Virus record (IMG/VR): IMGVR_UViG_3300031951_000204
Coordinates: 1-54,894 of that record
Source of the DNA: a virus
Length of the DNA: 54,894 nt
Strand: one strand, 5' to 3'
Shown in pieces: positions 1 through 54,894 of the stretch. Numbering within the stretch: the stretch's first letter is position 1; the number at the start of each line of letters is the position of its first letter. The position numbers were made by a program, and so were the translations under genes. The notes under the pieces are model-generated. The model was not told the DNA's origin. It did no database searches and saw only the letters and a program-made list of their open reading frames with translations.

Positions 1-427
1 GCCATTTCTCAATGCGCGGGTCTTGGGAGGGGATGCGCCGTGGTTCCTGATCGTGCAGGCACCAGCGGGAGACGTTGAAGAGACTCAGGCGCTTTTCCTT
101 GAGTCCGTATCCGCGCTGGATGCCGCTTCCCCACCACTCGCCGCGGTGGATGCCGGGGCCAAGCGCCATCAACGAGCGTTGACGTTCTTCAACCCATCTT
201 GCGAATCCGTGGTTGTCATTTTGAGGGGTGATCCAGCGGGTGCGCGATCCGGCCAGCATCGACCAGCTTGCGCCGTCCTGATGCCATGAGCAAATCGCTT
301 CTCTGTATGGCTGTCCGCCATCCTCGATGATGGCGATGGTGGCATTGGTCCCGTCGATCTTTTCAGTGATGATGCAATCGCGGAAAAGGCGCGGGATTTT
401 TGGGAATGGTTCAAATGTCGGTGTCAT
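1..427 (-). CDS. RNA ligase family protein (3' end beyond window)
   Basis: The open frame starts at ATG 427 and runs off the left edge, so only the N-terminal 142 residues are seen. The ligase motif EKIDGTN gives the expected nucleotidyl-accepting lysine, K23, in the KxDG signature of RNA/DNA ligases. Further on, GEWWGSGIQRGYGL and RLSLFNVSRW fit the later nucleotidyltransferase motifs of the RNA_ligase (Rnl2-like) family. Such phage enzymes seal RNA nicks, for example after host tRNA cleavage. The start overlaps the upstream stop by ATGA, so it is probably translationally coupled. The family call rests on motifs only. Confidence 0.75.
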   Translation of the reverse strand, partial: MTPTFEPFPKIPRLFRDCIITEKIDGTNATIAIIEDGGQPYREAICSWHQDGASWSMLAGSRTRWITPQNDNHGFARWVEERQRSLMALGPGIHRGEWWGSGIQRGYGLKEKRLSLFNVSRWCLHDQEPRRIPSQDPRIEKW

Positions 428-636
428 GGTGTGTCGTGGATATGGATTCCGTCTTTGGTGACGAAGGTTTCGCGTGAAGTGAGGTGGTAGAGTTCGCACA
501 CGTCGCACTGGTAAACGTAGAGTTTGCCGGTGCGGTGTTGGCGGTTCGGGTTGTTCATCAGGTGCAGGATGAAGACCTCCGCATGAACCTTGAGGCGGAA
601 CGCCTTTTTCTTGCGGCAGACTTCGGCGGCGGTCAT
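424..636 (-). CDS. Small CxxC phage protein, unknown function
   Basis: This 70-residue protein has a basic N-terminal half and a single knuckle, YQCDVCELYHLTS (residues about 42-54). Many phage genomes carry small proteins with a Cys-x-x-Cys-x-x-x-H-L-T core that may bind zinc. It overlaps both neighbours by ATGA and sits between the HNH nuclease and RNA ligase genes, so it belongs to their operon. No specific function can be assigned. Confidence 0.7.
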   Translation of the reverse strand: MTAAEVCRKKKAFRLKVHAEVFILHLMNNPNRQHRTGKLYVYQCDVCELYHLTSRETFVTKDGIHIHDTP

Positions 637-965
637 AATGGCAAAAGAGGTTCGGTGAGTTGGCGTTTAGCCTCGCGGGTGAGGCGGGCGTTTTCGACAT
701 GCTCTTTGATGTCGTGTCGCAAGTGGCAGCGTTGGCAAAGATGGGCAAGGTTCTCGGCCCGGATGTCATGCTTGTCGTGCTTGTCCGCATTCATGGCGAA
801 TGGCTCGCCAAGGTGGGCGGTGGTGAGAATGACCTTGCTGCCGGTGATTGGATGCGGAGCATAATTCTCCGCTCCACACCACTCACACAAATCACGCGAC
901 CGGCGGCGGATGACGCGCACAACGCGCTTCCAGTTGCGAGGGTAGCGGTTCCAATCGACCGGCAT
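633..965 (-). CDS. HNH endonuclease
   Basis: A 110-residue protein with two zinc-type cysteine pairs (CEWC near residue 27 and CQRC near residue 77). The HNH core is visible as TTAHL followed by LAHLCQRCHLRHD. HNH nucleases of this size cut DNA using one divalent metal. In phages they act in packaging, recombination or as free-standing homing enzymes. This one lies far from the terminase, in the metabolism operon, which argues against a direct packaging role. Its stop overlaps the next start (ATGA), and it follows the ASCH-like gene by 3 bp. Confidence 0.85.
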   Translation of the reverse strand: MPVDWNRYPRNWKRVVRVIRRRSRDLCEWCGAENYAPHPITGSKVILTTAHLGEPFAMNADKHDKHDIRAENLAHLCQRCHLRHDIKEHVENARLTREAKRQLTEPLLPL

Positions 966-968
966 GAT

Positions 969-1721
969 TCAGATGCGTTTGAATGAGATTTTCCATACCC
1001 AAGGATTAGAGCTCCAGCTTCCGGTGCCGTTGATGGCTTCCCACAAGACGGCATAAGCGCCTCGCGCTGTGGCCCATGTAATGCGCTCGCGGTCGGACGG
1101 AAATTTCGGGTCATCTCCATAGGTGAAGTCTTCGGGCATCGAAAGCGCAAGAGCGCCAATGTTCAGCTTGGGGAAATTGAAAATGACATTGAAGAGAGCT
1201 TCAAGCGGATGACCGACTCGCCCAATCCCCTCCGCCCACGCATCGCTTTCGCTGATGTCCTGCAATCGCTCGGCGCGGATGGATTCGATTTCCATCGCGA
1301 TGCGGCTGGCCCATCGAGGCATGAGAAGGCAAGGAATGGTTTTGCTTTCCGCCCATGGCCGGGGATCAGGCTTGAGTCTGCATCGTTGCACTTCGGCATC
1401 CGTCATGTGACGAAAGCAGGTTTTTTTTCCTTCCGCGTAAGCGATGATCGCGCCTTGAGCGGGGGATTCTTTGACGCATGTATCAAGGTGGAATGCGCCA
1501 AGGTGGAAGTTTTCCTTCACCCATAGCCTGTCTCCGGGCTTGCCGTAAGGGCAGCGCATGGCAAACGATTGAAGTGGAGGATGGCACATTGGAACCGGGC
1601 CTTGATCGGTGTGCCGCACGGCCATGGGTTGCGGTTTCACAATCCGCCGCGTCTGAGTCTTTCGACCATCGAGGATGGCGCGGACCATCGGCGCGGACAT
1701 GAGTATCGGGCGCTCTTTCAT
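969..1721 (-). CDS. ASCH/PUA-like phage protein
   Basis: The 250-residue protein begins with the segment KERPILMSAPMVRAILDGRK followed by TQTRRIVKPQP. This is the hallmark of a widespread phage family with an ASCH (PUA-like) fold. ASCH domains are thought to bind RNA or modified nucleotides; the phage members have no settled function. The conserved GxKTQTRR stretch lies within the first 30 residues. The rest contains Trp-rich motifs (VKENFHLG, SRIAMEIESIRAERL) typical of the family. The start overlaps the stop of the upstream nuclease gene by 4 bp. Confidence 0.75.
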   Translation of the reverse strand: MKERPILMSAPMVRAILDGRKTQTRRIVKPQPMAVRHTDQGPVPMCHPPLQSFAMRCPYGKPGDRLWVKENFHLGAFHLDTCVKESPAQGAIIAYAEGKKTCFRHMTDAEVQRCRLKPDPRPWAESKTIPCLLMPRWASRIAMEIESIRAERLQDISESDAWAEGIGRVGHPLEALFNVIFNFPKLNIGALALSMPEDFTYGDDPKFPSDRERITWATARGAYAVLWEAINGTGSWSSNPWVWKISFKRI

Positions 1722-2497
1722 GGCGTGTAATCCTTTTCAAAGCACCACAGGCGGAAGCAGGCATGGAAGGCATCCAGCGCAGCCGGGCCGTTGTCCCATT
1801 GCTTGACATAGACATCCCCCGGCACGTCTGCCGGGATGATGACGGAAATCAGGTCCGGCGGGTTATCCCCCTCTTCCTTCAATGCGTCCGCATAGGCGGC
1901 AAGCTGCATGGCCCACTCCTTGTAAAAGCCGGGGGCGCGCTTGCCTTTGAGTCGCTGGGATTTGAAGTCGATCACCGCGCGGCGTCCGTTCTTTCGGATC
2001 GCATACAGGTCGAGGCGTCCGGCATAGCCAAGCTCGCCAACAACCGATTGCTCGGCGGAAATCGTGGTTTCGATTTCCTCTTTCAGCCATTTTTCCACGC
2101 CGCGGACGTAATCCAGAATCTCGCCCGTGGCGGTGAATGCCCCGGTGGTGGCGTAGGATTCAACCTGCTCGTGCAAGAGCGTTCCCCATTCGGCAGCCTC
2201 GCGCCCGATGCGGTCGCTTTCCTCGGCAATGCGGGAATGCCATTGCTCTTCCGGTTCGCCGGGATTTTGCGGGGTGGTGAGCGCCGCGCGGATCGCGTTG
2301 TCCTGCAACCATGTTGTGAGCGCGGGCTTGGCTTTCATGCCCAAGATATTCGTGACTGACGGCACAAGGTTCATCTTGCGCGCGTCCGCCACGGTGGTTG
2401 GGCGCGGCAGCCCGGTGGATTTTCCAATGACCTCGTGACAGGCGGTGCCGTCACGGTGATACCAGTGGGAGCTTTCAGCTTTGCGGTTGATCTTCAT
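1718..2497 (-). CDS. PD-(D/E)XK nuclease (Cas4/RecB-like exonuclease)
   Basis: This 259-residue protein shows the nuclease core in order: GTLLHEQVES (conserved His, about residue 107), GELGYAGRLDLYA (motif II Asp) and AVIDFKSQ (motif III D-x-K) followed by the QLAAYADAL helix (motif IV, Q-x-x-x-Y). That is the signature of Cas4/RecB-type and phage PD-(D/E)XK exonucleases, which degrade or process DNA ends. With the SMC-like ATPase, ssDNA-binding-like and Sak4-like genes in the same operon, it probably serves phage recombination. The start ATG directly follows a CCCCAACAAAAC leader, with no Shine-Dalgarno. Confidence 0.85.
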   Translation of the reverse strand: MKINRKAESSHWYHRDGTACHEVIGKSTGLPRPTTVADARKMNLVPSVTNILGMKAKPALTTWLQDNAIRAALTTPQNPGEPEEQWHSRIAEESDRIGREAAEWGTLLHEQVESYATTGAFTATGEILDYVRGVEKWLKEEIETTISAEQSVVGELGYAGRLDLYAIRKNGRRAVIDFKSQRLKGKRAPGFYKEWAMQLAAYADALKEEGDNPPDLISVIIPADVPGDVYVKQWDNGPAALDAFHACFRLWCFEKDYTP

Positions 2498-2687
2498 GTT
2501 TTGTTGGGGCTTCGGGTCCGAGAATGATGGCGGCTTTGCGGGCGAATGGGACGCCCTTCACGTTGCTTGCTGCAAGGTAGGCTTTCAGCACTTCCGCGCT
2601 TTCCGCGGCAATGATGATGACCTTGCCTTGATGGTCGGTGAAGGTGGCAACGCCGATGAAGGAGTTTTCTGAGGATGGTTCGCTCAT
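2475..2687 (-). CDS. Hypothetical 70-residue protein
   Basis: A small protein with a predicted beta-alpha core (FIGVATFTDHQGKVIIIAAE, then an alanine-rich helix) and a charged C-terminus. A clear GGAGG lies eight bases before the ATG, in contrast to the SD-less genes around it. It overlaps the nuclease gene downstream by 23 bp and the SMC-like gene upstream by 4 bp. I do not recognise the family. Confidence 0.6.
   Translation of the reverse strand: MSEPSSENSFIGVATFTDHQGKVIIIAAESAEVLKAYLAASNVKGVPFARKAAIILGPEAPTKHEDQPQS
2495..2509 (-). promoter_or_regulatory. CCCCAACAAAAC start-codon leader (class B motif)
   Basis: On the minus strand CCCCAACAAAACATGAAG places the motif directly against the ATG of the PD-(D/E)XK nuclease gene. 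The same arrangement, with CGAAAC in place of CAAAAC, is found at four other minus-strand starts. It probably marks the translation initiation region. Confidence 0.5.
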
Positions 2688-3970
2688 GGCGCGACCTCCT
2701 TCCCGTCCACATAGGCAATCGCGCCGTCCTCAATGTGTAGCCCCTCATTGCCGGGCGATTCCGAGAATTTTTCGATCCAACATTGGAACCCGCGCTCCGC
2801 GGCAAGGCCGGAGAGCATCTTGAGGTTGGCGGAGTTCATCAAAGCGCCCTCGCGGATCAGGATGATTCGCAGGTCCGGGTTTTGACTCATAGCGACCAAT
2901 GCCGAAATCCTGATTTGCTCCGCGGTGGAAAGCTGGGAGAAGAACACGCCGTTCATCAACACTCCTTCATCCGTCAGTTCCAGCCCGTCGATGGGAAGCG
3001 CGGCTTCCTTGATGGCGTTCGACTTCTCGATGTCGATTTCCTCAATCCGCCGGTCCAGCGTGGCATACTCTGAGCGAAGCTTTGTCACGCGCTCGGAAAG
3101 TTCCTTGTGCTTGCGCGCTTGGCGCACGGCGCGGTTGGTTTCGTCAACCTTGGCGATGGCGTTGCGGGCTTCGGTGATTTGCTCCGGCGCGGGCGCGGCA
3201 CCCTTGGCCTTGGCGTATTCCTCACGCGCGAGGATGCTTGCGTCGTCAGCGTCCTTGAACTCAACGCGGGCCTCCGCCATTTCTTTTTCAATCTGTTCGA
3301 TGCGTGAAATAGCATCCCGGCGGCGCTTGTCTGCCGCTACGGAATCGCTGGCGAGTTTTTCAACCACCCGCGCCTTGGATTCCAAATCTGACAGCGTGCC
3401 CACCAGTTCGGCGGCGCTCACTTCCTCGGACGGCACGCCCTCCGAGGGTTCCGGCACGGCGGTAAGCTGGGCGGCGGCTTCTTTGCCGTCGCGGCCTACC
3501 GTAGTGCGTTCGACATAATATCTAGCGCGTTTGGCGTCGAGGTCGGAGAAGTCCAGCCCGGCGGCGGCTTTCAGCGCCTCCACTTGATCCCTCGGCTTGA
3601 GGCGGGTGAACTCCAAAGGATCAAAAGCGTAGTTGCCAAGCAGGCCGTTGAGGAAAGTTTGCGCCTTCTGCACCGGCAATCCTTCCGCGGTGGTCAGGGT
3701 GAGGTAGCTGCCTTTCTTCGTGATCTTGCGTTCCAGCAGGTATTCCGCTTTGTCAGCGCCAAGCGTGAGCTTGATGTTGGCTGCCGGGCGTCCGTGGCGG
3801 ATGGGATCATCCAAGCCGGTGTTGGACAGCGCAAGGAGGATGCCGTCGAGCACGGAGCTTTTTCCTTGGCCGTTGTCGCCGGTCAGGATCACGGGCTTGC
3901 CGGTGGCAGGGTCAATCTCGATGGCGGAGATTCGTTTCAGGTCGTTGATTTCCAAATGTAAAATGTTCAT
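2684..3970 (-). CDS. SMC/Rad50-like AAA ATPase
   Basis: The 428-residue protein begins with a RecF/SMC-type ATP-binding head: ILHLEINDLKRISAIEID, then Walker A GDNGQGKS at residues 31-38. A central charged coiled-coil region (about 185-310) follows, then the signature-like FFSQLSTAEQIRISAL. The Walker B area (LRIILIREGALMN) is degenerate, with no acidic pair. Related phage proteins, sometimes annotated as chromosome-segregation SMC, sit beside exonucleases and recombinases, and a role in DNA end processing is plausible. The start follows an A-rich leader (CCAACACAAAAAGAC) rather than Shine-Dalgarno. Confidence 0.8.
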   Translation of the reverse strand: MNILHLEINDLKRISAIEIDPATGKPVILTGDNGQGKSSVLDGILLALSNTGLDDPIRHGRPAANIKLTLGADKAEYLLERKITKKGSYLTLTTAEGLPVQKAQTFLNGLLGNYAFDPLEFTRLKPRDQVEALKAAAGLDFSDLDAKRARYYVERTTVGRDGKEAAAQLTAVPEPSEGVPSEEVSAAELVGTLSDLESKARVVEKLASDSVAADKRRRDAISRIEQIEKEMAEARVEFKDADDASILAREEYAKAKGAAPAPEQITEARNAIAKVDETNRAVRQARKHKELSERVTKLRSEYATLDRRIEEIDIEKSNAIKEAALPIDGLELTDEGVLMNGVFFSQLSTAEQIRISALVAMSQNPDLRIILIREGALMNSANLKMLSGLAAERGFQCWIEKFSESPGNEGLHIEDGAIAYVDGKEVAP

Positions 3971-3985
3971 GTCTTTTTGTGTTGG

Positions 3986-4165
3986 TTAGAAGCGTGCGAT
4001 TTTGGCTTGAAGGCTGGCGCGGATAGCGACGAGTTGATTCAGGTGGCGCGTTCCCGCTCGTGGCTTGTATCGCCTTATTTGTTTCATCACTTGGATGTCT
4101 CCGGAGGTGTTGGCAAGTTGCGTTTGGAGGCTGGCAAGAGCCTCGGTTCTTTGTGCGGTGTGCAT
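3986..4165 (-). CDS. Small basic protein, 59 residues
   Basis: ATG 4165 to TAA 3986 encodes a 59-residue, lysine- and arginine-rich, probably all-helical protein (MHTAQRTEALASLQTQLAN... KIARF). It ends 15 bp before the SMC-like gene, in the same direction and at operon spacing. No other frame in this interval gives a better gene. I do not recognise the family. Confidence 0.55.
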   Translation of the reverse strand: MHTAQRTEALASLQTQLANTSGDIQVMKQIRRYKPRAGTRHLNQLVAIRASLQAKIARF

Positions 4166-4213
4166 GGTTCGGACTTTTGTGAGAATGGGTGAAGTGGGAG
4201 GCAGTTTATCGCC

Positions 4214-4378
4214 TCAATCGGTGCGTGCCGCTTTTGCTTGCGCCGCTGGCCGCTGTTTCCCGTGCTTTCGCTGCGTGTCACTCCACGCCGCCACTTCGTT
4301 TGTGCCGTCTCTCCGGCTGGTCACGCTGTTCCTGCCCGCGTTTGGCGCATCAGTATGTTCGCCCCTGCCACTTGCCAT
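4214..4378 (-). CDS. Possible small ORF, 54 residues
   Basis: The 290-bp stretch between the 59-residue gene and the ssDNA-binding-like gene holds one same-strand ORF starting at ATG 4378 with a weak GAAGGG upstream. The product would be hydrophilic (MASGRGEHTDAPNAGRNSVT...) and Arg/Lys-rich. Codon usage is not convincing, and the stretch may instead be a spacer. Nothing else was seen in it. Confidence 0.3.
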   Translation of the reverse strand: MASGRGEHTDAPNAGRNSVTSRRDGTNEVAAWSDTQRKHGKQRPAAQAKAARTD

Positions 4379-4457
4379 CCCTTCACGGATCGCGCAGGAA
4401 ATGGCCTGCTCTGAGTTGGTCCGCTACTGGCATCGGGGCTTATGGTTGGGAAATGGT

Positions 4458-4964
4458 CTAAAATGGAATATCATCCGATTCATCCTCCACCGGAGCGGAA
4501 GGCGGCTGGGCCTTGGCTGGCGGCGTGGAAACCGTCGATCCCTTCACGGCTGGCTTGTCGTAAAGGAAAGTCTCGATCTTGTTGCGGTCGTAATCCTTCG
4601 TTTTGCCTTGCACGCGCTCGATGCCAAGGCGTGCGGTGCCGCGCTGTTTCATTATCCACTTGATGAAGTCAGGCGACTCGAAATCCACCTTGCGGCCCGG
4701 ATCAATCGACCCGCCGCAAATGCACTTGAGGAACTGGTTGATCTTCCACGCGGCGGCGTCGGAGAAAACAAAGTTCTCATAGACGTGAACCTTGTGATCG
4801 TCCGGGCCGTGGAACTCAAACTTGACCGGCAGCATGGCATGGCCGGTTTTCTGAGTGGTGGTCATGGCGTTCACTTCAAGCAGAATGAACGGGTAATCCC
4901 CCTTGGGAAGCGGCTCAAAGCTCTTTTCCTCGGGTTCCTGATAGGTGTAATTGCGTGGGTCCAT
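4458..4964 (-). CDS. ssDNA-binding-like protein (DUF669 type)
   Basis: The 168-residue protein has a beta-rich body beginning FEPLPKGDYPFILLEVNA, a Pro/Ala-rich linker (KGSTVSTPPAKAQPPSAPVE) and an acidic tail ending ESDDIPF. The tail closely resembles the DDDIPF tip by which SSB proteins recruit partners. Phage proteins of this kind lie beside recombinases and are thought to coat single-stranded DNA. Here it lies between the DUF2303-type and SMC-like genes, consistent with a recombination/replication role. The OB fold itself is inferred, not visible as a motif. Confidence 0.65.
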   Translation of the reverse strand: MDPRNYTYQEPEEKSFEPLPKGDYPFILLEVNAMTTTQKTGHAMLPVKFEFHGPDDHKVHVYENFVFSDAAAWKINQFLKCICGGSIDPGRKVDFESPDFIKWIMKQRGTARLGIERVQGKTKDYDRNKIETFLYDKPAVKGSTVSTPPAKAQPPSAPVEDESDDIPF

Positions 4965-4966
4965 GG

Positions 4967-5791
4967 TTATGCGGTGTAAATGTGGCTTTCAATGAGTGGG
5001 CGGGGAAGCGTGCGGATTGATCCGCGAATGACTGGCGGGAGGCTCTTGTTTTTCGCTCGCAGGCTAGCGGTGAGAGACTTCACCACTTCGTCAAACGCGA
5101 GTTCCGCGATATTGTCGCAATGCAGGAGCTTGACCTCGAAAGACAGCTTGCCCTCTTGGATGCGGTAGCGGAACAAGCCGGAAACCTCAAACGTGGTGGA
5201 TTCCTCCGCGCCCTTGAATACGGGGATGCGGAGTTTCAACCCGGATGGAACGCGCACGTCCCCCGCGGCCTTGGCGTCCGTGGTTTCCTCCCAGCAAAGC
5301 GAGGTGTCGCCATTTTGCAGGCGCACGGCATTGGTGAAGGAAACCTTGCGCATACCTGACAGGCTGGTGGCCACGGTTAGCACGTCGGCGGCTTTCGGTT
5401 CCATGATGTCATCAAGGTGCTCTTCGATGAACTCCGCGAACTTCTGTTGTGTGAGCGGCTGGCCGCTGATGCGCGTCCAGTCCTGCCATTCGCGGGTGAA
5501 TTGCAGCGGGAATGTGGCGGAGTGCTCTCCCCATCCGTTCACTTCGTTGTCGTGCCAATCGAAAATCGCGGCAATGTTCATTGCGCTCAGACTGGCGAGC
5601 ACGACGGTTTGGTCGCTGAGGTGCAGCCAGATGTAATCAAGCAGCGCGTCGATGGATTCCGCCTGAACGTGCCCTTTCGGGTAATCGGGCAGCGTGAAAA
5701 GCTCGTCGGGGACGATCTTGTGACCGGGCGGGATGGACACCCCGCCTTTGTTGTTTGGAACGCGCAGGGCGTTGATGAGTTCTTGGATCAT
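4967..5791 (-). CDS. DUF2303 (YfdQ-like) protein
   Basis: The 274-residue sequence carries features of the phage DUF2303 family: an early HVQAESIDALLDYI, then IFDWHDNEVNGWGEHSATF, the helix LTQQKFAEFIEEHLDDI, and a beta-rich C-terminal half (LKLRIPVFKG... FEVSGLFRYRI). Family members are conserved in phage early regions near recombination genes, with no established biochemistry. The stop precedes the ssDNA-binding-like start by 2 bp, so the two are co-transcribed. Confidence 0.75.
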   Translation of the reverse strand: MIQELINALRVPNNKGGVSIPPGHKIVPDELFTLPDYPKGHVQAESIDALLDYIWLHLSDQTVVLASLSAMNIAAIFDWHDNEVNGWGEHSATFPLQFTREWQDWTRISGQPLTQQKFAEFIEEHLDDIMEPKAADVLTVATSLSGMRKVSFTNAVRLQNGDTSLCWEETTDAKAAGDVRVPSGLKLRIPVFKGAEESTTFEVSGLFRYRIQEGKLSFEVKLLHCDNIAELAFDEVVKSLTASLRAKNKSLPPVIRGSIRTLPRPLIESHIYTA

Positions 5792-5795
5792 GGTT

Positions 5796-6083
5796 TTAGA
5801 GGCGGATTTCGTCGGTGAGGTTGTTGAGGTTGTCGGTGTTGCGGGTTATGCGGGTCAGAATTTCCGTGAGCACTTCTTCAAGGTGGCTGACGGCTGGTTG
5901 ATCGCGTACGTCTTTCATGTTGGTCGGACAGGCAGGATGGGAGAGCCGGATTCTTTCAGTGCGGCATGCAAGGCGCTCGACAGCTTCCGAGTTGCACAGA
6001 ATGGCGGTGTTGATTTGATTCAAAATGCTATCCACCGGACTGGAAATCGGTTCAGTCATGGCGCAGTCTTGATATTTTGACAT
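5796..6083 (-). CDS. Hypothetical small protein
   Basis: 95 residues from ATG 6083, or 87 if the internal ATG at 6059 (MTEPISSP) is used. It is mostly helical, with two potential coiled-coil stretches (SILNQINTAILCNSEAVERL and SHLEEVLTEILTRITRNTDN). It lies 5 bp upstream of the DUF2303-type gene in the same operon. Function unknown. Confidence 0.6.
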   Translation of the reverse strand: MSKYQDCAMTEPISSPVDSILNQINTAILCNSEAVERLACRTERIRLSHPACPTNMKDVRDQPAVSHLEEVLTEILTRITRNTDNLNNLTDEIRL

Positions 6084-6087
6084 GGCT

Positions 6088-6444
6088 TTACTGGTTGGCG
6101 GCTTTTGGGGTGACTACCTTCGGCTTTTCACCGAACGGCAGCTTGAGTTGCTTCGGGTTGTCGCGGACAAGCTGGCCCTCGTGGACGAAGAACATGCTGG
6201 GCGCGATGTCGGGCACGGGAACGCTGCATTTCACGGTTCCGGAGACTTCCACTTGGCCGGAGTCATGGCCGCGCGGTTTGATTTCCAGCGTCAGGGTAAG
6301 CGTGCCTTTTTTGGCAGTCTCGCCTACGGCGGCGACAAGTTCCGCAAGTTGCTCGCTTGCCTGTTCGGCAAGGTCGCCATGGGAGACTTCTGACAGGGTG
6401 CGGGCAAACATATTGCTCGGCAGTTGGTCGGTTTCTTCACTCAT
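6088..6444 (-). CDS. Hypothetical phage early protein
   Basis: 118 residues. An N-terminal helix (FARTLSEVSHGDLAEQASEQL) is followed by a beta region TLTLTLEIKPRG ... VEVSGTVKCSVPVPD and the tail MFFVHEGQLVRDNPKQLKLPF. The same overall pattern is frequent in phage early operons next to Sak4/Erf-type recombinases, but no role is established. It overlaps the Sak4-like gene by 8 bp. The leader CCCCAACCAACCGAAACCA before its ATG again lacks Shine-Dalgarno. Confidence 0.65.
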   Translation of the reverse strand: MSEETDQLPSNMFARTLSEVSHGDLAEQASEQLAELVAAVGETAKKGTLTLTLEIKPRGHDSGQVEVSGTVKCSVPVPDIAPSMFFVHEGQLVRDNPKQLKLPFGEKPKVVTPKAANQ

Positions 6445-7402
6445 TGGTTTCGGTTGGTTGGGGTTCGGGTTGATTCTTTTCGGCGGCGTGCTCGGTCACG
6501 GCTTTGCGGAAGGCGTCTGCTTTGTTCAGGATGTTCTTGCGCTTGGCTTCCTTGAGGTCTGAGAGCTTTTGCCCTTCCAAGAGCCAGCCGATTGACAGGA
6601 GGTATGCTGTCGCGTCGTCCTCGATGCCCTTGAACACGCGGGCGAGGTCGTCCGTGCTGGCGTGGACCTTGGCGACCGCGGCGCGGGCGGCGAAGTCGTC
6701 CCATGACAGTTCCATTTCGGATGGAAGGTCGAAGCGGGACTTGGCGAGGAATCCGGGGCGCTCTTCCGTGAACATCACGCGCTTGCCCTCTCCCATGGCG
6801 CGGGCTTTCTTCGCGCCCTTTTCCTTGCGGAATGATTGATCGAACTTGGCGAAGAACATACAATCCACCGCCTCATGCCACGCCGCGGCGGCTTGCTGGT
6901 GCATCTTGAGCAAGTAGCGGTCATACCGCTCGCCCTCGATAACATCCTCCACCGTCTTGACGATGGCATGGCCGAGCGTGACCACGTTCATCTTGTTACG
7001 CAGGCGCTTGAGCTTCTTGAAATACTCAACCCATTGTTCGGTCGCGCGGACGTATCCCTTGCCGAAACCTCCGTCGATTTCCTCAATCGAATTGCAACGG
7101 GCCTCCTTGCAGAGAAACGCCCAAAGCAGGGGTTCCAATCCGTTCACGGTGTCGATCACCGCAGTTTCAAAATCGTGCGTCTCGTTTTGCAACGTGTCGA
7201 TGGCCGCGATTGCCTGTTGCCAGTTCTCAAGGATTGGGAGGCGGGCAACGTCCATCGTGCCGGTGCCGTCGTCAGTGCCGATGAAGATGGGCTTCGGTGC
7301 GGCGGCGGCGAATGTGGACTTGCCCACGCCGCCGGGGCCGTAAAGTCCGATGAAGTGAGGTCGGGCGATTGGCCCGCGGGTAATTTGTGATAACATGCTC
7401 AT
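6437..7402 (-). CDS. RecA-like ATPase, Sak4-type
   Basis: Starting at ATG 7402 the protein has 321 residues, with Walker A GPGGVGKST at 22-30, a Walker B-like FETAVIDTVNG near residue 82, and a sensor-like MNVVTLGHAI. This is the phage nucleotide-binding or Sak4 family of RecA-like core proteins that support single-strand annealing recombination. Its neighbour set (ssDNA-binding-like protein, nuclease, SMC-like ATPase) agrees. An upstream in-frame start would extend into the MarR gene and is less likely. The leader CCCAACCAAATAAAGAC precedes the chosen ATG. Confidence 0.75.
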   Translation of the reverse strand: MSMLSQITRGPIARPHFIGLYGPGGVGKSTFAAAAPKPIFIGTDDGTGTMDVARLPILENWQQAIAAIDTLQNETHDFETAVIDTVNGLEPLLWAFLCKEARCNSIEEIDGGFGKGYVRATEQWVEYFKKLKRLRNKMNVVTLGHAIVKTVEDVIEGERYDRYLLKMHQQAAAAWHEAVDCMFFAKFDQSFRKEKGAKKARAMGEGKRVMFTEERPGFLAKSRFDLPSEMELSWDDFAARAAVAKVHASTDDLARVFKGIEDDATAYLLSIGWLLEGQKLSDLKEAKRKNILNKADAFRKAVTEHAAEKNQPEPQPTETNE

Positions 7403-7406
7403 GTCT

Positions 7407-7703
7407 TTATTTGGTTGGGAAAATGCGGGCGAGGCAGGCAAGCCCCTCGGTGGTGATCTGGACGATGATGATGCGGCGATCCGTTTGATGCTTTTCGCGG
7501 CGCACGAGATTCATCTTTTCAAGCTGGTCAATCAGGCCGGTTGCGGCAGCGGTCGAAAACCCCACCTTGTCGGCAATGGTCGTCATTTTCACGCCGTTGT
7601 CAGAGTGACCGATAAGCGTCAAAGCGTGAACCACAGTGACCGCATTGATGTTCTCCTCGCGTGCGCGGCGACACGCCTGCATAAACTGTTCGGTGAAGTT
7701 CAT
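7407..7703 (-). CDS. MarR-like winged-helix regulator
   Basis: 98 residues from ATG 7703, which has a GGAGG eight bases upstream. The order of elements fits a MarR-type winged helix: an N-terminal helix, ITALTLIG-like HALTLIGHSDNGVKMTTIADKVG, the recognition helix STAAATGLIDQLEKMNLV, then the wing RREKHQTDRRIIIVQIT. MarR proteins usually bind palindromic operators as dimers. This one has a short C-terminus for dimerisation. It precedes the Sak4-like gene by 4 bp and may control that operon. Confidence 0.75.
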   Translation of the reverse strand: MNFTEQFMQACRRAREENINAVTVVHALTLIGHSDNGVKMTTIADKVGFSTAAATGLIDQLEKMNLVRREKHQTDRRIIIVQITTEGLACLARIFPTK

Positions 7704-7882
7704 GCCCTGCCTCCATTTCCATACCAAGCGGAGGCGCAGAAAAAGACGCAGGCCATGACCCAAGCTCCAGCCACGGCAAAGCCGTTTCGCTGAGTGATGG
7801 CGTAAAGGCCAAGTGCGACGGACGCCAAAAACATGATGGCGCATGACAGACAGACGGTTGATGGGTGGATTTTCATATTCAT
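7700..7882 (-). CDS. Small two-helix membrane protein
   Basis: 60 residues with two predicted membrane segments (about 11-29, CLSCAIMFLASVALGLYAI, and 35-54, FAVAGAWVMACVFFCASAWY) and a short polar turn. The start ATG 7882 lies directly after CCCAACGAAAC, the class B leader. The stop overlaps the MarR start by ATGA. Size and topology would allow a holin-like or membrane-regulatory role, but nothing else in the neighbourhood is lysis-related, so I assign none. Confidence 0.6.
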   Translation of the reverse strand: MNMKIHPSTVCLSCAIMFLASVALGLYAITQRNGFAVAGAWVMACVFFCASAWYGNGGRA

Positions 7883-7893
7883 GTTTCGTTGGG
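7880..7893 (-). promoter_or_regulatory. CCCAACGAAAC start-codon leader (class B motif)
   Basis: The minus strand reads CCCAACGAAACATGAATATG. The conserved motif abuts the ATG of the two-helix membrane protein, as at three other CGAAAC starts. Confidence 0.5.
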
Positions 7894-7983
7894 TTCCTCT
7901 CTTCTCCGGCTCATTTTGAAACCACACAGGGCAGGCATTGTTTTACTTGGCCGCCACCCAAGCGTTTGAAGAGAGGAAATCTT

Positions 7984-8244
7984 TCAATGCTCGATGTTCT
8001 TCTCAATGAACTCGGCAATATCCGACAAGCGGTAAGCGATCTTCTTTTTGGAGGCGAGGACCACGCGGGGGATTCCCATGCTGTCCAGTGTCTTGCCATC
8101 CACGTCCAGCAAGCCAGCGGCTTGCGCCTTGGATACGAGCGTCAGCTTCTCGCTGTGCTTCGCCATGATGGTGGCAACGACCTCCGCCTTGGCCTCGGCA
8201 AGCACGGTATCAAGTTGCTCGGGGGTGAGGGTGAGGGTGTTCAT
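7984..8244 (-). CDS. Excisionase-like helix-turn-helix protein
   Basis: 86 residues from ATG 8244. The N-terminal half is helical (LTPEQLDTVLAEAKAEVVATIM). The C-terminal half reads LTLVSKAQAAGLLDVDGKTL ... IPRVVLASKKKIAYRLSDIAEF, a pattern like the HTH_17/excisionase and AlpA proteins that recognise DNA with a short winged helix. It overlaps the ribbon-helix-helix gene by ATGA, and both lie close to the integrase, so an Xis or regulatory role is plausible. Confidence 0.65.
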   Translation of the reverse strand: MNTLTLTPEQLDTVLAEAKAEVVATIMAKHSEKLTLVSKAQAAGLLDVDGKTLDSMGIPRVVLASKKKIAYRLSDIAEFIEKNIEH

Positions 8245-8420
8245 GCCAGTCTCTCCCGAATGAGTTGCTCGATCCAAGTGGAAAGGCTCAGGCCGTCATT
8301 GAAAGCGGCTTTCATCGCCTTGGTGCGGACGCCCGGATTCAGGACTATGTTTTGCCGCACTTTTGTCACCTGTTTGGTGGGACGGCCCCGTTGTTTTTTT
8401 GGAGTGGCTTGCTTGCTCAT
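8241..8420 (-). CDS. Ribbon-helix-helix regulator (minus)
   Basis: From ATG 8420 the product has 59 residues. A basic tail (SKQATPKKQRGRPTKQVTKV) leads into QNIVLNPGVRTKAMKAAF and SLSTWIEQLIRERLA, the strand-helix-helix order of Arc/CopG regulators. It is transcribed away from a second ribbon-helix-helix gene, 122 bp apart, and the palindrome between them is a probable operator. The stop overlaps the excisionase-like start. Confidence 0.7.
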   Translation of the reverse strand: MSKQATPKKQRGRPTKQVTKVRQNIVLNPGVRTKAMKAAFNDGLSLSTWIEQLIRERLA

Positions 8421-8542
8421 TGCGTGGCGAATGAATGCGCAATGAGTGTGTAGTAAGCAAGTGGGAAATATCACTATGATTAAAATTGCGCACAAAAAAT
8501 CATTTTGTGATTATAGCCGGGGGGGGGTATTGTCCTCCCGTC
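8421..8542. promoter_or_regulatory. Divergent control region with operator palindrome
   Basis: This 122-bp region separates two divergent ribbon-helix-helix genes. It holds an AT-rich block with a perfect inverted repeat, CACAAAA-AATCA-TTTTGTG (8491-8509), a TAAAAT-like -10 element and a run of nine or ten G residues near 8520. The palindrome is about the size bound by two Arc-type dimers. Confidence 0.55.
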
Positions 8543-8713
8543 ATGGACGCGAAACCACAAAAAAAGGTGGCTCAAAAAACCCCGAAAGGCCGTCACAATT
8601 TCAGTATTTCTAGCACAACTCTGGAAATGCTGAGGCGTGCCGCAGAAAAAGAAGATTGCTCGATGTCCGCCTTGTTGACCCGCTGGATTTTGGAAAAGAC
8701 CAGCGGCATGTAA
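8543..8713 (+). CDS. Ribbon-helix-helix regulator (plus)
   Basis: From ATG 8543 the product has 56 residues. A Lys/Gln-rich arm (DAKPQKKVAQKTPKGRH) precedes the strand NFSISS and the helices TLEMLRRAAEKED and SMSALLTRWILEKTS, an Arc/CopG fold. It faces the minus-strand ribbon-helix-helix gene across the palindromic region. The pair could form an antagonistic switch for lysogeny or for the early operon. It ends 1 bp from the end of the convergent lipoprotein gene. Confidence 0.65.
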   Translation: MDAKPQKKVAQKTPKGRHNFSISSTTLEMLRRAAEKEDCSMSALLTRWILEKTSGM

Positions 8714-8714
8714 A

Positions 8715-9047
8715 TCACTCCCGTTTCTCCACCCGCATCCTCCGCAATTCACCCATGGTTTCCCGGTGCCTCCGCTCCTGTTGCAAGTTCGCCTCAATCG
8801 CCGCTCGCTCTACCTCCAAAGCTGCGGCATCCTCCCGGTCTTGCGCTGCCCACTCGTCGGCAAAGTCCGCCATTCCCCGCGCGGGAGGCAGGCGCGGAAT
8901 AGGGGTGTCGTCGCGCGAGGTTTCCACCTGTTCCAGACGCGCAAGGATGGCGTCATTGACACGGTGTTGCCGTTCCAGTTCCGCGCGTTTCGCGCCATCG
9001 TCACACGCCGCCAGAAAGAGCGGCAAAATCAGGGCAATCGCTTTCAT
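8715..9047 (-). CDS. Small lipoprotein with coiled coil
   Basis: 110 residues from ATG 9047. The sequence starts MKAIALILPLFLAACDDG, a classic lipoprotein signal with lipobox LAAC, so the mature protein would begin at Cys15 or so and be lipid-anchored. The remainder is highly charged and helical (KRAELERQHRVNDAILARLE ... RAAIEANLQQERRHRETMGE). This resembles outer-membrane spanin (Rz1-like) or lysogenic-conversion lipoproteins, but it is not proline-rich and has no inner-membrane partner beside it. Its start is only 21 bp from the divergent integrase start. Confidence 0.6.
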   Translation of the reverse strand: MKAIALILPLFLAACDDGAKRAELERQHRVNDAILARLEQVETSRDDTPIPRLPPARGMADFADEWAAQDREDAAALEVERAAIEANLQQERRHRETMGELRRMRVEKRE

Positions 9048-9068
9048 GCGGTGCCAACCTAACATGCC

Positions 9069-10199
9069 ATGAGCACGGTCGTCAAATACAAGTCAGTCAG
9101 CGTCACGGTCTATCCGTGGACGCATCCCAGCGGGCGTCAGTATTGGCGCTTCAAGAAGCAAGGTAAAGCCGTGACGCGCGCCAGTGAGGAAGCGGCAAAG
9201 CGCGAGGCGTTGGCCTACGCTCGCACTCTCTACCGCGGACACGTCAGCCTGAATGAACTCAGTCCGGACCAGCTTTTGACTGTGAAACAGTTCCTAGAAC
9301 TGACCCCCACCCTTTCCGATGTTCGGGCGTTTGCCGAATGGCGGAAGCGCCACCGGCCACGGGTGCCGTTGTCATTCGCGCAGGCGGATTTCTTGGCAGC
9401 CAAGTCAACTACTGCCGGGCACTACCATCGCCGCAACCTCACGCGCTACTTGTCGCTTCTCGATCCCCTTGCGGATCGTCCCATGTCGGAAATCTGCATA
9501 ACCGACCTCCGGGCAATCCTTCCGGAAGCGGCTCCGCGCACGCTTTCCAACATCCGGCAAACGTGGGTGACGTTCTGGCGGTGGGCGGCGCGCAATGGAA
9601 TGACCGACAAGGACTCCGCGGACCTTCCGGCCTTGCTTGACCTTCCTCCGGTCGTTCACGGCATCCCGGCGATCTACACCGCGGATGAACTCCGGGTGAT
9701 GCTCTCAAACGTGTCCGCTCCATATTTGCCATGGCTGGCATGCGCCGCTTTTTTGGGCATCAGGACTGAGGAAATCGCGCCAATCAAACACAGCGACAAA
9801 CCCCCGCTCGATTGGTCGGATTTCCATTGGGATCGTGGGTTGGTAATTGTTCGGCCCTCAACCTCCAAGACGGGCAGGCGGCGCGTCATTCCCATCCTCC
9901 CGGCGCTTGATGCGTGGTTACGCCCCATCGCCAAGGAGTCCGGGCGCATGGCCCCGCGCATCCCGCCAAGCGCAGGGGAGGGCCGCGCCATGGCGGAAAC
10001 CACACGGCTGGGAAAACTCATTGGTGGATGGAAGCGAAACGCGCTCCGCCATTCGTGGATCACGTTCCGCGCGGCGCTCGTGGGTATAAGCCAAGCTGCC
10101 GGTGAGGCCGGTAACTCGGAGAGCGAAGCCCGGCGCTCCTACGTTGACGCCGCGGGGAAGGATCAAGCGGAGGCGTGGTTCGCCGTGTTCCCCTCGTGA
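9069..10199 (+). CDS. int: Tyrosine recombinase (phage integrase)
   Basis: 376 residues. The catalytic domain shows R232 (FLGIRTEE), K267 (TSKTGRRR), R327 in NALRHSW and the tyrosine nucleophile Y358 (RRSYVDA). The usual histidines are replaced by Asn: N324 before LRH, and Asn in GNSE where GH-S is common. I recall this pattern, together with the C-terminal AEAWFAV-P, from verrucomicrobial integrases. The N-terminal part carries the arm- and core-binding domains. The enzyme should catalyse attP x attB recombination. A candidate attP lies directly downstream. Confidence 0.88.
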   Translation: MSTVVKYKSVSVTVYPWTHPSGRQYWRFKKQGKAVTRASEEAAKREALAYARTLYRGHVSLNELSPDQLLTVKQFLELTPTLSDVRAFAEWRKRHRPRVPLSFAQADFLAAKSTTAGHYHRRNLTRYLSLLDPLADRPMSEICITDLRAILPEAAPRTLSNIRQTWVTFWRWAARNGMTDKDSADLPALLDLPPVVHGIPAIYTADELRVMLSNVSAPYLPWLACAAFLGIRTEEIAPIKHSDKPPLDWSDFHWDRGLVIVRPSTSKTGRRRVIPILPALDAWLRPIAKESGRMAPRIPPSAGEGRAMAETTRLGKLIGGWKRNALRHSWITFRAALVGISQAAGEAGNSESEARRSYVDAAGKDQAEAWFAVFPS

Positions 10200-10383
10200 C
10201 CCCCTCACCCCTGAAATCCCCACTTAACATGAAGAAATCGAAATCCCATCAAGACACTGAAATCCATCACGTTGACCCACACAACGGAACGTGGTGATCC
10301 CCCGCTATGACGGTTCGATCCCGTCCTCGTGCATTTACTCCTGTATGGGTTTTCCAGCTATGTTCCCCTTGTGATCCCCTCAC
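10186..10383. other. Candidate attP region
   Basis: A 23-bp direct repeat with two mismatches (10186-10208 and 10361-10383, core TGTTCCCCT) encloses the integrase 3' intergenic region. The first copy overlaps the integrase stop. Between the copies lies a tRNA 3'-end-like segment: T-arm GACGG-TTCGATC-CCGTC (10309-10325), then CTCGTGC plus A (10326-10333), which would pair with an acceptor strand GCACGAG. No 5' tRNA half is present, as expected for an attP carrying the tail of a tRNA target. Three copies of GAAATCC with varied flanks (10211-10255) could be integrase arm sites. Confidence 0.55.
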
Positions 10384-10718
10384 GAGCAAATGCGTTTTCT
10401 CAGCATCACTAAAAACCATGTCCATCCGTGGCTTTTCGATGGCTTCCCTCCGGGCTTTTCGATGGTGATCCGGTCCCGCCTGTCACCGATGCGGACAGTC
10501 CAGCGACGGACGCGCCCGGTTCGGAAGTCGTGCCATTGCAAACAGCCCAAAGCGTCCCCGGTTCGGCGTGGCAGGTTTTCAATCTCAATCTCGGCAAGCG
10601 CGCGGTGGTCAATGTCCAACATGCGCCGTTCTGCTTGCGCCTTTTGCGATGCAATCCCCATTTTCCGCGCCGTTTCGGACGAAAATCGACGCTTACGTTG
10701 CCAGCGGTTCCTTGTCAT
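10380..10718 (-). CDS. Hypothetical basic protein
   Basis: 112 residues, strongly basic. It begins TRNRWQRKRRFSSETARKMG IASQKAQAER, then DIDHRALAEIEIENLPRRTG, and ends in a beta-rich FRTGRVRRWTVRIGDRRDRI. The first part suggests nucleic-acid binding. It is convergent with the integrase across the candidate attP and lies 5 bp after the Dam-type methylase gene. I do not recognise a named family. Confidence 0.55.
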   Translation of the reverse strand: MTRNRWQRKRRFSSETARKMGIASQKAQAERRMLDIDHRALAEIEIENLPRRTGDALGCLQWHDFRTGRVRRWTVRIGDRRDRITIEKPGGKPSKSHGWTWFLVMLRKRICS

Positions 10719-10723
10719 TGGTG

Positions 10724-11239
10724 CTATAATAACTTGTTCGCTTTACTGAAAATCACCAGCATCGAGGGGAACGGCGCGGCTTGGATGTCCTTGAACCGTT
10801 TCGTGTAGTCCGCTGGTGAGACGTGGCCTTCGTTGAAGCGCAGGCGGCCCTTGAAGAATCGGATTTCATCGGCCTTTAGCGCGTGTTCGTGGAACCATCT
10901 TGTGTCTGTCCTTGCTGGTAGCAGGAAGACGGCGACATCCGCCTCGGGACCTTTGGCCAGCCAGACGCCAATCGTCCGGCCATACGGCGGGTTGCAATAG
11001 ACTCTCTGACCATCCCATCGGATTGCCGTCCCGTCCCACACTTGCCCAGGTTTGCACGGGTCGAGCGTGAATCCGAACTCTGCATCGAGAGCGGCGTAGA
11101 GATCCGGCGGCGTTCCCCATTCGACGTGAGCGGCCTTGAAGCAGGCGTGATCCCTCGAAGAAAGCGAACAAGGCATCGCACCCAATGACTGCCCGGCGGC
11201 AGTTTCAGGTGGATTCGGAGCGTCAGGGCGGGCAGTCAT
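10724..11239 (-). CDS. Phage DNA N6-adenine methyltransferase (Dam-like)
   Basis: 171 residues from ATG 11239. The sequence VEWGTPPDLYAALDAEFGFT LDPC is the family start of the short phage DNA N-6-adenine-methyltransferases. The catalytic motif is VYCNPPYGR, and VAVFLLPARTDTRWFHEH follows. These enzymes lack a large target-recognition domain and methylate adenine in phage DNA, which may protect it from restriction or alter regulation. The ORF can be extended upstream only by reading through the neighbouring gene. The stop lies close to the basic hypothetical gene. Confidence 0.85.
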   Translation of the reverse strand: MTARPDAPNPPETAAGQSLGAMPCSLSSRDHACFKAAHVEWGTPPDLYAALDAEFGFTLDPCKPGQVWDGTAIRWDGQRVYCNPPYGRTIGVWLAKGPEADVAVFLLPARTDTRWFHEHALKADEIRFFKGRLRFNEGHVSPADYTKRFKDIQAAPFPSMLVIFSKANKLL

Positions 11240-11502
11240 GGGTGGATTTTGTCGTTCGATGGACTGAGTTCCGGGGTGATGTCGGCACGGCACCCAAGGC
11301 AGATCCACATGCCCACGCCGTTTAGTTCGTGGCCCATGTTGTGCGGGCATTCTTCCTCCATCGGTTCCATGACGTAGGCTGCCTTTCCGTCATCGCGGAG
11401 GGTGATCAGCAGGTATGCGATTCCTCGATCCTTCATCACCTTGGCGATGGGCTTGATGAAGGCGGCTTCCCATGCTTTTTTGTTGTTCACATCTTTGCTC
11501 AT
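11236..11502 (-). CDS. Hypothetical protein with C-terminal zinc-ribbon-like cysteines
   Basis: 88 residues from ATG 11502, or 111 if an upstream start at 11571 is used. The helical first half (KKAWEAAFIKPIAKVMKDRG) is followed by YLLITLRDDGKAAYVMEPM and a cysteine cluster ECPHNMG...WICLGCRADI that could bind zinc. ATGA couples it to the methylase gene. The 172 bp upstream (11503-11674) holds no other convincing gene. Confidence 0.55.
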   Translation of the reverse strand: MSKDVNNKKAWEAAFIKPIAKVMKDRGIAYLLITLRDDGKAAYVMEPMEEECPHNMGHELNGVGMWICLGCRADITPELSPSNDKIHP

Positions 11503-11674
11503 ATTGTTGCGGAGTTGGTTGGTAATTCGGCCATCGAACAAGGTCGGTGCTGGCAACCGCGATAACGTCATTCGTGCTCTTCGGGCTTCCCTGGCGCGGT
11601 TGCCAGACCTCGTTCGTTGTATGCACTGCGTCCGCTCGTTTCATCAGCGGATTGCGTCAGCGATTCATTGGCTT

Positions 11675-11866
11675 TCAGAGTCTCATTCTGCGGAGTTTTT
11701 CCGCGAGGAATGCGCCCCGCGATTGGTCGCCGCGCAGTGTATCCAGCTTTTCCCACAGTTCGGGCGGTAGCGTGATGCTCGACGTGATGACCGCGTTTTC
11801 CTTTGGCTTTCGCCCGGAGCCTTCGCGTTTGCCTCCGCGTTTCACTTTCGGTTCCATTGCTCCCAC
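11675..11866 (-). CDS. Ribbon-helix-helix-like protein
   Basis: 63 residues from 11866, or 60 from the internal ATG 11857. A basic arm (KVKRGGKREGSGRKPKEN) leads into VITSSITLPPELWEKLDTLR and SRGAFLAEKLRRMRL, the strand-helix-helix layout of CopG-type regulators and small phage DNA-binding proteins with a GGKREGSGRK arm. It overlaps the upstream 75-residue gene by 25 bp if the longer form is used. Confidence 0.65.
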   Translation of the reverse strand: MGAMEPKVKRGGKREGSGRKPKENAVITSSITLPPELWEKLDTLRGDQSRGAFLAEKLRRMRL

Positions 11867-12069
11867 CCTTCCTTTGCGGATTCAGCCGATGGACCGTAGA
11901 AGATTGGAGTGCTTCCGGGGTGGTTGCGCTCGATCCATCTTTCGAGGTCATACGCGGCCAGTTCCCACGAGTCGTGATCGCTGACGCAATCCGTATTCCG
12001 GCCCTTGAAGTGGTAGCGCGGACCGTAGTTGGTCCACATGGCTTTGATTCTGATTTCATTGTTTTTCAT
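11842..12069 (-). CDS. Hypothetical 75-residue protein
   Basis: A small mixed alpha/beta protein rich in aromatics (IRIKAMWTNYGPRYHFKGRN, then DHDSWELAAYDLERWIERN). It reads like a short accessory phage protein. The ATG has the A-rich upstream context GCTCCGCCATGAAAAAC. It sits in the methylase/regulator operon. No function recognised. Confidence 0.6.
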   Translation of the reverse strand: MKNNEIRIKAMWTNYGPRYHFKGRNTDCVSDHDSWELAAYDLERWIERNHPGSTPIFYGPSAESAKEGWEQWNRK

Positions 12070-12115
12070 GGCGGAGCTACGCTACCGCTTGCGTTTGATT
12101 TCGTCAACAGGTTTT

Positions 12116-12634
12116 TCATTCTTCCGCGAAGTCCATTTCGCCTTGCTGAGATACCATCCGCTCCGCGAGACAGATTGTGTCGTTGTGGTCGCCGCCGTGG
12201 CAGACGAGCATGGTTTCCAGCGTTTCCCATCCCGGCCCCATCCCTACGGAGTTCCATCCGAAGGACAGCACCACCGTTCCCGGTGTCGCCAGTTGCCGCA
12301 TGAGGATACGGCATTCCTTTTTCATGCGGGCGGTTTGGGTGTCCTTCATGGTGGCAGTCAGCCCGAGTTCCGAATACACCTCCGACACTTGGCGCGGGCT
12401 GTATGGAGGGTCGAAGATTATCAGGTCGGCTTTCACTCCATCGGCTACCATCTTCCGCATGAAGTCGCGGGCTTCCATGTGGTGTTCCGCTTCCGTGTTC
12501 GGGTTCATGTCGTTGGTGTGAGTCGCCCACCGCTTATTCCGCGCGAAGGGGTCGATAGACACTTTCGAGTGGCGAAGGTATCGCTTCACCATGTCGCCCA
12601 TTGGCGGCACTGAGAAGGTATCAGCGGACGGCAT
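12116..12634 (-). CDS. Adenine-specific DNA methyltransferase-like protein
   Basis: 172 residues from ATG 12634. IDPFARNKRWATHTNDMNPN is the SAM-binding start of a phage adenine-methylase family, LIIFDPPYSPRQVSEVY is the catalytic DPPY motif, and PGTVVLSFGWNSVGMG follows. The protein is short and has no separate recognition domain. It is the second stand-alone methylase in the window besides the methylase domain of the giant protein. Longer upstream starts exist, but they extend into non-conserved, serine-rich sequence. Confidence 0.75.
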   Translation of the reverse strand: MPSADTFSVPPMGDMVKRYLRHSKVSIDPFARNKRWATHTNDMNPNTEAEHHMEARDFMRKMVADGVKADLIIFDPPYSPRQVSEVYSELGLTATMKDTQTARMKKECRILMRQLATPGTVVLSFGWNSVGMGPGWETLETMLVCHGGDHNDTICLAERMVSQQGEMDFAEE

Positions 12635-12721
12635 AGCCCACACACGGCGGAAGTATGATTCAGGAAGAGAAGAGATGGCGGAAGATGATGGCATACAACA
12701 AGGGAGTGATGGCAACGGGAA

Positions 12722-13057
12722 CTAGCCGTTCAAGTCGGTGGCGGATTCGGAGTCCTGCGCGGCTAGTCCCCGCGCCATACCCCCAGCGTTCGGCGAATTG
12801 CCGTAGAGTTCGCGAACACATTCGGTCAGCCGTGTCAGCATCATTTGCATTTTGATGGTTTCGATTCGCTCCATAGATTCGGCGGTGAGGATGTCCTCGC
12901 CGTATTCCTCGCGGACCTCGACTGAGATTTCTCGCGTCTTGATTCCTTGTCCCGGTTTGATTTCGGGGCAGATGATTGTGAATGGCACGTATTTCGCCGA
13001 ACCAGGCGCTGCAGGCAACAGCCGCCCCGCTTCTACGTTCGATGTTTCTTGGTTCAT
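12722..13057 (-). CDS. Hypothetical protein
   Basis: 111 residues with a proline-rich start and a beta segment KYVPFTIICPEIKPGQGIKT, then helices (EVREEYGEDILTAESMERIE, KMQMMLTRLTECVRELYG) and a loose tail. The start has AAGGAG at Shine-Dalgarno distance, one of the few clear ones in this region. It lies between the XRE regulator and the methylase gene. Confidence 0.55.
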   Translation of the reverse strand: MNQETSNVEAGRLLPAAPGSAKYVPFTIICPEIKPGQGIKTREISVEVREEYGEDILTAESMERIETIKMQMMLTRLTECVRELYGNSPNAGGMARGLAAQDSESATDLNG

Positions 13058-13123
13058 TGGTTGTCTCCTTTGCGCTCAGGCGTTGCCGTCGGCGGCTGTG
13101 CCTGAGCTTGGTCGTTCCGGCAA

Positions 13124-13345
13124 CTAATCCCGCCATGGGAAGTCGTAGTGGCCAGTCTCGGCAATGAGGATGAAGCGCATCGCCAGTTCCGTTTCGCGGG
13201 AGATTTCCCCCGTCCCGGACTCGCGGCGACTGACAGTTTCGCGGGTGACGCCAAGGTAGTCCGCGAGTCGTTGCTGATTCCAGCCGACAGCCTTGCGGAT
13301 TTCCATGATGTCTCTTTGGTCGATTCGTGGTGGTGTTTTAGCCAT
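13124..13345 (-). CDS. XRE-family helix-turn-helix regulator
   Basis: 73 residues from ATG 13345. IMEIRKAVGWNQQRLADYLG and VTRETVSRRESGTGEISRET form a textbook Cro/CI-type HTH (about residues 14-50), with no dimerisation or peptidase domain. Proteins this small act as Cro-like repressors. A TGTGCG-N5-CGCACA palindrome begins 9 bp upstream of the start, so autoregulation is likely. It may set expression of the minus-strand operon downstream. Confidence 0.8.
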   Translation of the reverse strand: MAKTPPRIDQRDIMEIRKAVGWNQQRLADYLGVTRETVSRRESGTGEISRETELAMRFILIAETGHYDFPWRD

Positions 13346-13353
13346 GCGCGGAA

Positions 13354-13370
13354 TGTGCGCTTTCCGCACA
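13354..13370. promoter_or_regulatory. Operator palindrome upstream of XRE gene
   Basis: A perfect inverted repeat, TGTGCG-CTTTC-CGCACA, begins 9 bp before the XRE start codon. A further TGTGCG half-site lies at 13389-13394. This is the expected arrangement for an autoregulating Cro/CI-type repressor. Confidence 0.6.
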
Positions 13371-13490
13371 CGGAATGCAAGCGCAAAGTGTGCGGATTTC
13401 TCACAATCAACCGCGCCGGAACAAGTCGCTGGATGGAACGCCGAGGAGCGTCCTTCTTGAAGCGGAGATTTAGGGTCGGCGTCCATGAGC

Positions 13491-13898
13491 TTATGCGTTG
13501 TGCGAAAGAATCAGCATCGCGTGAGTCGGTTCCCCGACCAGTCCAGCTCGGCTCGGGTGAGGGTCATGCATCAGCCCATCGTCGTTCCACAGGACGGCAT
13601 GAGCCTTTTCCCTTGGCGACGTTCCGCGAGCGATTACAGCGCCGCCGATCCACGCGGGCATGTCGCGCCACTCGATCATCATCATTCGCAAGCCACGGGC
13701 GTTCAGAAAGTCCGAGACGTTGTGATAGAATTTCCCCGAGTTCGGATCTTCCCGGTCGGTAAAGTCCGGAACATCGTCTTGGGGCAGTTTGAGCAGCCAT
13801 GAGAGGCACGCTGAGAAACAGTCAGAGTCCGTCCGTTGCGTCGGCAAAGACGCACAACAAGGGAGTGGATTCGACCCGGTGGAGCTTTCCAATTTCAT
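13491..13898 (-). CDS. Possible papain/C39-like cysteine protease-fold protein
   Basis: 135 residues. The pattern TDSDCFSACLSWLLKLPQDD VPDF, with a cysteine at the start of a helix, and later AHAVLWNDDGLMHDPHPSRA resembles the Cys...His...Asp order of C39 or papain-like proteins seen in phages. The C-terminal part (VGEPTHAMLIL) is a beta strand. Function could be peptide cleavage or merely the fold. The first about 20 residues are unlike the rest, so the true start may be internal. Its start lies about 40 bp downstream of a 76-residue gene. Confidence 0.5.
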   Translation of the reverse strand: MKLESSTGSNPLPCCASLPTQRTDSDCFSACLSWLLKLPQDDVPDFTDREDPNSGKFYHNVSDFLNARGLRMMMIEWRDMPAWIGGAVIARGTSPREKAHAVLWNDDGLMHDPHPSRAGLVGEPTHAMLILSHNA

Positions 13899-13940
13899 TT
13901 CAGTTACGGTTCAGTTTCTCCGGGCGCATCACTCCCAGCG

Positions 13941-14171
13941 TTAGCCAAAGTAAACATCTCCATGTTCATCGACTTTAGGTTTTCTCAAGTCCACCGCGAC
14001 AATGACTCCGTTCCACAGAATACCTTTTCCGGCAATCCATTCGGCGTCATCGCCCTCGGCGGGTTTCTGGTCGCGTGGCCATTCAAACGCCATAGCGCAT
14101 TCTCCATCGTCAAGAAGAACGTCCCAGCAGTAGGGCTTCCAGTCGAATACAGCACTGATTTTTCCTTTCAT
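13941..14171 (-). CDS. Hypothetical acidic 76-residue protein
   Basis: A small beta-rich acidic protein (KGKISAVFDWKPYCWDVLLD, EWIAGKGILWNGVIVAVDLR). Stop and start flank short spacers on both sides. No recognisable motif. The surrounding arrangement and codon use fit a real gene of the accessory operon. Confidence 0.5.
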   Translation of the reverse strand: MKGKISAVFDWKPYCWDVLLDDGECAMAFEWPRDQKPAEGDDAEWIAGKGILWNGVIVAVDLRKPKVDEHGDVYFG

Positions 14172-14233
14172 AATTCAAGAGGCTAACAAGTCGTGCGAGG
14201 CAACGCCGATAGCGTCGGTGGTGAGTTCGGGCT

Positions 14234-14539
14234 TCATTCGCGACGTGCCTCCATTTGGACGTTCAAAAAATTCTCAGGATTGATCCTGCCGCGCTCCGCG
14301 TCAGAAAGCTCCGGCGATTTCCATCCATGCAGGCGCGCGTATTCTCGCAATGACAGGTCAAGCCGTTCGCGCTTTTGCCGAAGTATCTCACCCCGCTTCA
14401 TCCACTCACGCATGATTTCAAGGCATTGGCCTGACCCGTGGCATCGGGCGCACGGGATGTCACGGAAAGCGGTATTGGTTGCGGCGGGGGCGCTTATTCC
14501 CGTGCCGTTGCAATCCCAGCATGTTGTTGTTGCTGTCAT
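14234..14539 (-). CDS. DnaJ-type zinc finger fused to HTH
   Basis: 101 residues. The N-terminus has two zinc knuckles of DnaJ type, CWDCNGTG and CARCHGSG. The C-terminal half, EILRQKRERLDLSLREYARL and HGWKSPELSDAERGRINPE, reads as an XRE-like helix-turn-helix. DnaJ-type knuckles bind zinc and mediate protein or nucleic-acid contacts, so the fusion probably makes a small DNA-binding protein. It overlaps its upstream neighbour by ATGA. Confidence 0.65.
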   Translation of the reverse strand: MTATTTCWDCNGTGISAPAATNTAFRDIPCARCHGSGQCLEIMREWMKRGEILRQKRERLDLSLREYARLHGWKSPELSDAERGRINPENFLNVQMEARRE

Positions 14540-14835
14540 GGGTTGAAGGTTCCGATGGATTGGTATTCGTGTTGCTCTTGCTCGATGTCGTCCAGTGGGC
14601 GAAACCTCCGCGGGTCAAAGCCGCACTCTCCCCACTGTTTGCGGTGTGGAGGCGGCGGGTTGCGGACCTCGCGCAGCAGGATCGCGCACGTTTCGGCTCC
14701 GGCCCATTCTTGCGCTGGGATCACGTCGCGCACGGTGTAAACCTTTCCCTCACGCGGAAGGTTCTTCATGTAGTTGAGAACGGCATCAGGAAAAGCGCCA
14801 TTCACGCACACGACTTTTTGCCCTACGTCAAACAT
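14536..14835 (-). CDS. Hypothetical SH3-like phage protein
   Basis: 99 residues from ATG 14835, with GGAGG eight bases upstream. MFDVGQKVVCVNGAFPDAVL followed by LPREGKVYTVRDV is a common pattern in small phage proteins with a barrel-like fold. The C-terminal part contains RRFRPLDDIEQEQ, also frequent in that group. Function is unknown. It overlaps the next upstream gene by 8 bp. Confidence 0.65.
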   Translation of the reverse strand: MFDVGQKVVCVNGAFPDAVLNYMKNLPREGKVYTVRDVIPAQEWAGAETCAILLREVRNPPPPHRKQWGECGFDPRRFRPLDDIEQEQHEYQSIGTFNP

Positions 14836-15199
14836 GGCGGACCTCCTTCCATGCGTCCAACATTCCACACTCGCATGCATGCCCTTCCCCGATCCGGGCC
14901 GGGCAGTTCAGCCCGTGGCGCATGAATGACTCGGCGCGTTTCAGCAATGACAGGAACTTGTCACGCTCTTGAATCATCCTCACGGCTTCATCCGCCACCG
15001 TGCGCCCGATGATTGTGTCGGGATGCTCGCGGACGATCCTATCTATTTCGGTCCACCATTCGTTGACTTTCAAGTGACCGGCTTTCCATGCGGCGAGGTT
15101 GTCGCGCTCTTTCTCGATCCGGTCCACGTCCTCACTCGTCAACACGAGCGGTATCGTCCGCCGCCCCATCTTGCCGTAAAGTTTTCCGATGTAGTTCAT
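14828..15199 (-). CDS. Hypothetical helical protein
   Basis: 123 residues from ATG 15199. An N-terminal IGKLYGKMGRRTIPLVLTSE is followed by charged helices (VDRIEKERDNLAAW, AVRMIQERDKFLSLLKRAES). The C-terminus FMRHGLNCPARIGEGHACEC holds three cysteines. The upstream ORF extension is poor in codon use. The start overlaps the stop of the zinc-finger gene (15196-15199), typical of this tightly coupled operon. Confidence 0.6.
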   Translation of the reverse strand: MNYIGKLYGKMGRRTIPLVLTSEDVDRIEKERDNLAAWKAGHLKVNEWWTEIDRIVREHPDTIIGRTVADEAVRMIQERDKFLSLLKRAESFMRHGLNCPARIGEGHACECGMLDAWKEVRHV

Positions 15200-15411
15200 T
15201 GCATCTCCCCCTTTCCAGTCCCGCCACAAGCCGGACACGGGGCAAAGCAAGCGTGTCCCTCTCCACAACTTCCCGGTCCATCCAGCGCAATACCGCTTGC
15301 GACGTGGCCTTGCCCTTGGCAATTCCGGCAAGCGGTTTCCTCCGCGGCGCGCTCAAGGTATCTGGCGGCAGCACGCTTGGCTAATTCGCGTTCTTTGTCG
15401 GTTAATCTCAT
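15196..15411 (-). CDS. DnaJ-type zinc-finger small protein
   Basis: 71 residues from ATG 15411. A helical start (RLTDKERELAKRAAARYLER) is followed by CRNCQGQG and, after 21 residues, CPACGGTGKG, the paired CxxCxGxG knuckles of the DnaJ zinc domain. It is the second such finger in the cluster. Probably a zinc-binding accessory protein. ATGA overlaps occur on both sides. Confidence 0.65.
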   Translation of the reverse strand: MRLTDKERELAKRAAARYLERAAEETACRNCQGQGHVASGIALDGPGSCGEGHACFAPCPACGGTGKGEMQ

Positions 15412-15593
15412 GGCCGTTTCCCCCTCCTGCATTTGATCCATCCTTCCGCAATGCCTTTCAGCAAGGCGCGCCATGATGGCTGCCCAAACGTCGCTCCGGC
15501 GCGTGCGGTCGCCGCCACGTCGGTAGCAACCCGGTTCAGCGCCTCGACTTCGGCGGGCGTCATGTCAATCGTGTGTCGTTTCTGCTTCTTCAT
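15408..15593 (-). CDS. Small basic helical protein
   Basis: 61 residues from ATG 15593; a shorter form starts at ATG 15563, after the upstream stop. The sequence (KKQKRHTIDMTPAEVEALNR, then PSWRALLKGIAEGWI and a basic tail) is compatible with a small DNA-binding protein such as ribbon-helix-helix. The longer start overlaps the preceding membrane-protein gene by 29 bp, so the shorter may be the true one. Confidence 0.5.
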   Translation of the reverse strand: MKKQKRHTIDMTPAEVEALNRVATDVAATARAGATFGQPSWRALLKGIAEGWIKCRRGKRP

Positions 15594-15735
15594 AATCTGG
15601 AAATATCTTGGTATCGTGGGCGAAAGCATCGCCGATTTCCCGGCGTATCGCGGAAAACCCGTTCATTGCGTCCATGATGGCAATGGCGATCATAAAGACG
15701 GCCATTCCGGTGAGGGCGAACATCAGACCTATCAT
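15565..15735 (-). CDS. Single-span small membrane protein
   Basis: 56 residues from ATG 15735. Residues 1-24 (MIGLMFALTGMAVFMIAIAI...) form one hydrophobic segment, followed by a charged cytoplasmic-type tail (FSAIRREIGDAFAHDTKIFP) ending in acidic residues. It overlaps the upstream stop by ATGA. It could be an accessory membrane protein, a holin-like partner or an anti-phage-competition protein; nothing decides between these. Confidence 0.55.
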   Translation of the reverse strand: MIGLMFALTGMAVFMIAIAIMDAMNGFSAIRREIGDAFAHDTKIFPDYEEAETTHD

Positions 15736-15929
15736 GGCGCGATGATGATTTTGCGGACGCGCGGGCGGTCGCGCAACACGCGCTCCGCCGCCTTCCGCTG
15801 TTTCTCCGGCAGCGCGGGAACCTGACATTTCAGGACTTCCCGGCATCCGGCGGGCAGGGGTTTCTTGTGGAAAAGTCGATCCACCCAATCTGATGCGGCA
15901 ATCGCGCCGTGGTAAAGTATCGGGTTCAC
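15732..15929 (-). CDS. Hypothetical protein with GTG start
   Basis: 65 residues if the GTG at 15929 is used, which directly follows the class B leader CCCAACGAAAC. The product (MNPILYHGAIAASDWVDRLF ... RPRVRKIIIAP) is basic and mixed alpha/beta. Without the GTG start the frame would lose its N-terminus, so the leader motif decides the start. It lies 11 bp after a 41-residue membrane protein and overlaps the next gene by ATGA. Confidence 0.55.
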   Translation of the reverse strand: MNPILYHGAIAASDWVDRLFHKKPLPAGCREVLKCQVPALPEKQRKAAERVLRDRPRVRKIIIAP

Positions 15930-15940
15930 GTTTCGTTGGG
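15927..15940 (-). promoter_or_regulatory. CCCAACGAAAC start-codon leader (class B motif), intercistronic
   Basis: It lies immediately after the TAA of the 41-residue membrane gene and abuts the GTG of the next gene (TTTAACCCAACGAAACGTGAAC). Its position between two genes of one operon favours a translation-start role rather than a promoter. Confidence 0.5.
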
Positions 15941-16066
15941 TTAAAGGGTTGAGACAAATAGGGCAAGCCATAAAACGGCAAGCCCGGCCATGACCTTGAG
16001 CGGGTTGATTCCAAGGAACGGGCAGGCGACAAGCCCGACAATCACGGGGATGAATAGCGGTGTCAT
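15941..16066 (-). CDS. Tiny two-helix membrane protein (41 residues)
   Basis: ATG 16066 to TAA 15941 encodes 41 residues that are almost entirely hydrophobic: TPLFIPVIVGLVACPFLGIN, then MAGLAVLWLALFVSTL, with a Pro/Lys turn between. A GGAGG lies at Shine-Dalgarno distance. It overlaps the upstream gene by 4 bp and is followed by the class B leader. It is probably a real membrane mini-protein; function unknown. Confidence 0.6.
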   Translation of the reverse strand: MTPLFIPVIVGLVACPFLGINPLKVMAGLAVLWLALFVSTL

Positions 16067-16287
16067 GCAACCTCCTTTCCAGCGGCATCAAGCCGCGCGG
16101 CGAGGACATAGCGGCCTGACTCGTCGCGCTTCCACAAGGCGTAGCTCGTGATGCACACGTCGTCACGGTCAGACGAGCGGGAGTCTTGATCCGCTTTCGC
16201 GGCCTCAAGTGCTTCGGCTGGCGTGAAAATCCCCAGCGGGAGATACACGCCGTCTTCATTTTCGGCAATCAGTAGCAGGTTGTTCAT
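16063..16287 (-). CDS. Hypothetical 74-residue protein
   Basis: From ATG 16287: NNLLLIAENEDGVYLPLGIF, then TPAEALEAAKADQDSRSSDR and ITSYALWKRDESGRYVLAAR. This is a small alpha/beta protein of a type common in phage accessory operons. It overlaps genes on both sides by 4 bp. Confidence 0.55.
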   Translation of the reverse strand: MNNLLLIAENEDGVYLPLGIFTPAEALEAAKADQDSRSSDRDDVCITSYALWKRDESGRYVLAARLDAAGKEVA

Positions 16288-16538
16288 TGGTGCAAGTGTG
16301 CTCGGTGTTGGATGAGATATTCGCGGATGTCCCGAATTTTGGCGTTGATCGCCGTGCGTGCGTCTCGTGCGGCGGTCCACGCTTCCGGCCCGGCAACGTA
16401 GTAATCGCGGGCGTTGAACTCGATCCGCTCCCATGCCTCAATGAAATCATGCAAGGCATCGTCAGCGGCATCGTATCCTTCACACAGCGTTTTCTTGCCG
16501 GTGCCGTTCAGGTGGATGGTGGGTAGGGGCGTGCTCAT
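16284..16538 (-). CDS. Hypothetical phage protein
   Basis: 84 residues from ATG 16538. STPLPTIHLNGTGKKTLCEG and DALHDFIEAWERIEFNARDY followed by YVAGPEAWTAARDARTAINA match a family widespread in phages: LNGTG start, IEFNxRDYY core, repeated helices. The function is not known. ATGA overlaps couple it to both neighbours. Confidence 0.65.
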   Translation of the reverse strand: MSTPLPTIHLNGTGKKTLCEGYDAADDALHDFIEAWERIEFNARDYYVAGPEAWTAARDARTAINAKIRDIREYLIQHRAHLHQ

Positions 16539-16978
16539 GTTGGTAGGTTGTCGTAGATTGCAGAGCTTGGAACTCCGGCATTTTCCCGCAGGAACTTCTT
16601 GAGCAAGCCGATTCCATCGCAGGCTTTCCCCCGTAGCTCCGCGCGTAGCTCCGACATGCTTTGCCATCCGCGCGGGACAAGGCGAGCCGCTGCCGGGTCT
16701 TGTGTGAGGTTGCCGGTGTCCGCCAGCCAGAATGTTTCAACGCCAAGGGCTTTGTTGGATAGCTTGAACTCCATGCAAAGACCTTCCTCCGGTCGCGTGG
16801 GATGCTTTGGCGGCGGAACAAGGCATTCCACAAAGCTGAATGCGTTATTCCAGACCTCGCGTTGCGCGGGCTTGAGGTCCATTCTCTTCTCCCTGTCCCA
16901 ATGTGCTATTTCCGCCACCACGCGCGGGAGCTTTTGTTGAAGCTGGGCCATGTAGAGGCCAAAATAGGGATTGCTCAT
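16535..16978 (-). CDS. Hypothetical protein
   Basis: 147 residues from ATG 16978. A helical start (NPYFGLYMAQLQQKLPRVVA) is followed by a possibly beta-rich middle with FSFVECLVPPPKHPTRPEEG and the C-terminal helices SMSELRAELRGKACDGIGLL. I do not recognise the family. It overlaps its upstream and downstream genes by 4 bp each. Confidence 0.55.
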   Translation of the reverse strand: MSNPYFGLYMAQLQQKLPRVVAEIAHWDREKRMDLKPAQREVWNNAFSFVECLVPPPKHPTRPEEGLCMEFKLSNKALGVETFWLADTGNLTQDPAAARLVPRGWQSMSELRAELRGKACDGIGLLKKFLRENAGVPSSAIYDNLPT

Positions 16979-17289
16979 GGGTATCCGATTCCTTCCTCGT
17001 GTTGTTGGTGAATTGCTGCGAGGGCATCCGCTTCTGCTTTGCAGGCATCCGCCCATTCCTTTTCTTTCCTGTCATGCTGGGCGATTTGCTCAGGCGTGCG
17101 AATCAGCCAGTGTCCGGCATCCCCACGGTCAGCGTAGCAATCCGGGTCGCCATGCGTTCCGCACGTCGGGCACTCAGGACAAATGCACTCGTCCCGGTCA
17201 ACGTCTCCATTGCAGACTTCACAGATGCACGGGCCGTCGTCAGGCGGGCCGGAGCACCCCGGCGGGTATGACCATCCGAATGCGCTCAT
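16975..17289 (-). CDS. Cysteine-rich, probably zinc-binding protein
   Basis: 104 residues from ATG 17289. A short Trp/Pro start leads to a block with eight cysteines in about 32 residues (CICEVCNGD ... CICPECPTCGTHGDPDC), which should bind two zinc ions. A charged helix follows (TPEQIAQHDRKEKEWADACK). Similar Cys-rich proteins are frequent in phages and may contact nucleic acid or host proteins. Confidence 0.6.
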   Translation of the reverse strand: MSAFGWSYPPGCSGPPDDGPCICEVCNGDVDRDECICPECPTCGTHGDPDCYADRGDAGHWLIRTPEQIAQHDRKEKEWADACKAEADALAAIHQQHEEGIGYP

Positions 17290-17450
17290 GGCAGTTTCCT
17301 CCCGAACAGGACAAGGTTGATGTTGCAATAACGGCGGAAGAGCGAAAACCAGCGGGCCGGGTCGGTGCACCCGTAGCCAATCGGCCACAGAGAATCCATG
17401 TCGGTTTTCACCCGCTCGCGGCGGCGCAGGAGAACGGTTGTCGCGTTCAT
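17286..17450 (-). CDS. Small basic protein, 54 residues
   Basis: ATG 17450 to TGA 17286. The product begins NATTVLLRRRERVKTDMDSL and continues WPIGYGCTDPARWFSLFRRY. It overlaps both neighbours by ATGA, the rule for this operon, which strongly supports a real gene. It is arginine-rich, and its function is unknown. Confidence 0.6.
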   Translation of the reverse strand: MNATTVLLRRRERVKTDMDSLWPIGYGCTDPARWFSLFRRYCNINLVLFGRKLP

Positions 17451-17743
17451 GGCTGGCCTCCTATCTGCAAAGTGAAGCCATGGACAACCAAGGGCTTGCC
17501 GTTCGCGTGCCGCGGGCTGCCGGGCACCTCGACAAACGCTTTGATCGTCGGACGATTGCGGGCAATGCGCTTCATCGCGCCATCCCTCAGCGTTTGCAGG
17601 ACGTGGACAACCGCGGCTTGCGCGTTGCCCACAAAATACACGTTGCGCCAGCGGCCAAGGCTGCCGTCCCGGCGCTCAATGGCGACAAGGTAGGGCTTGC
17701 TTGTGATAGGCGTGGGTTGTTGTAGGTCGGTGTTCATGTTCAC
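17447..17743 (-). CDS. Hypothetical protein with GTG start
   Basis: 98 residues from GTG 17743; an ATG two codons later (17737) is the alternative. The GTG abuts the leader CCCCAACGAAAC, which itself follows the stop of the upstream gene. The sequence contains KPYLVAIERRDGSLGRWRNV and a basic helix TLRDGAMKRIARNRPTIKAF, an alpha/beta protein. The 71-residue gene at 20260-20475 has a similar SWDSSLGRWLDTIHGADSEA segment, so the two may be distant relatives. Confidence 0.55.
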   Translation of the reverse strand: MNMNTDLQQPTPITSKPYLVAIERRDGSLGRWRNVYFVGNAQAAVVHVLQTLRDGAMKRIARNRPTIKAFVEVPGSPRHANGKPLVVHGFTLQIGGQP

Positions 17744-17755
17744 GTTTCGTTGGGG
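17741..17755 (-). promoter_or_regulatory. CCCCAACGAAAC start-codon leader (class B motif), intercistronic
   Basis: The minus strand reads TAACCCCAACGAAACGTGAACATG. The motif fills the short gap between the stop of the 109-residue gene and the next GTG. Confidence 0.5.
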
Positions 17756-18085
17756 TTATTGTCCAAAGACCACGCGCAGCATGCGGGTTTCCAACCCGGT
17801 GACGTAGCGGAAAAGCTCCGTCAGCATGTCGTTGTAAATGTCGTCATGCTTGGCGATTTCCTTCACGGTGTTTCCGCGGATCACCGAAAACGTGACGGTG
17901 TAGGTGTCGCACGGGTCCAGCGTGATGCGGACATGATTGATACGGTTGCGCGTGAGCGTGCCGGGCAGGCGGAAGCTCAGGCCGTCAGGATGCGCAATCA
18001 GGTTGCGCGCTCCGGTCATTACGATGAAGCCTTGCCCGCCAAGCTGGGAAAGGATGGTTTTTGCGATGGTTTGGTTAGCACTCAT
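17756..18085 (-). CDS. Hypothetical phage protein
   Basis: 109 residues. It begins SANQTIAKTILSQLGGQGFI and continues VMTGARNLIAHPDGLSFRLP, then RINHVRITLDPCDTYTVTFS. I recognise this order (M-TGA-N, GLSFRLP, beta strands) from phage proteins of unknown function that lie among small early genes. The start overlaps the stop of the 27-residue membrane ORF. Confidence 0.65.
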   Translation of the reverse strand: MSANQTIAKTILSQLGGQGFIVMTGARNLIAHPDGLSFRLPGTLTRNRINHVRITLDPCDTYTVTFSVIRGNTVKEIAKHDDIYNDMLTELFRYVTGLETRMLRVVFGQ

Positions 18086-18158
18086 ATCGGCGCGAAATTA
18101 CCCAACAAAACGTGAGGATGGCAAGAATAAAATGCAATGCGTCTCCAATTGTATTCAT
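18075..18158 (-). CDS. 27-residue membrane mini-protein
   Basis: ATG 18158 to TAA 18075 encodes MNTIGDALHFILAILTFCWV followed by ISRRYEC: one membrane-spanning segment and a basic end. Its ATG lies 35 bases after the start of a CCCACGAAACGT motif at 18193, the same spacing as in five plus-strand genes. Its end overlaps the next start, as in a coupled operon. It may be a real peptide or a leader for the operon. Confidence 0.45.
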   Translation of the reverse strand: MNTIGDALHFILAILTFCWVISRRYEC

Positions 18159-18194
18159 AACTTTTTGAAAATCCGTGCTTTACGTTTCGTGGGG
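18101..18194. promoter_or_regulatory. Divergent region with two opposed ACRAAACGT motifs
   Basis: Between the minus operon and the plus replication pair, the plus strand carries CCCAACAAAACGTGAGG (18101-18117) and the minus strand carries CCCCACGAAACGTAAAG (18194-18178), so one motif points each way. This is the clearest sign that the motif is tied to transcription start or its control. Confidence 0.6.
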
Positions 18195-18213
18195 AAATCG
18201 CATTTTGCTTCGC

Positions 18214-18393
18214 ATGTCCGAAGTTTCCCTTCCTCGCCTATTAAAAAAGAAGGATGTCGCCGCCGCCCTCTCTTGCTCTGTGAAGCATGTTGACCACCTT
18301 ATCAAAGCCGGAAAGCTCGCTACCGTTTCACTCGGCAGCAAGACCATCCGCATCACGCTCGATAGCGTCAAATCATTCATATCCGAACAATGA
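18214..18393 (+). CDS. AlpA/excisionase-like HTH protein
   Basis: 59 residues from ATG 18214. SEVSLPRLLKKKDVAAALSC SVKHVDHLIKAGKLATVSLG is a short winged-helix of the HTH_17 (MerR/excisionase, AlpA-like) group, closing with KTIRITLDSVKSFI. Such proteins bind near att sites, origins or promoters. It overlaps the RepA-like ATPase gene by ATGA, so a role in replication initiation or its control is more likely than excision. Confidence 0.75.
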   Translation: MSEVSLPRLLKKKDVAAALSCSVKHVDHLIKAGKLATVSLGSKTIRITLDSVKSFISEQ

Positions 18394-19970
18394 ACGCCAT
18401 GCCACTCGATCCATCAAATTGGGTGATTGGCGACGACACGCCACCCGCAAACGTGATCGCAATGAACGAGACGGCCAAAGAGCCTCCGCCGCTGCCAGAA
18501 TCACGCCATATCACCGAATCAGCCATTGCAGAGGACACGGCGAGGCAACTCATCCACGCGGTTTGTGAATATGGGCGGGAGGCTCTCCATGATTTGCCGG
18601 TTGATTGGTTTCCCACCCCGGCATTGCGCAAGATGGCCTCCAAGTGTCTCGATGCGGCTGACAGCGGCATGACAGGATGGCAGGACATCATGCTTGTCCA
18701 CTTCCCCGCCGATGCCGAACGCTTCGCCTTCATGGAATGTGTGGAGCAAGGCATACTTCCAGCGTCCCCCGCCGCATGCCAAGCATTGTCAGAACGCCTC
18801 CGGGCACTCCACGTCGCGCAGCAAACGCGCACACTCGGCAGCAAGATAGCGCAAGCGGTTGAGGCTGGCGACGATCCGGGCCGGTTTATCGAACAACTGG
18901 CAAAGCTCCGCGAGGAAGCGGCAAGCAATACCGGCCTGCTTGCCATGGCCTATGCCATGCGATTCGATCCGCAGGCAAAGCCACCAGCCGATGAATGCAC
19001 CATGGCGCTAGGTGATGCTCCCATCACGGCGCGCGGCAATCTAACCGTGGTGCAAGGCAAATCCAAAGTCGGCAAGTCCGCCGTGGTTTCATCCCTCCTT
19101 GGCGCGGCGCTCCGCGGGCAAAAGATGTTTGAGAAGTTTGACACGCTCGGCATCGAATGGACACCGCAGCAAGAGGCGGAGGTGATCCTTCACTTCGACA
19201 CAGAGCAAAGCCCCCATGATTTCTACATACTGGTAGCGCGGGCATACCGGCGCAGCGCAACCCCGAAGTCCCTCGACCGTCTGTTATCCGTGCCGCTCGT
19301 GCGCTTCTCACGCAAAGACCGTCTCGCCATCGTGGAACAGATGATACAGAAGGAACACGAGAAGCACGGCAGGGTTGACCTCGTGGTTATTGACGGCGTG
19401 GCGGACCTATGCGCCAGCCCGAACGACGAGGAAGAAGCCTTGGCGCTTGTCGCTCACCTCATGGCGCTTTGCCACAAGTTCAACACTTCAATCGTCTGCA
19501 TCCTCCACGAGAACCCCGGCACGGACCAAGGCAAGACGCGCGGGCACCTCGGCAGCGAGTTGAACCGCAAGGCGTTTGCAAACCTCCGCATCGACAAGGA
19601 CGAAGAGGGGATTTCAACCTTGTGGGGAACGGACATGCGCAAAAAGGATATTCCGAAGTCTCAAGGAACCTGTTTTCAATACAGCGACGAAGAACAGATG
19701 CACGTCACGGTGGGCAAGGCTGGCGCTATCATGGCGGAGCGCAACGCGGAGAAGTCCCAGCGTCTCAAATCCGCCCGTGATGAAAAAGACCTTGAAAAGC
19801 TGGATCGCATCTATGAGGCGGGCGAGCCGTTGGATTACACCACGCTTGTTGACTCGATTTGCGAAGAGTTCGCAATCAAGGATCGTGGTGCGAAAGTCCG
19901 CGTTGCAAAATGGCGGGCGGATAGCGTCATTGAAAAGCTGGATGATGGCCGATACGCCCTCAAAAAATAA
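18390..19970 (+). CDS. RepA-like replicative ATPase/helicase
   Basis: 526 residues. After a non-conserved N-terminal region (about 1-200) the RecA-fold core shows Walker A GKSKVGKSA (about 226-234), an acidic LHFDTEQSP, Walker B VDLVVIDGVAD (about 330-340) and SIVCILHENPGTD, followed by TRGHLGSELNRKA. This is the RepA/AAA_25 family that forms hexameric helicases for plasmid and phage replication. The C-terminal part resembles a small winged domain. It pairs with the HTH protein and has no separate primase beside it. The N-terminus could hold a partner-binding role. Confidence 0.8.
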   Translation: MNAMPLDPSNWVIGDDTPPANVIAMNETAKEPPPLPESRHITESAIAEDTARQLIHAVCEYGREALHDLPVDWFPTPALRKMASKCLDAADSGMTGWQDIMLVHFPADAERFAFMECVEQGILPASPAACQALSERLRALHVAQQTRTLGSKIAQAVEAGDDPGRFIEQLAKLREEAASNTGLLAMAYAMRFDPQAKPPADECTMALGDAPITARGNLTVVQGKSKVGKSAVVSSLLGAALRGQKMFEKFDTLGIEWTPQQEAEVILHFDTEQSPHDFYILVARAYRRSATPKSLDRLLSVPLVRFSRKDRLAIVEQMIQKEHEKHGRVDLVVIDGVADLCASPNDEEEALALVAHLMALCHKFNTSIVCILHENPGTDQGKTRGHLGSELNRKAFANLRIDKDEEGISTLWGTDMRKKDIPKSQGTCFQYSDEEQMHVTVGKAGAIMAERNAEKSQRLKSARDEKDLEKLDRIYEAGEPLDYTTLVDSICEEFAIKDRGAKVRVAKWRADSVIEKLDDGRYALKK

Positions 19971-19998
19971 ACCCCGGCGCGCACAAGGCGGGCCGGGG
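19962..19998 (-). terminator. Rho-independent terminator of minus operon
   Basis: On the minus strand CCCCGGC (19998-19992) pairs with GCCGGGG (19978-19972), followed by TTTATTTTTT. It ends the 20007-22888 minus operon and lies against the RepA-like stop codon. Confidence 0.7.
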
Positions 19999-20006
19999 CG
20001 CGCCCC

Positions 20007-20267
20007 TCAATCAGTCGGGCACCCTCGCCAATCGTCCCCAGCGTGCATTGCCTCCGCCGCCATGCGGGCAAGGTTGCGCGTGCGATAGGTCACGCCGCCC
20101 GGCACGAGCACAAATCGCCCGTCCCTCCGCTCGATCCGATATGGCTTCGTGCTTGGCCTGCCGCCCCGCCGCCCGTTCGCTCTCACCGCTTCCGCTTTCG
20201 CCTCGCTCTTCACGCGTCCGCCTTTCCGGCCAAGCATCGCAGCGGCTTTCTTGATTGGGTCATTCAT
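20007..20267 (-). CDS. Basic KGG-type hypothetical protein
   Basis: 86 residues. AAAMLGRKGGRVKSEAKAEA VRANGRRGGRPSTK is a Lys/Gly-rich segment like the KGG motif of small stress- or DNA-associated proteins, followed by a beta-rich tail (YRIERRDGRFVLVPGGVTYR). Probably nucleic-acid binding. It is the last gene of the operon before the terminator. Confidence 0.6.
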   Translation of the reverse strand: MNDPIKKAAAMLGRKGGRVKSEAKAEAVRANGRRGGRPSTKPYRIERRDGRFVLVPGGVTYRTRNLARMAAEAMHAGDDWRGCPTD

Positions 20268-20475
20268 GGGTTGCTCCTTTCCTCATGGCTATCCGGGTTT
20301 CCCCGACCTCGCCCCCCATCCACCTGTCAGGCTCGCGCGCGGTTTGCAAGGCCGTTTCAATCCTGGCCTCACTGTCCGCCCCGTGGATCGTGTCCAGCCA
20401 GCGGCCAAGGGAGGAATCCCACGACTGCACCACAAAGCGGCGAGCGTGCGCGTGGTTGGAAAGCGGGTAGTTCAT
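20260..20475 (-). CDS. Hypothetical 71-residue protein
   Basis: The product (NYPLSNHAHARRFVVQSWDS, SLGRWLDTIHGADSEARIET) is alpha/beta with a SLGRW motif shared with the 98-residue protein at 17447-17743. It overlaps genes on both sides by 4-8 bp. Function unknown. Confidence 0.55.
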   Translation of the reverse strand: MNYPLSNHAHARRFVVQSWDSSLGRWLDTIHGADSEARIETALQTAREPDRWMGGEVGETRIAMRKGATHE

Positions 20476-20813
20476 CCCTCGCCTCCTTTCGCTCCGGTGA
20501 TGGCGGCGCGGATCATTTTAAGCGCGATCTTCAAATCCCGCTTTGCAGACCCGTCAGCCAATTCGCTTTGCGCCTCATAGACATGAGCTTCAGCCGCAAC
20601 AAGGGCATCAAGCAACTCCGGCGCGGCACAGAAAAGCGCGGCGTTCGCCTTCATCGTTTCCGCCGTGCTGGGTGATCCTTTCCGCATGTCCCCGCCGCCA
20701 TAAGGCGAGGTTGAAACGTCAGGGAACGAGCAAACAACCCGGCTTAGTCCGTCAAATATAGCGTTCGGCGTGCCGTCTTTTTTCCGCCCGTAGGTGAGTT
20801 GGATGGAGTTCAT
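20472..20813 (-). CDS. Hypothetical phage protein
   Basis: 113 residues. The segment TAETMKANAALFCAAPELLD ALVAAEAHVYEAQSE, with its ANA-L-xAAPELLxAL pattern, is frequent in phage small proteins near early operons. The N-terminus is beta-rich (IQLTYGRKKDGTPNAIFDGL). Function unknown. Coupled by ATGA to both neighbours. Confidence 0.6.
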   Translation of the reverse strand: MNSIQLTYGRKKDGTPNAIFDGLSRVVCSFPDVSTSPYGGGDMRKGSPSTAETMKANAALFCAAPELLDALVAAEAHVYEAQSELADGSAKRDLKIALKMIRAAITGAKGGEG

Positions 20814-20977
20814 GCGTCCCCCCCTTCAACCTTGGTAATAACAAGGAAATCTTTTTCGCTCCATAAAATGTGATGTGCTTTCAGTTGCTCCGCAAAAGCG
20901 CGGGCTTCCTCGATGTTGGAAAATCGGCGCTTGATTCGTTTCGTGCCCAAGCGGGCTTCAAGTGTGTATGGTTTCAT
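20810..20977 (-). CDS. Hypothetical 55-residue protein
   Basis: ATG 20977 to TGA 20810. The product begins KPYTLEARLGTKRIKRRFSN and continues IEEARAFAEQLKAHHILWSE, a compact basic alpha/beta protein. It overlaps the downstream start (ATGA), the standard in this operon, and lies 4 bp after the next gene upstream. Confidence 0.6.
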   Translation of the reverse strand: MKPYTLEARLGTKRIKRRFSNIEEARAFAEQLKAHHILWSEKDFLVITKVEGGDA

Positions 20978-20981
20978 CTTC

Positions 20982-21233
20982 TCAGTTTTCTACGGTTTGT
21001 GGTTCATGTCTAAACGTCCATCCGCGATACTCGCGGCGCGCCGCGGCTGCGGCTTCAATCTCACTCGCCCAAAATGGCTCTTGATTCCCGAAGCGCCAAG
21101 GAGCGCCAATCGTCCGCTCATTCGTGTGAAACAGCGTGGCCTCGCTCCGGTCTTTGGTCATCGGTCCATAGGCTTCATAAAACTCCTCCCCCGTGGGGGA
21201 AATCAGGATTGTTATGTGTCGGTTCATGTTCAT
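20982..21233 (-). CDS. Hypothetical protein
   Basis: 83 residues from ATG 21233, or 81 from ATG 21227. Content: MNRHITILISPTGEEFYEAY, then GPMTKDRSEATLFHTNERTI and FWASEIEAAAAARREYRGWT. A GAAAGGA lies upstream of the start as a Shine-Dalgarno. Longer forms extend into the neighbouring gene. Function unknown. Confidence 0.55.
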   Translation of the reverse strand: MNMNRHITILISPTGEEFYEAYGPMTKDRSEATLFHTNERTIGAPWRFGNQEPFWASEIEAAAAARREYRGWTFRHEPQTVEN

Positions 21234-21238
21234 TCCTT

Positions 21239-21664
21239 TCAGTCGATGTTGTTGGAAGCCAGCCACGACGGGTAATCCCCATCGTGAAGCGGGCAGTATG
21301 GCGGCACAGGGCCGTTGCATTTACCGAAATTGCACGGGCAATCCAGTTCCTTGACGAGTTCCCCTGCCGTCCATGTCCATTGCCCGCGCAGGTTTGCAAA
21401 CTCATACGGGGTGCAATCCACAATCACGGCCACCGCATCAGCGGCAGGCTCGTGAGGGTTGCGGTCAAAACGATCAGGCAAAACAACCTGCGTGTTGGGG
21501 GCGAGTCCGCGGAGATAGGCAATCGCGGATTCCTTGGTTGTAAGGTCAACGCAATCCGCCAATCGCCAGCCCTTGCCGCTCGTGAGATTGGCCACAAGCT
21601 CAGCCTGCTTCTCCGCATGGTCAGGATCGCCGATCAGGGTGATGGGGAAATGGCGCGCGCTCAT
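21239..21664 (-). CDS. Hypothetical protein with C-terminal cysteines
   Basis: 141 residues. The first half reads as a Rossmann-like alpha/beta fold (HFPITLIGDPDHAEKQAELV, then DLTTKESAIAYLRGLAPNTQ and VVLPDRFDRNPH). The C-terminus contains CPCNFGKCNGPVPPYCPLHD, five cysteines and one His that could form a metal site. Not recognised as a named family. Confidence 0.55.
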   Translation of the reverse strand: MSARHFPITLIGDPDHAEKQAELVANLTSGKGWRLADCVDLTTKESAIAYLRGLAPNTQVVLPDRFDRNPHEPAADAVAVIVDCTPYEFANLRGQWTWTAGELVKELDCPCNFGKCNGPVPPYCPLHDGDYPSWLASNNID

Positions 21665-22185
21665 GCCATGCTCCTTTCCACCCGTGAGAGCACGGAGCGC
21701 AGGCGGTTCGCAAACTCGCCCACCGTTTCAACCTTCCACTCGCCTTTTGTCAGCCATTCGCTGTGATAGTGCTCAGGACGGGAATAGACGGCCTCGACGC
21801 GAAAGGCGCGGATCAGGCGCAGCATGCTGGCGATTTCATCCGCCGCATAGCCTTCGTCCGCCTTCATCACCGCAAGGCGCTTGTGGACGCCCCGCAGCGA
21901 TGTCACGGCATCAATGTAGTCTTGCACGTCGTCAGACTCAACCTCACGCCCGCGCCACAGGCTCAAAACCTTGCCGTCATCACAGCGAAACGCGCGAATG
22001 CTGAATCCGCCCGTGTCGCCATTCACACGCTCTTCATGGTATGGATTCGACCAGTTGCGCGGCTTCCCATCCTCGCCCACCTTGGCGACAATGGCGCGGA
22101 ACACGTCAGGGACATTCCCCCGCGCATCACACGGGGCTTTCAATTCTTCAATCATCAGGATTCTAGTTTTATGGGTAGTCTTCAT
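21661..22185 (-). CDS. Hypothetical protein
   Basis: 174 residues from ATG 22185, the codon immediately following the class B leader CCCCAACGAAAC. Features: MIEELKAPCDARGNVPDVFR, then FSIRAFRCDDGKVLSLWRGR and a helical C-terminus (KGEWKVETVGEFANRLRSVL). Function unknown. It overlaps the next gene by ATGA. Confidence 0.55.
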   Translation of the reverse strand: MKTTHKTRILMIEELKAPCDARGNVPDVFRAIVAKVGEDGKPRNWSNPYHEERVNGDTGGFSIRAFRCDDGKVLSLWRGREVESDDVQDYIDAVTSLRGVHKRLAVMKADEGYAADEIASMLRLIRAFRVEAVYSRPEHYHSEWLTKGEWKVETVGEFANRLRSVLSRVERSMA

Positions 22186-22197
22186 GTTTCGTTGGGG
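22183..22197 (-). promoter_or_regulatory. CCCCAACGAAAC start-codon leader (class B motif)
   Basis: On the minus strand CCCCAACGAAACATGAAG, directly against the ATG of the 174-residue gene and just after a strong hairpin. Confidence 0.5.
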
Positions 22198-22201
22198 TTG
22201 T

Positions 22202-22222
22202 GGCGGGGGATCGAACCCCGCC
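22202..22222. repeat. tRNA T-arm-like hairpin
   Basis: The minus strand reads GGCGGGG-TTCGATC-CCCCGCC, a perfect 7-bp stem with a seven-base loop that has the TTCGATC form of a tRNA T-loop. It lies between two minus-strand genes and has no T-tract, so it is not a typical terminator. The same loop sequence occurs in the candidate attP at 10314-10320. Confidence 0.45.
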
Positions 22223-22233
22223 GGGTTGGTTGG

Positions 22234-22590
22234 TCACTTCGTCACGGTCGGGCACTTGCGGTTCTCCCACTTGTCCGACCACGCGGAAAGAATGCTGTCC
22301 ATCGCATCCGGAATGTCGGATCGATAGGTGTAATCCGCCACGAGTTCAAAAGGCTCGTTTCCAAGCACGAGAAACAGCGTGTAGCGTTCCTCTCCCTTGG
22401 CGAGCCTCAGCCATCCCTCGTCACACGCTGTCAGATTCTCCACAGCAAGCTTCTTGGCTTTGGATGGTTCGAGGTGCGCAAGGTGATCCCGCTCTTCCCC
22501 ATTGTCAGCGTAGCGCAGGACATAGCCCGCGCGCTGCAAATGGTTCACAAGGCTCGATACAACGGGTTTCCAATTCAGGTAGGTTCTCAT
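22234..22590 (-). CDS. Hypothetical phage protein
   Basis: 118 residues. The layout RTYLNWKPVVSSLVNHLQRA GYVLRYADNGEE, then ACDEGWLRLAKGEERYTLFL VLGNEPFELVADYTY is one I recognise from phage proteins of unknown function, often near replication genes. The leader before the ATG is C/A-rich (CCCCAACCAACAAA) with no Shine-Dalgarno. Confidence 0.6.
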   Translation of the reverse strand: MRTYLNWKPVVSSLVNHLQRAGYVLRYADNGEERDHLAHLEPSKAKKLAVENLTACDEGWLRLAKGEERYTLFLVLGNEPFELVADYTYRSDIPDAMDSILSAWSDKWENRKCPTVTK

Positions 22591-22624
22591 TTTGTTGGTT
22601 GGGGTTGGGGTTCTGGTTGGTTTC

Positions 22625-22888
22625 TCAGATGCTCAAAAGGCGGGATTGCGATCCATTGCGGAATCCGCGATAAATCGGTGTCTTGCTGTCCCGGCGGCGC
22701 GCATCCATCGCTGCCCCGCGAATCGTCGTGAACGGACCATAAGCCGAGCAATAGCCCACCATGGGGCACACAGTTTCCGAATCCGGAGAGTCGGCGGAAT
22801 AGGCACGGAAGAAACCGGACTTTTCAGCGTGCCAGTCTTCCATGATTACGATGCAGGGGGTGGTTGTGGTGTCGGTGTTTGCTTTCAT
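22625..22888 (-). CDS. Hypothetical protein, first of the minus operon
   Basis: 87 residues from ATG 22888. The product (KANTDTTTTPCIVIMEDWHA, EKSGFFRAYSADSPDSETVC, MVGYCSAYGPFTTIRGAAMD) is alpha/beta with three cysteines. Upstream starts would read through the repeat array and are unlikely. The promoter region holds AAACC-AAAGC-GGTTT, a 5+5 palindrome at 22904-22920, so the gene may be regulated from the adjacent array. Confidence 0.5.
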   Translation of the reverse strand: MKANTDTTTTPCIVIMEDWHAEKSGFFRAYSADSPDSETVCPMVGYCSAYGPFTTIRGAAMDARRRDSKTPIYRGFRNGSQSRLLSI

Positions 22889-22966
22889 TGCGGCGTCAAG
22901 ATACCAAACCGCTTTGGTTTGCCAAGAACTATTTTCATCCAATTTTCCACTGTTCACACGAACAAA

Positions 22967-23151
22967 GTGCAAAGGTGCAAAACCTAGTGCAAAACATAGT
23001 GCAAAATGCACTCACTGGTGCATGTTCATAAGTGCAGTAGTGCAAAGGTGCAAAATGGCCCCTTGTGAAACAAGGGCCAATGCACTTTGCACTTTGCACT
23101 ATGCACCAAACACAAAAATTCACTTCTAACAGCCAAGTGCAAACTTTGCAC
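22967..23151. repeat. Iteron-like GTGCA/TGCAC array with central hairpin
   Basis: About 15 short repeats, mostly AGTGCAAA on the left (22967-23052) and TTTGCACT on the right (23081-23151), point toward an imperfect hairpin (23057-23078, GGCCCCTTG and CAAGGGCC). The stretch is AT-rich around the array and separates the minus and plus operons. This symmetry suggests a replication origin with iterons for the initiator, or a large regulator-binding region. Confidence 0.6.
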
Positions 23152-23152
23152 C

Positions 23153-23167
23153 TTGACGAAACGTGAA
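23153..23167 (+). promoter_or_regulatory. TTGACGAAACGTGAA motif (class A), 35 nt before ATG
   Basis: TTGACGAAACGTGAA, with ATG 23188 exactly 35 bases after its first base. Nearly palindromic (TTSACG-AAA-CGTSAA). It is the first motif of the plus-strand packaging and structural region. Confidence 0.6.
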
Positions 23168-23187
23168 CCCCGTCAACCATCCCTCCC

Positions 23188-23430
23188 ATGTCCAAACCCA
23201 AAACATCCGCCAACTCCAACATCCCCGAAGGCTTCAAGGTCCGAATCTTCCTCCCCGGTGCCGTCATCCACGTTCTCACGGCGTCTGAGCCTCAAATCAT
23301 CCGCGACGAGCAAGATCGAATCATATCCGCCCACCTCGACATCATCCCCAACACCGAGCACGGCGATTCCATCGGATTCATCGACTGGTCCGCCGTCATC
23401 GCCGTCTCTTGGCGTCAAACGAACGTTTGA
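23188..23430 (+). CDS. Hypothetical small protein
   Basis: 80 residues, beta-rich: SKPKTSANSNIPEGFKVRIF, then LPGAVIHVLTASEPQIIRDE and HGDSIGFIDWSAVIAVSWRQ. No family recognised. It follows the class A motif at the standard distance and is the first gene of the plus operon. Confidence 0.55.
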   Translation: MSKPKTSANSNIPEGFKVRIFLPGAVIHVLTASEPQIIRDEQDRIISAHLDIIPNTEHGDSIGFIDWSAVIAVSWRQTNV

Positions 23431-23496
23431 GGTTTCAGCCGTGGCGGTGGGGGGTGGCCGACTACAAGCAAGCATCGGTTACGCATACGCGCGCAG

Positions 23497-23529
23497 AATT
23501 TGCTCTTGCAAAAAATTCGCTCCTGCAAA
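23497..23529. repeat. Two tandem 16-bp repeats
   Basis: AATTTGCTCTTGCAAA (23497-23512) and AATTCGCTCCTGCAAA (23514-23529), two mismatches, lie between the 80- and 137-residue genes, 11 bp before an ATG. Likely a regulator-binding pair. Confidence 0.4.
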
Positions 23530-23540
23530 CAAGTTGCGTC

Positions 23541-23954
23541 ATGGATGCCGTTGCAATCGTGAACGCAGAATTACCCAAAGGCCGCAGACCGCTGACGAGC
23601 CTTGCCAATCCCGGCGACCTTTCCCCGAAGGTCTTGAGCATCCTCACCGAGAAGGTCCCGCCCGCCGAGGTGGCCGATGCGATTGGCGACATGATACGAG
23701 CCAAGCGAGTGACGAAGAACGGCGTGGAGGTGGATGGGCGGCAGCGTGAGGCTGGCGTGAAGCTGTGGCTGGCCTATGCCGTGGGCCTGCCGGTTCAACG
23801 CGTGGAAAGCGTCAACGTCAACCTCGACGCGGAATCCGGTGTTGGGTTGCGCGAACGCTTGGCGAAATCCCCCGCGCTCCGGGCGGCATTGCGAAAGGAG
23901 CTAGATGCCGCTGACTCGGTGGAGGTGGAAAGCGTGGCAGAAAAAGGAGTGTAG
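23541..23954 (+). CDS. Possible terminase small subunit-like protein
   Basis: 137 residues from ATG 23541. DLSPKVLSILTEKVPPAEVA DAIGDMIRAKRVTK, then DGRQREAGVKLWLAYAVGLP VQRVESVNVN and a helical C-terminus (GLRERLAKSPALRAALRKEL). A stretch like GLPVQRVE is common in phage proteins upstream of the large terminase, including some small terminases, and the location about 1.5 kb before terL fits. No HTH is visible, so the call is tentative. An upstream start would run through the tandem repeats and is unlikely. Confidence 0.4.
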   Translation: MDAVAIVNAELPKGRRPLTSLANPGDLSPKVLSILTEKVPPAEVADAIGDMIRAKRVTKNGVEVDGRQREAGVKLWLAYAVGLPVQRVESVNVNLDAESGVGLRERLAKSPALRAALRKELDAADSVEVESVAEKGV

Positions 23955-24045
23955 CAAAATAAACGGTTGTCGCATGGGTTTCGCGCGGATTTTCGGCTTT
24001 CGATTCGTGCTCCTGTAATCCTCCGTTATTTTTGCCACGTTCGGA

Positions 24046-24060
24046 TTGACGAAACGTGGG
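24046..24060 (+). promoter_or_regulatory. TTGACGAAACGTGGG motif (class A), 36 nt before ATG
   Basis: TTGACGAAACGT at 24046 with the serine recombinase ATG at 24082. A short GTG ORF inside the interval also ends at that ATG. Confidence 0.6.
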
Positions 24061-24081
24061 GATGGGCGAGAATGTGGCGAC

Positions 24082-24723
24082 ATGAAAGCAATCCAACAAA
24101 TCCCCGTTGCCATCCTCGCCCGCGTCTCAACCTCCAAGCAGGACAACGATAGGCAAGTGCACGAGTTGACCGAGCATGCCGAGCGCTCAGGCTGGCGCGT
24201 GGTCGAAGTGATCCGCGAGCAAGTGAGCGGCGCGAGCAAGACAAGGCCGGATGTTGTGCGCGCCAAGGAACTCGCCAAGGCTGGCACAATCCGAAAGGTG
24301 CTCGTGCATGAGATTTCCCGCCTTGGCCGTCGTCCGGCCCTTGTGCATGAGGTTGTGGAAAGCCTTCACGAGTCAGGCGCGAGCCTTTACTGGCACTCAC
24401 AGCGCATTGAAACGCTTTTGCCGGATGGCAGGCGCAATCCCGCGGCAGGCATCATGCTTGCGGTGATGGCGGAAATGGCGCAGGCGGAGAGGGAAACGCT
24501 CATCGAGCGCACGCGCTCCGGGTTGGCAGAGGCGCGGAGAAAGGGCCGGGTGCTTGGCCGTCCGAAAGGCAGCACGCTGGACGCTGCGGAGCTTGTGGCG
24601 CGGCATCCCGACATCGCGCGGCACCTGCGGGCCGGTCATTCGATTCGCCACGCTGCGGCGATCACAGGCAAGAGCACGGGCACGGTGCAGGCGGTGAAAC
24701 GGGCGATGGAGAAACAGTCTTGA
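24082..24723 (+). CDS. Serine recombinase (resolvase/invertase)
   Basis: 213 residues. The catalytic N-terminus reads VAILARVSTSKQDNDRQVHE (Ser16 nucleophile after Arg14), then VSGASKTRPDVVRAKELAKA, VLVHEISRLGRRPALVHEVV and MAEMAQAERETLIERTRSGL, the family signature. The C-terminal GRVLGRPKGSTLDAAEL and IRHAAAITGKSTGTVQAVKR form the HTH of small resolvase/invertases. Such enzymes resolve replicon multimers, invert DNA segments or act as integrases. The window also has a tyrosine integrase and an inverted two-gene island, so inversion is a possibility to test. Confidence 0.85.
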   Translation: MKAIQQIPVAILARVSTSKQDNDRQVHELTEHAERSGWRVVEVIREQVSGASKTRPDVVRAKELAKAGTIRKVLVHEISRLGRRPALVHEVVESLHESGASLYWHSQRIETLLPDGRRNPAAGIMLAVMAEMAQAERETLIERTRSGLAEARRKGRVLGRPKGSTLDAAELVARHPDIARHLRAGHSIRHAAAITGKSTGTVQAVKRAMEKQS

Positions 24724-24734
24724 CGAAACGTGAA
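24720..24734 (+). promoter_or_regulatory. TTGACGAAACGTGAA motif (class A), 35 nt before ATG
   Basis: TTGACGAAACGTGAA at 24720, with ATG 24755 35 bases downstream. The motif overlaps the stop codon of the serine recombinase, so the downstream gene gets its own signal inside an apparent operon. Confidence 0.6.
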
Positions 24735-24754
24735 GGCTGGAAACAACGCCAGCC

Positions 24755-25336
24755 ATGGACATCACCGACCGCAGGACCGATCCGCTACCCGCCGCAGGCA
24801 AGCTCCGCCTCGTGAATGACGAGGGGAAAGCCCGCATCCTCGACAGCAACGGGAAACGCGCGCGGTTGAGGGCGGAGGCTGGAATCCCCCTGCATGCGGT
24901 TGCGGCGACGGCTACGCTTGACCCGACCGGCACAAACAACAGCGTGCTTTACACCGCCAAGGTTGCAGGCGCGGCGGGAAATGCCATTTCGGTGCAATAC
25001 GCGATCAGCGGTGCGGGAAGCGCGGTGTTGTCGGTTGCCGTGAACGGCACGGCGATCCTTGTGACGGCGGGCAGCGCAACGGTGGCATCGGCGGTCATTA
25101 CGGCGGTCAACGCTGACGCTGCGGCATCGGCCCTTGTGACCGCGGCGGCATCGGGCACGGTGACGGGTGCGATTGCGGCGGTTGCGCAGACCTACCTTGC
25201 CAATGGTGAGGATGCCACGGAAGGGGTGTATGGTGACATGCTTTTGACGGAAACCGGATACTTGTGCATAGCGTTTGCCGATGTGAAGAAATCCAGCACG
25301 AGCGGATGGCGAGCGGTTGAAGTTCCTACTGTCTAA
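24755..25336 (+). CDS. Virion surface/decoration-like protein
   Basis: 193 residues. The C-terminal two thirds (from TGTNNSVLYTAKVAGAAGNA through NADAAASALVTAAASGTVTG) is the Ala/Thr/Gly/Val-rich beta module common in phage head-decoration and tail-associated proteins. The first 45 residues are charged (DITDRRTDPLPAAGKLRLVN). It lies just before the large terminase, an unusual place for a structural gene, and could be an adhesin-like surface protein. A hairpin follows its stop. Confidence 0.6.
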   Translation: MDITDRRTDPLPAAGKLRLVNDEGKARILDSNGKRARLRAEAGIPLHAVAATATLDPTGTNNSVLYTAKVAGAAGNAISVQYAISGAGSAVLSVAVNGTAILVTAGSATVASAVITAVNADAAASALVTAAASGTVTGAIAAVAQTYLANGEDATEGVYGDMLLTETGYLCIAFADVKKSSTSGWRAVEVPTV

Positions 25337-25343
25337 CAATTCT

Positions 25344-25361
25344 CCCGCAGTCGCATGCGGG
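25344..25361 (+). terminator. Possible terminator hairpin
   Basis: CCCGCA (25344-25349) and TGCGGG (25356-25361) enclose a six-base loop, 7 bp after the stop of the decoration-like gene. No T-tract follows, so it may attenuate or stabilise the mRNA rather than terminate. Confidence 0.35.
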
Positions 25362-25440
25362 CCGTGCGGTTAATGGGTTTTCCGCGCGGATTCATGTCTC
25401 ACCTCGGCCCGGCGGGGTATGCGACACCGGGAAACTTTGC

Positions 25441-27195
25441 ATGGAAGGACTCGACACGATCTTGCGGGAGGCTACGCGCTGGGATGTTGCGGCGTGGTTT
25501 GAGGGGTTTGGGAAGATACGTCGGAAGGGTGGGGAGTTGGTGAGTCCGCGGGCGAACGTGTATCAGCATCGAATCAGCGAGGTGTTGCGTGAGGCGCATG
25601 AGCGGGGGAGGCCAGCGAGGCTGGTGTGTTTGAAACCGCGGCAGAAGGGCAGCTCGACATTCAGTGTTGCGGCGCTGTATCGGCGGATGATGGCGAAGCC
25701 GGGTGCTGGGTTGATTGCGGGTGGCGCGCATTTCCAAGGTGCGAACCTGTTCAAGATTCTCAAGACCTACACGGAGAATGACGGGTTGGATGGTGATGCG
25801 TGCAAGGTGATGGACACGTCGGCGCGGTTTCGGAATGGATCGAGCATTGAGCGGATCACGTTGGCGAACAGCAATGCGGGCCGGTCGGGGACGTTTCAGG
25901 CGATGGTGTTGACGGAGGTGGCGTATTTGTCGGAGGAAGGGGTTGCGAATGCGGACGAGGTGTTAAACGGGTTGGTGAAGTGTGTTCCGTATGAGCCGGA
26001 CACGTTCATTATTCAGGAGAGCACGGCGAAGGGTGCGAGCGGGAGCTTCTATGATCTATGGCGTGGAGGGATTGAGTTTGACGAGTTCATGGCCGGGAAG
26101 AACGGCTATGTGAAGGTGTTTGCGGCGTGGTATGAGTTTGAGGATTCGCGGTTGTTGCCGGATGGTGAGGGGATAGGCGGATGGGATGATTTGACGGATC
26201 AGGAGCGGAGGTTGGCGGAGAAGTGGAATTTGGACTTGGAGCAGGTTGCGTGGATGCGGTGGGCGATACGGGAGGAGTGCAAGGGGGACTTTGACAAGTT
26301 CTGTCAGGACTACCCGTTTGATCCGGAGACGGCGTTCCTAAAGTCGGGTCGTGGTCGGTTCAGCATTGAGGGGTTGGAGTATCAGGAGAAGCGGTCGCGT
26401 GAGTGCAAGCGTGAGCATGGGGCGTTGGAATACAACGAGCGTGCGGACTCGGTGCAATGGGTTCCGATGAATGAGGGAGAGGCGCGGAGTGTTCGGTGGG
26501 AGACGCCGCGTGTCGGTTGCCGGTATTTGGTTGCGGTTGACCCTATGACGGGAGCATCGCAGACGGGTGGTGATGATCCGGACTCGCATGGTGTGTTTGT
26601 GTTGCGGCAGGGTTATCTGGACCGTGGCGAGTGGGTTGAGCCTGCGGTTGTGATGCGCAACATGCTGGTTGCGGATGGTGTTCGGTTCGGGTGCTGGTGG
26701 GACATTGACGTGTTGGAGGAAGAGGTGTGGAGGATGGCGAGGTATTGGCAGGCCATCATTGTTCCGGAGATGAACATGGATCGAGGGTTGGTGGAGTTGT
26801 TGAAGTTGAGGGGGGACGTGGACATTTATCAGCGTGAGATTTTCAACCGGCGGGAAATGACGCGGACGAAGGCGTTGGGATGGGTGACGGACATCCGGAC
26901 GCGTCCGATGGTGATTGAGGGGTTGGCGCGTGCTGTTAGAGAGGCGGGGCGAGGTGGGTCGGGTGAGGGGATTGAGATACGCTGTCCGTGGGCGCTGGCG
27001 CAGATGCGGAATTTTGTTGTGAAGCCGAACGGGAAGGCTGAGGCGGGGCCGGGATGGCATGATGATGATGTGCTGGCGTTGGCGATTGGTGTTGCGACGT
27101 TGGAGATGGCGGTTCCGTGGCAGGAGCGTGAGCGGATGTATGGTGGGCGGAAGTTTTTGGTGGGTGGACGCAAGGCTGCGGGGCAATGGGATTGA
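25441..27195 (+). CDS. terL: Terminase large subunit
   Basis: 584 residues. Walker A is the variant KPRQKGSST (65-73) in RLVCLKPRQKGSST, and Walker B is in MVLTEVAYLSEEG. The C-terminal RNase H-like nuclease carries YLVAVDPMTG (Asp about 366) and HDDDVLALAI (about 540). It translocates DNA into the capsid and cuts concatemers. Codon use is unlike its neighbours: Val, Leu and Gly codons end mostly in G or T (gtg, ttg, ggt), while flanking genes favour C, which suggests separate ancestry. No Shine-Dalgarno is visible before ATG 25441. Confidence 0.92.
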   Translation: MEGLDTILREATRWDVAAWFEGFGKIRRKGGELVSPRANVYQHRISEVLREAHERGRPARLVCLKPRQKGSSTFSVAALYRRMMAKPGAGLIAGGAHFQGANLFKILKTYTENDGLDGDACKVMDTSARFRNGSSIERITLANSNAGRSGTFQAMVLTEVAYLSEEGVANADEVLNGLVKCVPYEPDTFIIQESTAKGASGSFYDLWRGGIEFDEFMAGKNGYVKVFAAWYEFEDSRLLPDGEGIGGWDDLTDQERRLAEKWNLDLEQVAWMRWAIREECKGDFDKFCQDYPFDPETAFLKSGRGRFSIEGLEYQEKRSRECKREHGALEYNERADSVQWVPMNEGEARSVRWETPRVGCRYLVAVDPMTGASQTGGDDPDSHGVFVLRQGYLDRGEWVEPAVVMRNMLVADGVRFGCWWDIDVLEEEVWRMARYWQAIIVPEMNMDRGLVELLKLRGDVDIYQREIFNRREMTRTKALGWVTDIRTRPMVIEGLARAVREAGRGGSGEGIEIRCPWALAQMRNFVVKPNGKAEAGPGWHDDDVLALAIGVATLEMAVPWQERERMYGGRKFLVGGRKAAGQWD

Positions 27196-27385
27196 CACGC
27201 CCCCACGAGACGCAAAGGATGGTTTTGCCAGTGAGCATCGCGGGTTGACGCGAGTATCAGGCGCGATTGAGTCCAAAGGGCTGTGACACGGCCAGCCACG
27301 GTTGCGCAAGGTTGCCTCCCACAAAAACAAGGGGGGCGGATGGGCAAGGTCGGTTCATGGCTGACAATCCTTCCCACTGGAAATC

Positions 27386-27400
27386 TTGACAAAACGTGGG
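27386..27400 (+). promoter_or_regulatory. TTGACAAAACGTGGG motif (class A), 34 nt before ATG
   Basis: TTGACAAAACGT at 27386, with the downstream ATG at 27420. The preceding 190 bp (27196-27385) carries no convincing gene; only a 22-codon ORF near 27339 was noticed. Confidence 0.55.
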
Positions 27401-27419
27401 GGCCGTGAACAACGCGGGC

Positions 27420-28952
27420 ATGAGCGAGATCATTCCTGTGTTGGAGCTTGGAAAAGCGCGTGCGAAAGAAGCGTTTTTGGCTGGGAGCGGGAGGGTGATT
27501 AACCCGAGTCGGAATGCTGACACGAGGCAGGTCCGGTATCGGATGGGTCGCCACCGCGGGAAAACGCCGGATCAGGTTGACTCGGAGTTCGAGCGGTTGT
27601 GGGGGAGTGTGAATCCGAAGGTGCGGGAGAAGTATGCGAAGATGGCGGGTCCGCAGACGAGTTCCGGGTATGGTGCGAAGGTTGAGAAGCCGGAGATGAA
27701 GAAGGTTCCGCTTGCTCCGGTGCCGCGCCCCGAGGCGAAGCCAGATGCTGCAAAAGTTCCGACGTTTGATGATTTGACGAAGGTTGACCATTCGGCGCTG
27801 ACTCCTGACGGGATGCGTCATTCGATTGGCGATGGAGCGGCGAGCGCGCCGGTATCTTTGCCGAAGATGCCTGATGCCGTGACCGGCACGCCTGAAGAAT
27901 GGAAGGCATACAACGATCAAATGGCAAAGTTGAACCCGTCAACGCCGTTTCTCAAAACTCCAATGGGCAAGCTCGTCGCACCGATTGTTGACCCTGACAC
28001 GATCCACAACACTGATTCGGCTGGCAATCGGATCGACAAGCCGGGTTCGGTGAAGCCAACCGCGGCGACTCCGGTTGCGACGGTTGAAAAGCCGGGAGCA
28101 TTTGCGGGAGCGAAGCGCCGTGGGGGAGCTTCCCCAAGCGCGCAGCAAGGTCGGATTTCAAGCGGGGCGAGTCCGTCCGCGCCGCCCGCGGTTCGTGATG
28201 CGGCGGCTGACGTGGCGGACAAGCCGTGGCAGAATGTTGCGGGTCAGCCAGCGCAAACGCCTGTTCCGCGCCCGATGCCGGACCAAAAGACGTCATCGGT
28301 GACCCCGGCGGAGCGCGCCCGTCCAACAATGTCGGAGACTCCGGCGGGCATGGAGTTGGTCGGGATGAAGGGTGGAGTTCCGCAGTATGAGTCAATTGGC
28401 AGCGTGTATGGTGAAAGCCCGCGCAAGGCTGATGCGCCTCCGCTTGGAAATGTTGGTCCGGTGCGCGCTGAAAGGACGGCGAATGACATTCGGGCGGACT
28501 ATCAGAATCGGAACCAGACGCCTGCCAACCGCGCCGGAGCGGACAATGCGATGCGATCACAAGGCATGGTTATCCCTGCCACTCCGCAAACTCCGGTAAC
28601 ACGCGGCCCGGCCAGCCAGCCAGCCCCGGCCTACCAGTCGCCCACGGAAAAGGGAGGCGCGTTCAGCCGCGAGCGATACGCCAAGACCGCTGCGGCGCAG
28701 CAGGAGGGTTGGGACAAGAAAGCGATCCGTGATGGCACCGCAAGTCAGGCCACCAAAGATAAATGGTCTGACTACTCCAAAGAACGTGAGGCCGGTGTTG
28801 CGATGGACAAAGAGATCAACAAAGGCAAGCCCTACGGCGGAGCGGCCCCGGTTGTCGGTGGCGTAGGTAGCACTCCGAACAGCAAGGTTGTCGGGATTCG
28901 TCCCGGTTCTGCTTTTCCGATCCGCAAGCCGCGGTTTGCGATGGCTCGATGA
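27420..28952 (+). CDS. Pro/Ala-rich hypothetical virion protein
   Basis: 510 residues from ATG 27420, which has the class A spacing; a GTG at 27396 is the alternative. A short ordered N-terminus (SEIIPVLELGKARAKEAFLA, VRYRMGRHRGKTPDQVDSEF, ERLWGSVNPKVREKYAKMAG) is followed by about 350 residues of low complexity rich in Pro, Ala, Gly and Ser, with a more ordered tail (YAKTAAAQQEGWDKKAIRDG). Such intrinsically disordered proteins next to giant internal proteins may be ejected with the DNA. Function unknown. Confidence 0.55.
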   Translation: MSEIIPVLELGKARAKEAFLAGSGRVINPSRNADTRQVRYRMGRHRGKTPDQVDSEFERLWGSVNPKVREKYAKMAGPQTSSGYGAKVEKPEMKKVPLAPVPRPEAKPDAAKVPTFDDLTKVDHSALTPDGMRHSIGDGAASAPVSLPKMPDAVTGTPEEWKAYNDQMAKLNPSTPFLKTPMGKLVAPIVDPDTIHNTDSAGNRIDKPGSVKPTAATPVATVEKPGAFAGAKRRGGASPSAQQGRISSGASPSAPPAVRDAAADVADKPWQNVAGQPAQTPVPRPMPDQKTSSVTPAERARPTMSETPAGMELVGMKGGVPQYESIGSVYGESPRKADAPPLGNVGPVRAERTANDIRADYQNRNQTPANRAGADNAMRSQGMVIPATPQTPVTRGPASQPAPAYQSPTEKGGAFSRERYAKTAAAQQEGWDKKAIRDGTASQATKDKWSDYSKEREAGVAMDKEINKGKPYGGAAPVVGGVGSTPNSKVVGIRPGSAFPIRKPRFAMAR

Positions 28953-29028
28953 TTTTTCACAGACGGGCCGCGATGGCGGCGAACGAAACGACGGGTGGAT
29001 ACCCGCAACCTCAACCTTATGAAATCAG

Positions 29029-32000
29029 ATGGATGACAGCATGTTTCGCCAAAAGGGCGCGGGAGTCCCGCGTGGAAATGAATCGGTCGCGGAGGATGCC
29101 GTTCCGAGTGAACTCAGCGGGGGTGAGGTTCGTGTTCCGATATGGAAGTCGTTTGTTGGAAACAAGGATTTCCAAGAGCGGCAGGCTGGCGCGATAGCGG
29201 CGGAAAAGAGCCTGATGGCTTCCGCCGGGCGCGGCGGCGTGCGGTGGGGTGGTGACAACGGGCGGTTGTTTCGGAAGGCTGGCAGTTCGATTGAGGAATT
29301 TGACGCCGAGCAGTTGGCGGAAGACCCGGAAGCCGGGCCGTTTGCGCGCAAGAGCCTGTTTGACCGTGAGCGCCGGAGTGCGGCGGCGGAATATGATGGG
29401 TATGATTTGAAGCTCCAAGACCCGGCTTTCAAGGCGCGCGGTCTGACGGAAAAAGACCGTCAAGAGCGGCAGTTTGAGTTTGAGGCGTTGCCGGATACGG
29501 ACCCGCGCAAGGCGCAGGCCAAGGCGGCGATTGACGCGGACGACCAGTATCGCGCGGAGAAGGCGGAGATTGAGCAACGGAAGTATAACGCGAAAGTTCG
29601 CGCCACGCAGCTTGGCAACATTGACCCGGATACATGGTGGGCGAATCGCGCCACCATCGGGCAGGCACGCAAGCCCGCGCCGGTCGAGCAGGCGCAAGCG
29701 GCTCGTGGTGAGGCGAGGGCGGCGGATGATTCCGCGATGGGCCGGGAGAAAGAGCTTGATGCGGAGTTGATGAGCGGAGTGAGCGCCGCGCGGCTTGCGC
29801 AGATCAAAGCGGAGAAGGCGGAAATCGCACAAGCGCGCTCGCTGGCCGGTGAGCAGCAGGTTGAGGCGGACATGGCGGTTGATGGCGTCCGGCAGGAAGC
29901 GCAGGCCAAGGTTGACCAGTCTGTTGCGGAGCGTGGTTTTTGGGCTGACACCATTGCGGCGCTCAAGCGCGGCTATGCGGGTGCGGCGCAATCGGCAAAC
30001 ATCCTTCAGGGAGCAACTGACGCGGAGAACGCGCAAGATATTGCGGACTACGAGAAAATGAAGCAGGCCAACCCGGCTTCCACGGAGTTTCAGGAATTTC
30101 TCAATGCCAAGGGCTTTGCGGAGTCCGCCGCGGCATTCATCAAAAACCCCATCAGCATTGTTTCTGAGGTCATCGCGGAGAGCGCGGCGCAAATGGTTCC
30201 ATCCATCGCGCTTGGGTTTGCTGGCGGGTCGGCTGGCGGTGCGTTGGCGTCCGCTCCCACGGCTGGAACCGCGGCCCCGGCGACGGTCCCGATTGGCGCG
30301 GTGGTTGGCAGCGCCATTGGCGCGGGCACCGGCTCATATTTGGCGGAGTATGGCAACGCCATGCTTCAATCCATGCAGGAGGCAGGCATGGACGCGGCTG
30401 ACCCGAAGTCGATCCAAGCATTTTTCGGTGATGAGCAAAAACTTGCCGCCGCCAAGGAGTTTGCGGTGAAGCGCGGCATTCCGATTGCGATTTTTGACGC
30501 GGTTTCGATGGGCCTTGCCGGTAAGTTTATGAAGCCGGTCCAAGTTGCTGCCAAGGGCGGCGCGAAAGTGACGGCTGGGCAGGTTCTCAAGGCCAGCGGC
30601 AAGGAATTGGCCGCGCAGGCTGCGGCGGGTGCTGGCGGTGAGGCCGCGGCGCAGTTGGCGAGCACGGGCGAGATTTCAGAGGGCAAGGCCATCTTCTTGG
30701 AAGGCATTGCGGAAGTCGGATTTGCGCCGTTGGAAGTGGCGAGCAACTTGCGGGAGTTCGGCGGCGCTGCACCGGGCAGCAAGGAAGCGGATTTGATGGA
30801 GCAAACGACAACCGCGCTGACCGCGATTGACCCGGAAGCTGCCCCACCGACACCGCAGGAGATTGGGAATGCCGCTTTCATCACCGGACAGGGTGCCGGG
30901 GTTGAAGGACTGGCGGAAAGCGTGGTGATCGAGCGGGAGCTTGCCGGGATTGACGCGGAGGATACGGCGGCTGTTGCGGCAGCGGATCAAGCGGTTTTGG
31001 ATGCCAAGGCCACGGGTGACGCGGCGACGATCAAAGCGGCGGAGACGGCGCGTGAGTCGGTGATTGGAGGCCGCGCGCATCTTGTTCGCGCCGTGCTCAA
31101 GATAGCCTCCGGGCGGGACATTTCCACGCTGACGGACAACGAGCTTCGATCCATTGGCTACAAGGCGGACAAGGAAAAGCCGGGCGAGTATGTGGAGTTG
31201 GATGCGGATGAAGCCAAGGCGGCGGGCATCACAAAGCCGATGGTGCGCCGTGGCGCGGATGAGTCGGTTGTGATTACTGACGAGGCGCTGAAACGGGTCG
31301 AGGGCATTTTGCCGCGTGCTCGTGCCCGTGTGAAAATGGGCGAGACTGAGGCGCTGGACAAGGCGCAGCAACGCGCCAACACACCGGAATGGGAGGTGGA
31401 CACTTCCGCCGGGCCGGTGCGCGTGAAAGCCACGTCCCCGGAGGATGCGGAGCGCATTGCGGCGGAGACTTCTCCGCTTGGGCAGACGGTTCGCCCCGGC
31501 AGCGCCAAACAGGTTTCTCCGTCGCCCGGAAGTGATTCGGGCAATGCTCCGGGGGGGGCTTCGCCTGTGAACCCGGCGGCGGGGAATCAATCATCCAATG
31601 AAACAGGCCAGCCACAAACGCCGCCGGGAGCGGCCAATCAGCAAACGGGAAGCGCGGGAAATCCAGCGGGAGCTTCGGGAGGAACTGCGAGTAATGCAGG
31701 AGGCGCGCAAGGTGCCGCCGGGCAGGGAAATGCGGTTCCGGGGGCAGGAAAATGGTCAATCGTAGATTCTGACGGAAACTACAAATCGACGTATGACACG
31801 CAAAAGGATGCCGAAGCCGCCGCTGAGTATTTGAACGGCGCGGACAAATCGGGGAAAACTTATTCTGTTCGCCCTGCCACCGCGGAGGAATCCGGCGGAG
31901 CTTCATCAACAGGAGGAAAAGCCGCACCGGGCACCAAAGCTTTAGCCGCGGCTCGCAAGCGCATTGAGCAGATTAAGAGCAAGAACAAACGTCTCGCGGA

Positions 32001-35000
32001 TGCCATTATTGAGACACAAGACCCATCAATGTGGGCGATGATGTCCGAGGACGGGAAAAGCATTTACCTGAACGTCGAACGCATCATCAAGCGCGCCTTG
32101 GAGATTGGAATGAGCGAGGCGCAGGCCGCGCAATACTTCGCCCGCGTGCTCGATGAGGAAATCCGGCACATGGCGCACAATGATTCGGCGCGGAATCAGT
32201 ATGCCAAAATCGCCAAGGAAGCCGGTATTCACTTCGATGAAAAAGCCTTTGAAAACTGGCGCGAGCAGCATTACGGCGAAATCTGGCAAAACGATTTTGT
32301 TGCCCCCGGCAAGGACAAGATCATCCGTGACCTTTACTCGCGGGACACGACAAAGGGGAAAACCCACAACTTTGATTCCCTTCCAGCATGGAAGAAGGCG
32401 TTTGAGGGAATCCGCGCGTTGAGTCAGGGAGATAAAGTCACCGAAGGCAGCAAACTATGGACTAACATCAGAGACACGCTCCGGCAGGCGATTGAGGCCG
32501 CGCTTGCGGCACTCAAAGAGTTCATCGACATCGCCTCACCCACTCTCAAGACAGAAATTCAGAATCTCGAAAATGCACTCAAGCAACTCAATAAACCACG
32601 CGGAGGAACTTCAAAAGCTGGTGGCAAAAAGCCCGCTTCCGGCCAAGCGGGTGCTGGAACTGGCGGGGCGGCCCCACAAGGCGGCGATAGCAGCCCTGAC
32701 AGCAATGGCGGGACTCAGCCGCCACCAAGCGACGGCGCTGGTGCACCATTATCAGTCGGCGCGCGGGTGAGCTTTGTCTCGTCAAGCCCGGTGCTTGGCG
32801 ATATGGCCGGTCAGCGGATTGAGGGGACCATTGCCATCTTGCAGAACGGCATGGCGCGCGTGCGGCCTGATTTCGACCCGTCGATTTCGGTCGCGGTGCC
32901 GGTAGATGAGTTGACGGTGGAGCAGGCGGCAAAACCGCAGGCTAAACCTGCTTCCAACGAGGTTGGCCGCAACAAAAACGGCGATCAGATTTTCACCGAT
33001 GCGAACGGCGTGCGGTATCTTGAGGAAAACGGCTTCCGGATCAACCAGCCGGTTGACATGCGCCCGACGCGCGACGGTGTTGAATCCGTCCCGGTTTCGC
33101 CGCAGGAAATGTTCGACCGCGGCAATCTCCGGTTCCTGACCGAGACAGAGGTTGAGCAGATGCGCGCGGCCAAGGCGGCTGGCGGCAAGGATACCGAGTG
33201 GGAAGTTGCCAACATGGAACTTCTGTCGGAGGACCGCGCACGGATCAATGCGGCGCTGGTTGGGGATGAATCAGTGGTGAACGCGATTCGCAACAGCGAC
33301 CCGCAGAACGCGCGCATTCAGATCACAAGCCGGGTTCGCGCAATCCTCGCAAAATGGCTCAACGCCCGTGAGATTGATCCGAAGTCCTACACCTATTTCA
33401 GCCGCATGGCTGACAACCCGGTGTGGATTGATTCGGTGTTCAAGTCGGTCGGGAAAGAGATTTCCGCGGGCACTCCGCAACAAACACCAACCCCGCCAAC
33501 CAATGAAAAAGAAGGCCAAGGGCAAGGGCAAGCCGAAGGGCAAATGCTGACACCCCCGCCGTCCGGGGATAAATCCCCGGCGGCGCTCACCCCGGAAGAA
33601 GAACAGGCGAAGAAAGACCTGTTTGATGCTTTTGACGGTCTGGTAGATGGATTGGAAGCCGCCCCTCTGCCTGAACCGGAGTTCTACCGCGAGCGCCCGC
33701 CGACCGACCGCTTGCCGCAGATGCAGAAAGCGGCGCAATCGCTCATTTCCGCCGGGGTGGACACTCCCGGCAAGCTGGCCGAGTTCCTTGAGAAAGTCGC
33801 GCCGAACAAGCTCCGGCAGTTTTCGGAGTTCCTTTGGAGGCAGGTCAATTCCTTCCTCATGGGCGACACGGCGGCGGTGGATTGGAATGAAATCTACAAC
33901 GCATCAACGAATCAGGATGCGACAATCAAAGTAGGCGATTGGGTCCGATTCAAGGATCGTCCGGATGAAGGTCCGTGGACGGTTTGGAGCAAGGACGGCG
34001 ACCGTGTGAAGCTGGACAACAGCACGCGCAACCTTTCGTTCAACATCGACAACTTTGAGAAAGTCGATCCGCCGCAGGGGCAGGAGGAAGATGCCGATTT
34101 GAGAGATTCGATTCTTGGCCCTCCCATGGACGCGCCCGCCGAAGTGGTGCTTGATCGTCTCAAAAAACGCCTTCTCAAGCATGCCGAAGGCGGAAACATG
34201 GACCCGCACCAAATTGCCGGAACATGGTTTGAGATATTCTGGAATTTCAACGGTGATGGATACGCCACAATCCAAGGCCGAGGTCACAAGGTTTCCGCGA
34301 AAATATCCGATATTTTAAAGGGCAAAATTGGGGTTCAAGATTCAACGAATGAAGAATCCGCGCCGGAACCCGCCGCCGCCTATCGCCTTGCCTCCCAGCT
34401 TGCCGAGCGGATCAAACGCAAGGAAAAGACCAGCATTCAGGAACTCACCCGCATGGCGAGTGAGGTTTATGGAGGCAGGACCGGCGAAGGCTTCGACATC
34501 AAGACCGCTTATGACTCGGTGGAAATGGCAATCAACATCCTGATTGGAGAATCAGGCATGGAGGTCAACGTGACGCCGGAGCAGGCACGCCAGAACCTCG
34601 AAACCATCCGTGGCTGGCTAGAATACATCCCGACGCAGACGCGCCGCACGGGCGAAATGGATGCGATGCAACAATTTTCCACGCCACCCCATTTTTCCTA
34701 CATCGCTTCATGGGTGGCGGCGGTTGGCAACAAGGACGTTGGATTTGAGCCGTCCGCCGGGCTTGGCGGGCTGGCCGCGTGGATGGCCCGCGCCGGGGCT
34801 GACGTTCGCCTCAACGAACTGAGTCCGCGCCGCCGTGAAATGCTCGACCAGATGCACATTGGCCCGCCCGCCACCGGGCATGATGCCGGAGTGCTTCACT
34901 CCCTGCTTTTGCCAGCGATCAACAACGGCAGTATGCCGCAGCCGACGATTGTGGTGATGAATCCGCCGTTTTCCAACAACGCGGCGGGCCGGAAAGACTT

Positions 35001-38000
35001 GCTGACCGGCGCGAAGCACATTGACGAAGCTCTCAAGCTCCTGCCTCCCGGCGGGCGCTTGGTTGCCATCGTGGGCGAGGGCATGGCGCTGGAAGCTCCG
35101 AAATACAAGCCGTGGTGGGATCGCATCCGCCGCGATTACAACGTCCGCGCCAACATCCATGTCGATGGCCGCGAATACGCCAAGTATGGCACGACCTTTT
35201 CCAACCGGATTCTCGTCATTGACAAGGTGCCCCCGACCGGCGAAAGTATCGTCGGAGGCGAGGTCACACGAATCGAGGATTTGATTCCACTTCTCGACCC
35301 GGTAAGAACAACCCGCCCGACTCCAAATGAAAACGCTGCAATACCCGGAAATCCATCGCCACCCAATCAACAAGGCGGCATCGCTCCGACTCCGCAAGGA
35401 GGGAATGGACCGCGCGGCACCCCAAGAACTCCCGGTTCTCGCACTGGCTCGGGAAGTGCTGGTCAAGGAGGATCAGGAGGACTCGGAAGCGGCAATAGCA
35501 CTAACTCTGGTGGACAGGTCAATGGAGGAAGCAACGCAACTGATAGCGGAAGCGATAACACCGGAACAAATCCTGACGGACAACCTTCAGGACGTGGCGG
35601 ACAGGATTCTAGCGGAACTGCTGCCAAGCTAGACACCGAGGTTGAGCGCGACGAGGCATCGGCTGAGCGCAATGTGGATGAAAACGAGGTTTTCACCGAT
35701 TACACGCCGACGAAGTTCCGGCTGAAAGGATCACAGCCGCACCCGACCACGCTGGTTGAGAGTTCGGCCATGGCAACGACCGAGTTGCCAGCATCCACGG
35801 TCACGCTCAATCTTCCAAAGGAAGTCGTGACATCCGGCGAGCTTTCCGACGCGCAGCTTGAGGCCATTGCCTATGCGGTGCAGGCGCATGAGTCCGTGTT
35901 TGAAAACGGAGAGCGGCAGGGCTTTTTCATCGGTGATGGAACCGGCGTCGGCAAAGGCCGTGAAATTGCCGGGACCATCCTTCACAACTGGCGCGAAGGA
36001 CGGCGCAAGGCTGTTTGGATCACAGAGAAAAAGGATTTGGTGAAAGATGCACGGCGCGACTTTGACGGCATCGGAGGCAAGGATGTTTCTGTGTATGACA
36101 TGGCAAAAAACGTCCCAGCGCCACAAGGCGATGCGGTTGCGTTTTTGACGTATGACGGGTTGAAAGGAAATTTTGACGGCTTGACGCCAGATGGCGGAAT
36201 CCGGAAATCTGACGCCAAAAAACCCGCTCGCATCCAAAACCTTCTCAACTGGCTTGGCGCGGATTTTGATGGGTTGATCGCTTTGGACGAAGTTCATAAC
36301 GCGGGGAACGCGCTGGCGATCAGAGGCAGTCGTGGAACCAAGCAACCGTCACAAAAGGCCATTGCCGTAGTTGAGTTGCAAAAGGTGTTCCCGAAAGCTC
36401 GTTTCCTTTATGTTTCAGCCACCGGAGCGACCGAACCGAACAATCTGGCGTTTGCCTCGCGTCTTGGCATGTGGGGGCCGGGCAAGGCGTTCCGTGATGC
36501 CGTCAACTTCTACAATCAGATCAAATCCGCAGGCATTTCCGCCATGGAGATTGTCGCCCGCGACTTGAAAGCGATGGGTCTTTACGTTGCCCGCACGCTT
36601 TCCTTCAAAGGGCAGGATGGCGGCGAGTCGGTCACATTCACACGGCTTGAGCACAGCCTGACGCCAGATCAGGAAACCATTTACGGGAAAGCAGCGGAAG
36701 CATGGCAAACGATTTTCGCCAACATCGACCGCGCGCTTGCTGTGACAGGAGCAGCAAATAGCTCAAGGGCAAGAAACGCCGCCGCGTCCGCGTTTTGGGG
36801 ATCGCAGCAACGGTTTTTCAACGGCTTGCTTACCGCAATGCAGATGCCTTCCGCGATTGCGGACATGAAGCAGAAGCTGGACGAAGGCGGGTCAATCGTA
36901 ATCCAGTTGATAAATACCAACGAGGAAGCGTTGAACCGTGCAATCGCCCGCGCGCTTGCTGAAAATCCAACCAACCCGGATTACGAGAATGTGGACCTTT
37001 CCTCACGTCAGGACATTCTTGAGTTCATCCATAGCTCCTACCCTGTGAACCAATACGTTGAAGTTCCTAACGGAGTTGATTCGCAGGGGAATCCAAAAAC
37101 TCAATGGGTTCTTCTCACAGATGAAGAGGGCAACGCAATTCCCAACCCGCAGGCTGTTGCCATGCGCGATGCCTTGCTTGATGAAATGGCAAGGCTCCCA
37201 TTGCCCGATCCTCCGCTTGAGCAAATCATCAGGACGTTCGGCGCGGAAGCGGTTGCTGAAATCACCGGTAGGGACAGAAGGCTTATTGAAAAAACGGACG
37301 ACCGAGGAAGCACCCGGAGAGTGGTTGAAAGACGCAACGATTCAAAACGCGAAAAAGAGAAAAACGATTTCCTCGACGGCAAGCGCCGTATCCTCATGTT
37401 TTCGGACAAAGGCGGAACCGGATTCTCCTATCACGCTGGGGCGAACTTCAAGAACCAGCAGAAACGCTATCAATACGTCGTGCAGGCTGGTTGGCGTGCG
37501 GACAAGGCAATTCAAGGGCTTGGCCGGACCCACCGCGCCGATCAGGTCAAGACTCCGGCATTCATCCTTGTTTCCACCAACGTCAGCGGGCACAAACGGT
37601 TCATTTCCACCATCGCGCGGCGCTTGCAACAGCTTGGCGCGCTGACCTCCGGCGAGCGCAAGACCACCGGGCAGGGCTTGTTTGATGACAGCGACAACAT
37701 CGAGGATGCTTATGGTGACAGCGCCGTGACGAGGTTTTTCTTTGACCTGTTCCGCGGCGAGATTCCGGGGCTTGGATTTGACGACATCACAAGGAAACTT
37801 GGATTCCAAAAAACAACAATTGACCCGATAACTGGAGAAGAAGTCACAATCAACAAGCTCTTGGATGATGCGGGATTGCTGAATACAAGCAAGATTCCGG
37901 AACTTAGCCAGTTCCTAAACCGCATCCTCGCGCTGCCGATCCAAGAACAAAACTCGGTGTTCGACGCCTTCATGGAGCGCCGCGAGGTCTTTATCCGGGC

Positions 38001-41000
38001 GGCGAAAGAGTCCGGAAGCTATGACGCCGGGGTTGAAACCTTCAACGCGGACGAGCCGGAAGTCGTGGCGGATGAAGCGGTGTATCAAGACCCCAACTCG
38101 TCAGCGGCGACACGGCTGGTTGAAATCAAGTTCAAGCGGTTCTTCTCCTACAACGATTTCGATTTTGTCACCAGCCTTGCCAAGAATCCGAAATACGTCG
38201 TTTCCCGCGACGGAAAGCGTGTCTATGCGCTGGGTCAAACGGACTTGAACGTGACCATGGATGATGGTCGGGTGCTTCCCGGCTTCAAGCGGTTCACTCT
38301 CAAAAACGTCTCCATCGAGCCAAAGGAAAACTACACGACCGGCCCTCGCCCCGGAAAGGCCAAGGTTGGCGACCAGTTCACCCACAATGGCACGCAATGG
38401 GAGTTGATCGAAATTGACAGCGAGAACGGCAAAGCCCGGATTCGGGAGGTTGGCGTGGACCGGGAGAAACAGGCAATGCCGACCGGCGAGCTTCGTTCCC
38501 TCTACGAGCAAACCGGCAACGTGGTTGATGGCGTGAATGAGAACTCCCACTACGTTCCGGACTATTTCGAGTTGGATCAGGCCGAGGCGCAATCCGAGTG
38601 GAATCGCCTGCTTGCCGCCGAACCGAAGTTTGAGGAAAAGAACGCCACCTTCATTGTCGGATCGACGCTGCCAATCTGGCACCGCATCCCGTTTGCCAAC
38701 AAGCAGGTCAAGCGGGTGAAGATGGATGACGGAAGCTCGTTCCTTGGAATGCTCGTGCCGGAGGACAAGGTGGACGACACCCGCGCCCAACTCGGTGCTT
38801 CCGCATCGGAAGTCACCCCGGCCAAGGCCCGCGCCGCCATCATCGAGCGCGGCGCGCGTGTGGAACTCTCAAACGGCTGGGTGATGAAACGCACCAATTC
38901 GGCTGGCGAGCAACGGATTGAGGTTGTCGGCGTGGATCACACGCAATGGGGAACCGGCACGGAACCGGCGTGGAACCGCTACGGCTACATCGAGCGGATC
39001 AACTTTGCCCCGCGCTACTTCCTCCGCACCGACCTCGACTCAATCGACAAGCTCTTGCGCTACGCGCCAGCGGTGCAGATTGTTGAAGGCCTCCAAGCCG
39101 CCGAACTCCCCGCCCTCCGCGCCGACTCGCCGGAGTGGAAGTCGATGAGCAAGGCACAGCGCGCGGAGTACCTTAAAAAAAAAGGCGGTTTGGAAGCCGC
39201 CCCACTCCCTGAAACCGACGCCAACATCGGGCGTCTCCGCAGCAAGATTCAAGGCGGGATGAACAAGCCGCTTCTTGATGAAGCTCGCCGCCAGCAGGCC
39301 GCGTTTGGCAACATCAGCACGCCGCGCCTTGCCAATCCGGGCAACACCGAGCGGAGCCGGGCGGAACAGGACATTGTGGATGCGCTCTATGAGCACGAGC
39401 GGCAGGTTCGCAAGGACCGCGACGTATTTGCCGAAGCGCGCCGCCGCGTGAACGACGACCCCAAGGGGGTTGAGGAAAAGCTGTTGCAGATTGCCGAGGG
39501 CAAGACGTTCGCCACCGACGACGCGGATCACGTCGCGTTTGCCATGCTCATCAACCAGCGCGCCGCCGAGGCGGGCAACGACTTGACGAAACATGAAGCC
39601 AACATGGCGCTACGCATGGCCTACCGTGCAATGCGCGCCGACACCGCCCGCGAGCTTCGCATCGGCTACGACAAGTTTATGAAGCCGGAGGAACGGGCGC
39701 GGAAGGCGATTGCCGACGCGATTTACACCCCGACGCTGGCGATTGAGAAACGCGCGGCGCAGTTGAATTTCAGCCCGGAGAAGCAACGGGAATACATCCG
39801 GCAGGCCGCGAGCGAGCGGTTGCAGACCATCGAGAAGGCGCTGAAAAAAATGGGCGTCACGCTGGACGAGATTCTTTCCGGCCAAGCGTTCCTCAGCCTG
39901 TCGCAAAACGCCATTCTCAAGCAGGCGCTCGCCGTGCGGACGGCGGAAGAGCGGATGGTGGTCAAGATGCTGCAAGCCAAGACGCCGCTTGAGCGCATCA
40001 AGAAAAAGACCGGGTTCACCGAGGAACGCATCGAGGGAATCCGCGCGATGCTCTACGAGGAACTGCTTGAAAAGGCCAAGGAGAAGGTCCGCGCGGGCAT
40101 GAAGCTGGAAAACTTCAAGGATGCGATGAAAGGGCTGCAAGCCGCCCCACTTCCGGGCGCAGGGCTGACCGAAGAGCAGATTGAGGCGGAAGCGCGCCGG
40201 ATCGTGGAAATCGGGTTTGGCATCCCGCGCGAGACGCCAAAGGCATCCGTCGCCAAGCCGAAGCGGATCAAGCCCAAGGCTGACACCGACCCGCATCAAG
40301 CCGACTGGACCCGCCCCGTGTTCACGGATGGTCTGAATGACTACGATTTCGACACCAAGGACCGGGCGGAGATTATGAAGCGGGTGGAGGCCATCCGTGG
40401 CATCGCCAGCGCCACCGGCAAGATCAACACGCTCACCGGCAAGAAGAAGGCGCAGGCGGAGGCGCTTTTGAAGGAGATTGACGCCATCCTTGCCAAGTAT
40501 GGCACCGACTCGGAGAAAATCTTTGAGGCTGCAAAGCCGGTGGAGGAATACGCTTTCAACATCCACGACCGGGCGCACGTCGCCGCCATCGCCCGCGCGA
40601 TCCAAGCGATTGACGCCGACATCGTGGACAAGGGACTTGAGTGGGTTTATTCATCCATCCTTTCCGGCATCCAGACGATGACGGTGAACGCCACCGCGGC
40701 AATCCCGGCGGCATGGGATATGACTGTGGGCCGCGGCTTTGAAATGGCGGTCAACGCCCTGTTCCGCGACAAATCTTCCTCCACGCCGAACGAGGTCAAA
40801 TACATCCTCAAGGCCGCGCGCCCGGCGCTCGCCCGCGCCATGTCCAACGCATCCGCCACATGGGGCAGCGAGCTTCCCATGTTCGATGAGGATTTCTTGG
40901 GCAAGGCCGCGGACCTCGACAAGCTGTTTGACGGCCACGCGCCGAAGATTGGCGTGATTGGCGGCACCAAGGGCCGGATCATCCGCGTGCCGCTCCGCAT

Positions 41001-42540
41001 CCTGCTTGCGACCGACGAGTTCAACCGCACGGCAATCGCGGTGGCGGAAGTGGGAGCGATGGCCTACCGGGTGGCGCAGGCGCAAGGACTCAAACCCGGA
41101 ACGCCGGAGTTCGACAAGTTTCTCGCCAAGGAGGTCAACACAGCGGGCAGCTACTCCGCCAAGCTCGCCGCGGAAAAAGCCAGCAAGCTGATTTTCACCA
41201 ACCCGCTGCCGGGGCAAACCAATCCCATCACGGACGAGCGCGCTCCCATCGAGGGGATTGGCGACGTGGTTGGCGCGGGCGCGGCTTTGCTCAACTCGCT
41301 TGTCACCACCAAGACCGACAACCTGTTTGCCAAGGCGTTGCTCGCCATTCTCCGCGTGAGCTTCTTCCCGTTCCAGCGCACGCCGTTCAACCTGATTCGC
41401 CGCGGCGTCCGCCACACGCTCAATCCCATCAGTTTGATCGACATTGCGGTGTTGATGACAAAGAACTCAATCACCGTTGATACCAACGGCAAAATCCGGT
41501 GGAAGTGGAATGCGCGTGGCCGCAACCCGGAAATCGTGGTTCGCCTCGCGCAGCAACTCCAAGGCGCGACTCTGCTTGCCGCCCTGATGTCGATGGCTGC
41601 CGGGGAGGGCGACGAGGACGATCAGGACAAGCCCATCCTCATCACCGGAAGCCAGCCGTTCACCCTGAAAGGCATGGCCGAGCGGGAAGCGCAAATGCGC
41701 TCAGGCCTTGGCCCCTACCGCATTTCCTTCCGCCGCAAGGATGGGTCCGAGCGGTTCGGATTCAACTATGGCAGGCTTGAGCCGCTCGCCACCACGCTTG
41801 GCACCACGATTGACTCCCTCAAGGCATACAAGCGCACGAATCGCGCCGGGGCTGATGGCGCGGGAGTTGCCTCTTCCGTCCTTGGCGGACTGGTGGCGCA
41901 GGCGCAGGACAAGACCTATCTGCAAGGATTTGCCGACTTGTTCAGTCTCGTCAACAACGCGCTCGAAAGCGATGAGAGTCTGAAAGACAACCGGAAGTTC
42001 CAGCAGTTCATGGCAAGCCGCGTGGCGATGGCGTTCCCGAACATCATCAAGCAACCGATCCGCGAGACCGACCCCATGTATCGCGCCCGCGCGGAGGACT
42101 TCATGCAGGAGCTTCTTTATCAGGCCGCGCCCTACGGCCAGAAGGAAGCCAAGGCCGATCCATACGGACGCTTGGCGGAAAAGACCGGCAATCCGGTGGG
42201 CCGCGTGTTTGACGTGACGGACGCGGGAACCGACCCGGTAAATCCCTACGACAAAGCGCTTCTCCGCTGGCGCGACTCCGGCCAAGGCAAGCCGTGGTTC
42301 CCCGCTCCGATTGTCAACGGCAGCTTCAAGAACAACCGCACCGGCAAGGAGCAGGACATGACGCAGGATCAGCTTGCCGAGTTCCGCAACATCGCCGGAA
42401 AGCGCGTCACCGCCATGCTCAAGCGCGAGGCCATCAACCTTGAAAGCCCGACCATCATCGACATCGAAAAAATCAAAGACGCTCATTCCAAAGCTCGCTC
42501 CGAGGCCAAGAAGATGATCGCCTACAAACATTCACGCTAA
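29029..42540 (+). CDS. Giant polyvalent protein: DNA methylase, SNF2/strawberry-notch helicase, internal virion domain
   Basis: 4503 residues in one frame. In order: a charged helical start; a Gly/Ala-rich hydrophobic segment (about 385-445); a disordered linker (828-905); an acidic helix with DEEIRHMAHND (about 1040); further linker and SH3-like modules (SVGARVSFV at 1245, KVGDWVRF at 1631); an N6-type methylase (about 1870-2070) with FEPSAGLGG and NPPF at 1978; a linker (2098-2200); an SNF2-type helicase (2250-2860) with GDGTGVGKG at 2302, DEVH at 2420 and QGLGRTHRADQ near 2830; and a C-terminus (3785-4503) with hydrophobic blocks like internal virion proteins. The methylase plus strawberry-notch helicase pair matches DarB-type anti-restriction proteins. 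GL[EQ]AAPLP occurs at 1541, 3387 and 3702. Confidence 0.8.
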   Translation: MDDSMFRQKGAGVPRGNESVAEDAVPSELSGGEVRVPIWKSFVGNKDFQERQAGAIAAEKSLMASAGRGGVRWGGDNGRLFRKAGSSIEEFDAEQLAEDPEAGPFARKSLFDRERRSAAAEYDGYDLKLQDPAFKARGLTEKDRQERQFEFEALPDTDPRKAQAKAAIDADDQYRAEKAEIEQRKYNAKVRATQLGNIDPDTWWANRATIGQARKPAPVEQAQAARGEARAADDSAMGREKELDAELMSGVSAARLAQIKAEKAEIAQARSLAGEQQVEADMAVDGVRQEAQAKVDQSVAERGFWADTIAALKRGYAGAAQSANILQGATDAENAQDIADYEKMKQANPASTEFQEFLNAKGFAESAAAFIKNPISIVSEVIAESAAQMVPSIALGFAGGSAGGALASAPTAGTAAPATVPIGAVVGSAIGAGTGSYLAEYGNAMLQSMQEAGMDAADPKSIQAFFGDEQKLAAAKEFAVKRGIPIAIFDAVSMGLAGKFMKPVQVAAKGGAKVTAGQVLKASGKELAAQAAAGAGGEAAAQLASTGEISEGKAIFLEGIAEVGFAPLEVASNLREFGGAAPGSKEADLMEQTTTALTAIDPEAAPPTPQEIGNAAFITGQGAGVEGLAESVVIERELAGIDAEDTAAVAAADQAVLDAKATGDAATIKAAETARESVIGGRAHLVRAVLKIASGRDISTLTDNELRSIGYKADKEKPGEYVELDADEAKAAGITKPMVRRGADESVVITDEALKRVEGILPRARARVKMGETEALDKAQQRANTPEWEVDTSAGPVRVKATSPEDAERIAAETSPLGQTVRPGSAKQVSPSPGSDSGNAPGGASPVNPAAGNQSSNETGQPQTPPGAANQQTGSAGNPAGASGGTASNAGGAQGAAGQGNAVPGAGKWSIVDSDGNYKSTYDTQKDAEAAAEYLNGADKSGKTYSVRPATAEESGGASSTGGKAAPGTKALAAARKRIEQIKSKNKRLADAIIETQDPSMWAMMSEDGKSIYLNVERIIKRALEIGMSEAQAAQYFARVLDEEIRHMAHNDSARNQYAKIAKEAGIHFDEKAFENWREQHYGEIWQNDFVAPGKDKIIRDLYSRDTTKGKTHNFDSLPAWKKAFEGIRALSQGDKVTEGSKLWTNIRDTLRQAIEAALAALKEFIDIASPTLKTEIQNLENALKQLNKPRGGTSKAGGKKPASGQAGAGTGGAAPQGGDSSPDSNGGTQPPPSDGAGAPLSVGARVSFVSSSPVLGDMAGQRIEGTIAILQNGMARVRPDFDPSISVAVPVDELTVEQAAKPQAKPASNEVGRNKNGDQIFTDANGVRYLEENGFRINQPVDMRPTRDGVESVPVSPQEMFDRGNLRFLTETEVEQMRAAKAAGGKDTEWEVANMELLSEDRARINAALVGDESVVNAIRNSDPQNARIQITSRVRAILAKWLNAREIDPKSYTYFSRMADNPVWIDSVFKSVGKEISAGTPQQTPTPPTNEKEGQGQGQAEGQMLTPPPSGDKSPAALTPEEEQAKKDLFDAFDGLVDGLEAAPLPEPEFYRERPPTDRLPQMQKAAQSLISAGVDTPGKLAEFLEKVAPNKLRQFSEFLWRQVNSFLMGDTAAVDWNEIYNASTNQDATIKVGDWVRFKDRPDEGPWTVWSKDGDRVKLDNSTRNLSFNIDNFEKVDPPQGQEEDADLRDSILGPPMDAPAEVVLDRLKKRLLKHAEGGNMDPHQIAGTWFEIFWNFNGDGYATIQGRGHKVSAKISDILKGKIGVQDSTNEESAPEPAAAYRLASQLAERIKRKEKTSIQELTRMASEVYGGRTGEGFDIKTAYDSVEMAINILIGESGMEVNVTPEQARQNLETIRGWLEYIPTQTRRTGEMDAMQQFSTPPHFSYIASWVAAVGNKDVGFEPSAGLGGLAAWMARAGADVRLNELSPRRREMLDQMHIGPPATGHDAGVLHSLLLPAINNGSMPQPTIVVMNPPFSNNAAGRKDLLTGAKHIDEALKLLPPGGRLVAIVGEGMALEAPKYKPWWDRIRRDYNVRANIHVDGREYAKYGTTFSNRILVIDKVPPTGESIVGGEVTRIEDLIPLLDPVRTTRPTPNENAAIPGNPSPPNQQGGIAPTPQGGNGPRGTPRTPGSRTGSGSAGQGGSGGLGSGNSTNSGGQVNGGSNATDSGSDNTGTNPDGQPSGRGGQDSSGTAAKLDTEVERDEASAERNVDENEVFTDYTPTKFRLKGSQPHPTTLVESSAMATTELPASTVTLNLPKEVVTSGELSDAQLEAIAYAVQAHESVFENGERQGFFIGDGTGVGKGREIAGTILHNWREGRRKAVWITEKKDLVKDARRDFDGIGGKDVSVYDMAKNVPAPQGDAVAFLTYDGLKGNFDGLTPDGGIRKSDAKKPARIQNLLNWLGADFDGLIALDEVHNAGNALAIRGSRGTKQPSQKAIAVVELQKVFPKARFLYVSATGATEPNNLAFASRLGMWGPGKAFRDAVNFYNQIKSAGISAMEIVARDLKAMGLYVARTLSFKGQDGGESVTFTRLEHSLTPDQETIYGKAAEAWQTIFANIDRALAVTGAANSSRARNAAASAFWGSQQRFFNGLLTAMQMPSAIADMKQKLDEGGSIVIQLINTNEEALNRAIARALAENPTNPDYENVDLSSRQDILEFIHSSYPVNQYVEVPNGVDSQGNPKTQWVLLTDEEGNAIPNPQAVAMRDALLDEMARLPLPDPPLEQIIRTFGAEAVAEITGRDRRLIEKTDDRGSTRRVVERRNDSKREKEKNDFLDGKRRILMFSDKGGTGFSYHAGANFKNQQKRYQYVVQAGWRADKAIQGLGRTHRADQVKTPAFILVSTNVSGHKRFISTIARRLQQLGALTSGERKTTGQGLFDDSDNIEDAYGDSAVTRFFFDLFRGEIPGLGFDDITRKLGFQKTTIDPITGEEVTINKLLDDAGLLNTSKIPELSQFLNRILALPIQEQNSVFDAFMERREVFIRAAKESGSYDAGVETFNADEPEVVADEAVYQDPNSSAATRLVEIKFKRFFSYNDFDFVTSLAKNPKYVVSRDGKRVYALGQTDLNVTMDDGRVLPGFKRFTLKNVSIEPKENYTTGPRPGKAKVGDQFTHNGTQWELIEIDSENGKARIREVGVDREKQAMPTGELRSLYEQTGNVVDGVNENSHYVPDYFELDQAEAQSEWNRLLAAEPKFEEKNATFIVGSTLPIWHRIPFANKQVKRVKMDDGSSFLGMLVPEDKVDDTRAQLGASASEVTPAKARAAIIERGARVELSNGWVMKRTNSAGEQRIEVVGVDHTQWGTGTEPAWNRYGYIERINFAPRYFLRTDLDSIDKLLRYAPAVQIVEGLQAAELPALRADSPEWKSMSKAQRAEYLKKKGGLEAAPLPETDANIGRLRSKIQGGMNKPLLDEARRQQAAFGNISTPRLANPGNTERSRAEQDIVDALYEHERQVRKDRDVFAEARRRVNDDPKGVEEKLLQIAEGKTFATDDADHVAFAMLINQRAAEAGNDLTKHEANMALRMAYRAMRADTARELRIGYDKFMKPEERARKAIADAIYTPTLAIEKRAAQLNFSPEKQREYIRQAASERLQTIEKALKKMGVTLDEILSGQAFLSLSQNAILKQALAVRTAEERMVVKMLQAKTPLERIKKKTGFTEERIEGIRAMLYEELLEKAKEKVRAGMKLENFKDAMKGLQAAPLPGAGLTEEQIEAEARRIVEIGFGIPRETPKASVAKPKRIKPKADTDPHQADWTRPVFTDGLNDYDFDTKDRAEIMKRVEAIRGIASATGKINTLTGKKKAQAEALLKEIDAILAKYGTDSEKIFEAAKPVEEYAFNIHDRAHVAAIARAIQAIDADIVDKGLEWVYSSILSGIQTMTVNATAAIPAAWDMTVGRGFEMAVNALFRDKSSSTPNEVKYILKAARPALARAMSNASATWGSELPMFDEDFLGKAADLDKLFDGHAPKIGVIGGTKGRIIRVPLRILLATDEFNRTAIAVAEVGAMAYRVAQAQGLKPGTPEFDKFLAKEVNTAGSYSAKLAAEKASKLIFTNPLPGQTNPITDERAPIEGIGDVVGAGAALLNSLVTTKTDNLFAKALLAILRVSFFPFQRTPFNLIRRGVRHTLNPISLIDIAVLMTKNSITVDTNGKIRWKWNARGRNPEIVVRLAQQLQGATLLAALMSMAAGEGDEDDQDKPILITGSQPFTLKGMAEREAQMRSGLGPYRISFRRKDGSERFGFNYGRLEPLATTLGTTIDSLKAYKRTNRAGADGAGVASSVLGGLVAQAQDKTYLQGFADLFSLVNNALESDESLKDNRKFQQFMASRVAMAFPNIIKQPIRETDPMYRARAEDFMQELLYQAAPYGQKEAKADPYGRLAEKTGNPVGRVFDVTDAGTDPVNPYDKALLRWRDSGQGKPWFPAPIVNGSFKNNRTGKEQDMTQDQLAEFRNIAGKRVTAMLKREAINLESPTIIDIEKIKDAHSKARSEAKKMIAYKHSR

Positions 42541-42542
42541 CC

Positions 42543-42557
42543 CCAACGAAACGTAAA
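42543..42557 (+). promoter_or_regulatory. CCAACGAAACGTAAA motif before portal gene
   Basis: TAACCCCAACGAAACGTAAAGG begins at the stop of the giant gene. The portal ATG (42562) is only 19 bases after the CCAACG start, so this copy has the class B flank with a different spacing. Confidence 0.5.
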
Positions 42558-42561
42558 GGCC

Positions 42562-44757
42562 ATGATCCAAGAACAAGTTGAGAGAATCATCGAACCGAAG
42601 GAAGGCGAGCAGCCGATACAGGACGACGGGCTTACCCCGTTGATGCCGTTTCCCACCTCCTACCTTCTCAACCGCGATCAGGAGGACGAGCTTGTGACCC
42701 ACGCCATGCGGCGGCTGGAACAGCTTGAGCGGGAAACCGGGCGCGACGTGTGCGAAGGCGAGTGGTGGGGCAAGGATGCCCAAAACATCGAGATTCGTGA
42801 CATGGAAGGCGTGGGCGGCGTGGAACAGACATGGATGGGCAAGCGCCACCTGTATGACCTCACCTACAAGAACGACGTTTCATGGCGCAGCCGTTTGCTT
42901 GGCGGAATTTTCGCCACGAGCAACCTCGTGGTGCCAGCCGTGCGCCGCGTGTGCCGCCAGATGATCGCCCGCGCGGTGAATTACTTTTTCGGGACCGATC
43001 CATGGTTTGCCATCTACCCGGTCGGGGCGCTCGACCGCGACCGCGCGGACAAGGCTGACCGCTACATCCGGTGGAAGATGGATCAGGCCAAGCTCAAGCG
43101 GAGCGAGGAACAGGGGATTGAGCGGGCGTTCATCATCGGTGAGGCCGTGGTGAAAACCTCATGGGCGAACCGGGCGCAGATTTACAAGACCCGCGCCCGC
43201 GTGCTCGTGGATGAAGTTGGCGCGGACATCCTTGGCGCGGATGGCGATTACATTCTTGAAGATGACCCATGGATTGCCGAGGCAATGGAAGACCCGGCCA
43301 CCGGGGAAATGGTCCCGTCCGGCCAGATTGTCCTCAAGCGTGACGGCGCGACCCCGCAGCCGGAGCCGATGATTTTCACGGAAAAGGTAATCACCCGCCG
43401 CATCACCCACTACAAAGGCCCGGAGGCGAAGGTGATTCACTTCATGGATTTCCTTTGCCCGCTTGAAGCGGAAAGCATCCAGCAGGCGGATTGCGTGGTG
43501 CATCTTTACGACATGCCGCTGATGGACTTGGCGGACCAGTGGAAGAAGAGCATCGACGCGGGCGCAAGCGCGGAAGTGAAAGCGGAGTCAACCCGCCGCG
43601 CCATCGACTTGATTCGCACGCTTGCATCTTCCTCCGGCCAGCCAAAAAGCGCGCAGAACTCTGACAATGTGGATGAAACCACCGGCAACGGATCGCGCGA
43701 CGAGCAGGTTCAGCCGGTCGTTGAAATCGCGGAGTTCCATCTCCGCTACGATTGCGACGGCGACGGCATCCTTGAGGATGTGATGCTCGTGGTGGACCGC
43801 CGCAGCCGTACGCCAATCTTCTACGATTACGAGGCCAATATCACCGCGGACGGCTTGCGTCCGTTCTCGGTGATCCGCGTGAACGAGGTTCCGGGCCGCT
43901 GGTATGGCATCGGTGCCATGGAAATGTTCAACACTTCCCAGCAGATTCTTGACCTCCTTATCAACCGTTGGAACTTCGCCAACTCGAAAGCCGCGCGCGT
44001 GGACTTCTGGAATCCGCACAACACGCTTGAGGGCCGCGCCAACCCGCACCTTGAGTTGAATTGGGGTGGCACCTACACCCCGGCCCCCGGCAAGACCGCC
44101 AAGGACTGCTTGGAAACCGTCTATCTGGAAAACAACACCGCCGACCAGATTCAGGAACTTGCTGAGTTCTTCATGCAGATGATGATGAATGAATCCGGAG
44201 TGATGAACGGCAACGACGGACAAACCGCCGGGCTGGAATCATCCAAACTCGCCACCGGAATCCGCAACATCGAGAAAAGCGGGCAGGAACTTTTCAGCCT
44301 CTACCTTGGACACCTTGAGCCGGGCGTGAGTGAGACGCTGACAAAGATGGTCAAGATGATGATGAGCCGCCTCGATGGCATGGAGGTCTATCGCTATTTC
44401 GAGGAAGGCGAGGGCGGCGAGGGCATGGGTGAGTTCCGCGAAATCAACCCCGGCGACATTTCCAACATGGAACTGGATACCCGTATCCTGCTTACCCGCT
44501 ACCGCGGCGAGCAGATTCTTGAATCCTCCATCCGCGCATGGGAGATTGTGGAGAAATACTATGCCCAGCCGAGCATTGACGTGCAGATGCGGACGCAAAA
44601 TATGGCAATCGACATCCTCAAGGCGCTGCAAGTTCCGAACGCGGACAAGGTGATCGAGCCGCTGCCGCTCCAAGCAATGCCCACCGGCCCGGTTGACGCC
44701 ACCGGAACCGCGCAAGCCGTCGCTCCGAAACCACGTCAATCCACCCCCAACCTATGA
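42562..44757 (+). CDS. Portal protein
   Basis: 731 residues. The N-terminal clip and wing are seen in RRLEQLERETGRDVCEGEWW and SRLLGGIFATSNLVVPAVRR. Later come HLYDMPLMDLADQWKKSIDA and the stem/crown region LDLLINRWNFANSKAARVDF, with QIQELAEFFMQMMMNESGVM and SSKLATGIRNIEKSGQELFS characteristic of podovirus/P22-like portals. As the ring through which DNA enters, it interacts with terminase and scaffold. The stop overlaps the next gene by ATGA. The larger size fits this class. Confidence 0.85.
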   Translation: MIQEQVERIIEPKEGEQPIQDDGLTPLMPFPTSYLLNRDQEDELVTHAMRRLEQLERETGRDVCEGEWWGKDAQNIEIRDMEGVGGVEQTWMGKRHLYDLTYKNDVSWRSRLLGGIFATSNLVVPAVRRVCRQMIARAVNYFFGTDPWFAIYPVGALDRDRADKADRYIRWKMDQAKLKRSEEQGIERAFIIGEAVVKTSWANRAQIYKTRARVLVDEVGADILGADGDYILEDDPWIAEAMEDPATGEMVPSGQIVLKRDGATPQPEPMIFTEKVITRRITHYKGPEAKVIHFMDFLCPLEAESIQQADCVVHLYDMPLMDLADQWKKSIDAGASAEVKAESTRRAIDLIRTLASSSGQPKSAQNSDNVDETTGNGSRDEQVQPVVEIAEFHLRYDCDGDGILEDVMLVVDRRSRTPIFYDYEANITADGLRPFSVIRVNEVPGRWYGIGAMEMFNTSQQILDLLINRWNFANSKAARVDFWNPHNTLEGRANPHLELNWGGTYTPAPGKTAKDCLETVYLENNTADQIQELAEFFMQMMMNESGVMNGNDGQTAGLESSKLATGIRNIEKSGQELFSLYLGHLEPGVSETLTKMVKMMMSRLDGMEVYRYFEEGEGGEGMGEFREINPGDISNMELDTRILLTRYRGEQILESSIRAWEIVEKYYAQPSIDVQMRTQNMAIDILKALQVPNADKVIEPLPLQAMPTGPVDATGTAQAVAPKPRQSTPNL

Positions 44758-45023
44758 CAACCGACCAAAAGGCTGAACTGATGCGAACGGCTGAAAGGGC
44801 CGTTCAAGACATGGAGTTTCTTTCCAAGTGCGACGAGTTCAAGCGGTTCATGGATCACTTCCGCAATCGCTCGGACAAACTGGCGGATGAAATCCTCCAT
44901 GGCGACATGCAGGATGATGAGCGGGAGAAGAAACGCCAGTTCCGGCTTGGAATCCTTGAGGTTCTACGCGGAATGAGCGAAATCCACGCGGCCAATTCCA
45001 TCATCCTCCGCAATCAGGGTTAA
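44754..45023 (+). CDS. Hypothetical helical protein
   Basis: 89 residues, highly charged and probably all helical (TDQKAELMRTAERAVQDMEF, RFMDHFRNRSDKLADEIL, FRLGILEVLRGMSEIHAANS). Coupled to the portal gene by ATGA, so it may be a portal- or scaffold-associated factor. Its TAA is shared, tail to tail, with the stop of the minus-strand island. Confidence 0.6.
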   Translation: MTTDQKAELMRTAERAVQDMEFLSKCDEFKRFMDHFRNRSDKLADEILHGDMQDDEREKKRQFRLGILEVLRGMSEIHAANSIILRNQG

Positions 45024-45814
45024 GCTCCCGGCCCTCCGTTTGCAGGCGCTCCGGTGGCAGTATTCCATGCCGGATCGCCCGCGGAAGTTTGGTATGGAAA
45101 CCACTCGGTTGCGGTGATGGTGAGAGATGCGGATATTGTGGGATAGCCAGCTAGTCCAGCGGCCCATGCTTTGATAGGGATTGGCGTCGGAGACGATGCA
45201 AGCACAAGGTCGGCGTCAAATTCCAAAGTATCCGAGGCAACAATACTATGCAATCTTGGATCCGAACATCCAGAGACAAATGGAACGGGCGGATCGTCGG
45301 TCCCGTCGGTTCTAAAGTCAAACCAACCCTGAAGCCAGAACTTTCCGTTTTCGTCTTCAAAAATCGGAACGTGGTCAAATGTTCCAATCCAGCCGGGGAA
45401 GCCCGGACCGATACGGATCGGTGCCAGCCTGGACTTCCACCATTCATGGCTGACATTTTCAAACCAAAACGATGCCTCTGTGTTTCCGTTTTCATCAGTC
45501 CGATGGGTCTTGAACACTTCCAATTCCGTGGGCAAACCCCATTCCGGTTTTTCAAGGCGCATCAATCCGCTTCCTGTTTTGGTTACAATCGTTGGAGCGC
45601 TATCGACCGCGGCTTCGATTTCCAGCGTCCAATCCAACTGCACTACGCGATAAAGAAGTTCCACCACCGCATGCAATGGCAACGGCCCAATGAGAAATCC
45701 GGTAGGGAACTCGAGCCCGGTTTGAAGATCGGCCAAGTCCTTCCTGATGGTCAGATAAGGCCATGGATATTTGCTCCTTGATGACCTGCTTCTCCATGTG
45801 ATCCTTTGACTCAT
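45020..45814 (-). CDS. Hypothetical beta-rich protein in inverted island
   Basis: 264 residues, transcribed against its structural neighbours. The sequence is mostly beta strands (GLEFPTGFLIGPLPLHAVVE, LDWTLEIEAAVDSAPTIVTK, GKFWLQGWFDFRTDGTDDPP, YPTISASLTITATEWFPYQT), as in tail fibre or receptor-binding proteins. It follows a coiled-coil protein on the same strand, so the two may make a fibre or adhesin. No enzymatic motif seen. Confidence 0.55.
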   Translation of the reverse strand: MSQRITWRSRSSRSKYPWPYLTIRKDLADLQTGLEFPTGFLIGPLPLHAVVELLYRVVQLDWTLEIEAAVDSAPTIVTKTGSGLMRLEKPEWGLPTELEVFKTHRTDENGNTEASFWFENVSHEWWKSRLAPIRIGPGFPGWIGTFDHVPIFEDENGKFWLQGWFDFRTDGTDDPPVPFVSGCSDPRLHSIVASDTLEFDADLVLASSPTPIPIKAWAAGLAGYPTISASLTITATEWFPYQTSAGDPAWNTATGAPANGGPGA

Positions 45815-46458
45815 AGGCTGTCCTTGTGAACTGGCGATGATTCAAAAACCCGCACGGCGGCACCGTTTAACAATCCATGAGTGAGCATTTGCGCTGTGAA
45901 AGCCGCTTGTGACGCGGTTGCCGTGTCGTCCACCTCGTCCACCTTGCCAATCAAAAGCCGCGCCTTGTTTTGTTCTCCGGAATCATTAAAGCTGACTTCA
46001 TTCGTGTTGGTCGATGCGGGCGAAATGGCGGAAAGCGTCCAGTTGCTTGGTTCCATGGCATCAATATCGCATTCAAGCACGATGAATTGCGCGCTTGAAA
46101 AGGTGTTCCATGCGTCAAACCCGGCTGCAACAATATCCGCCTCGCTGCCATTGGTCCCATCCGTGACAGAACTGCCCTCATAACCCACCAGCCATTCATG
46201 GATGCCCTCAACCGTTCGGACGAAAAGCTTGAACGGGTGATTGAAAACTCCGGCTACCTCGTCCGCAGGAACAGCCCCAAGCGTCATTGCCGGAACCATC
46301 CATTGATTGTTGAACCCGGTGATGCCGGATGGCGTTTGCACCACTTGGCGTTCAGCCCCGCGCAGGAGATTGACAATCGTGGCAAGCTCCCGCTCAAGAG
46401 CCGCTATGCGCTGTTCGGCATTGGCAAGTTCGGTTTGCAGGCGAAAAGAATCGTCCAT
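45811..46458 (-). CDS. Coiled-coil/beta protein, likely fibre component
   Basis: 215 residues from ATG 46458. An N-terminal coiled coil (SFRLQTELANAEQRIAALER ELATIVNLL) leads into a beta domain (GITGFNNQWMVPAMTLGAVP, EGIHEWLVGYEGSSVTDGTN, SSAQFIVLECDIDAMEPSNW). The trimer-like layout is typical of short fibres or baseplate spikes. It overlaps the second minus gene by 4 bp. The island is the only minus-strand block after 23 kb. Confidence 0.55.
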   Translation of the reverse strand: MDDSFRLQTELANAEQRIAALERELATIVNLLRGAERQVVQTPSGITGFNNQWMVPAMTLGAVPADEVAGVFNHPFKLFVRTVEGIHEWLVGYEGSSVTDGTNGSEADIVAAGFDAWNTFSSAQFIVLECDIDAMEPSNWTLSAISPASTNTNEVSFNDSGEQNKARLLIGKVDEVDDTATASQAAFTAQMLTHGLLNGAAVRVFESSPVHKDSL

Positions 46459-46470
46459 GACGCATAGAAA

Positions 46471-46482
46471 CTGCATTTGCAG
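46471..46482. promoter_or_regulatory. CTGCA-TT-TGCAG palindrome in divergent spacer
   Basis: A perfect 5+5 palindrome in the 78-bp spacer between the minus-strand island start and the scaffold gene. The class A motif follows 20 bp further on. Possible operator. Confidence 0.4.
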
Positions 46483-46501
46483 AATTTTTGCAATTTCAAT
46501 C

Positions 46502-46516
46502 TTGACGAAACGTAAA
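46502..46516 (+). promoter_or_regulatory. TTGACGAAACGTAAA motif (class A), 35 nt before ATG
   Basis: TTGACGAAACGTAAA at 46502 and ATG 46537 exactly 35 bases on. It provides a fresh start signal for scaffold and capsid genes after the inverted island. Confidence 0.6.
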
Positions 46517-46536
46517 GACTGACGCCCATCGTGCTC

Positions 46537-47571
46537 ATGTCAGACACAACTCAGGCGCAAGCCGACTTGCCGGACGACCAAGTGACGGTTTCCGATCCAT
46601 TGGACGCGGAAAACTCCACCAATGGTGGGATGAGTGATCTTGCAAAGTTTGAAGAGGAAATGGCCATCATGGACATGACCCCTGCTCCACAGGAACAAGG
46701 CGAAACGCCTGAGAATGGGGAAGAAGGAGAATCGACCGAGGGCCAGCCATCCGAAGAGAACGAACAGGAATCACCCGAAGAAGAATCTGACGAGCCGGAG
46801 GAATCCGAGGACGAGCCAGCAGCCAACACGTCAAACCGCTTCCGCATTCGTGCGAAAGACGACGTTGAGGCCGAGGCGCTTGCCCTGCGGAAACGCCACC
46901 CGGATTGGTCGCTTGAGAAGTGCATTGCTTCGGCAAAAGACATTTTGGGCGTCAAGCCGGAATCCGGTGAGCAACATCAGGATTCACCACAGCAAGCCGA
47001 TACGGGCGAGAGCATCGAGGCGCAACTCAAGGAACTGCGGCAAAAGCACAAAGAGGCTACAACCGCGCTGGAATTTGAGTCCGCCGCCGATATTTTTGAG
47101 CAAATCGAGGCGCTGCGCGACAAGCAAGTGGTTGTTCGCATTTCCGAAATGCAGGAGAAATCCCGCGCGGAACAGCGGCAAGCCGAGGAATACGACAGGA
47201 AATGGGACGAAAGCGAGCGACAAGCCGTGACGTTCTACCCTGCCGCCAAAGACCCCAATTCAGCACTTTCCAAAAAGATCGCGGAGTTGGATCAGCGGAT
47301 GAAAGACCTTGGCGACGACCTGTTTTTCGATCCTGAAAAGCCGTTCGTACTGGCGAAGGAAGCCGCGCGAATCCTCAAGGTTCCCATGGCTGACCCCAAA
47401 GCCGCAAAAGCGGCCAAGTCTGTTTCTTCTCCGAAAAGCCCCATCGAGCCAGCAAGCGGAAACGCTCGCACAACCCCCGTCAGCCCTACCAAGCGGCTTA
47501 ATGAGGAGTTGGATGCTCTGGACAGCCTCGACGCCTTTGAGGCGCACGTTGGCGCGATGAGCTTCGGATAA
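46537..47571 (+). CDS. Scaffolding protein
   Basis: 344 residues from ATG 46537. An acidic, Glu/Pro/Ser-rich N-terminal part (MTPAPQEQGETPENGEEGES, ESDEPEESEDEPAANTSNRF) is followed by helical coiled coils (LKELRQKHKEATTALEFESA, EYDRKWDESERQAVTFYPAA) and a basic C-terminus (KRLNEELDALDSLDAFEAHV). This composition and the location before the capsid gene are typical of scaffolding proteins that guide procapsid assembly. Confidence 0.75.
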   Translation: MSDTTQAQADLPDDQVTVSDPLDAENSTNGGMSDLAKFEEEMAIMDMTPAPQEQGETPENGEEGESTEGQPSEENEQESPEEESDEPEESEDEPAANTSNRFRIRAKDDVEAEALALRKRHPDWSLEKCIASAKDILGVKPESGEQHQDSPQQADTGESIEAQLKELRQKHKEATTALEFESAADIFEQIEALRDKQVVVRISEMQEKSRAEQRQAEEYDRKWDESERQAVTFYPAAKDPNSALSKKIAELDQRMKDLGDDLFFDPEKPFVLAKEAARILKVPMADPKAAKAAKSVSSPKSPIEPASGNARTTPVSPTKRLNEELDALDSLDAFEAHVGAMSFG

Positions 47572-47655
47572 CTACCTCGTTTGCCCAGCGGTGGAGATGG
47601 CGGGTTTCCCGGTCCCAAAAGGACTTAACAACCAAACCATCAACCAATTACCACC

Positions 47656-49155
47656 ATGGCATACGACATTACACCCGCGACAACGAAAACCACGTTGTAC
47701 GCACAAGACGCCGCCTCTCTCCGCCAGAAATGGCACAAGGGGGCGCTACTGGCCGAAGAAGAGGAAGATTTCTTCCAACAATTTGAAGGCAACATGCGGG
47801 CACCCATTTGGGTGCAAAACGACCTCTCCAAAGGAGACGGTGCCAAGATGACCTTCACCACCACGTCCGGATACTACGGCGAGGGCAAATACGGTGAGGA
47901 ACTCTTTGAAGGTCCGTCAGACTACGAGAAGGATGACATCGACTCGTTCGACCTCAACGTGGACTTCATCCGCAACGCGGCGTCCCGTTCCAAGCGTGCG
48001 GACGAAATCATGGGCCTCATGGACGAGCTTAAATCGCTCGTGCCCGTCAAACTTGGCAAGTGGCTGGGCCGCACCAAGCGCGACAACATCATGGGCTTGT
48101 GCGTCCTCACCCTGCCGCAAGAAAACCGGATTTATGCCGGTGGCAAAACGCTTGCAACCCTTGGCACCGCTGACGTTCTTTCATGGGACGACATCGTGAC
48201 CACGGGTGCCGCGATGAAGCCGCTCGGTGGCCTTCCGGCCAACATTTCGCGCGATGGAGCGGTGCCGATCTGGTCACAGACTTTCATCCCGTCCGAAACC
48301 GGCGCGCTTTCGCTGCGACTCGACGCGGATTACAAGTCTGTCCTGTCCAGCGGTGACGTTCGCGGTCGCGGCAACACGCTCTTCAAGGGCGGTTATCCGT
48401 CGATTGACGGCCACACTATCGTTCCCCACAACGCCCTCAACCATGCGGGCAAGGGCGCGGTTGGTTCGTTCCTCGCTCCCGAAGCCTATCTTGGCGTTTC
48501 CATCGCCGCAGGTAGCGACGCCGCGCGGGTTCTTACTGGTGGCGGCACTGACAACGCTGACAACAGCTTGACCGGAACCGGAAAACCGTTGTGGTTCAAG
48601 TATTTCGGAGGCCACGACTTCAAGTTTGTGGACACCGGAGCACTTGACGTTTCCGCATCGGCCATCGGTGACGTTGCTGGCCCGTATTACGCGATCATCT
48701 ACAACACCAGCGGCACCGATGCTGGCAAGTGGGGCTTCGTGAAATACACCACCGGCAACGATGGCAACAAGATCACCATCTTGGAGTTCCTGTGTGATAC
48801 GGGTGCGGCTGCCGCCGGAACCTATCGCAAAGGCACCGTGGGGTCTGTCACTTGGTCCGCTGGCGTCAATACTGAAAAGTGGGACTCCGGCGCGCTTATC
48901 ATCCCGGCCAACATCAAGGGAGTGCAAATCGGTCACACCCTCGCCCTTGGACGTGCTGGCATCCTCCGCGGCTACGGCTCCGCCCGTGCGCAGCGCGACA
49001 TCGAGATGGACAACGGCAACTTCATCAAGCGCGTGTTCATCATGTCGGTATTCGGTCAGGCGCTCCGCAGGGACCGCAAGAACCGCGTTCCAGCGGTGGC
49101 ATTGCTCACCCACGCCTTGAGCCGCCCCGGCATCAAACTGCCGACCGTGGCTTAA
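47656..49155 (+). CDS. Major capsid protein (N4 gp56/DUF4043-like)
   Basis: 499 residues. The start TTLYAQDAASLRQKWHKGAL and QNDLSKGDGAKMTFTTTSGY, then FDLNVDFIRNAASRSKRADE and KLGKWLGRTKRDNIMGLCVL, are hallmarks of the N4-gp56/DUF4043 capsid family. The C-terminus includes RAGILRGYGSARAQRDIEMD and VFIMSVFGQALRRDRKNRVP. It builds the icosahedral shell. Its ATG follows a CAA-rich unstructured leader (CAACCAAACCATCAACCAAT), consistent with high expression without Shine-Dalgarno. An 11-bp terminator stem follows. Confidence 0.85.
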   Translation: MAYDITPATTKTTLYAQDAASLRQKWHKGALLAEEEEDFFQQFEGNMRAPIWVQNDLSKGDGAKMTFTTTSGYYGEGKYGEELFEGPSDYEKDDIDSFDLNVDFIRNAASRSKRADEIMGLMDELKSLVPVKLGKWLGRTKRDNIMGLCVLTLPQENRIYAGGKTLATLGTADVLSWDDIVTTGAAMKPLGGLPANISRDGAVPIWSQTFIPSETGALSLRLDADYKSVLSSGDVRGRGNTLFKGGYPSIDGHTIVPHNALNHAGKGAVGSFLAPEAYLGVSIAAGSDAARVLTGGGTDNADNSLTGTGKPLWFKYFGGHDFKFVDTGALDVSASAIGDVAGPYYAIIYNTSGTDAGKWGFVKYTTGNDGNKITILEFLCDTGAAAAGTYRKGTVGSVTWSAGVNTEKWDSGALIIPANIKGVQIGHTLALGRAGILRGYGSARAQRDIEMDNGNFIKRVFIMSVFGQALRRDRKNRVPAVALLTHALSRPGIKLPTVA

Positions 49156-49165
49156 TCCACACCCA

Positions 49166-49211
49166 GCCGGGGGAGGCAACACCTCCCCCGGCCAACCTTT
49201 CCCCCTTTTTC
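49166..49211 (+). terminator. Rho-independent terminator after capsid gene
   Basis: An 11-bp perfect stem, GCCGGGGGAGG (49166-49176) with CCTCCCCCGGC (49182-49192) and loop CAACA, then CTTTCCCCCTTTTT. It could separate capsid expression from the tail genes. Confidence 0.75.
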
Positions 49212-49212
49212 C

Positions 49213-49665
49213 ATGAAAGCCGTATTCCGAGTTTCCAACCGTTTGCGCGCAGCCGCGCCTATCCCTCGTGATTTCCTTCCAATCCCCGGCATCGAGCATG
49301 TCGGGCTTTGCTACCAGCAACGCATCATCACCGATCCGGAAGAGTTCAACGCGACACTGGCAAGGGTTTTGGACCCGCGCTTTCAAAGCCGCGGAGCGGT
49401 GATCCAGCCATACATGCTGACCGCCTCCGACGTGGCGGGACTTTCCGCAAAGCCGGTTCCCGCTCCCGCTCCTGTTGAAGCGCCGCCCCCGGTTGAAGAA
49501 GTCGCCTCGTCCCCGAAATTCCGCACGGAAGGGGATGACATTTTCATGGGCAACGAGCGCGTGGGTGGGATTTACGAAACCGGCTTCCGCTGTGCCAAAG
49601 GTCATGCCGAACTCCGCGAGGAAATCGAGGCATGGCTCAACACCCAACCTGAATCACCACAATGA
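49213..49665 (+). CDS. Hypothetical virion-associated protein
   Basis: 150 residues. An N-terminal domain (AVFRVSNRLRAAAPIPRDFL) and a central Pro/Ala linker (SAKPVPAPAPVEAPPPVEEV) join a C-terminal IFMGNERVGGIYETGFRCAK. Position directly after the capsid suggests a head-completion role, but no family is recognised. Confidence 0.5.
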   Translation: MKAVFRVSNRLRAAAPIPRDFLPIPGIEHVGLCYQQRIITDPEEFNATLARVLDPRFQSRGAVIQPYMLTASDVAGLSAKPVPAPAPVEAPPPVEEVASSPKFRTEGDDIFMGNERVGGIYETGFRCAKGHAELREEIEAWLNTQPESPQ

Positions 49666-50462
49666 GTGCTTTTTCCGATTTCCTTGAAAACGAGTTGATG
49701 GATCACATGTTCCGCAACTCGGTTTATTCCAAGCCCGCGTTGCATTTCGCCCTGTTTACCGCCGCGCCAAGCGATTCCGGCGGAGGAACGGAAGTGACTG
49801 GCGGCAGCTACGCGCGTGCCACCGTCACCAACGACAACACGGCTTTCCCGCAATGCGCGGCCACCGGCACACCGACCAAGACCAACGCGCTGGCAATTAC
49901 CTTCCCGACCGCATCGGCGGCATGGGGGACGGTCACGCATTGGGGCATTTTTGATGCTTCAACCTCTGGCAACCTGCTTGCGCATGGCGCTCTTGCCTCC
50001 ACCCGCACGATTGCAAGCGGAGATGTTCCGCGTCTTGCGGTGGGAGCCATTTCCTTGACCATGAGCAACGCCGTATCCGGCGGCTTGACGGACTTCGCCA
50101 AGCGTAAGTTGCTCGACCACGTTTTCGGCGGTCCCGCTTACACCCCTATTGCCACGCTCTACACCGGACTTGGCACGGCTCTCAGCGGCGAAACCATCAC
50201 CGAATGGGCGGACACCGCTTACACCCGCCAAGCTACCGCGTTTGACGCGGCATCCGGCGGCGCATGTATCAACGCCGATGCGGAAACCTACACGGACGGA
50301 GGCGGCGCGGATGATGTCGCCACCCTGACCCACTTCGGGGTTTGGGACGATTCCGGAGCGGGCAACCTGCTGGCCGTTGGTCCGCTGGGAGCATCCCGCT
50401 CCATCGTCGCAACCGACGCCGTGACCCTGCCTGACGGTTCTCTTTCGATTTCACTCCAATAA
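49662..50462 (+). CDS. Virion protein of two tandem homologous domains
   Basis: 266 residues made of two similar domains (about 1-138 and 139-266). Each has a D-F...LLDH-F-type start (SDFLENELMDHMF, TDFAKRKLLDHVF), a TH[WF]G[IV][FW]D core and GNLLA...GAL/PLG. The fold is the beta-rich module of phage tail- and fibre-associated proteins (GTEVTGGSYARATVT). The duplication is visible directly in the sequence. It probably decorates the tail or head. Confidence 0.6.
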   Translation: MSAFSDFLENELMDHMFRNSVYSKPALHFALFTAAPSDSGGGTEVTGGSYARATVTNDNTAFPQCAATGTPTKTNALAITFPTASAAWGTVTHWGIFDASTSGNLLAHGALASTRTIASGDVPRLAVGAISLTMSNAVSGGLTDFAKRKLLDHVFGGPAYTPIATLYTGLGTALSGETITEWADTAYTRQATAFDAASGGACINADAETYTDGGGADDVATLTHFGVWDDSGAGNLLAVGPLGASRSIVATDAVTLPDGSLSISLQ

Positions 50463-50467
50463 TCTCC

Positions 50468-51448
50468 ATGGTTGATGTTGATGCCAGTTTCTCAACTTCA
50501 CTGGTTCCGGTTGTCGCAGTCACTTCCGGAACCGGGCGCATTGTAGCCGCTGGATTTTCAACCGATCTGGTGGCGCTTGTGGATTTGCAAAATGTCAGAA
50601 GCCGCACGGCATCGGCAAATTTCATTTCCTCGCTCGATGCGAATGTTTCGCTGGATGATGCCAGCGTAACCACTCGCCAGCTATCCGCCTCGCTCATTAC
50701 TTCGCTCAATGCTTCCGTGAGCCTGTCCGGAGCAAGCGACCGGCGCGGGCGGACGGTTTGCGAGCTTGTGAAAGAGTCGCTTTCCTTGTGGGGGTTCCTG
50801 TGCTCGAAAACCGCCCCGCGCTACGCGCTGGATCGCGCCATCACGGACTTGAACACGGCCATGCAAATGGTCTGGAACAATGCGGAAGGGCATGACTATT
50901 GGAGCAATGAGGCGCTGACGATTCCGCTCAACGACGGGGAAGATGAATACACGCTGCCGGACAGCGTGCAAAATGTCGTTGGCCCGTGCCGCCGGGCGGA
51001 TAACAACCGCCCGCTGACCCCGCTCAACTCCATTGGCGAGCTTGAGACGTTCGTGGACCTTTACTTGAATGGCGAAACGGCATCCGAGCCGCTTGCCTAC
51101 CATGTTGACCGCTACAAGCAAAGCGCCGACGATCCGGCCAAGTGCGTGTTCCGCGTGGTCCCGGCTGTCTCCGGTGCGACGGTCAGCTTCACGCTGGAAG
51201 TGGTGAAGGAGTGCCCGCGCTACACCGTGGACGACCTCAACACCTGTCCGCTGGTCCCGATTCCGCACCAGTATGCGGAAACCCTGCTTATCCCGATCAT
51301 CCGCTATCACGCTTCATCCTATTACCTGTTCGCCGCTGCGGATCAGACGCAAAAAGAAACCATCGACCGGGAGTATGTCCAAGCGCGCATCGCCCTTGGG
51401 CTGGCTGACCCAAACCCGGTCAAGATGAGAGAAGGGGGTGAGGTATGA
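50468..51448 (+). CDS. Structural (tail/connector) protein with N-terminal repeats
   Basis: 326 residues. The first 90 residues hold four imperfect repeats of about 22 residues with an FxTSLxxxVxL core (ASFSTSLVPVVAV, AGFSTDLVALVDL, ANFISSLDANVSL, ASLITSLNASVSL). The remainder (SNEALTIPLNDGEDEYTLPD, SVQNVVGPCRRADNNRPLTP, TPHQYAE-like IPHQYAETLLIPIIRYHASS) resembles podovirus connector or tail-adaptor proteins. The C-terminus overlaps the next start by ATGA. Confidence 0.6.
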   Translation: MVDVDASFSTSLVPVVAVTSGTGRIVAAGFSTDLVALVDLQNVRSRTASANFISSLDANVSLDDASVTTRQLSASLITSLNASVSLSGASDRRGRTVCELVKESLSLWGFLCSKTAPRYALDRAITDLNTAMQMVWNNAEGHDYWSNEALTIPLNDGEDEYTLPDSVQNVVGPCRRADNNRPLTPLNSIGELETFVDLYLNGETASEPLAYHVDRYKQSADDPAKCVFRVVPAVSGATVSFTLEVVKECPRYTVDDLNTCPLVPIPHQYAETLLIPIIRYHASSYYLFAAADQTQKETIDREYVQARIALGLADPNPVKMREGGEV

Positions 51449-52305
51449 AAGCCATCGCCCTTGGGAACCGGCTGGCGCGTGACCTTGGCGGCACGTTCAC
51501 CGAAATGGATGCCGATGCACGGCTGGAAGTGCTCGATGCGATCAACGGCGGGCTGCAAAAGCTCCATGCCGTCGCCTCGCATGAATCCAAGATCACCACG
51601 GCTGGCATTTACCTCCCGGCCCCGTCCACGGTTTCGCTCGGTCTTACCAACGGCAGCGCCACGGTGACGGGACACACGTTCACCTCGGAAGACTTTTATC
51701 GCACCATCCGGATCGACGGTGATCCGATTGACAACCAAATCATTTCCGAAACTGAACTGCTGCACCCATACACCGGATCGACCGGCACGGTGGACGCGAT
51801 CATTTACAGTGATGCCGCCACCGTGCCTGAGCCATACGATGAACTTGTCGGCAACCCTTTCATCATGGAAACCCGGAGCGAGCTTTTCCCGTTCCAGCCT
51901 GTTGCCGATCCCTACTCCACCCGGCACATTTGCGAGCCTGAGCTTTACCATGTCGAGGCAAACGCCCGGAACCAAAACCCGCCAGCGCCATCGGTGATCC
52001 GGTTCAACTCATTGCCGGGAGTCGCTTACCGGCTGTCTGCAAAATTCACGCTGGCCCCGGCGCGCATCGCTTTCTCCGATTTGCTTTCGCCCGGCGCGGA
52101 TATTCCGCTGCGGGAGGAACACGTTGAACTTTACCTGTTGCCTATCGCCCGCGGCCTGCTTGCGCTTTCCGACCGATGGAAGAACCCGGACACTCGCGGG
52201 GCTGCCGCCAAGGCCGGTGAAAACGCTGTCGCTGACTACGAGGCATTGGTTCCTCACACTCTTGCCACTCCTTCAAACTTCGCCCGAACCAAACGAGGAT
52301 TCTAA
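51445..52305 (+). CDS. Structural protein, probable tail/connector component
   Basis: 286 residues. AIALGNRLARDLGGTFTEMD, then ADARLEVLDAINGGLQKLHA and IRFNSLPGVAYRLSAKFTLA, ending in helices (VELYLLPIARGLLALSDRWK). It is coupled to the preceding connector-like gene and shares its dimensions, consistent with a second ring or nozzle-type protein. No named family is certain. Confidence 0.5.
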   Translation: MKAIALGNRLARDLGGTFTEMDADARLEVLDAINGGLQKLHAVASHESKITTAGIYLPAPSTVSLGLTNGSATVTGHTFTSEDFYRTIRIDGDPIDNQIISETELLHPYTGSTGTVDAIIYSDAATVPEPYDELVGNPFIMETRSELFPFQPVADPYSTRHICEPELYHVEANARNQNPPAPSVIRFNSLPGVAYRLSAKFTLAPARIAFSDLLSPGADIPLREEHVELYLLPIARGLLALSDRWKNPDTRGAAAKAGENAVADYEALVPHTLATPSNFARTKRGF

Positions 52306-52635
52306 ATGGAAAACATCATCACCATCGAAGAACTCCCGGCTTTCATTGACGATGCAATCACCAAGGTCAATGAGGGCGTGGCGCTTGCCCGCCGCCGTGG
52401 AATCCTCGCGGAGCTTCCCAAGGAGGTTCAGTTCGACGTGTTGCTTGTCTCCAAATGGCAAGACCCGAATCACAAGGCCGTCTCCACGGAAAAAACTTCC
52501 GACAACGGAGAATCCAAGACGGTTCAAGACGGCACCAGTGTTCGCACCAGCCAAGAAAACAGCAAGCAATCAAGCAATAGCTCCAATCAAAACAACTCCG
52601 CAGGCCAGAACGCAACTTACACCTACTCCGATTGA
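52306..52635 (+). CDS. Hypothetical protein with disordered tail
   Basis: 109 residues. The ordered N-terminus (ENIITIEELPAFIDDAITKV, LARRRGILAELPKEVQFDVL) is followed by a Ser/Asn/Gln-rich disordered tail (SQENSKQSSNSSNQNNSAGQ). Neighbouring structural genes suggest virion association. Confidence 0.5.
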   Translation: MENIITIEELPAFIDDAITKVNEGVALARRRGILAELPKEVQFDVLLVSKWQDPNHKAVSTEKTSDNGESKTVQDGTSVRTSQENSKQSSNSSNQNNSAGQNATYTYSD

Positions 52636-52638
52636 CCC

Positions 52639-52881
52639 ATGCCGCGAACTCTTGACAGCAAAACCACAAGTAGCAGTTCCAGCGTTAGTTCTGGAACTGA
52701 CTCAGGTTCTCGCGCCTCAACCCAATCGTCAAACGGAACGGAAAAAAGCACGTCCACCCGCACGGATTCAGGCGGAAGAACAGGCGAGTCCTCCCAATTC
52801 GCCAACATCGCCGCCAGAATCTCTTTTTCCATCCCGATCCTCGGGCGAGTCCCTGCGGATACAAACTCCAACTCCTGTTGA
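52639..52881 (+). CDS. Ser/Thr-rich hypothetical protein
   Basis: 80 residues, half Ser or Thr (TTSSSSSVSSGTDSGSRAST), with an ordered end (FANIAARISFSIPILGRVPA). It may be a continuation of the preceding gene's disordered module. Low-complexity content makes assignment impossible. Confidence 0.4.
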   Translation: MPRTLDSKTTSSSSSVSSGTDSGSRASTQSSNGTEKSTSTRTDSGGRTGESSQFANIAARISFSIPILGRVPADTNSNSC

Positions 52882-53558
52882 CCATGAGCATCCGCAACCG
52901 CATCACCCAATACCTCTCATCGGTCCTTTCCAGCCGCATCTGGTTCACGACCGGGCCTCGGCTCGTCGGCAAATCAGCCGTAGGGGCGGGATACGGCGGA
53001 GAGATCACCGTCGGCACCGGCCTCACCCTTTCCGGTGGAGTCCTTAGCGCATCTGGCGGAGAGGTGAGCGACATCGCATACAACGAAGCGACATGGAACG
53101 GCGTGACCACCATCGCGCCGAGCAAGAACGCCGTGCGGGACAAGTTTGAGTCGTTGGTTGCCCCTACGGCCCTCGCCTTCGCGGGGATTGATCCGAATGG
53201 GGAACCAATTCTCGCCGCCCGCATCGTTGGAGGTGCATATGATGGTTTGATTCTTCGCGAGCAAGGGACTTCATACGGGAATGGGAAAGTGCTTTTCGGC
53301 TTGGATTATGTCTCCTATCCCGTCACTTTCATCAATTGGGGTAGTTCTACATACAGTTTCAATTACAACACCAGCGGCGTGGGATCTTCTGCCGCAGCGA
53401 TTGGAACGGATTATCCATGGGAGGCCGATTGGACCGGATCAGGATTTACCGTCGTTGAAGATGAGGTTGTCGTTGGAGGTGTTCCCAACCCGCCCGCCAT
53501 CGTCACCGGGCCGCCGACGCCCGCTCCCGCCACACCGCCCGTCATCTTCACTCCATAA
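52878..53558 (+). CDS. Tail fibre-like protein
   Basis: 226 residues from ATG 52878, or 224 from ATG 52884. GGEITVGTGLTLSGGVLSAS and SDIAYNEATWNGVTTIAPSK NAVRDKFESL are repeats widely seen in phage fibre and tail-spike shaft regions. The C-terminus is Pro/Thr-rich (VTGPPTPAPATPPVIFTP). The N-terminus contains a basic helix (IRNRITQYLSSVLSSRIWF), possibly the attachment domain. Likely contacts the host. Confidence 0.65.
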   Translation: MTMSIRNRITQYLSSVLSSRIWFTTGPRLVGKSAVGAGYGGEITVGTGLTLSGGVLSASGGEVSDIAYNEATWNGVTTIAPSKNAVRDKFESLVAPTALAFAGIDPNGEPILAARIVGGAYDGLILREQGTSYGNGKVLFGLDYVSYPVTFINWGSSTYSFNYNTSGVGSSAAAIGTDYPWEADWTGSGFTVVEDEVVVGGVPNPPAIVTGPPTPAPATPPVIFTP

Positions 53559-53561
53559 AAA

Positions 53562-54008
53562 ATGCCCGGTGGTATCGTCAGCAACTGGAAACTCACGCTC
53601 GATCCGGCAGGCACTCCGCTGGTGCTCATCAACATCGGCGACAAGCTGGAGGAGGAGCTCTCCATCGGCTTGAGCCGCTTGATCGATGTGATCCCTCTGG
53701 TGCGCGGCACCGCGCCGCTTATCCGCAACCGCGGCAACGCGGTGACACAGCTTTCGTATGCGATCTATCAGGACGCGGCATCCGATGCGGTCTCAAGGCA
53801 GGACCTGCTCACCTCCTTGATCACATCTTTGAGCGCGGACCCCAAACCGCTTAAAGTGGAAATCAGCACCATCACGGATCGTTACTGGCAGTTCGCCTCC
53901 GCGATCATCAGCGATGTCACGCCGCTGCGCTACATCCCCGCCAAGAATCCGCGCCGTCTCACGCGCTACTCCATCACCGCCACCAGCCTCAGCCAGGTGG
54001 GTCCTTGA
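53562..54008 (+). CDS. Tail-associated protein
   Basis: 148 residues with SRLIDVIPLVRGTAPLIRNR, then QDLLTSLITSLSADPKPLKV and YWQFASAIISDVTPLRYIPA. Placement before a tape-measure-like gene suggests a minor tail protein. No family recognised with certainty. Confidence 0.45.
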   Translation: MPGGIVSNWKLTLDPAGTPLVLINIGDKLEEELSIGLSRLIDVIPLVRGTAPLIRNRGNAVTQLSYAIYQDAASDAVSRQDLLTSLITSLSADPKPLKVEISTITDRYWQFASAIISDVTPLRYIPAKNPRRLTRYSITATSLSQVGP

Positions 54009-54011
54009 GCC

Positions 54012-54894
54012 ATGGAAAAATTCGATTACACCCTGAGCTTGCAGACCACCGGCGCGGACAAGTCCGCCGCCGATGTGCAAAAGCTGGGCAACGCCATCGA
54101 GCAGGTGGAGGCCAAGGTGCGAAAGGAAACGGCCGCCACCGAAAGCGCCACCAGGGCCAAGCAGGAATACAGCGTCACGGCATCCAAGGTCACGGCATCG
54201 TCCGGGGCGATGGGCCGCGGCATCCAGAATGTGGCCTTCCAGTTTCAGGACATGGCCGTGCAGGCGGAGATGGGAGTCTCCGCCACGCGCATCTTTTCCC
54301 AACAGGTGCCGCAGTTGTTAGGCGGCTTCGGCGCGATCGGAGCGGTGGCCGGTGCCGTGATCGGAATCGGCGTGCCGCTGGCCGCCGCACTCTTCCGCAG
54401 CGGCAAGGAAGCGGAGGATGCCGCGCCGAAGATTGATGAGATCAACGATGCGCTTGATAACTTCGCCGAGTCCGCTGAGAGAGCCGCCGATGCCAAGCGC
54501 GCCGATGTGAACGAGGCATGGATCGAATCCCTCGACGCCGAGGAGAAATCCTATGAGCGCATCAACCAGCGGCTCGCCATCCAGATCGCGCTCAACGCCA
54601 AGCTGCGCGCGATCAAGGAAGGCGGAGACGCCGCCGAGCGGGAGGCCCGCATCGCCGAGATCGAGGCCGATCCCAACAAGTCCGAAGAGGATAAAATCAC
54701 CGAAACCGCCGCCATCCGGGAGGAAGCGGCACGCGCCGCCGCCGCCGCGGAAAAACAAAAGTTGGATGACCAGGCGAAGCTCGACGCCGCCGCCGCAAGA
54801 GACGCGCAGGCCAAGGCAGCACGGCAAGCGGCGGATGCCGAAACGGCAGCGCAGGCAAGGGCCGCATTTGAGGCCCAAAGAGCGGTTTTAGAAC
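54012..54894 (+). CDS. Tape measure-like protein (3' end beyond window)
   Basis: The open frame from ATG 54012 runs off the right edge, giving 294 residues seen. The start MEKFDYTLSLQTTGADKSAA and helix-rich regions (QKLGNAIEQVEAKVRKETAA) lead to IQNVAFQFQDMAVQAEMGVS and ATRIFSQQVPQLLGGFGAIG, hydrophobic patterns I recognise from tail tape-measure proteins. Long Ala/Glu/Lys coiled coils follow. A tape measure implies a long tail, in contrast to the podovirus-like portal and connector genes upstream. The start is 3 bp from the previous stop. Confidence 0.7.
   Translation, partial: MEKFDYTLSLQTTGADKSAADVQKLGNAIEQVEAKVRKETAATESATRAKQEYSVTASKVTASSGAMGRGIQNVAFQFQDMAVQAEMGVSATRIFSQQVPQLLGGFGAIGAVAGAVIGIGVPLAAALFRSGKEAEDAAPKIDEINDALDNFAESAERAADAKRADVNEAWIESLDAEEKSYERINQRLAIQIALNAKLRAIKEGGDAAEREARIAEIEADPNKSEEDKITETAAIREEAARAAAAAEKQKLDDQAKLDAAAARDAQAKAARQAADAETAAQARAAFEAQRAVLE

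Follow-up and report, generated by a model that had tools for sequence, protein, structure and literature searches.

A 4,503-residue protein joining a predicted adenine methylase to a Strawberry-notch helicase, encoded beside the portal gene of an uncultured podovirus-like phage

The joining of a methylase to a helicase within one polyvalent protein has been described as the methylase-helicase dyad, of which the Strawberry-notch helicase is the less common form (Iyer et al., 2017; PMC5512222). As read by these authors, the ATPase translocates on double-stranded DNA while the methylase modifies that DNA in cis, and restriction is thereby countered (PMC5512222). Among phage proteins of this general type, P1 DarB is ejected with the DNA and has been tied to protection against EcoB and EcoK (PMC12810830); for the DarB-like gp69 of phage JC1 (4515 aa), mass spectrometry of virions purified on CsCl gave 51 unique peptides (PMC9144972). 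On the plasmid side, TraC1 combines an ArdC-like N-terminal part with a Toprim C-terminal part, and the RP4 protein passes into recipient cells; ArdC itself acts against HsdRMS (PMC7213743). The giant protein treated here is of a kind already known and named, the methylase-helicase dyad polyvalent proteins; what is new is the delimitation of its conserved core, including an extension at residues 3178-3353, the addition of a member whose lineage has no cultured relatives, and the finding that this core also stands downstream of IncP-like transfer genes.

A giant gene between terminase and portal genes

The window, by which we mean the whole stretch of DNA analyzed (IMG/VR virus record IMGVR_UViG_3300031951_000204, 54,894 bases), carries no end repeats. 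On its plus strand, positions 29029-42540 form one open reading frame that begins with ATG, contains no internal stop and encodes 4503 residues, exactly where an earlier note made from the sequence had placed it; the motif positions given there (NPPF at residue 1978, GDGTGVGKG at 2302 and DEVH at 2420) are likewise correct, and QGLGRTHRADQ, also named there, lies at 2829. The longest stop-free run on the plus strand in 50 base shuffles of the window spans 313 codons, and the coding periodicity of codon-position GC extends throughout the frame. Because a second IMG/VR contig is 100% identical to the window over 24 kb, including the giant gene, an assembly artefact is unlikely. Third-position GC shifts along the gene, from approximately 0.64-0.69 over residues 1-2000, to 0.59-0.63 over residues 2001-3000, to 0.75-0.82 over residues 3001-4500, with the low blocks lying inside the conserved core described below; these shifts are compatible with, but no proof of, a mosaic origin.

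The surrounding genes are those of a head and packaging module. Upstream lie the terminase large subunit gene (25441-27195, plus strand) and, immediately before the giant gene, a gene for a 518-aa Pro/Ala-rich protein that has no family match (27396-28952, plus strand). Downstream, the portal gene of SU10 type (42562-44757, plus strand; SU10_portal, E 6e-28) starts 21 bases past the giant gene's stop codon, in agreement with the position just before the portal reported earlier, and is followed by genes for a probable major capsid protein (47656-49155, plus strand; phrog_334, E 4e-6), a gp80-type head protein and an SU10-type adaptor protein (50468-51448, plus strand; E 1.5e-6). A tblastn search of the window's portal and capsid against 50,697 phage records returned no match, and its terminase matches phage records at ~25% identity. 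Given the terminase upstream, the portal, capsid and adaptor genes downstream, and the lack of a portal or capsid match in these records, we assign the giant gene to the head/packaging operon of an uncultured podovirus-like lineage.

Several observations were made in passing. A gene annotated as a tail spike in Bacteroides phage BS-TP4 (L003 20340-22436, PQ571277.1) aligns over 96% of the window terminase (E 8e-15) and, judging from this similarity, is probably a terminase gene. Outside the giant gene, the minus strand of the window encodes a separate Dam-type DNA adenine methyltransferase (10724-11350; PF05869, E 5e-14) and a DUF2303 protein (4967-5791; E 6e-46); a DUF2303 protein, gp10, has been detected in phage JC1 virions (PMC9144972). 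On the plus strand, positions 9069-10199 weakly match a phage integrase central domain, at an E value of 0.006 that is below the cut-off, and from this match the phage may be temperate.

Methylase, motor and flanking regions compared with described systems

In single-sequence searches of the giant protein the methylase signal is weak; a profile built from 41 sequences matches HsdM of EcoR124 and EcoKI. The domain, predicted to be an HsdM-like gamma-class adenine-N6 methylase, covers residues 1870-2095 (34636-35313, plus strand) and is preceded by a four-helix cap at residues 1783-1864 (34375-34620, plus strand), which occupies the place that Iyer et al. assign to LPD36. An AlphaFold2 model (pLDDT 91, pTM 0.90) shows this cap together with a Rossmann methylase, and most of the top PDB matches to it are type I HsdM subunits. 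The STP, SAG, NE and NPPF motifs are invariant or nearly so among the 41 relatives; the motifs of the gamma class appear as FSTPPH at residue 1883 and NPPF at residue 1978, with S, T, N, P, P and F all invariant. In the modeled cap, helices 2 and 3 are linked by a conserved Gly-rich turn, GGRTGEG, and the exact LPD36 string GXG[GAS] is absent from that turn.

The motor follows. Its first domain, AAA_34, spans residues 2237-2553 (35737-36687, plus strand) with Walker A at 2302 and DEVH at 2420, and matches Pfam at E 2e-100 (336 bits against a curated cut-off of 27); the second, Helicase_C_4 of Strawberry-notch type, spans residues 2729-3004 (37213-38040, plus strand; E 5e-79, 266 bits against a cut-off of 30.5). 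The motor retains all of its motifs, and Walker A and B residues are invariant in 29 sequences. A model of 1166 residues (pLDDT 80, pTM 0.71) matches Chd1, Rad54, RapA and the Sulfolobus SNF2 core, all of which are double-stranded DNA translocases, and comparison with viral models returned one viral protein, aligned at 29% identity over nearly the full length. Plain sequence searches against solved structures yielded no match for the whole chain or for the helicase profile. By its family matches and predicted structure, the helicase is a Strawberry-notch SWI2/SNF2 ATPase, and that the giant protein joins a methylase to an SNF2 motor is close to certain. Both enzymatic assignments of the earlier note, an N6-type methylase and an SNF2-type helicase, are therefore borne out, the latter being refined to the Strawberry-notch type, and the structure predictions by which that note proposed to judge them disagree with neither fold.

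Two marks of polyvalent proteins are present here: at least two distinct catalytic domains (methylase and SWI2/SNF2 ATPase in one 4503-aa chain) and a packaging or late gene neighborhood (terminase upstream, SU10 portal downstream). It is very likely that the giant protein belongs to this DarB-like, polyvalent kind. Like the Strawberry-notch dyad proteins of Iyer et al. (2017; PMC5512222; for example, Methylomonas WP_020485828.1), it has an HsdM/TaqI-type adenine methylase with a four-helix N-terminal cap, a Strawberry-notch SWI2/SNF2 ATPase behind it, and a phage packaging neighborhood. It differs from them in that no Pfam polyvalent domain (LPD38, LPD39, ART, MPTase or ArdC-N) was detected and that its N-terminal 1780 and C-terminal 1100 residues lack an assigned domain.

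The parallel to DarB-type proteins drawn in the earlier note holds firmly for one half of the pair and loosely for the other. P1 DarB (2255 aa) also carries its methylase on the N-terminal side with an SNF2-class motor behind, and its gene likewise adjoins the portal gene; the two methylases are homologous (hhalign probability 94, E 1e-7), whereas the motors are only weakly related, over the C-terminal motor half (probability 48, E 2e-4). DarB further departs from the giant protein in being half the size, in having NVPF for NPPF, in placing the methylase near its N-terminus rather than mid-chain, and in the orientation of its gene, which points away from the portal gene, whereas the giant gene and its portal gene run the same way. 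The Bcep22-like giants (JC1 gp69, and BcepIL02 gp70 of 4667 aa) resemble our protein in size, podophage setting and methylase homology (hhalign probability 84), and virion presence has been shown for JC1; their motor, however, is HepA-type as annotated in JC1 (PMC9144972), BcepIL02 gp70 does not match the Strawberry-notch profile A3, and the gene sits at the far end of the morphogenesis module rather than before the portal. In gp3 of Bacteroides phage BS-TP4 (5391 aa), too, methylase and Strawberry-notch helicase are encoded directly upstream of the portal; identity is ~27-31% only, LPD38 is present and the rest of the chain cannot be aligned.

Outside the catalytic domains, an Ala/Gly-rich N-terminal region (residues 319-501; 29983-30531, plus strand) is 27% identical (E 6e-11) to part of a 3125-aa giant protein of Limnohabitans phage DC33. 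This phage (L006, PQ492659.1) is filed under Inoviridae, but the tail-type and giant proteins encoded in its 39-kb genome are those expected of a tailed phage, and the label looks wrong. The hydrophobic segment noted earlier falls in this region, at residues ~384-445, and does not hold up as a membrane segment: it is Ala/Gly-rich, and no 19-residue window reaches a Kyte-Doolittle value of 1.4. We likewise rejected zincin self-processing, given that DEEIRH (residues 1042-1047; 32152-32169, plus strand) is at most a degenerate zincin motif lacking the first zinc-binding His of HExxH, a motif found in many phage and plasmid relatives; the giant chain itself contains no HExxH protease that might cleave it.

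The octapeptide GL[EQ]AAPLP occurs three times, at residues 1541-1548 (33649-33672), 3387-3394 (39187-39210) and 3702-3709 (40132-40155), all on the plus strand; the first two copies flank the conserved core, the second lying just past it. None of 300 block shuffles contained three copies. A protease site common to virion proteins was considered and set aside, as a six-frame search of the window shows no further copy of the octapeptide and the relatives have none, save for loosely similar APLP strings in loci L010 and L015. The C-terminal region (residues 4081-4497; 41269-42519, plus strand) had been called internal-virion-like, a description for which we find no direct sequence support: the region matches no named family or recognized virion domain, and is shared only with the C-termini of the closest relatives, L015 (E 8e-7) and L018 (E 3e-4). 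Nor could LPD38 be placed there, by Pfam or by an hhalign link to LPD38-bearing relatives.

The conserved core in phages and conjugative plasmids

With the core as query, we recovered 31 viral loci and 28 genome loci. Residues ~1780-3353, which include the extension at 3178-3353 (38560-39087, plus strand) seen in phage and plasmid copies alike, are the only widely conserved part of the giant protein, being found at more than 50 loci; outside them the relatives' N- and C-termini differ, with a few sub-families in common. Many relatives are giants themselves (3,000-5,900 aa), and among them occur the polyvalent-protein domains LPD38, LPD39, ART-PolyVal, InPase, LPD1 and ddrB-ParB. In Bacteroidota phages and in L015, too, the portal gene lies directly downstream of the giant gene. 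For the gene upstream of the L016 giant, a tape-measure or lytic transglycosylase identity was not adopted, since it has PHROG matches only and no Pfam match.

The same core is common on plasmids. The methylase matches 622 plasmid records (327 predicted to be conjugative) and the helicase 597 (309 predicted to be conjugative), and the closest of these, nearer than any phage in the annotated collection, are methanotroph plasmids, whose core is 42-45% identical. In these IncP-like giants, such as MEALZ_RS20390 of Methylotuvimicrobium alcaliphilum (2547 aa), the core is N-terminal rather than mid-chain, ArdC-N, a zincin metallopeptidase, DUF5710 and a Toprim region follow it, and the gene stands in a transfer operon. 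On plasmid MEALZ_p (MOBP, MPF_T) the order is traJ-traI-traG-traF-topoisomerase III-small ORFs-giant, and at ten bacterial genome loci the giant lies just downstream of an IncP-like traJ-traI-traG-traF run, a place that we take to be the traC slot of the RP4 Tra1 operon. The portal-adjacent position in phages and the traC-like slot in plasmids independently indicate a protein that enters the new cell with DNA. Stand-alone plasmid copies also exist; one, on an Azospirillum plasmid (L069 4816-10027), is flanked by a type I-E CRISPR cluster and a gene for a phosphorothioated-DNA-binding restriction endonuclease, a setting that suggests host-side use of the methylase-Strawberry-notch pair.

A tree built from 54 helicase cores puts the window in a group with L018 and L015 (97/83) and unites the methanotroph plasmid copies with the phage giants L044, L051 and L050 (98/97). 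Because forcing all the Pseudomonadota phage-type copies into one clade gives p = 0.06, phage-plasmid exchange is suggested and no more. On these sequence comparisons, we judge the chances to be even that the methylase-Strawberry-notch core, with its extension, is a portable "entry cassette" exchanged between virion-packaged giants of phages and the transferred primase/ArdC-type protein of IncP-like plasmids.

A proposed role at DNA entry

We favor, with moderate confidence, the view that the giant protein is a DarB-like polyvalent protein that enters the host with the phage DNA and shields it from restriction. The protein would be packaged in the head and would exit via the portal along with the DNA; in the new host, its motor would track along the double-stranded phage DNA while the methylase would mark adenines in cis, or the complex would occupy sites; either way, type I and similar restriction enzymes would be unable to cut the incoming genome. 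The parts of this proposal differ in strength. Packaging and ejection, which the earlier note had also suggested, are likely by analogy, given the portal adjacency, the plasmid context of the cassette and the detection of JC1 gp69 in virions. That protection from restriction is the protein's main job seems somewhat more probable than the alternatives combined, and protection by methylation and protection by occlusion are about equally plausible. The helicase shows only weak kinship with the DarB motor and no detectable kinship with its counterpart in the Bcep22-like giant, so the transfer of function from those proteins depends chiefly on the methylase and on overall architecture.

Other readings put the motor or the mark to different use. 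The T7 genome is pulled into the cell by transcription, and the motor might chiefly be an engine of DNA entry that, following the initial ejection, takes hold close to the envelope and reels in the genome, with the methylase secondary or serving site choice. An SNF2-fold translocase encoded beside the portal, with an Ala/Gly-rich segment in common with another podophage giant protein, would suit such an engine; we nevertheless regard it as unlikely, because the protein has no true transmembrane segment, the same cassette occurs in conjugative plasmids, which enter single-stranded via a type IV secretion system, and the methylase's catalytic motifs are kept as strictly as those of the motor. 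Somewhat less probable still is that marking of the incoming DNA by the dyad serves some end other than escape from restriction, whether the timing of replication or transcription or the evasion of methylation-sensing BREX or DISARM: an adenine methylase that looks active in sequence and model, and the fusion of conjugative plasmid copies to a Toprim primase-like region, are in keeping with this idea, but among DarB-type and ArdC-type proteins, those studied in most depth have type I restriction as their target (PMC12810830, PMC7213743).

The protein might, finally, not be packaged at all, and instead be made late in the cell to modify progeny DNA or exclude rival phages. Stand-alone plasmid copies and the SNF2-methylase pairs known from restriction and defence systems (PMC5512222) would accord with this reading, to which we give a low probability, since the gene lies between terminase and portal in a structural operon and DarB-like giants of other podophages have been found in virions (PMC9144972).

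Under the preferred reading, of a packaged protein that shields entering DNA, a phage lineage without cultured relatives devotes a quarter of its sequenced contig to the giant protein's function. The core at residues ~1780-3353 is a compact unit that can be cloned and assayed, where earlier work faced DarB within a six-protein system of P1 or chains of four to six thousand residues, and the plasmid copies in culturable methanotrophs make protection of entering DNA by the cassette, and the respective roles of motor and methylase, directly testable. If the cassette is indeed exchanged between phages and plasmids, one DNA-protection machine would serve two unrelated routes of entry.
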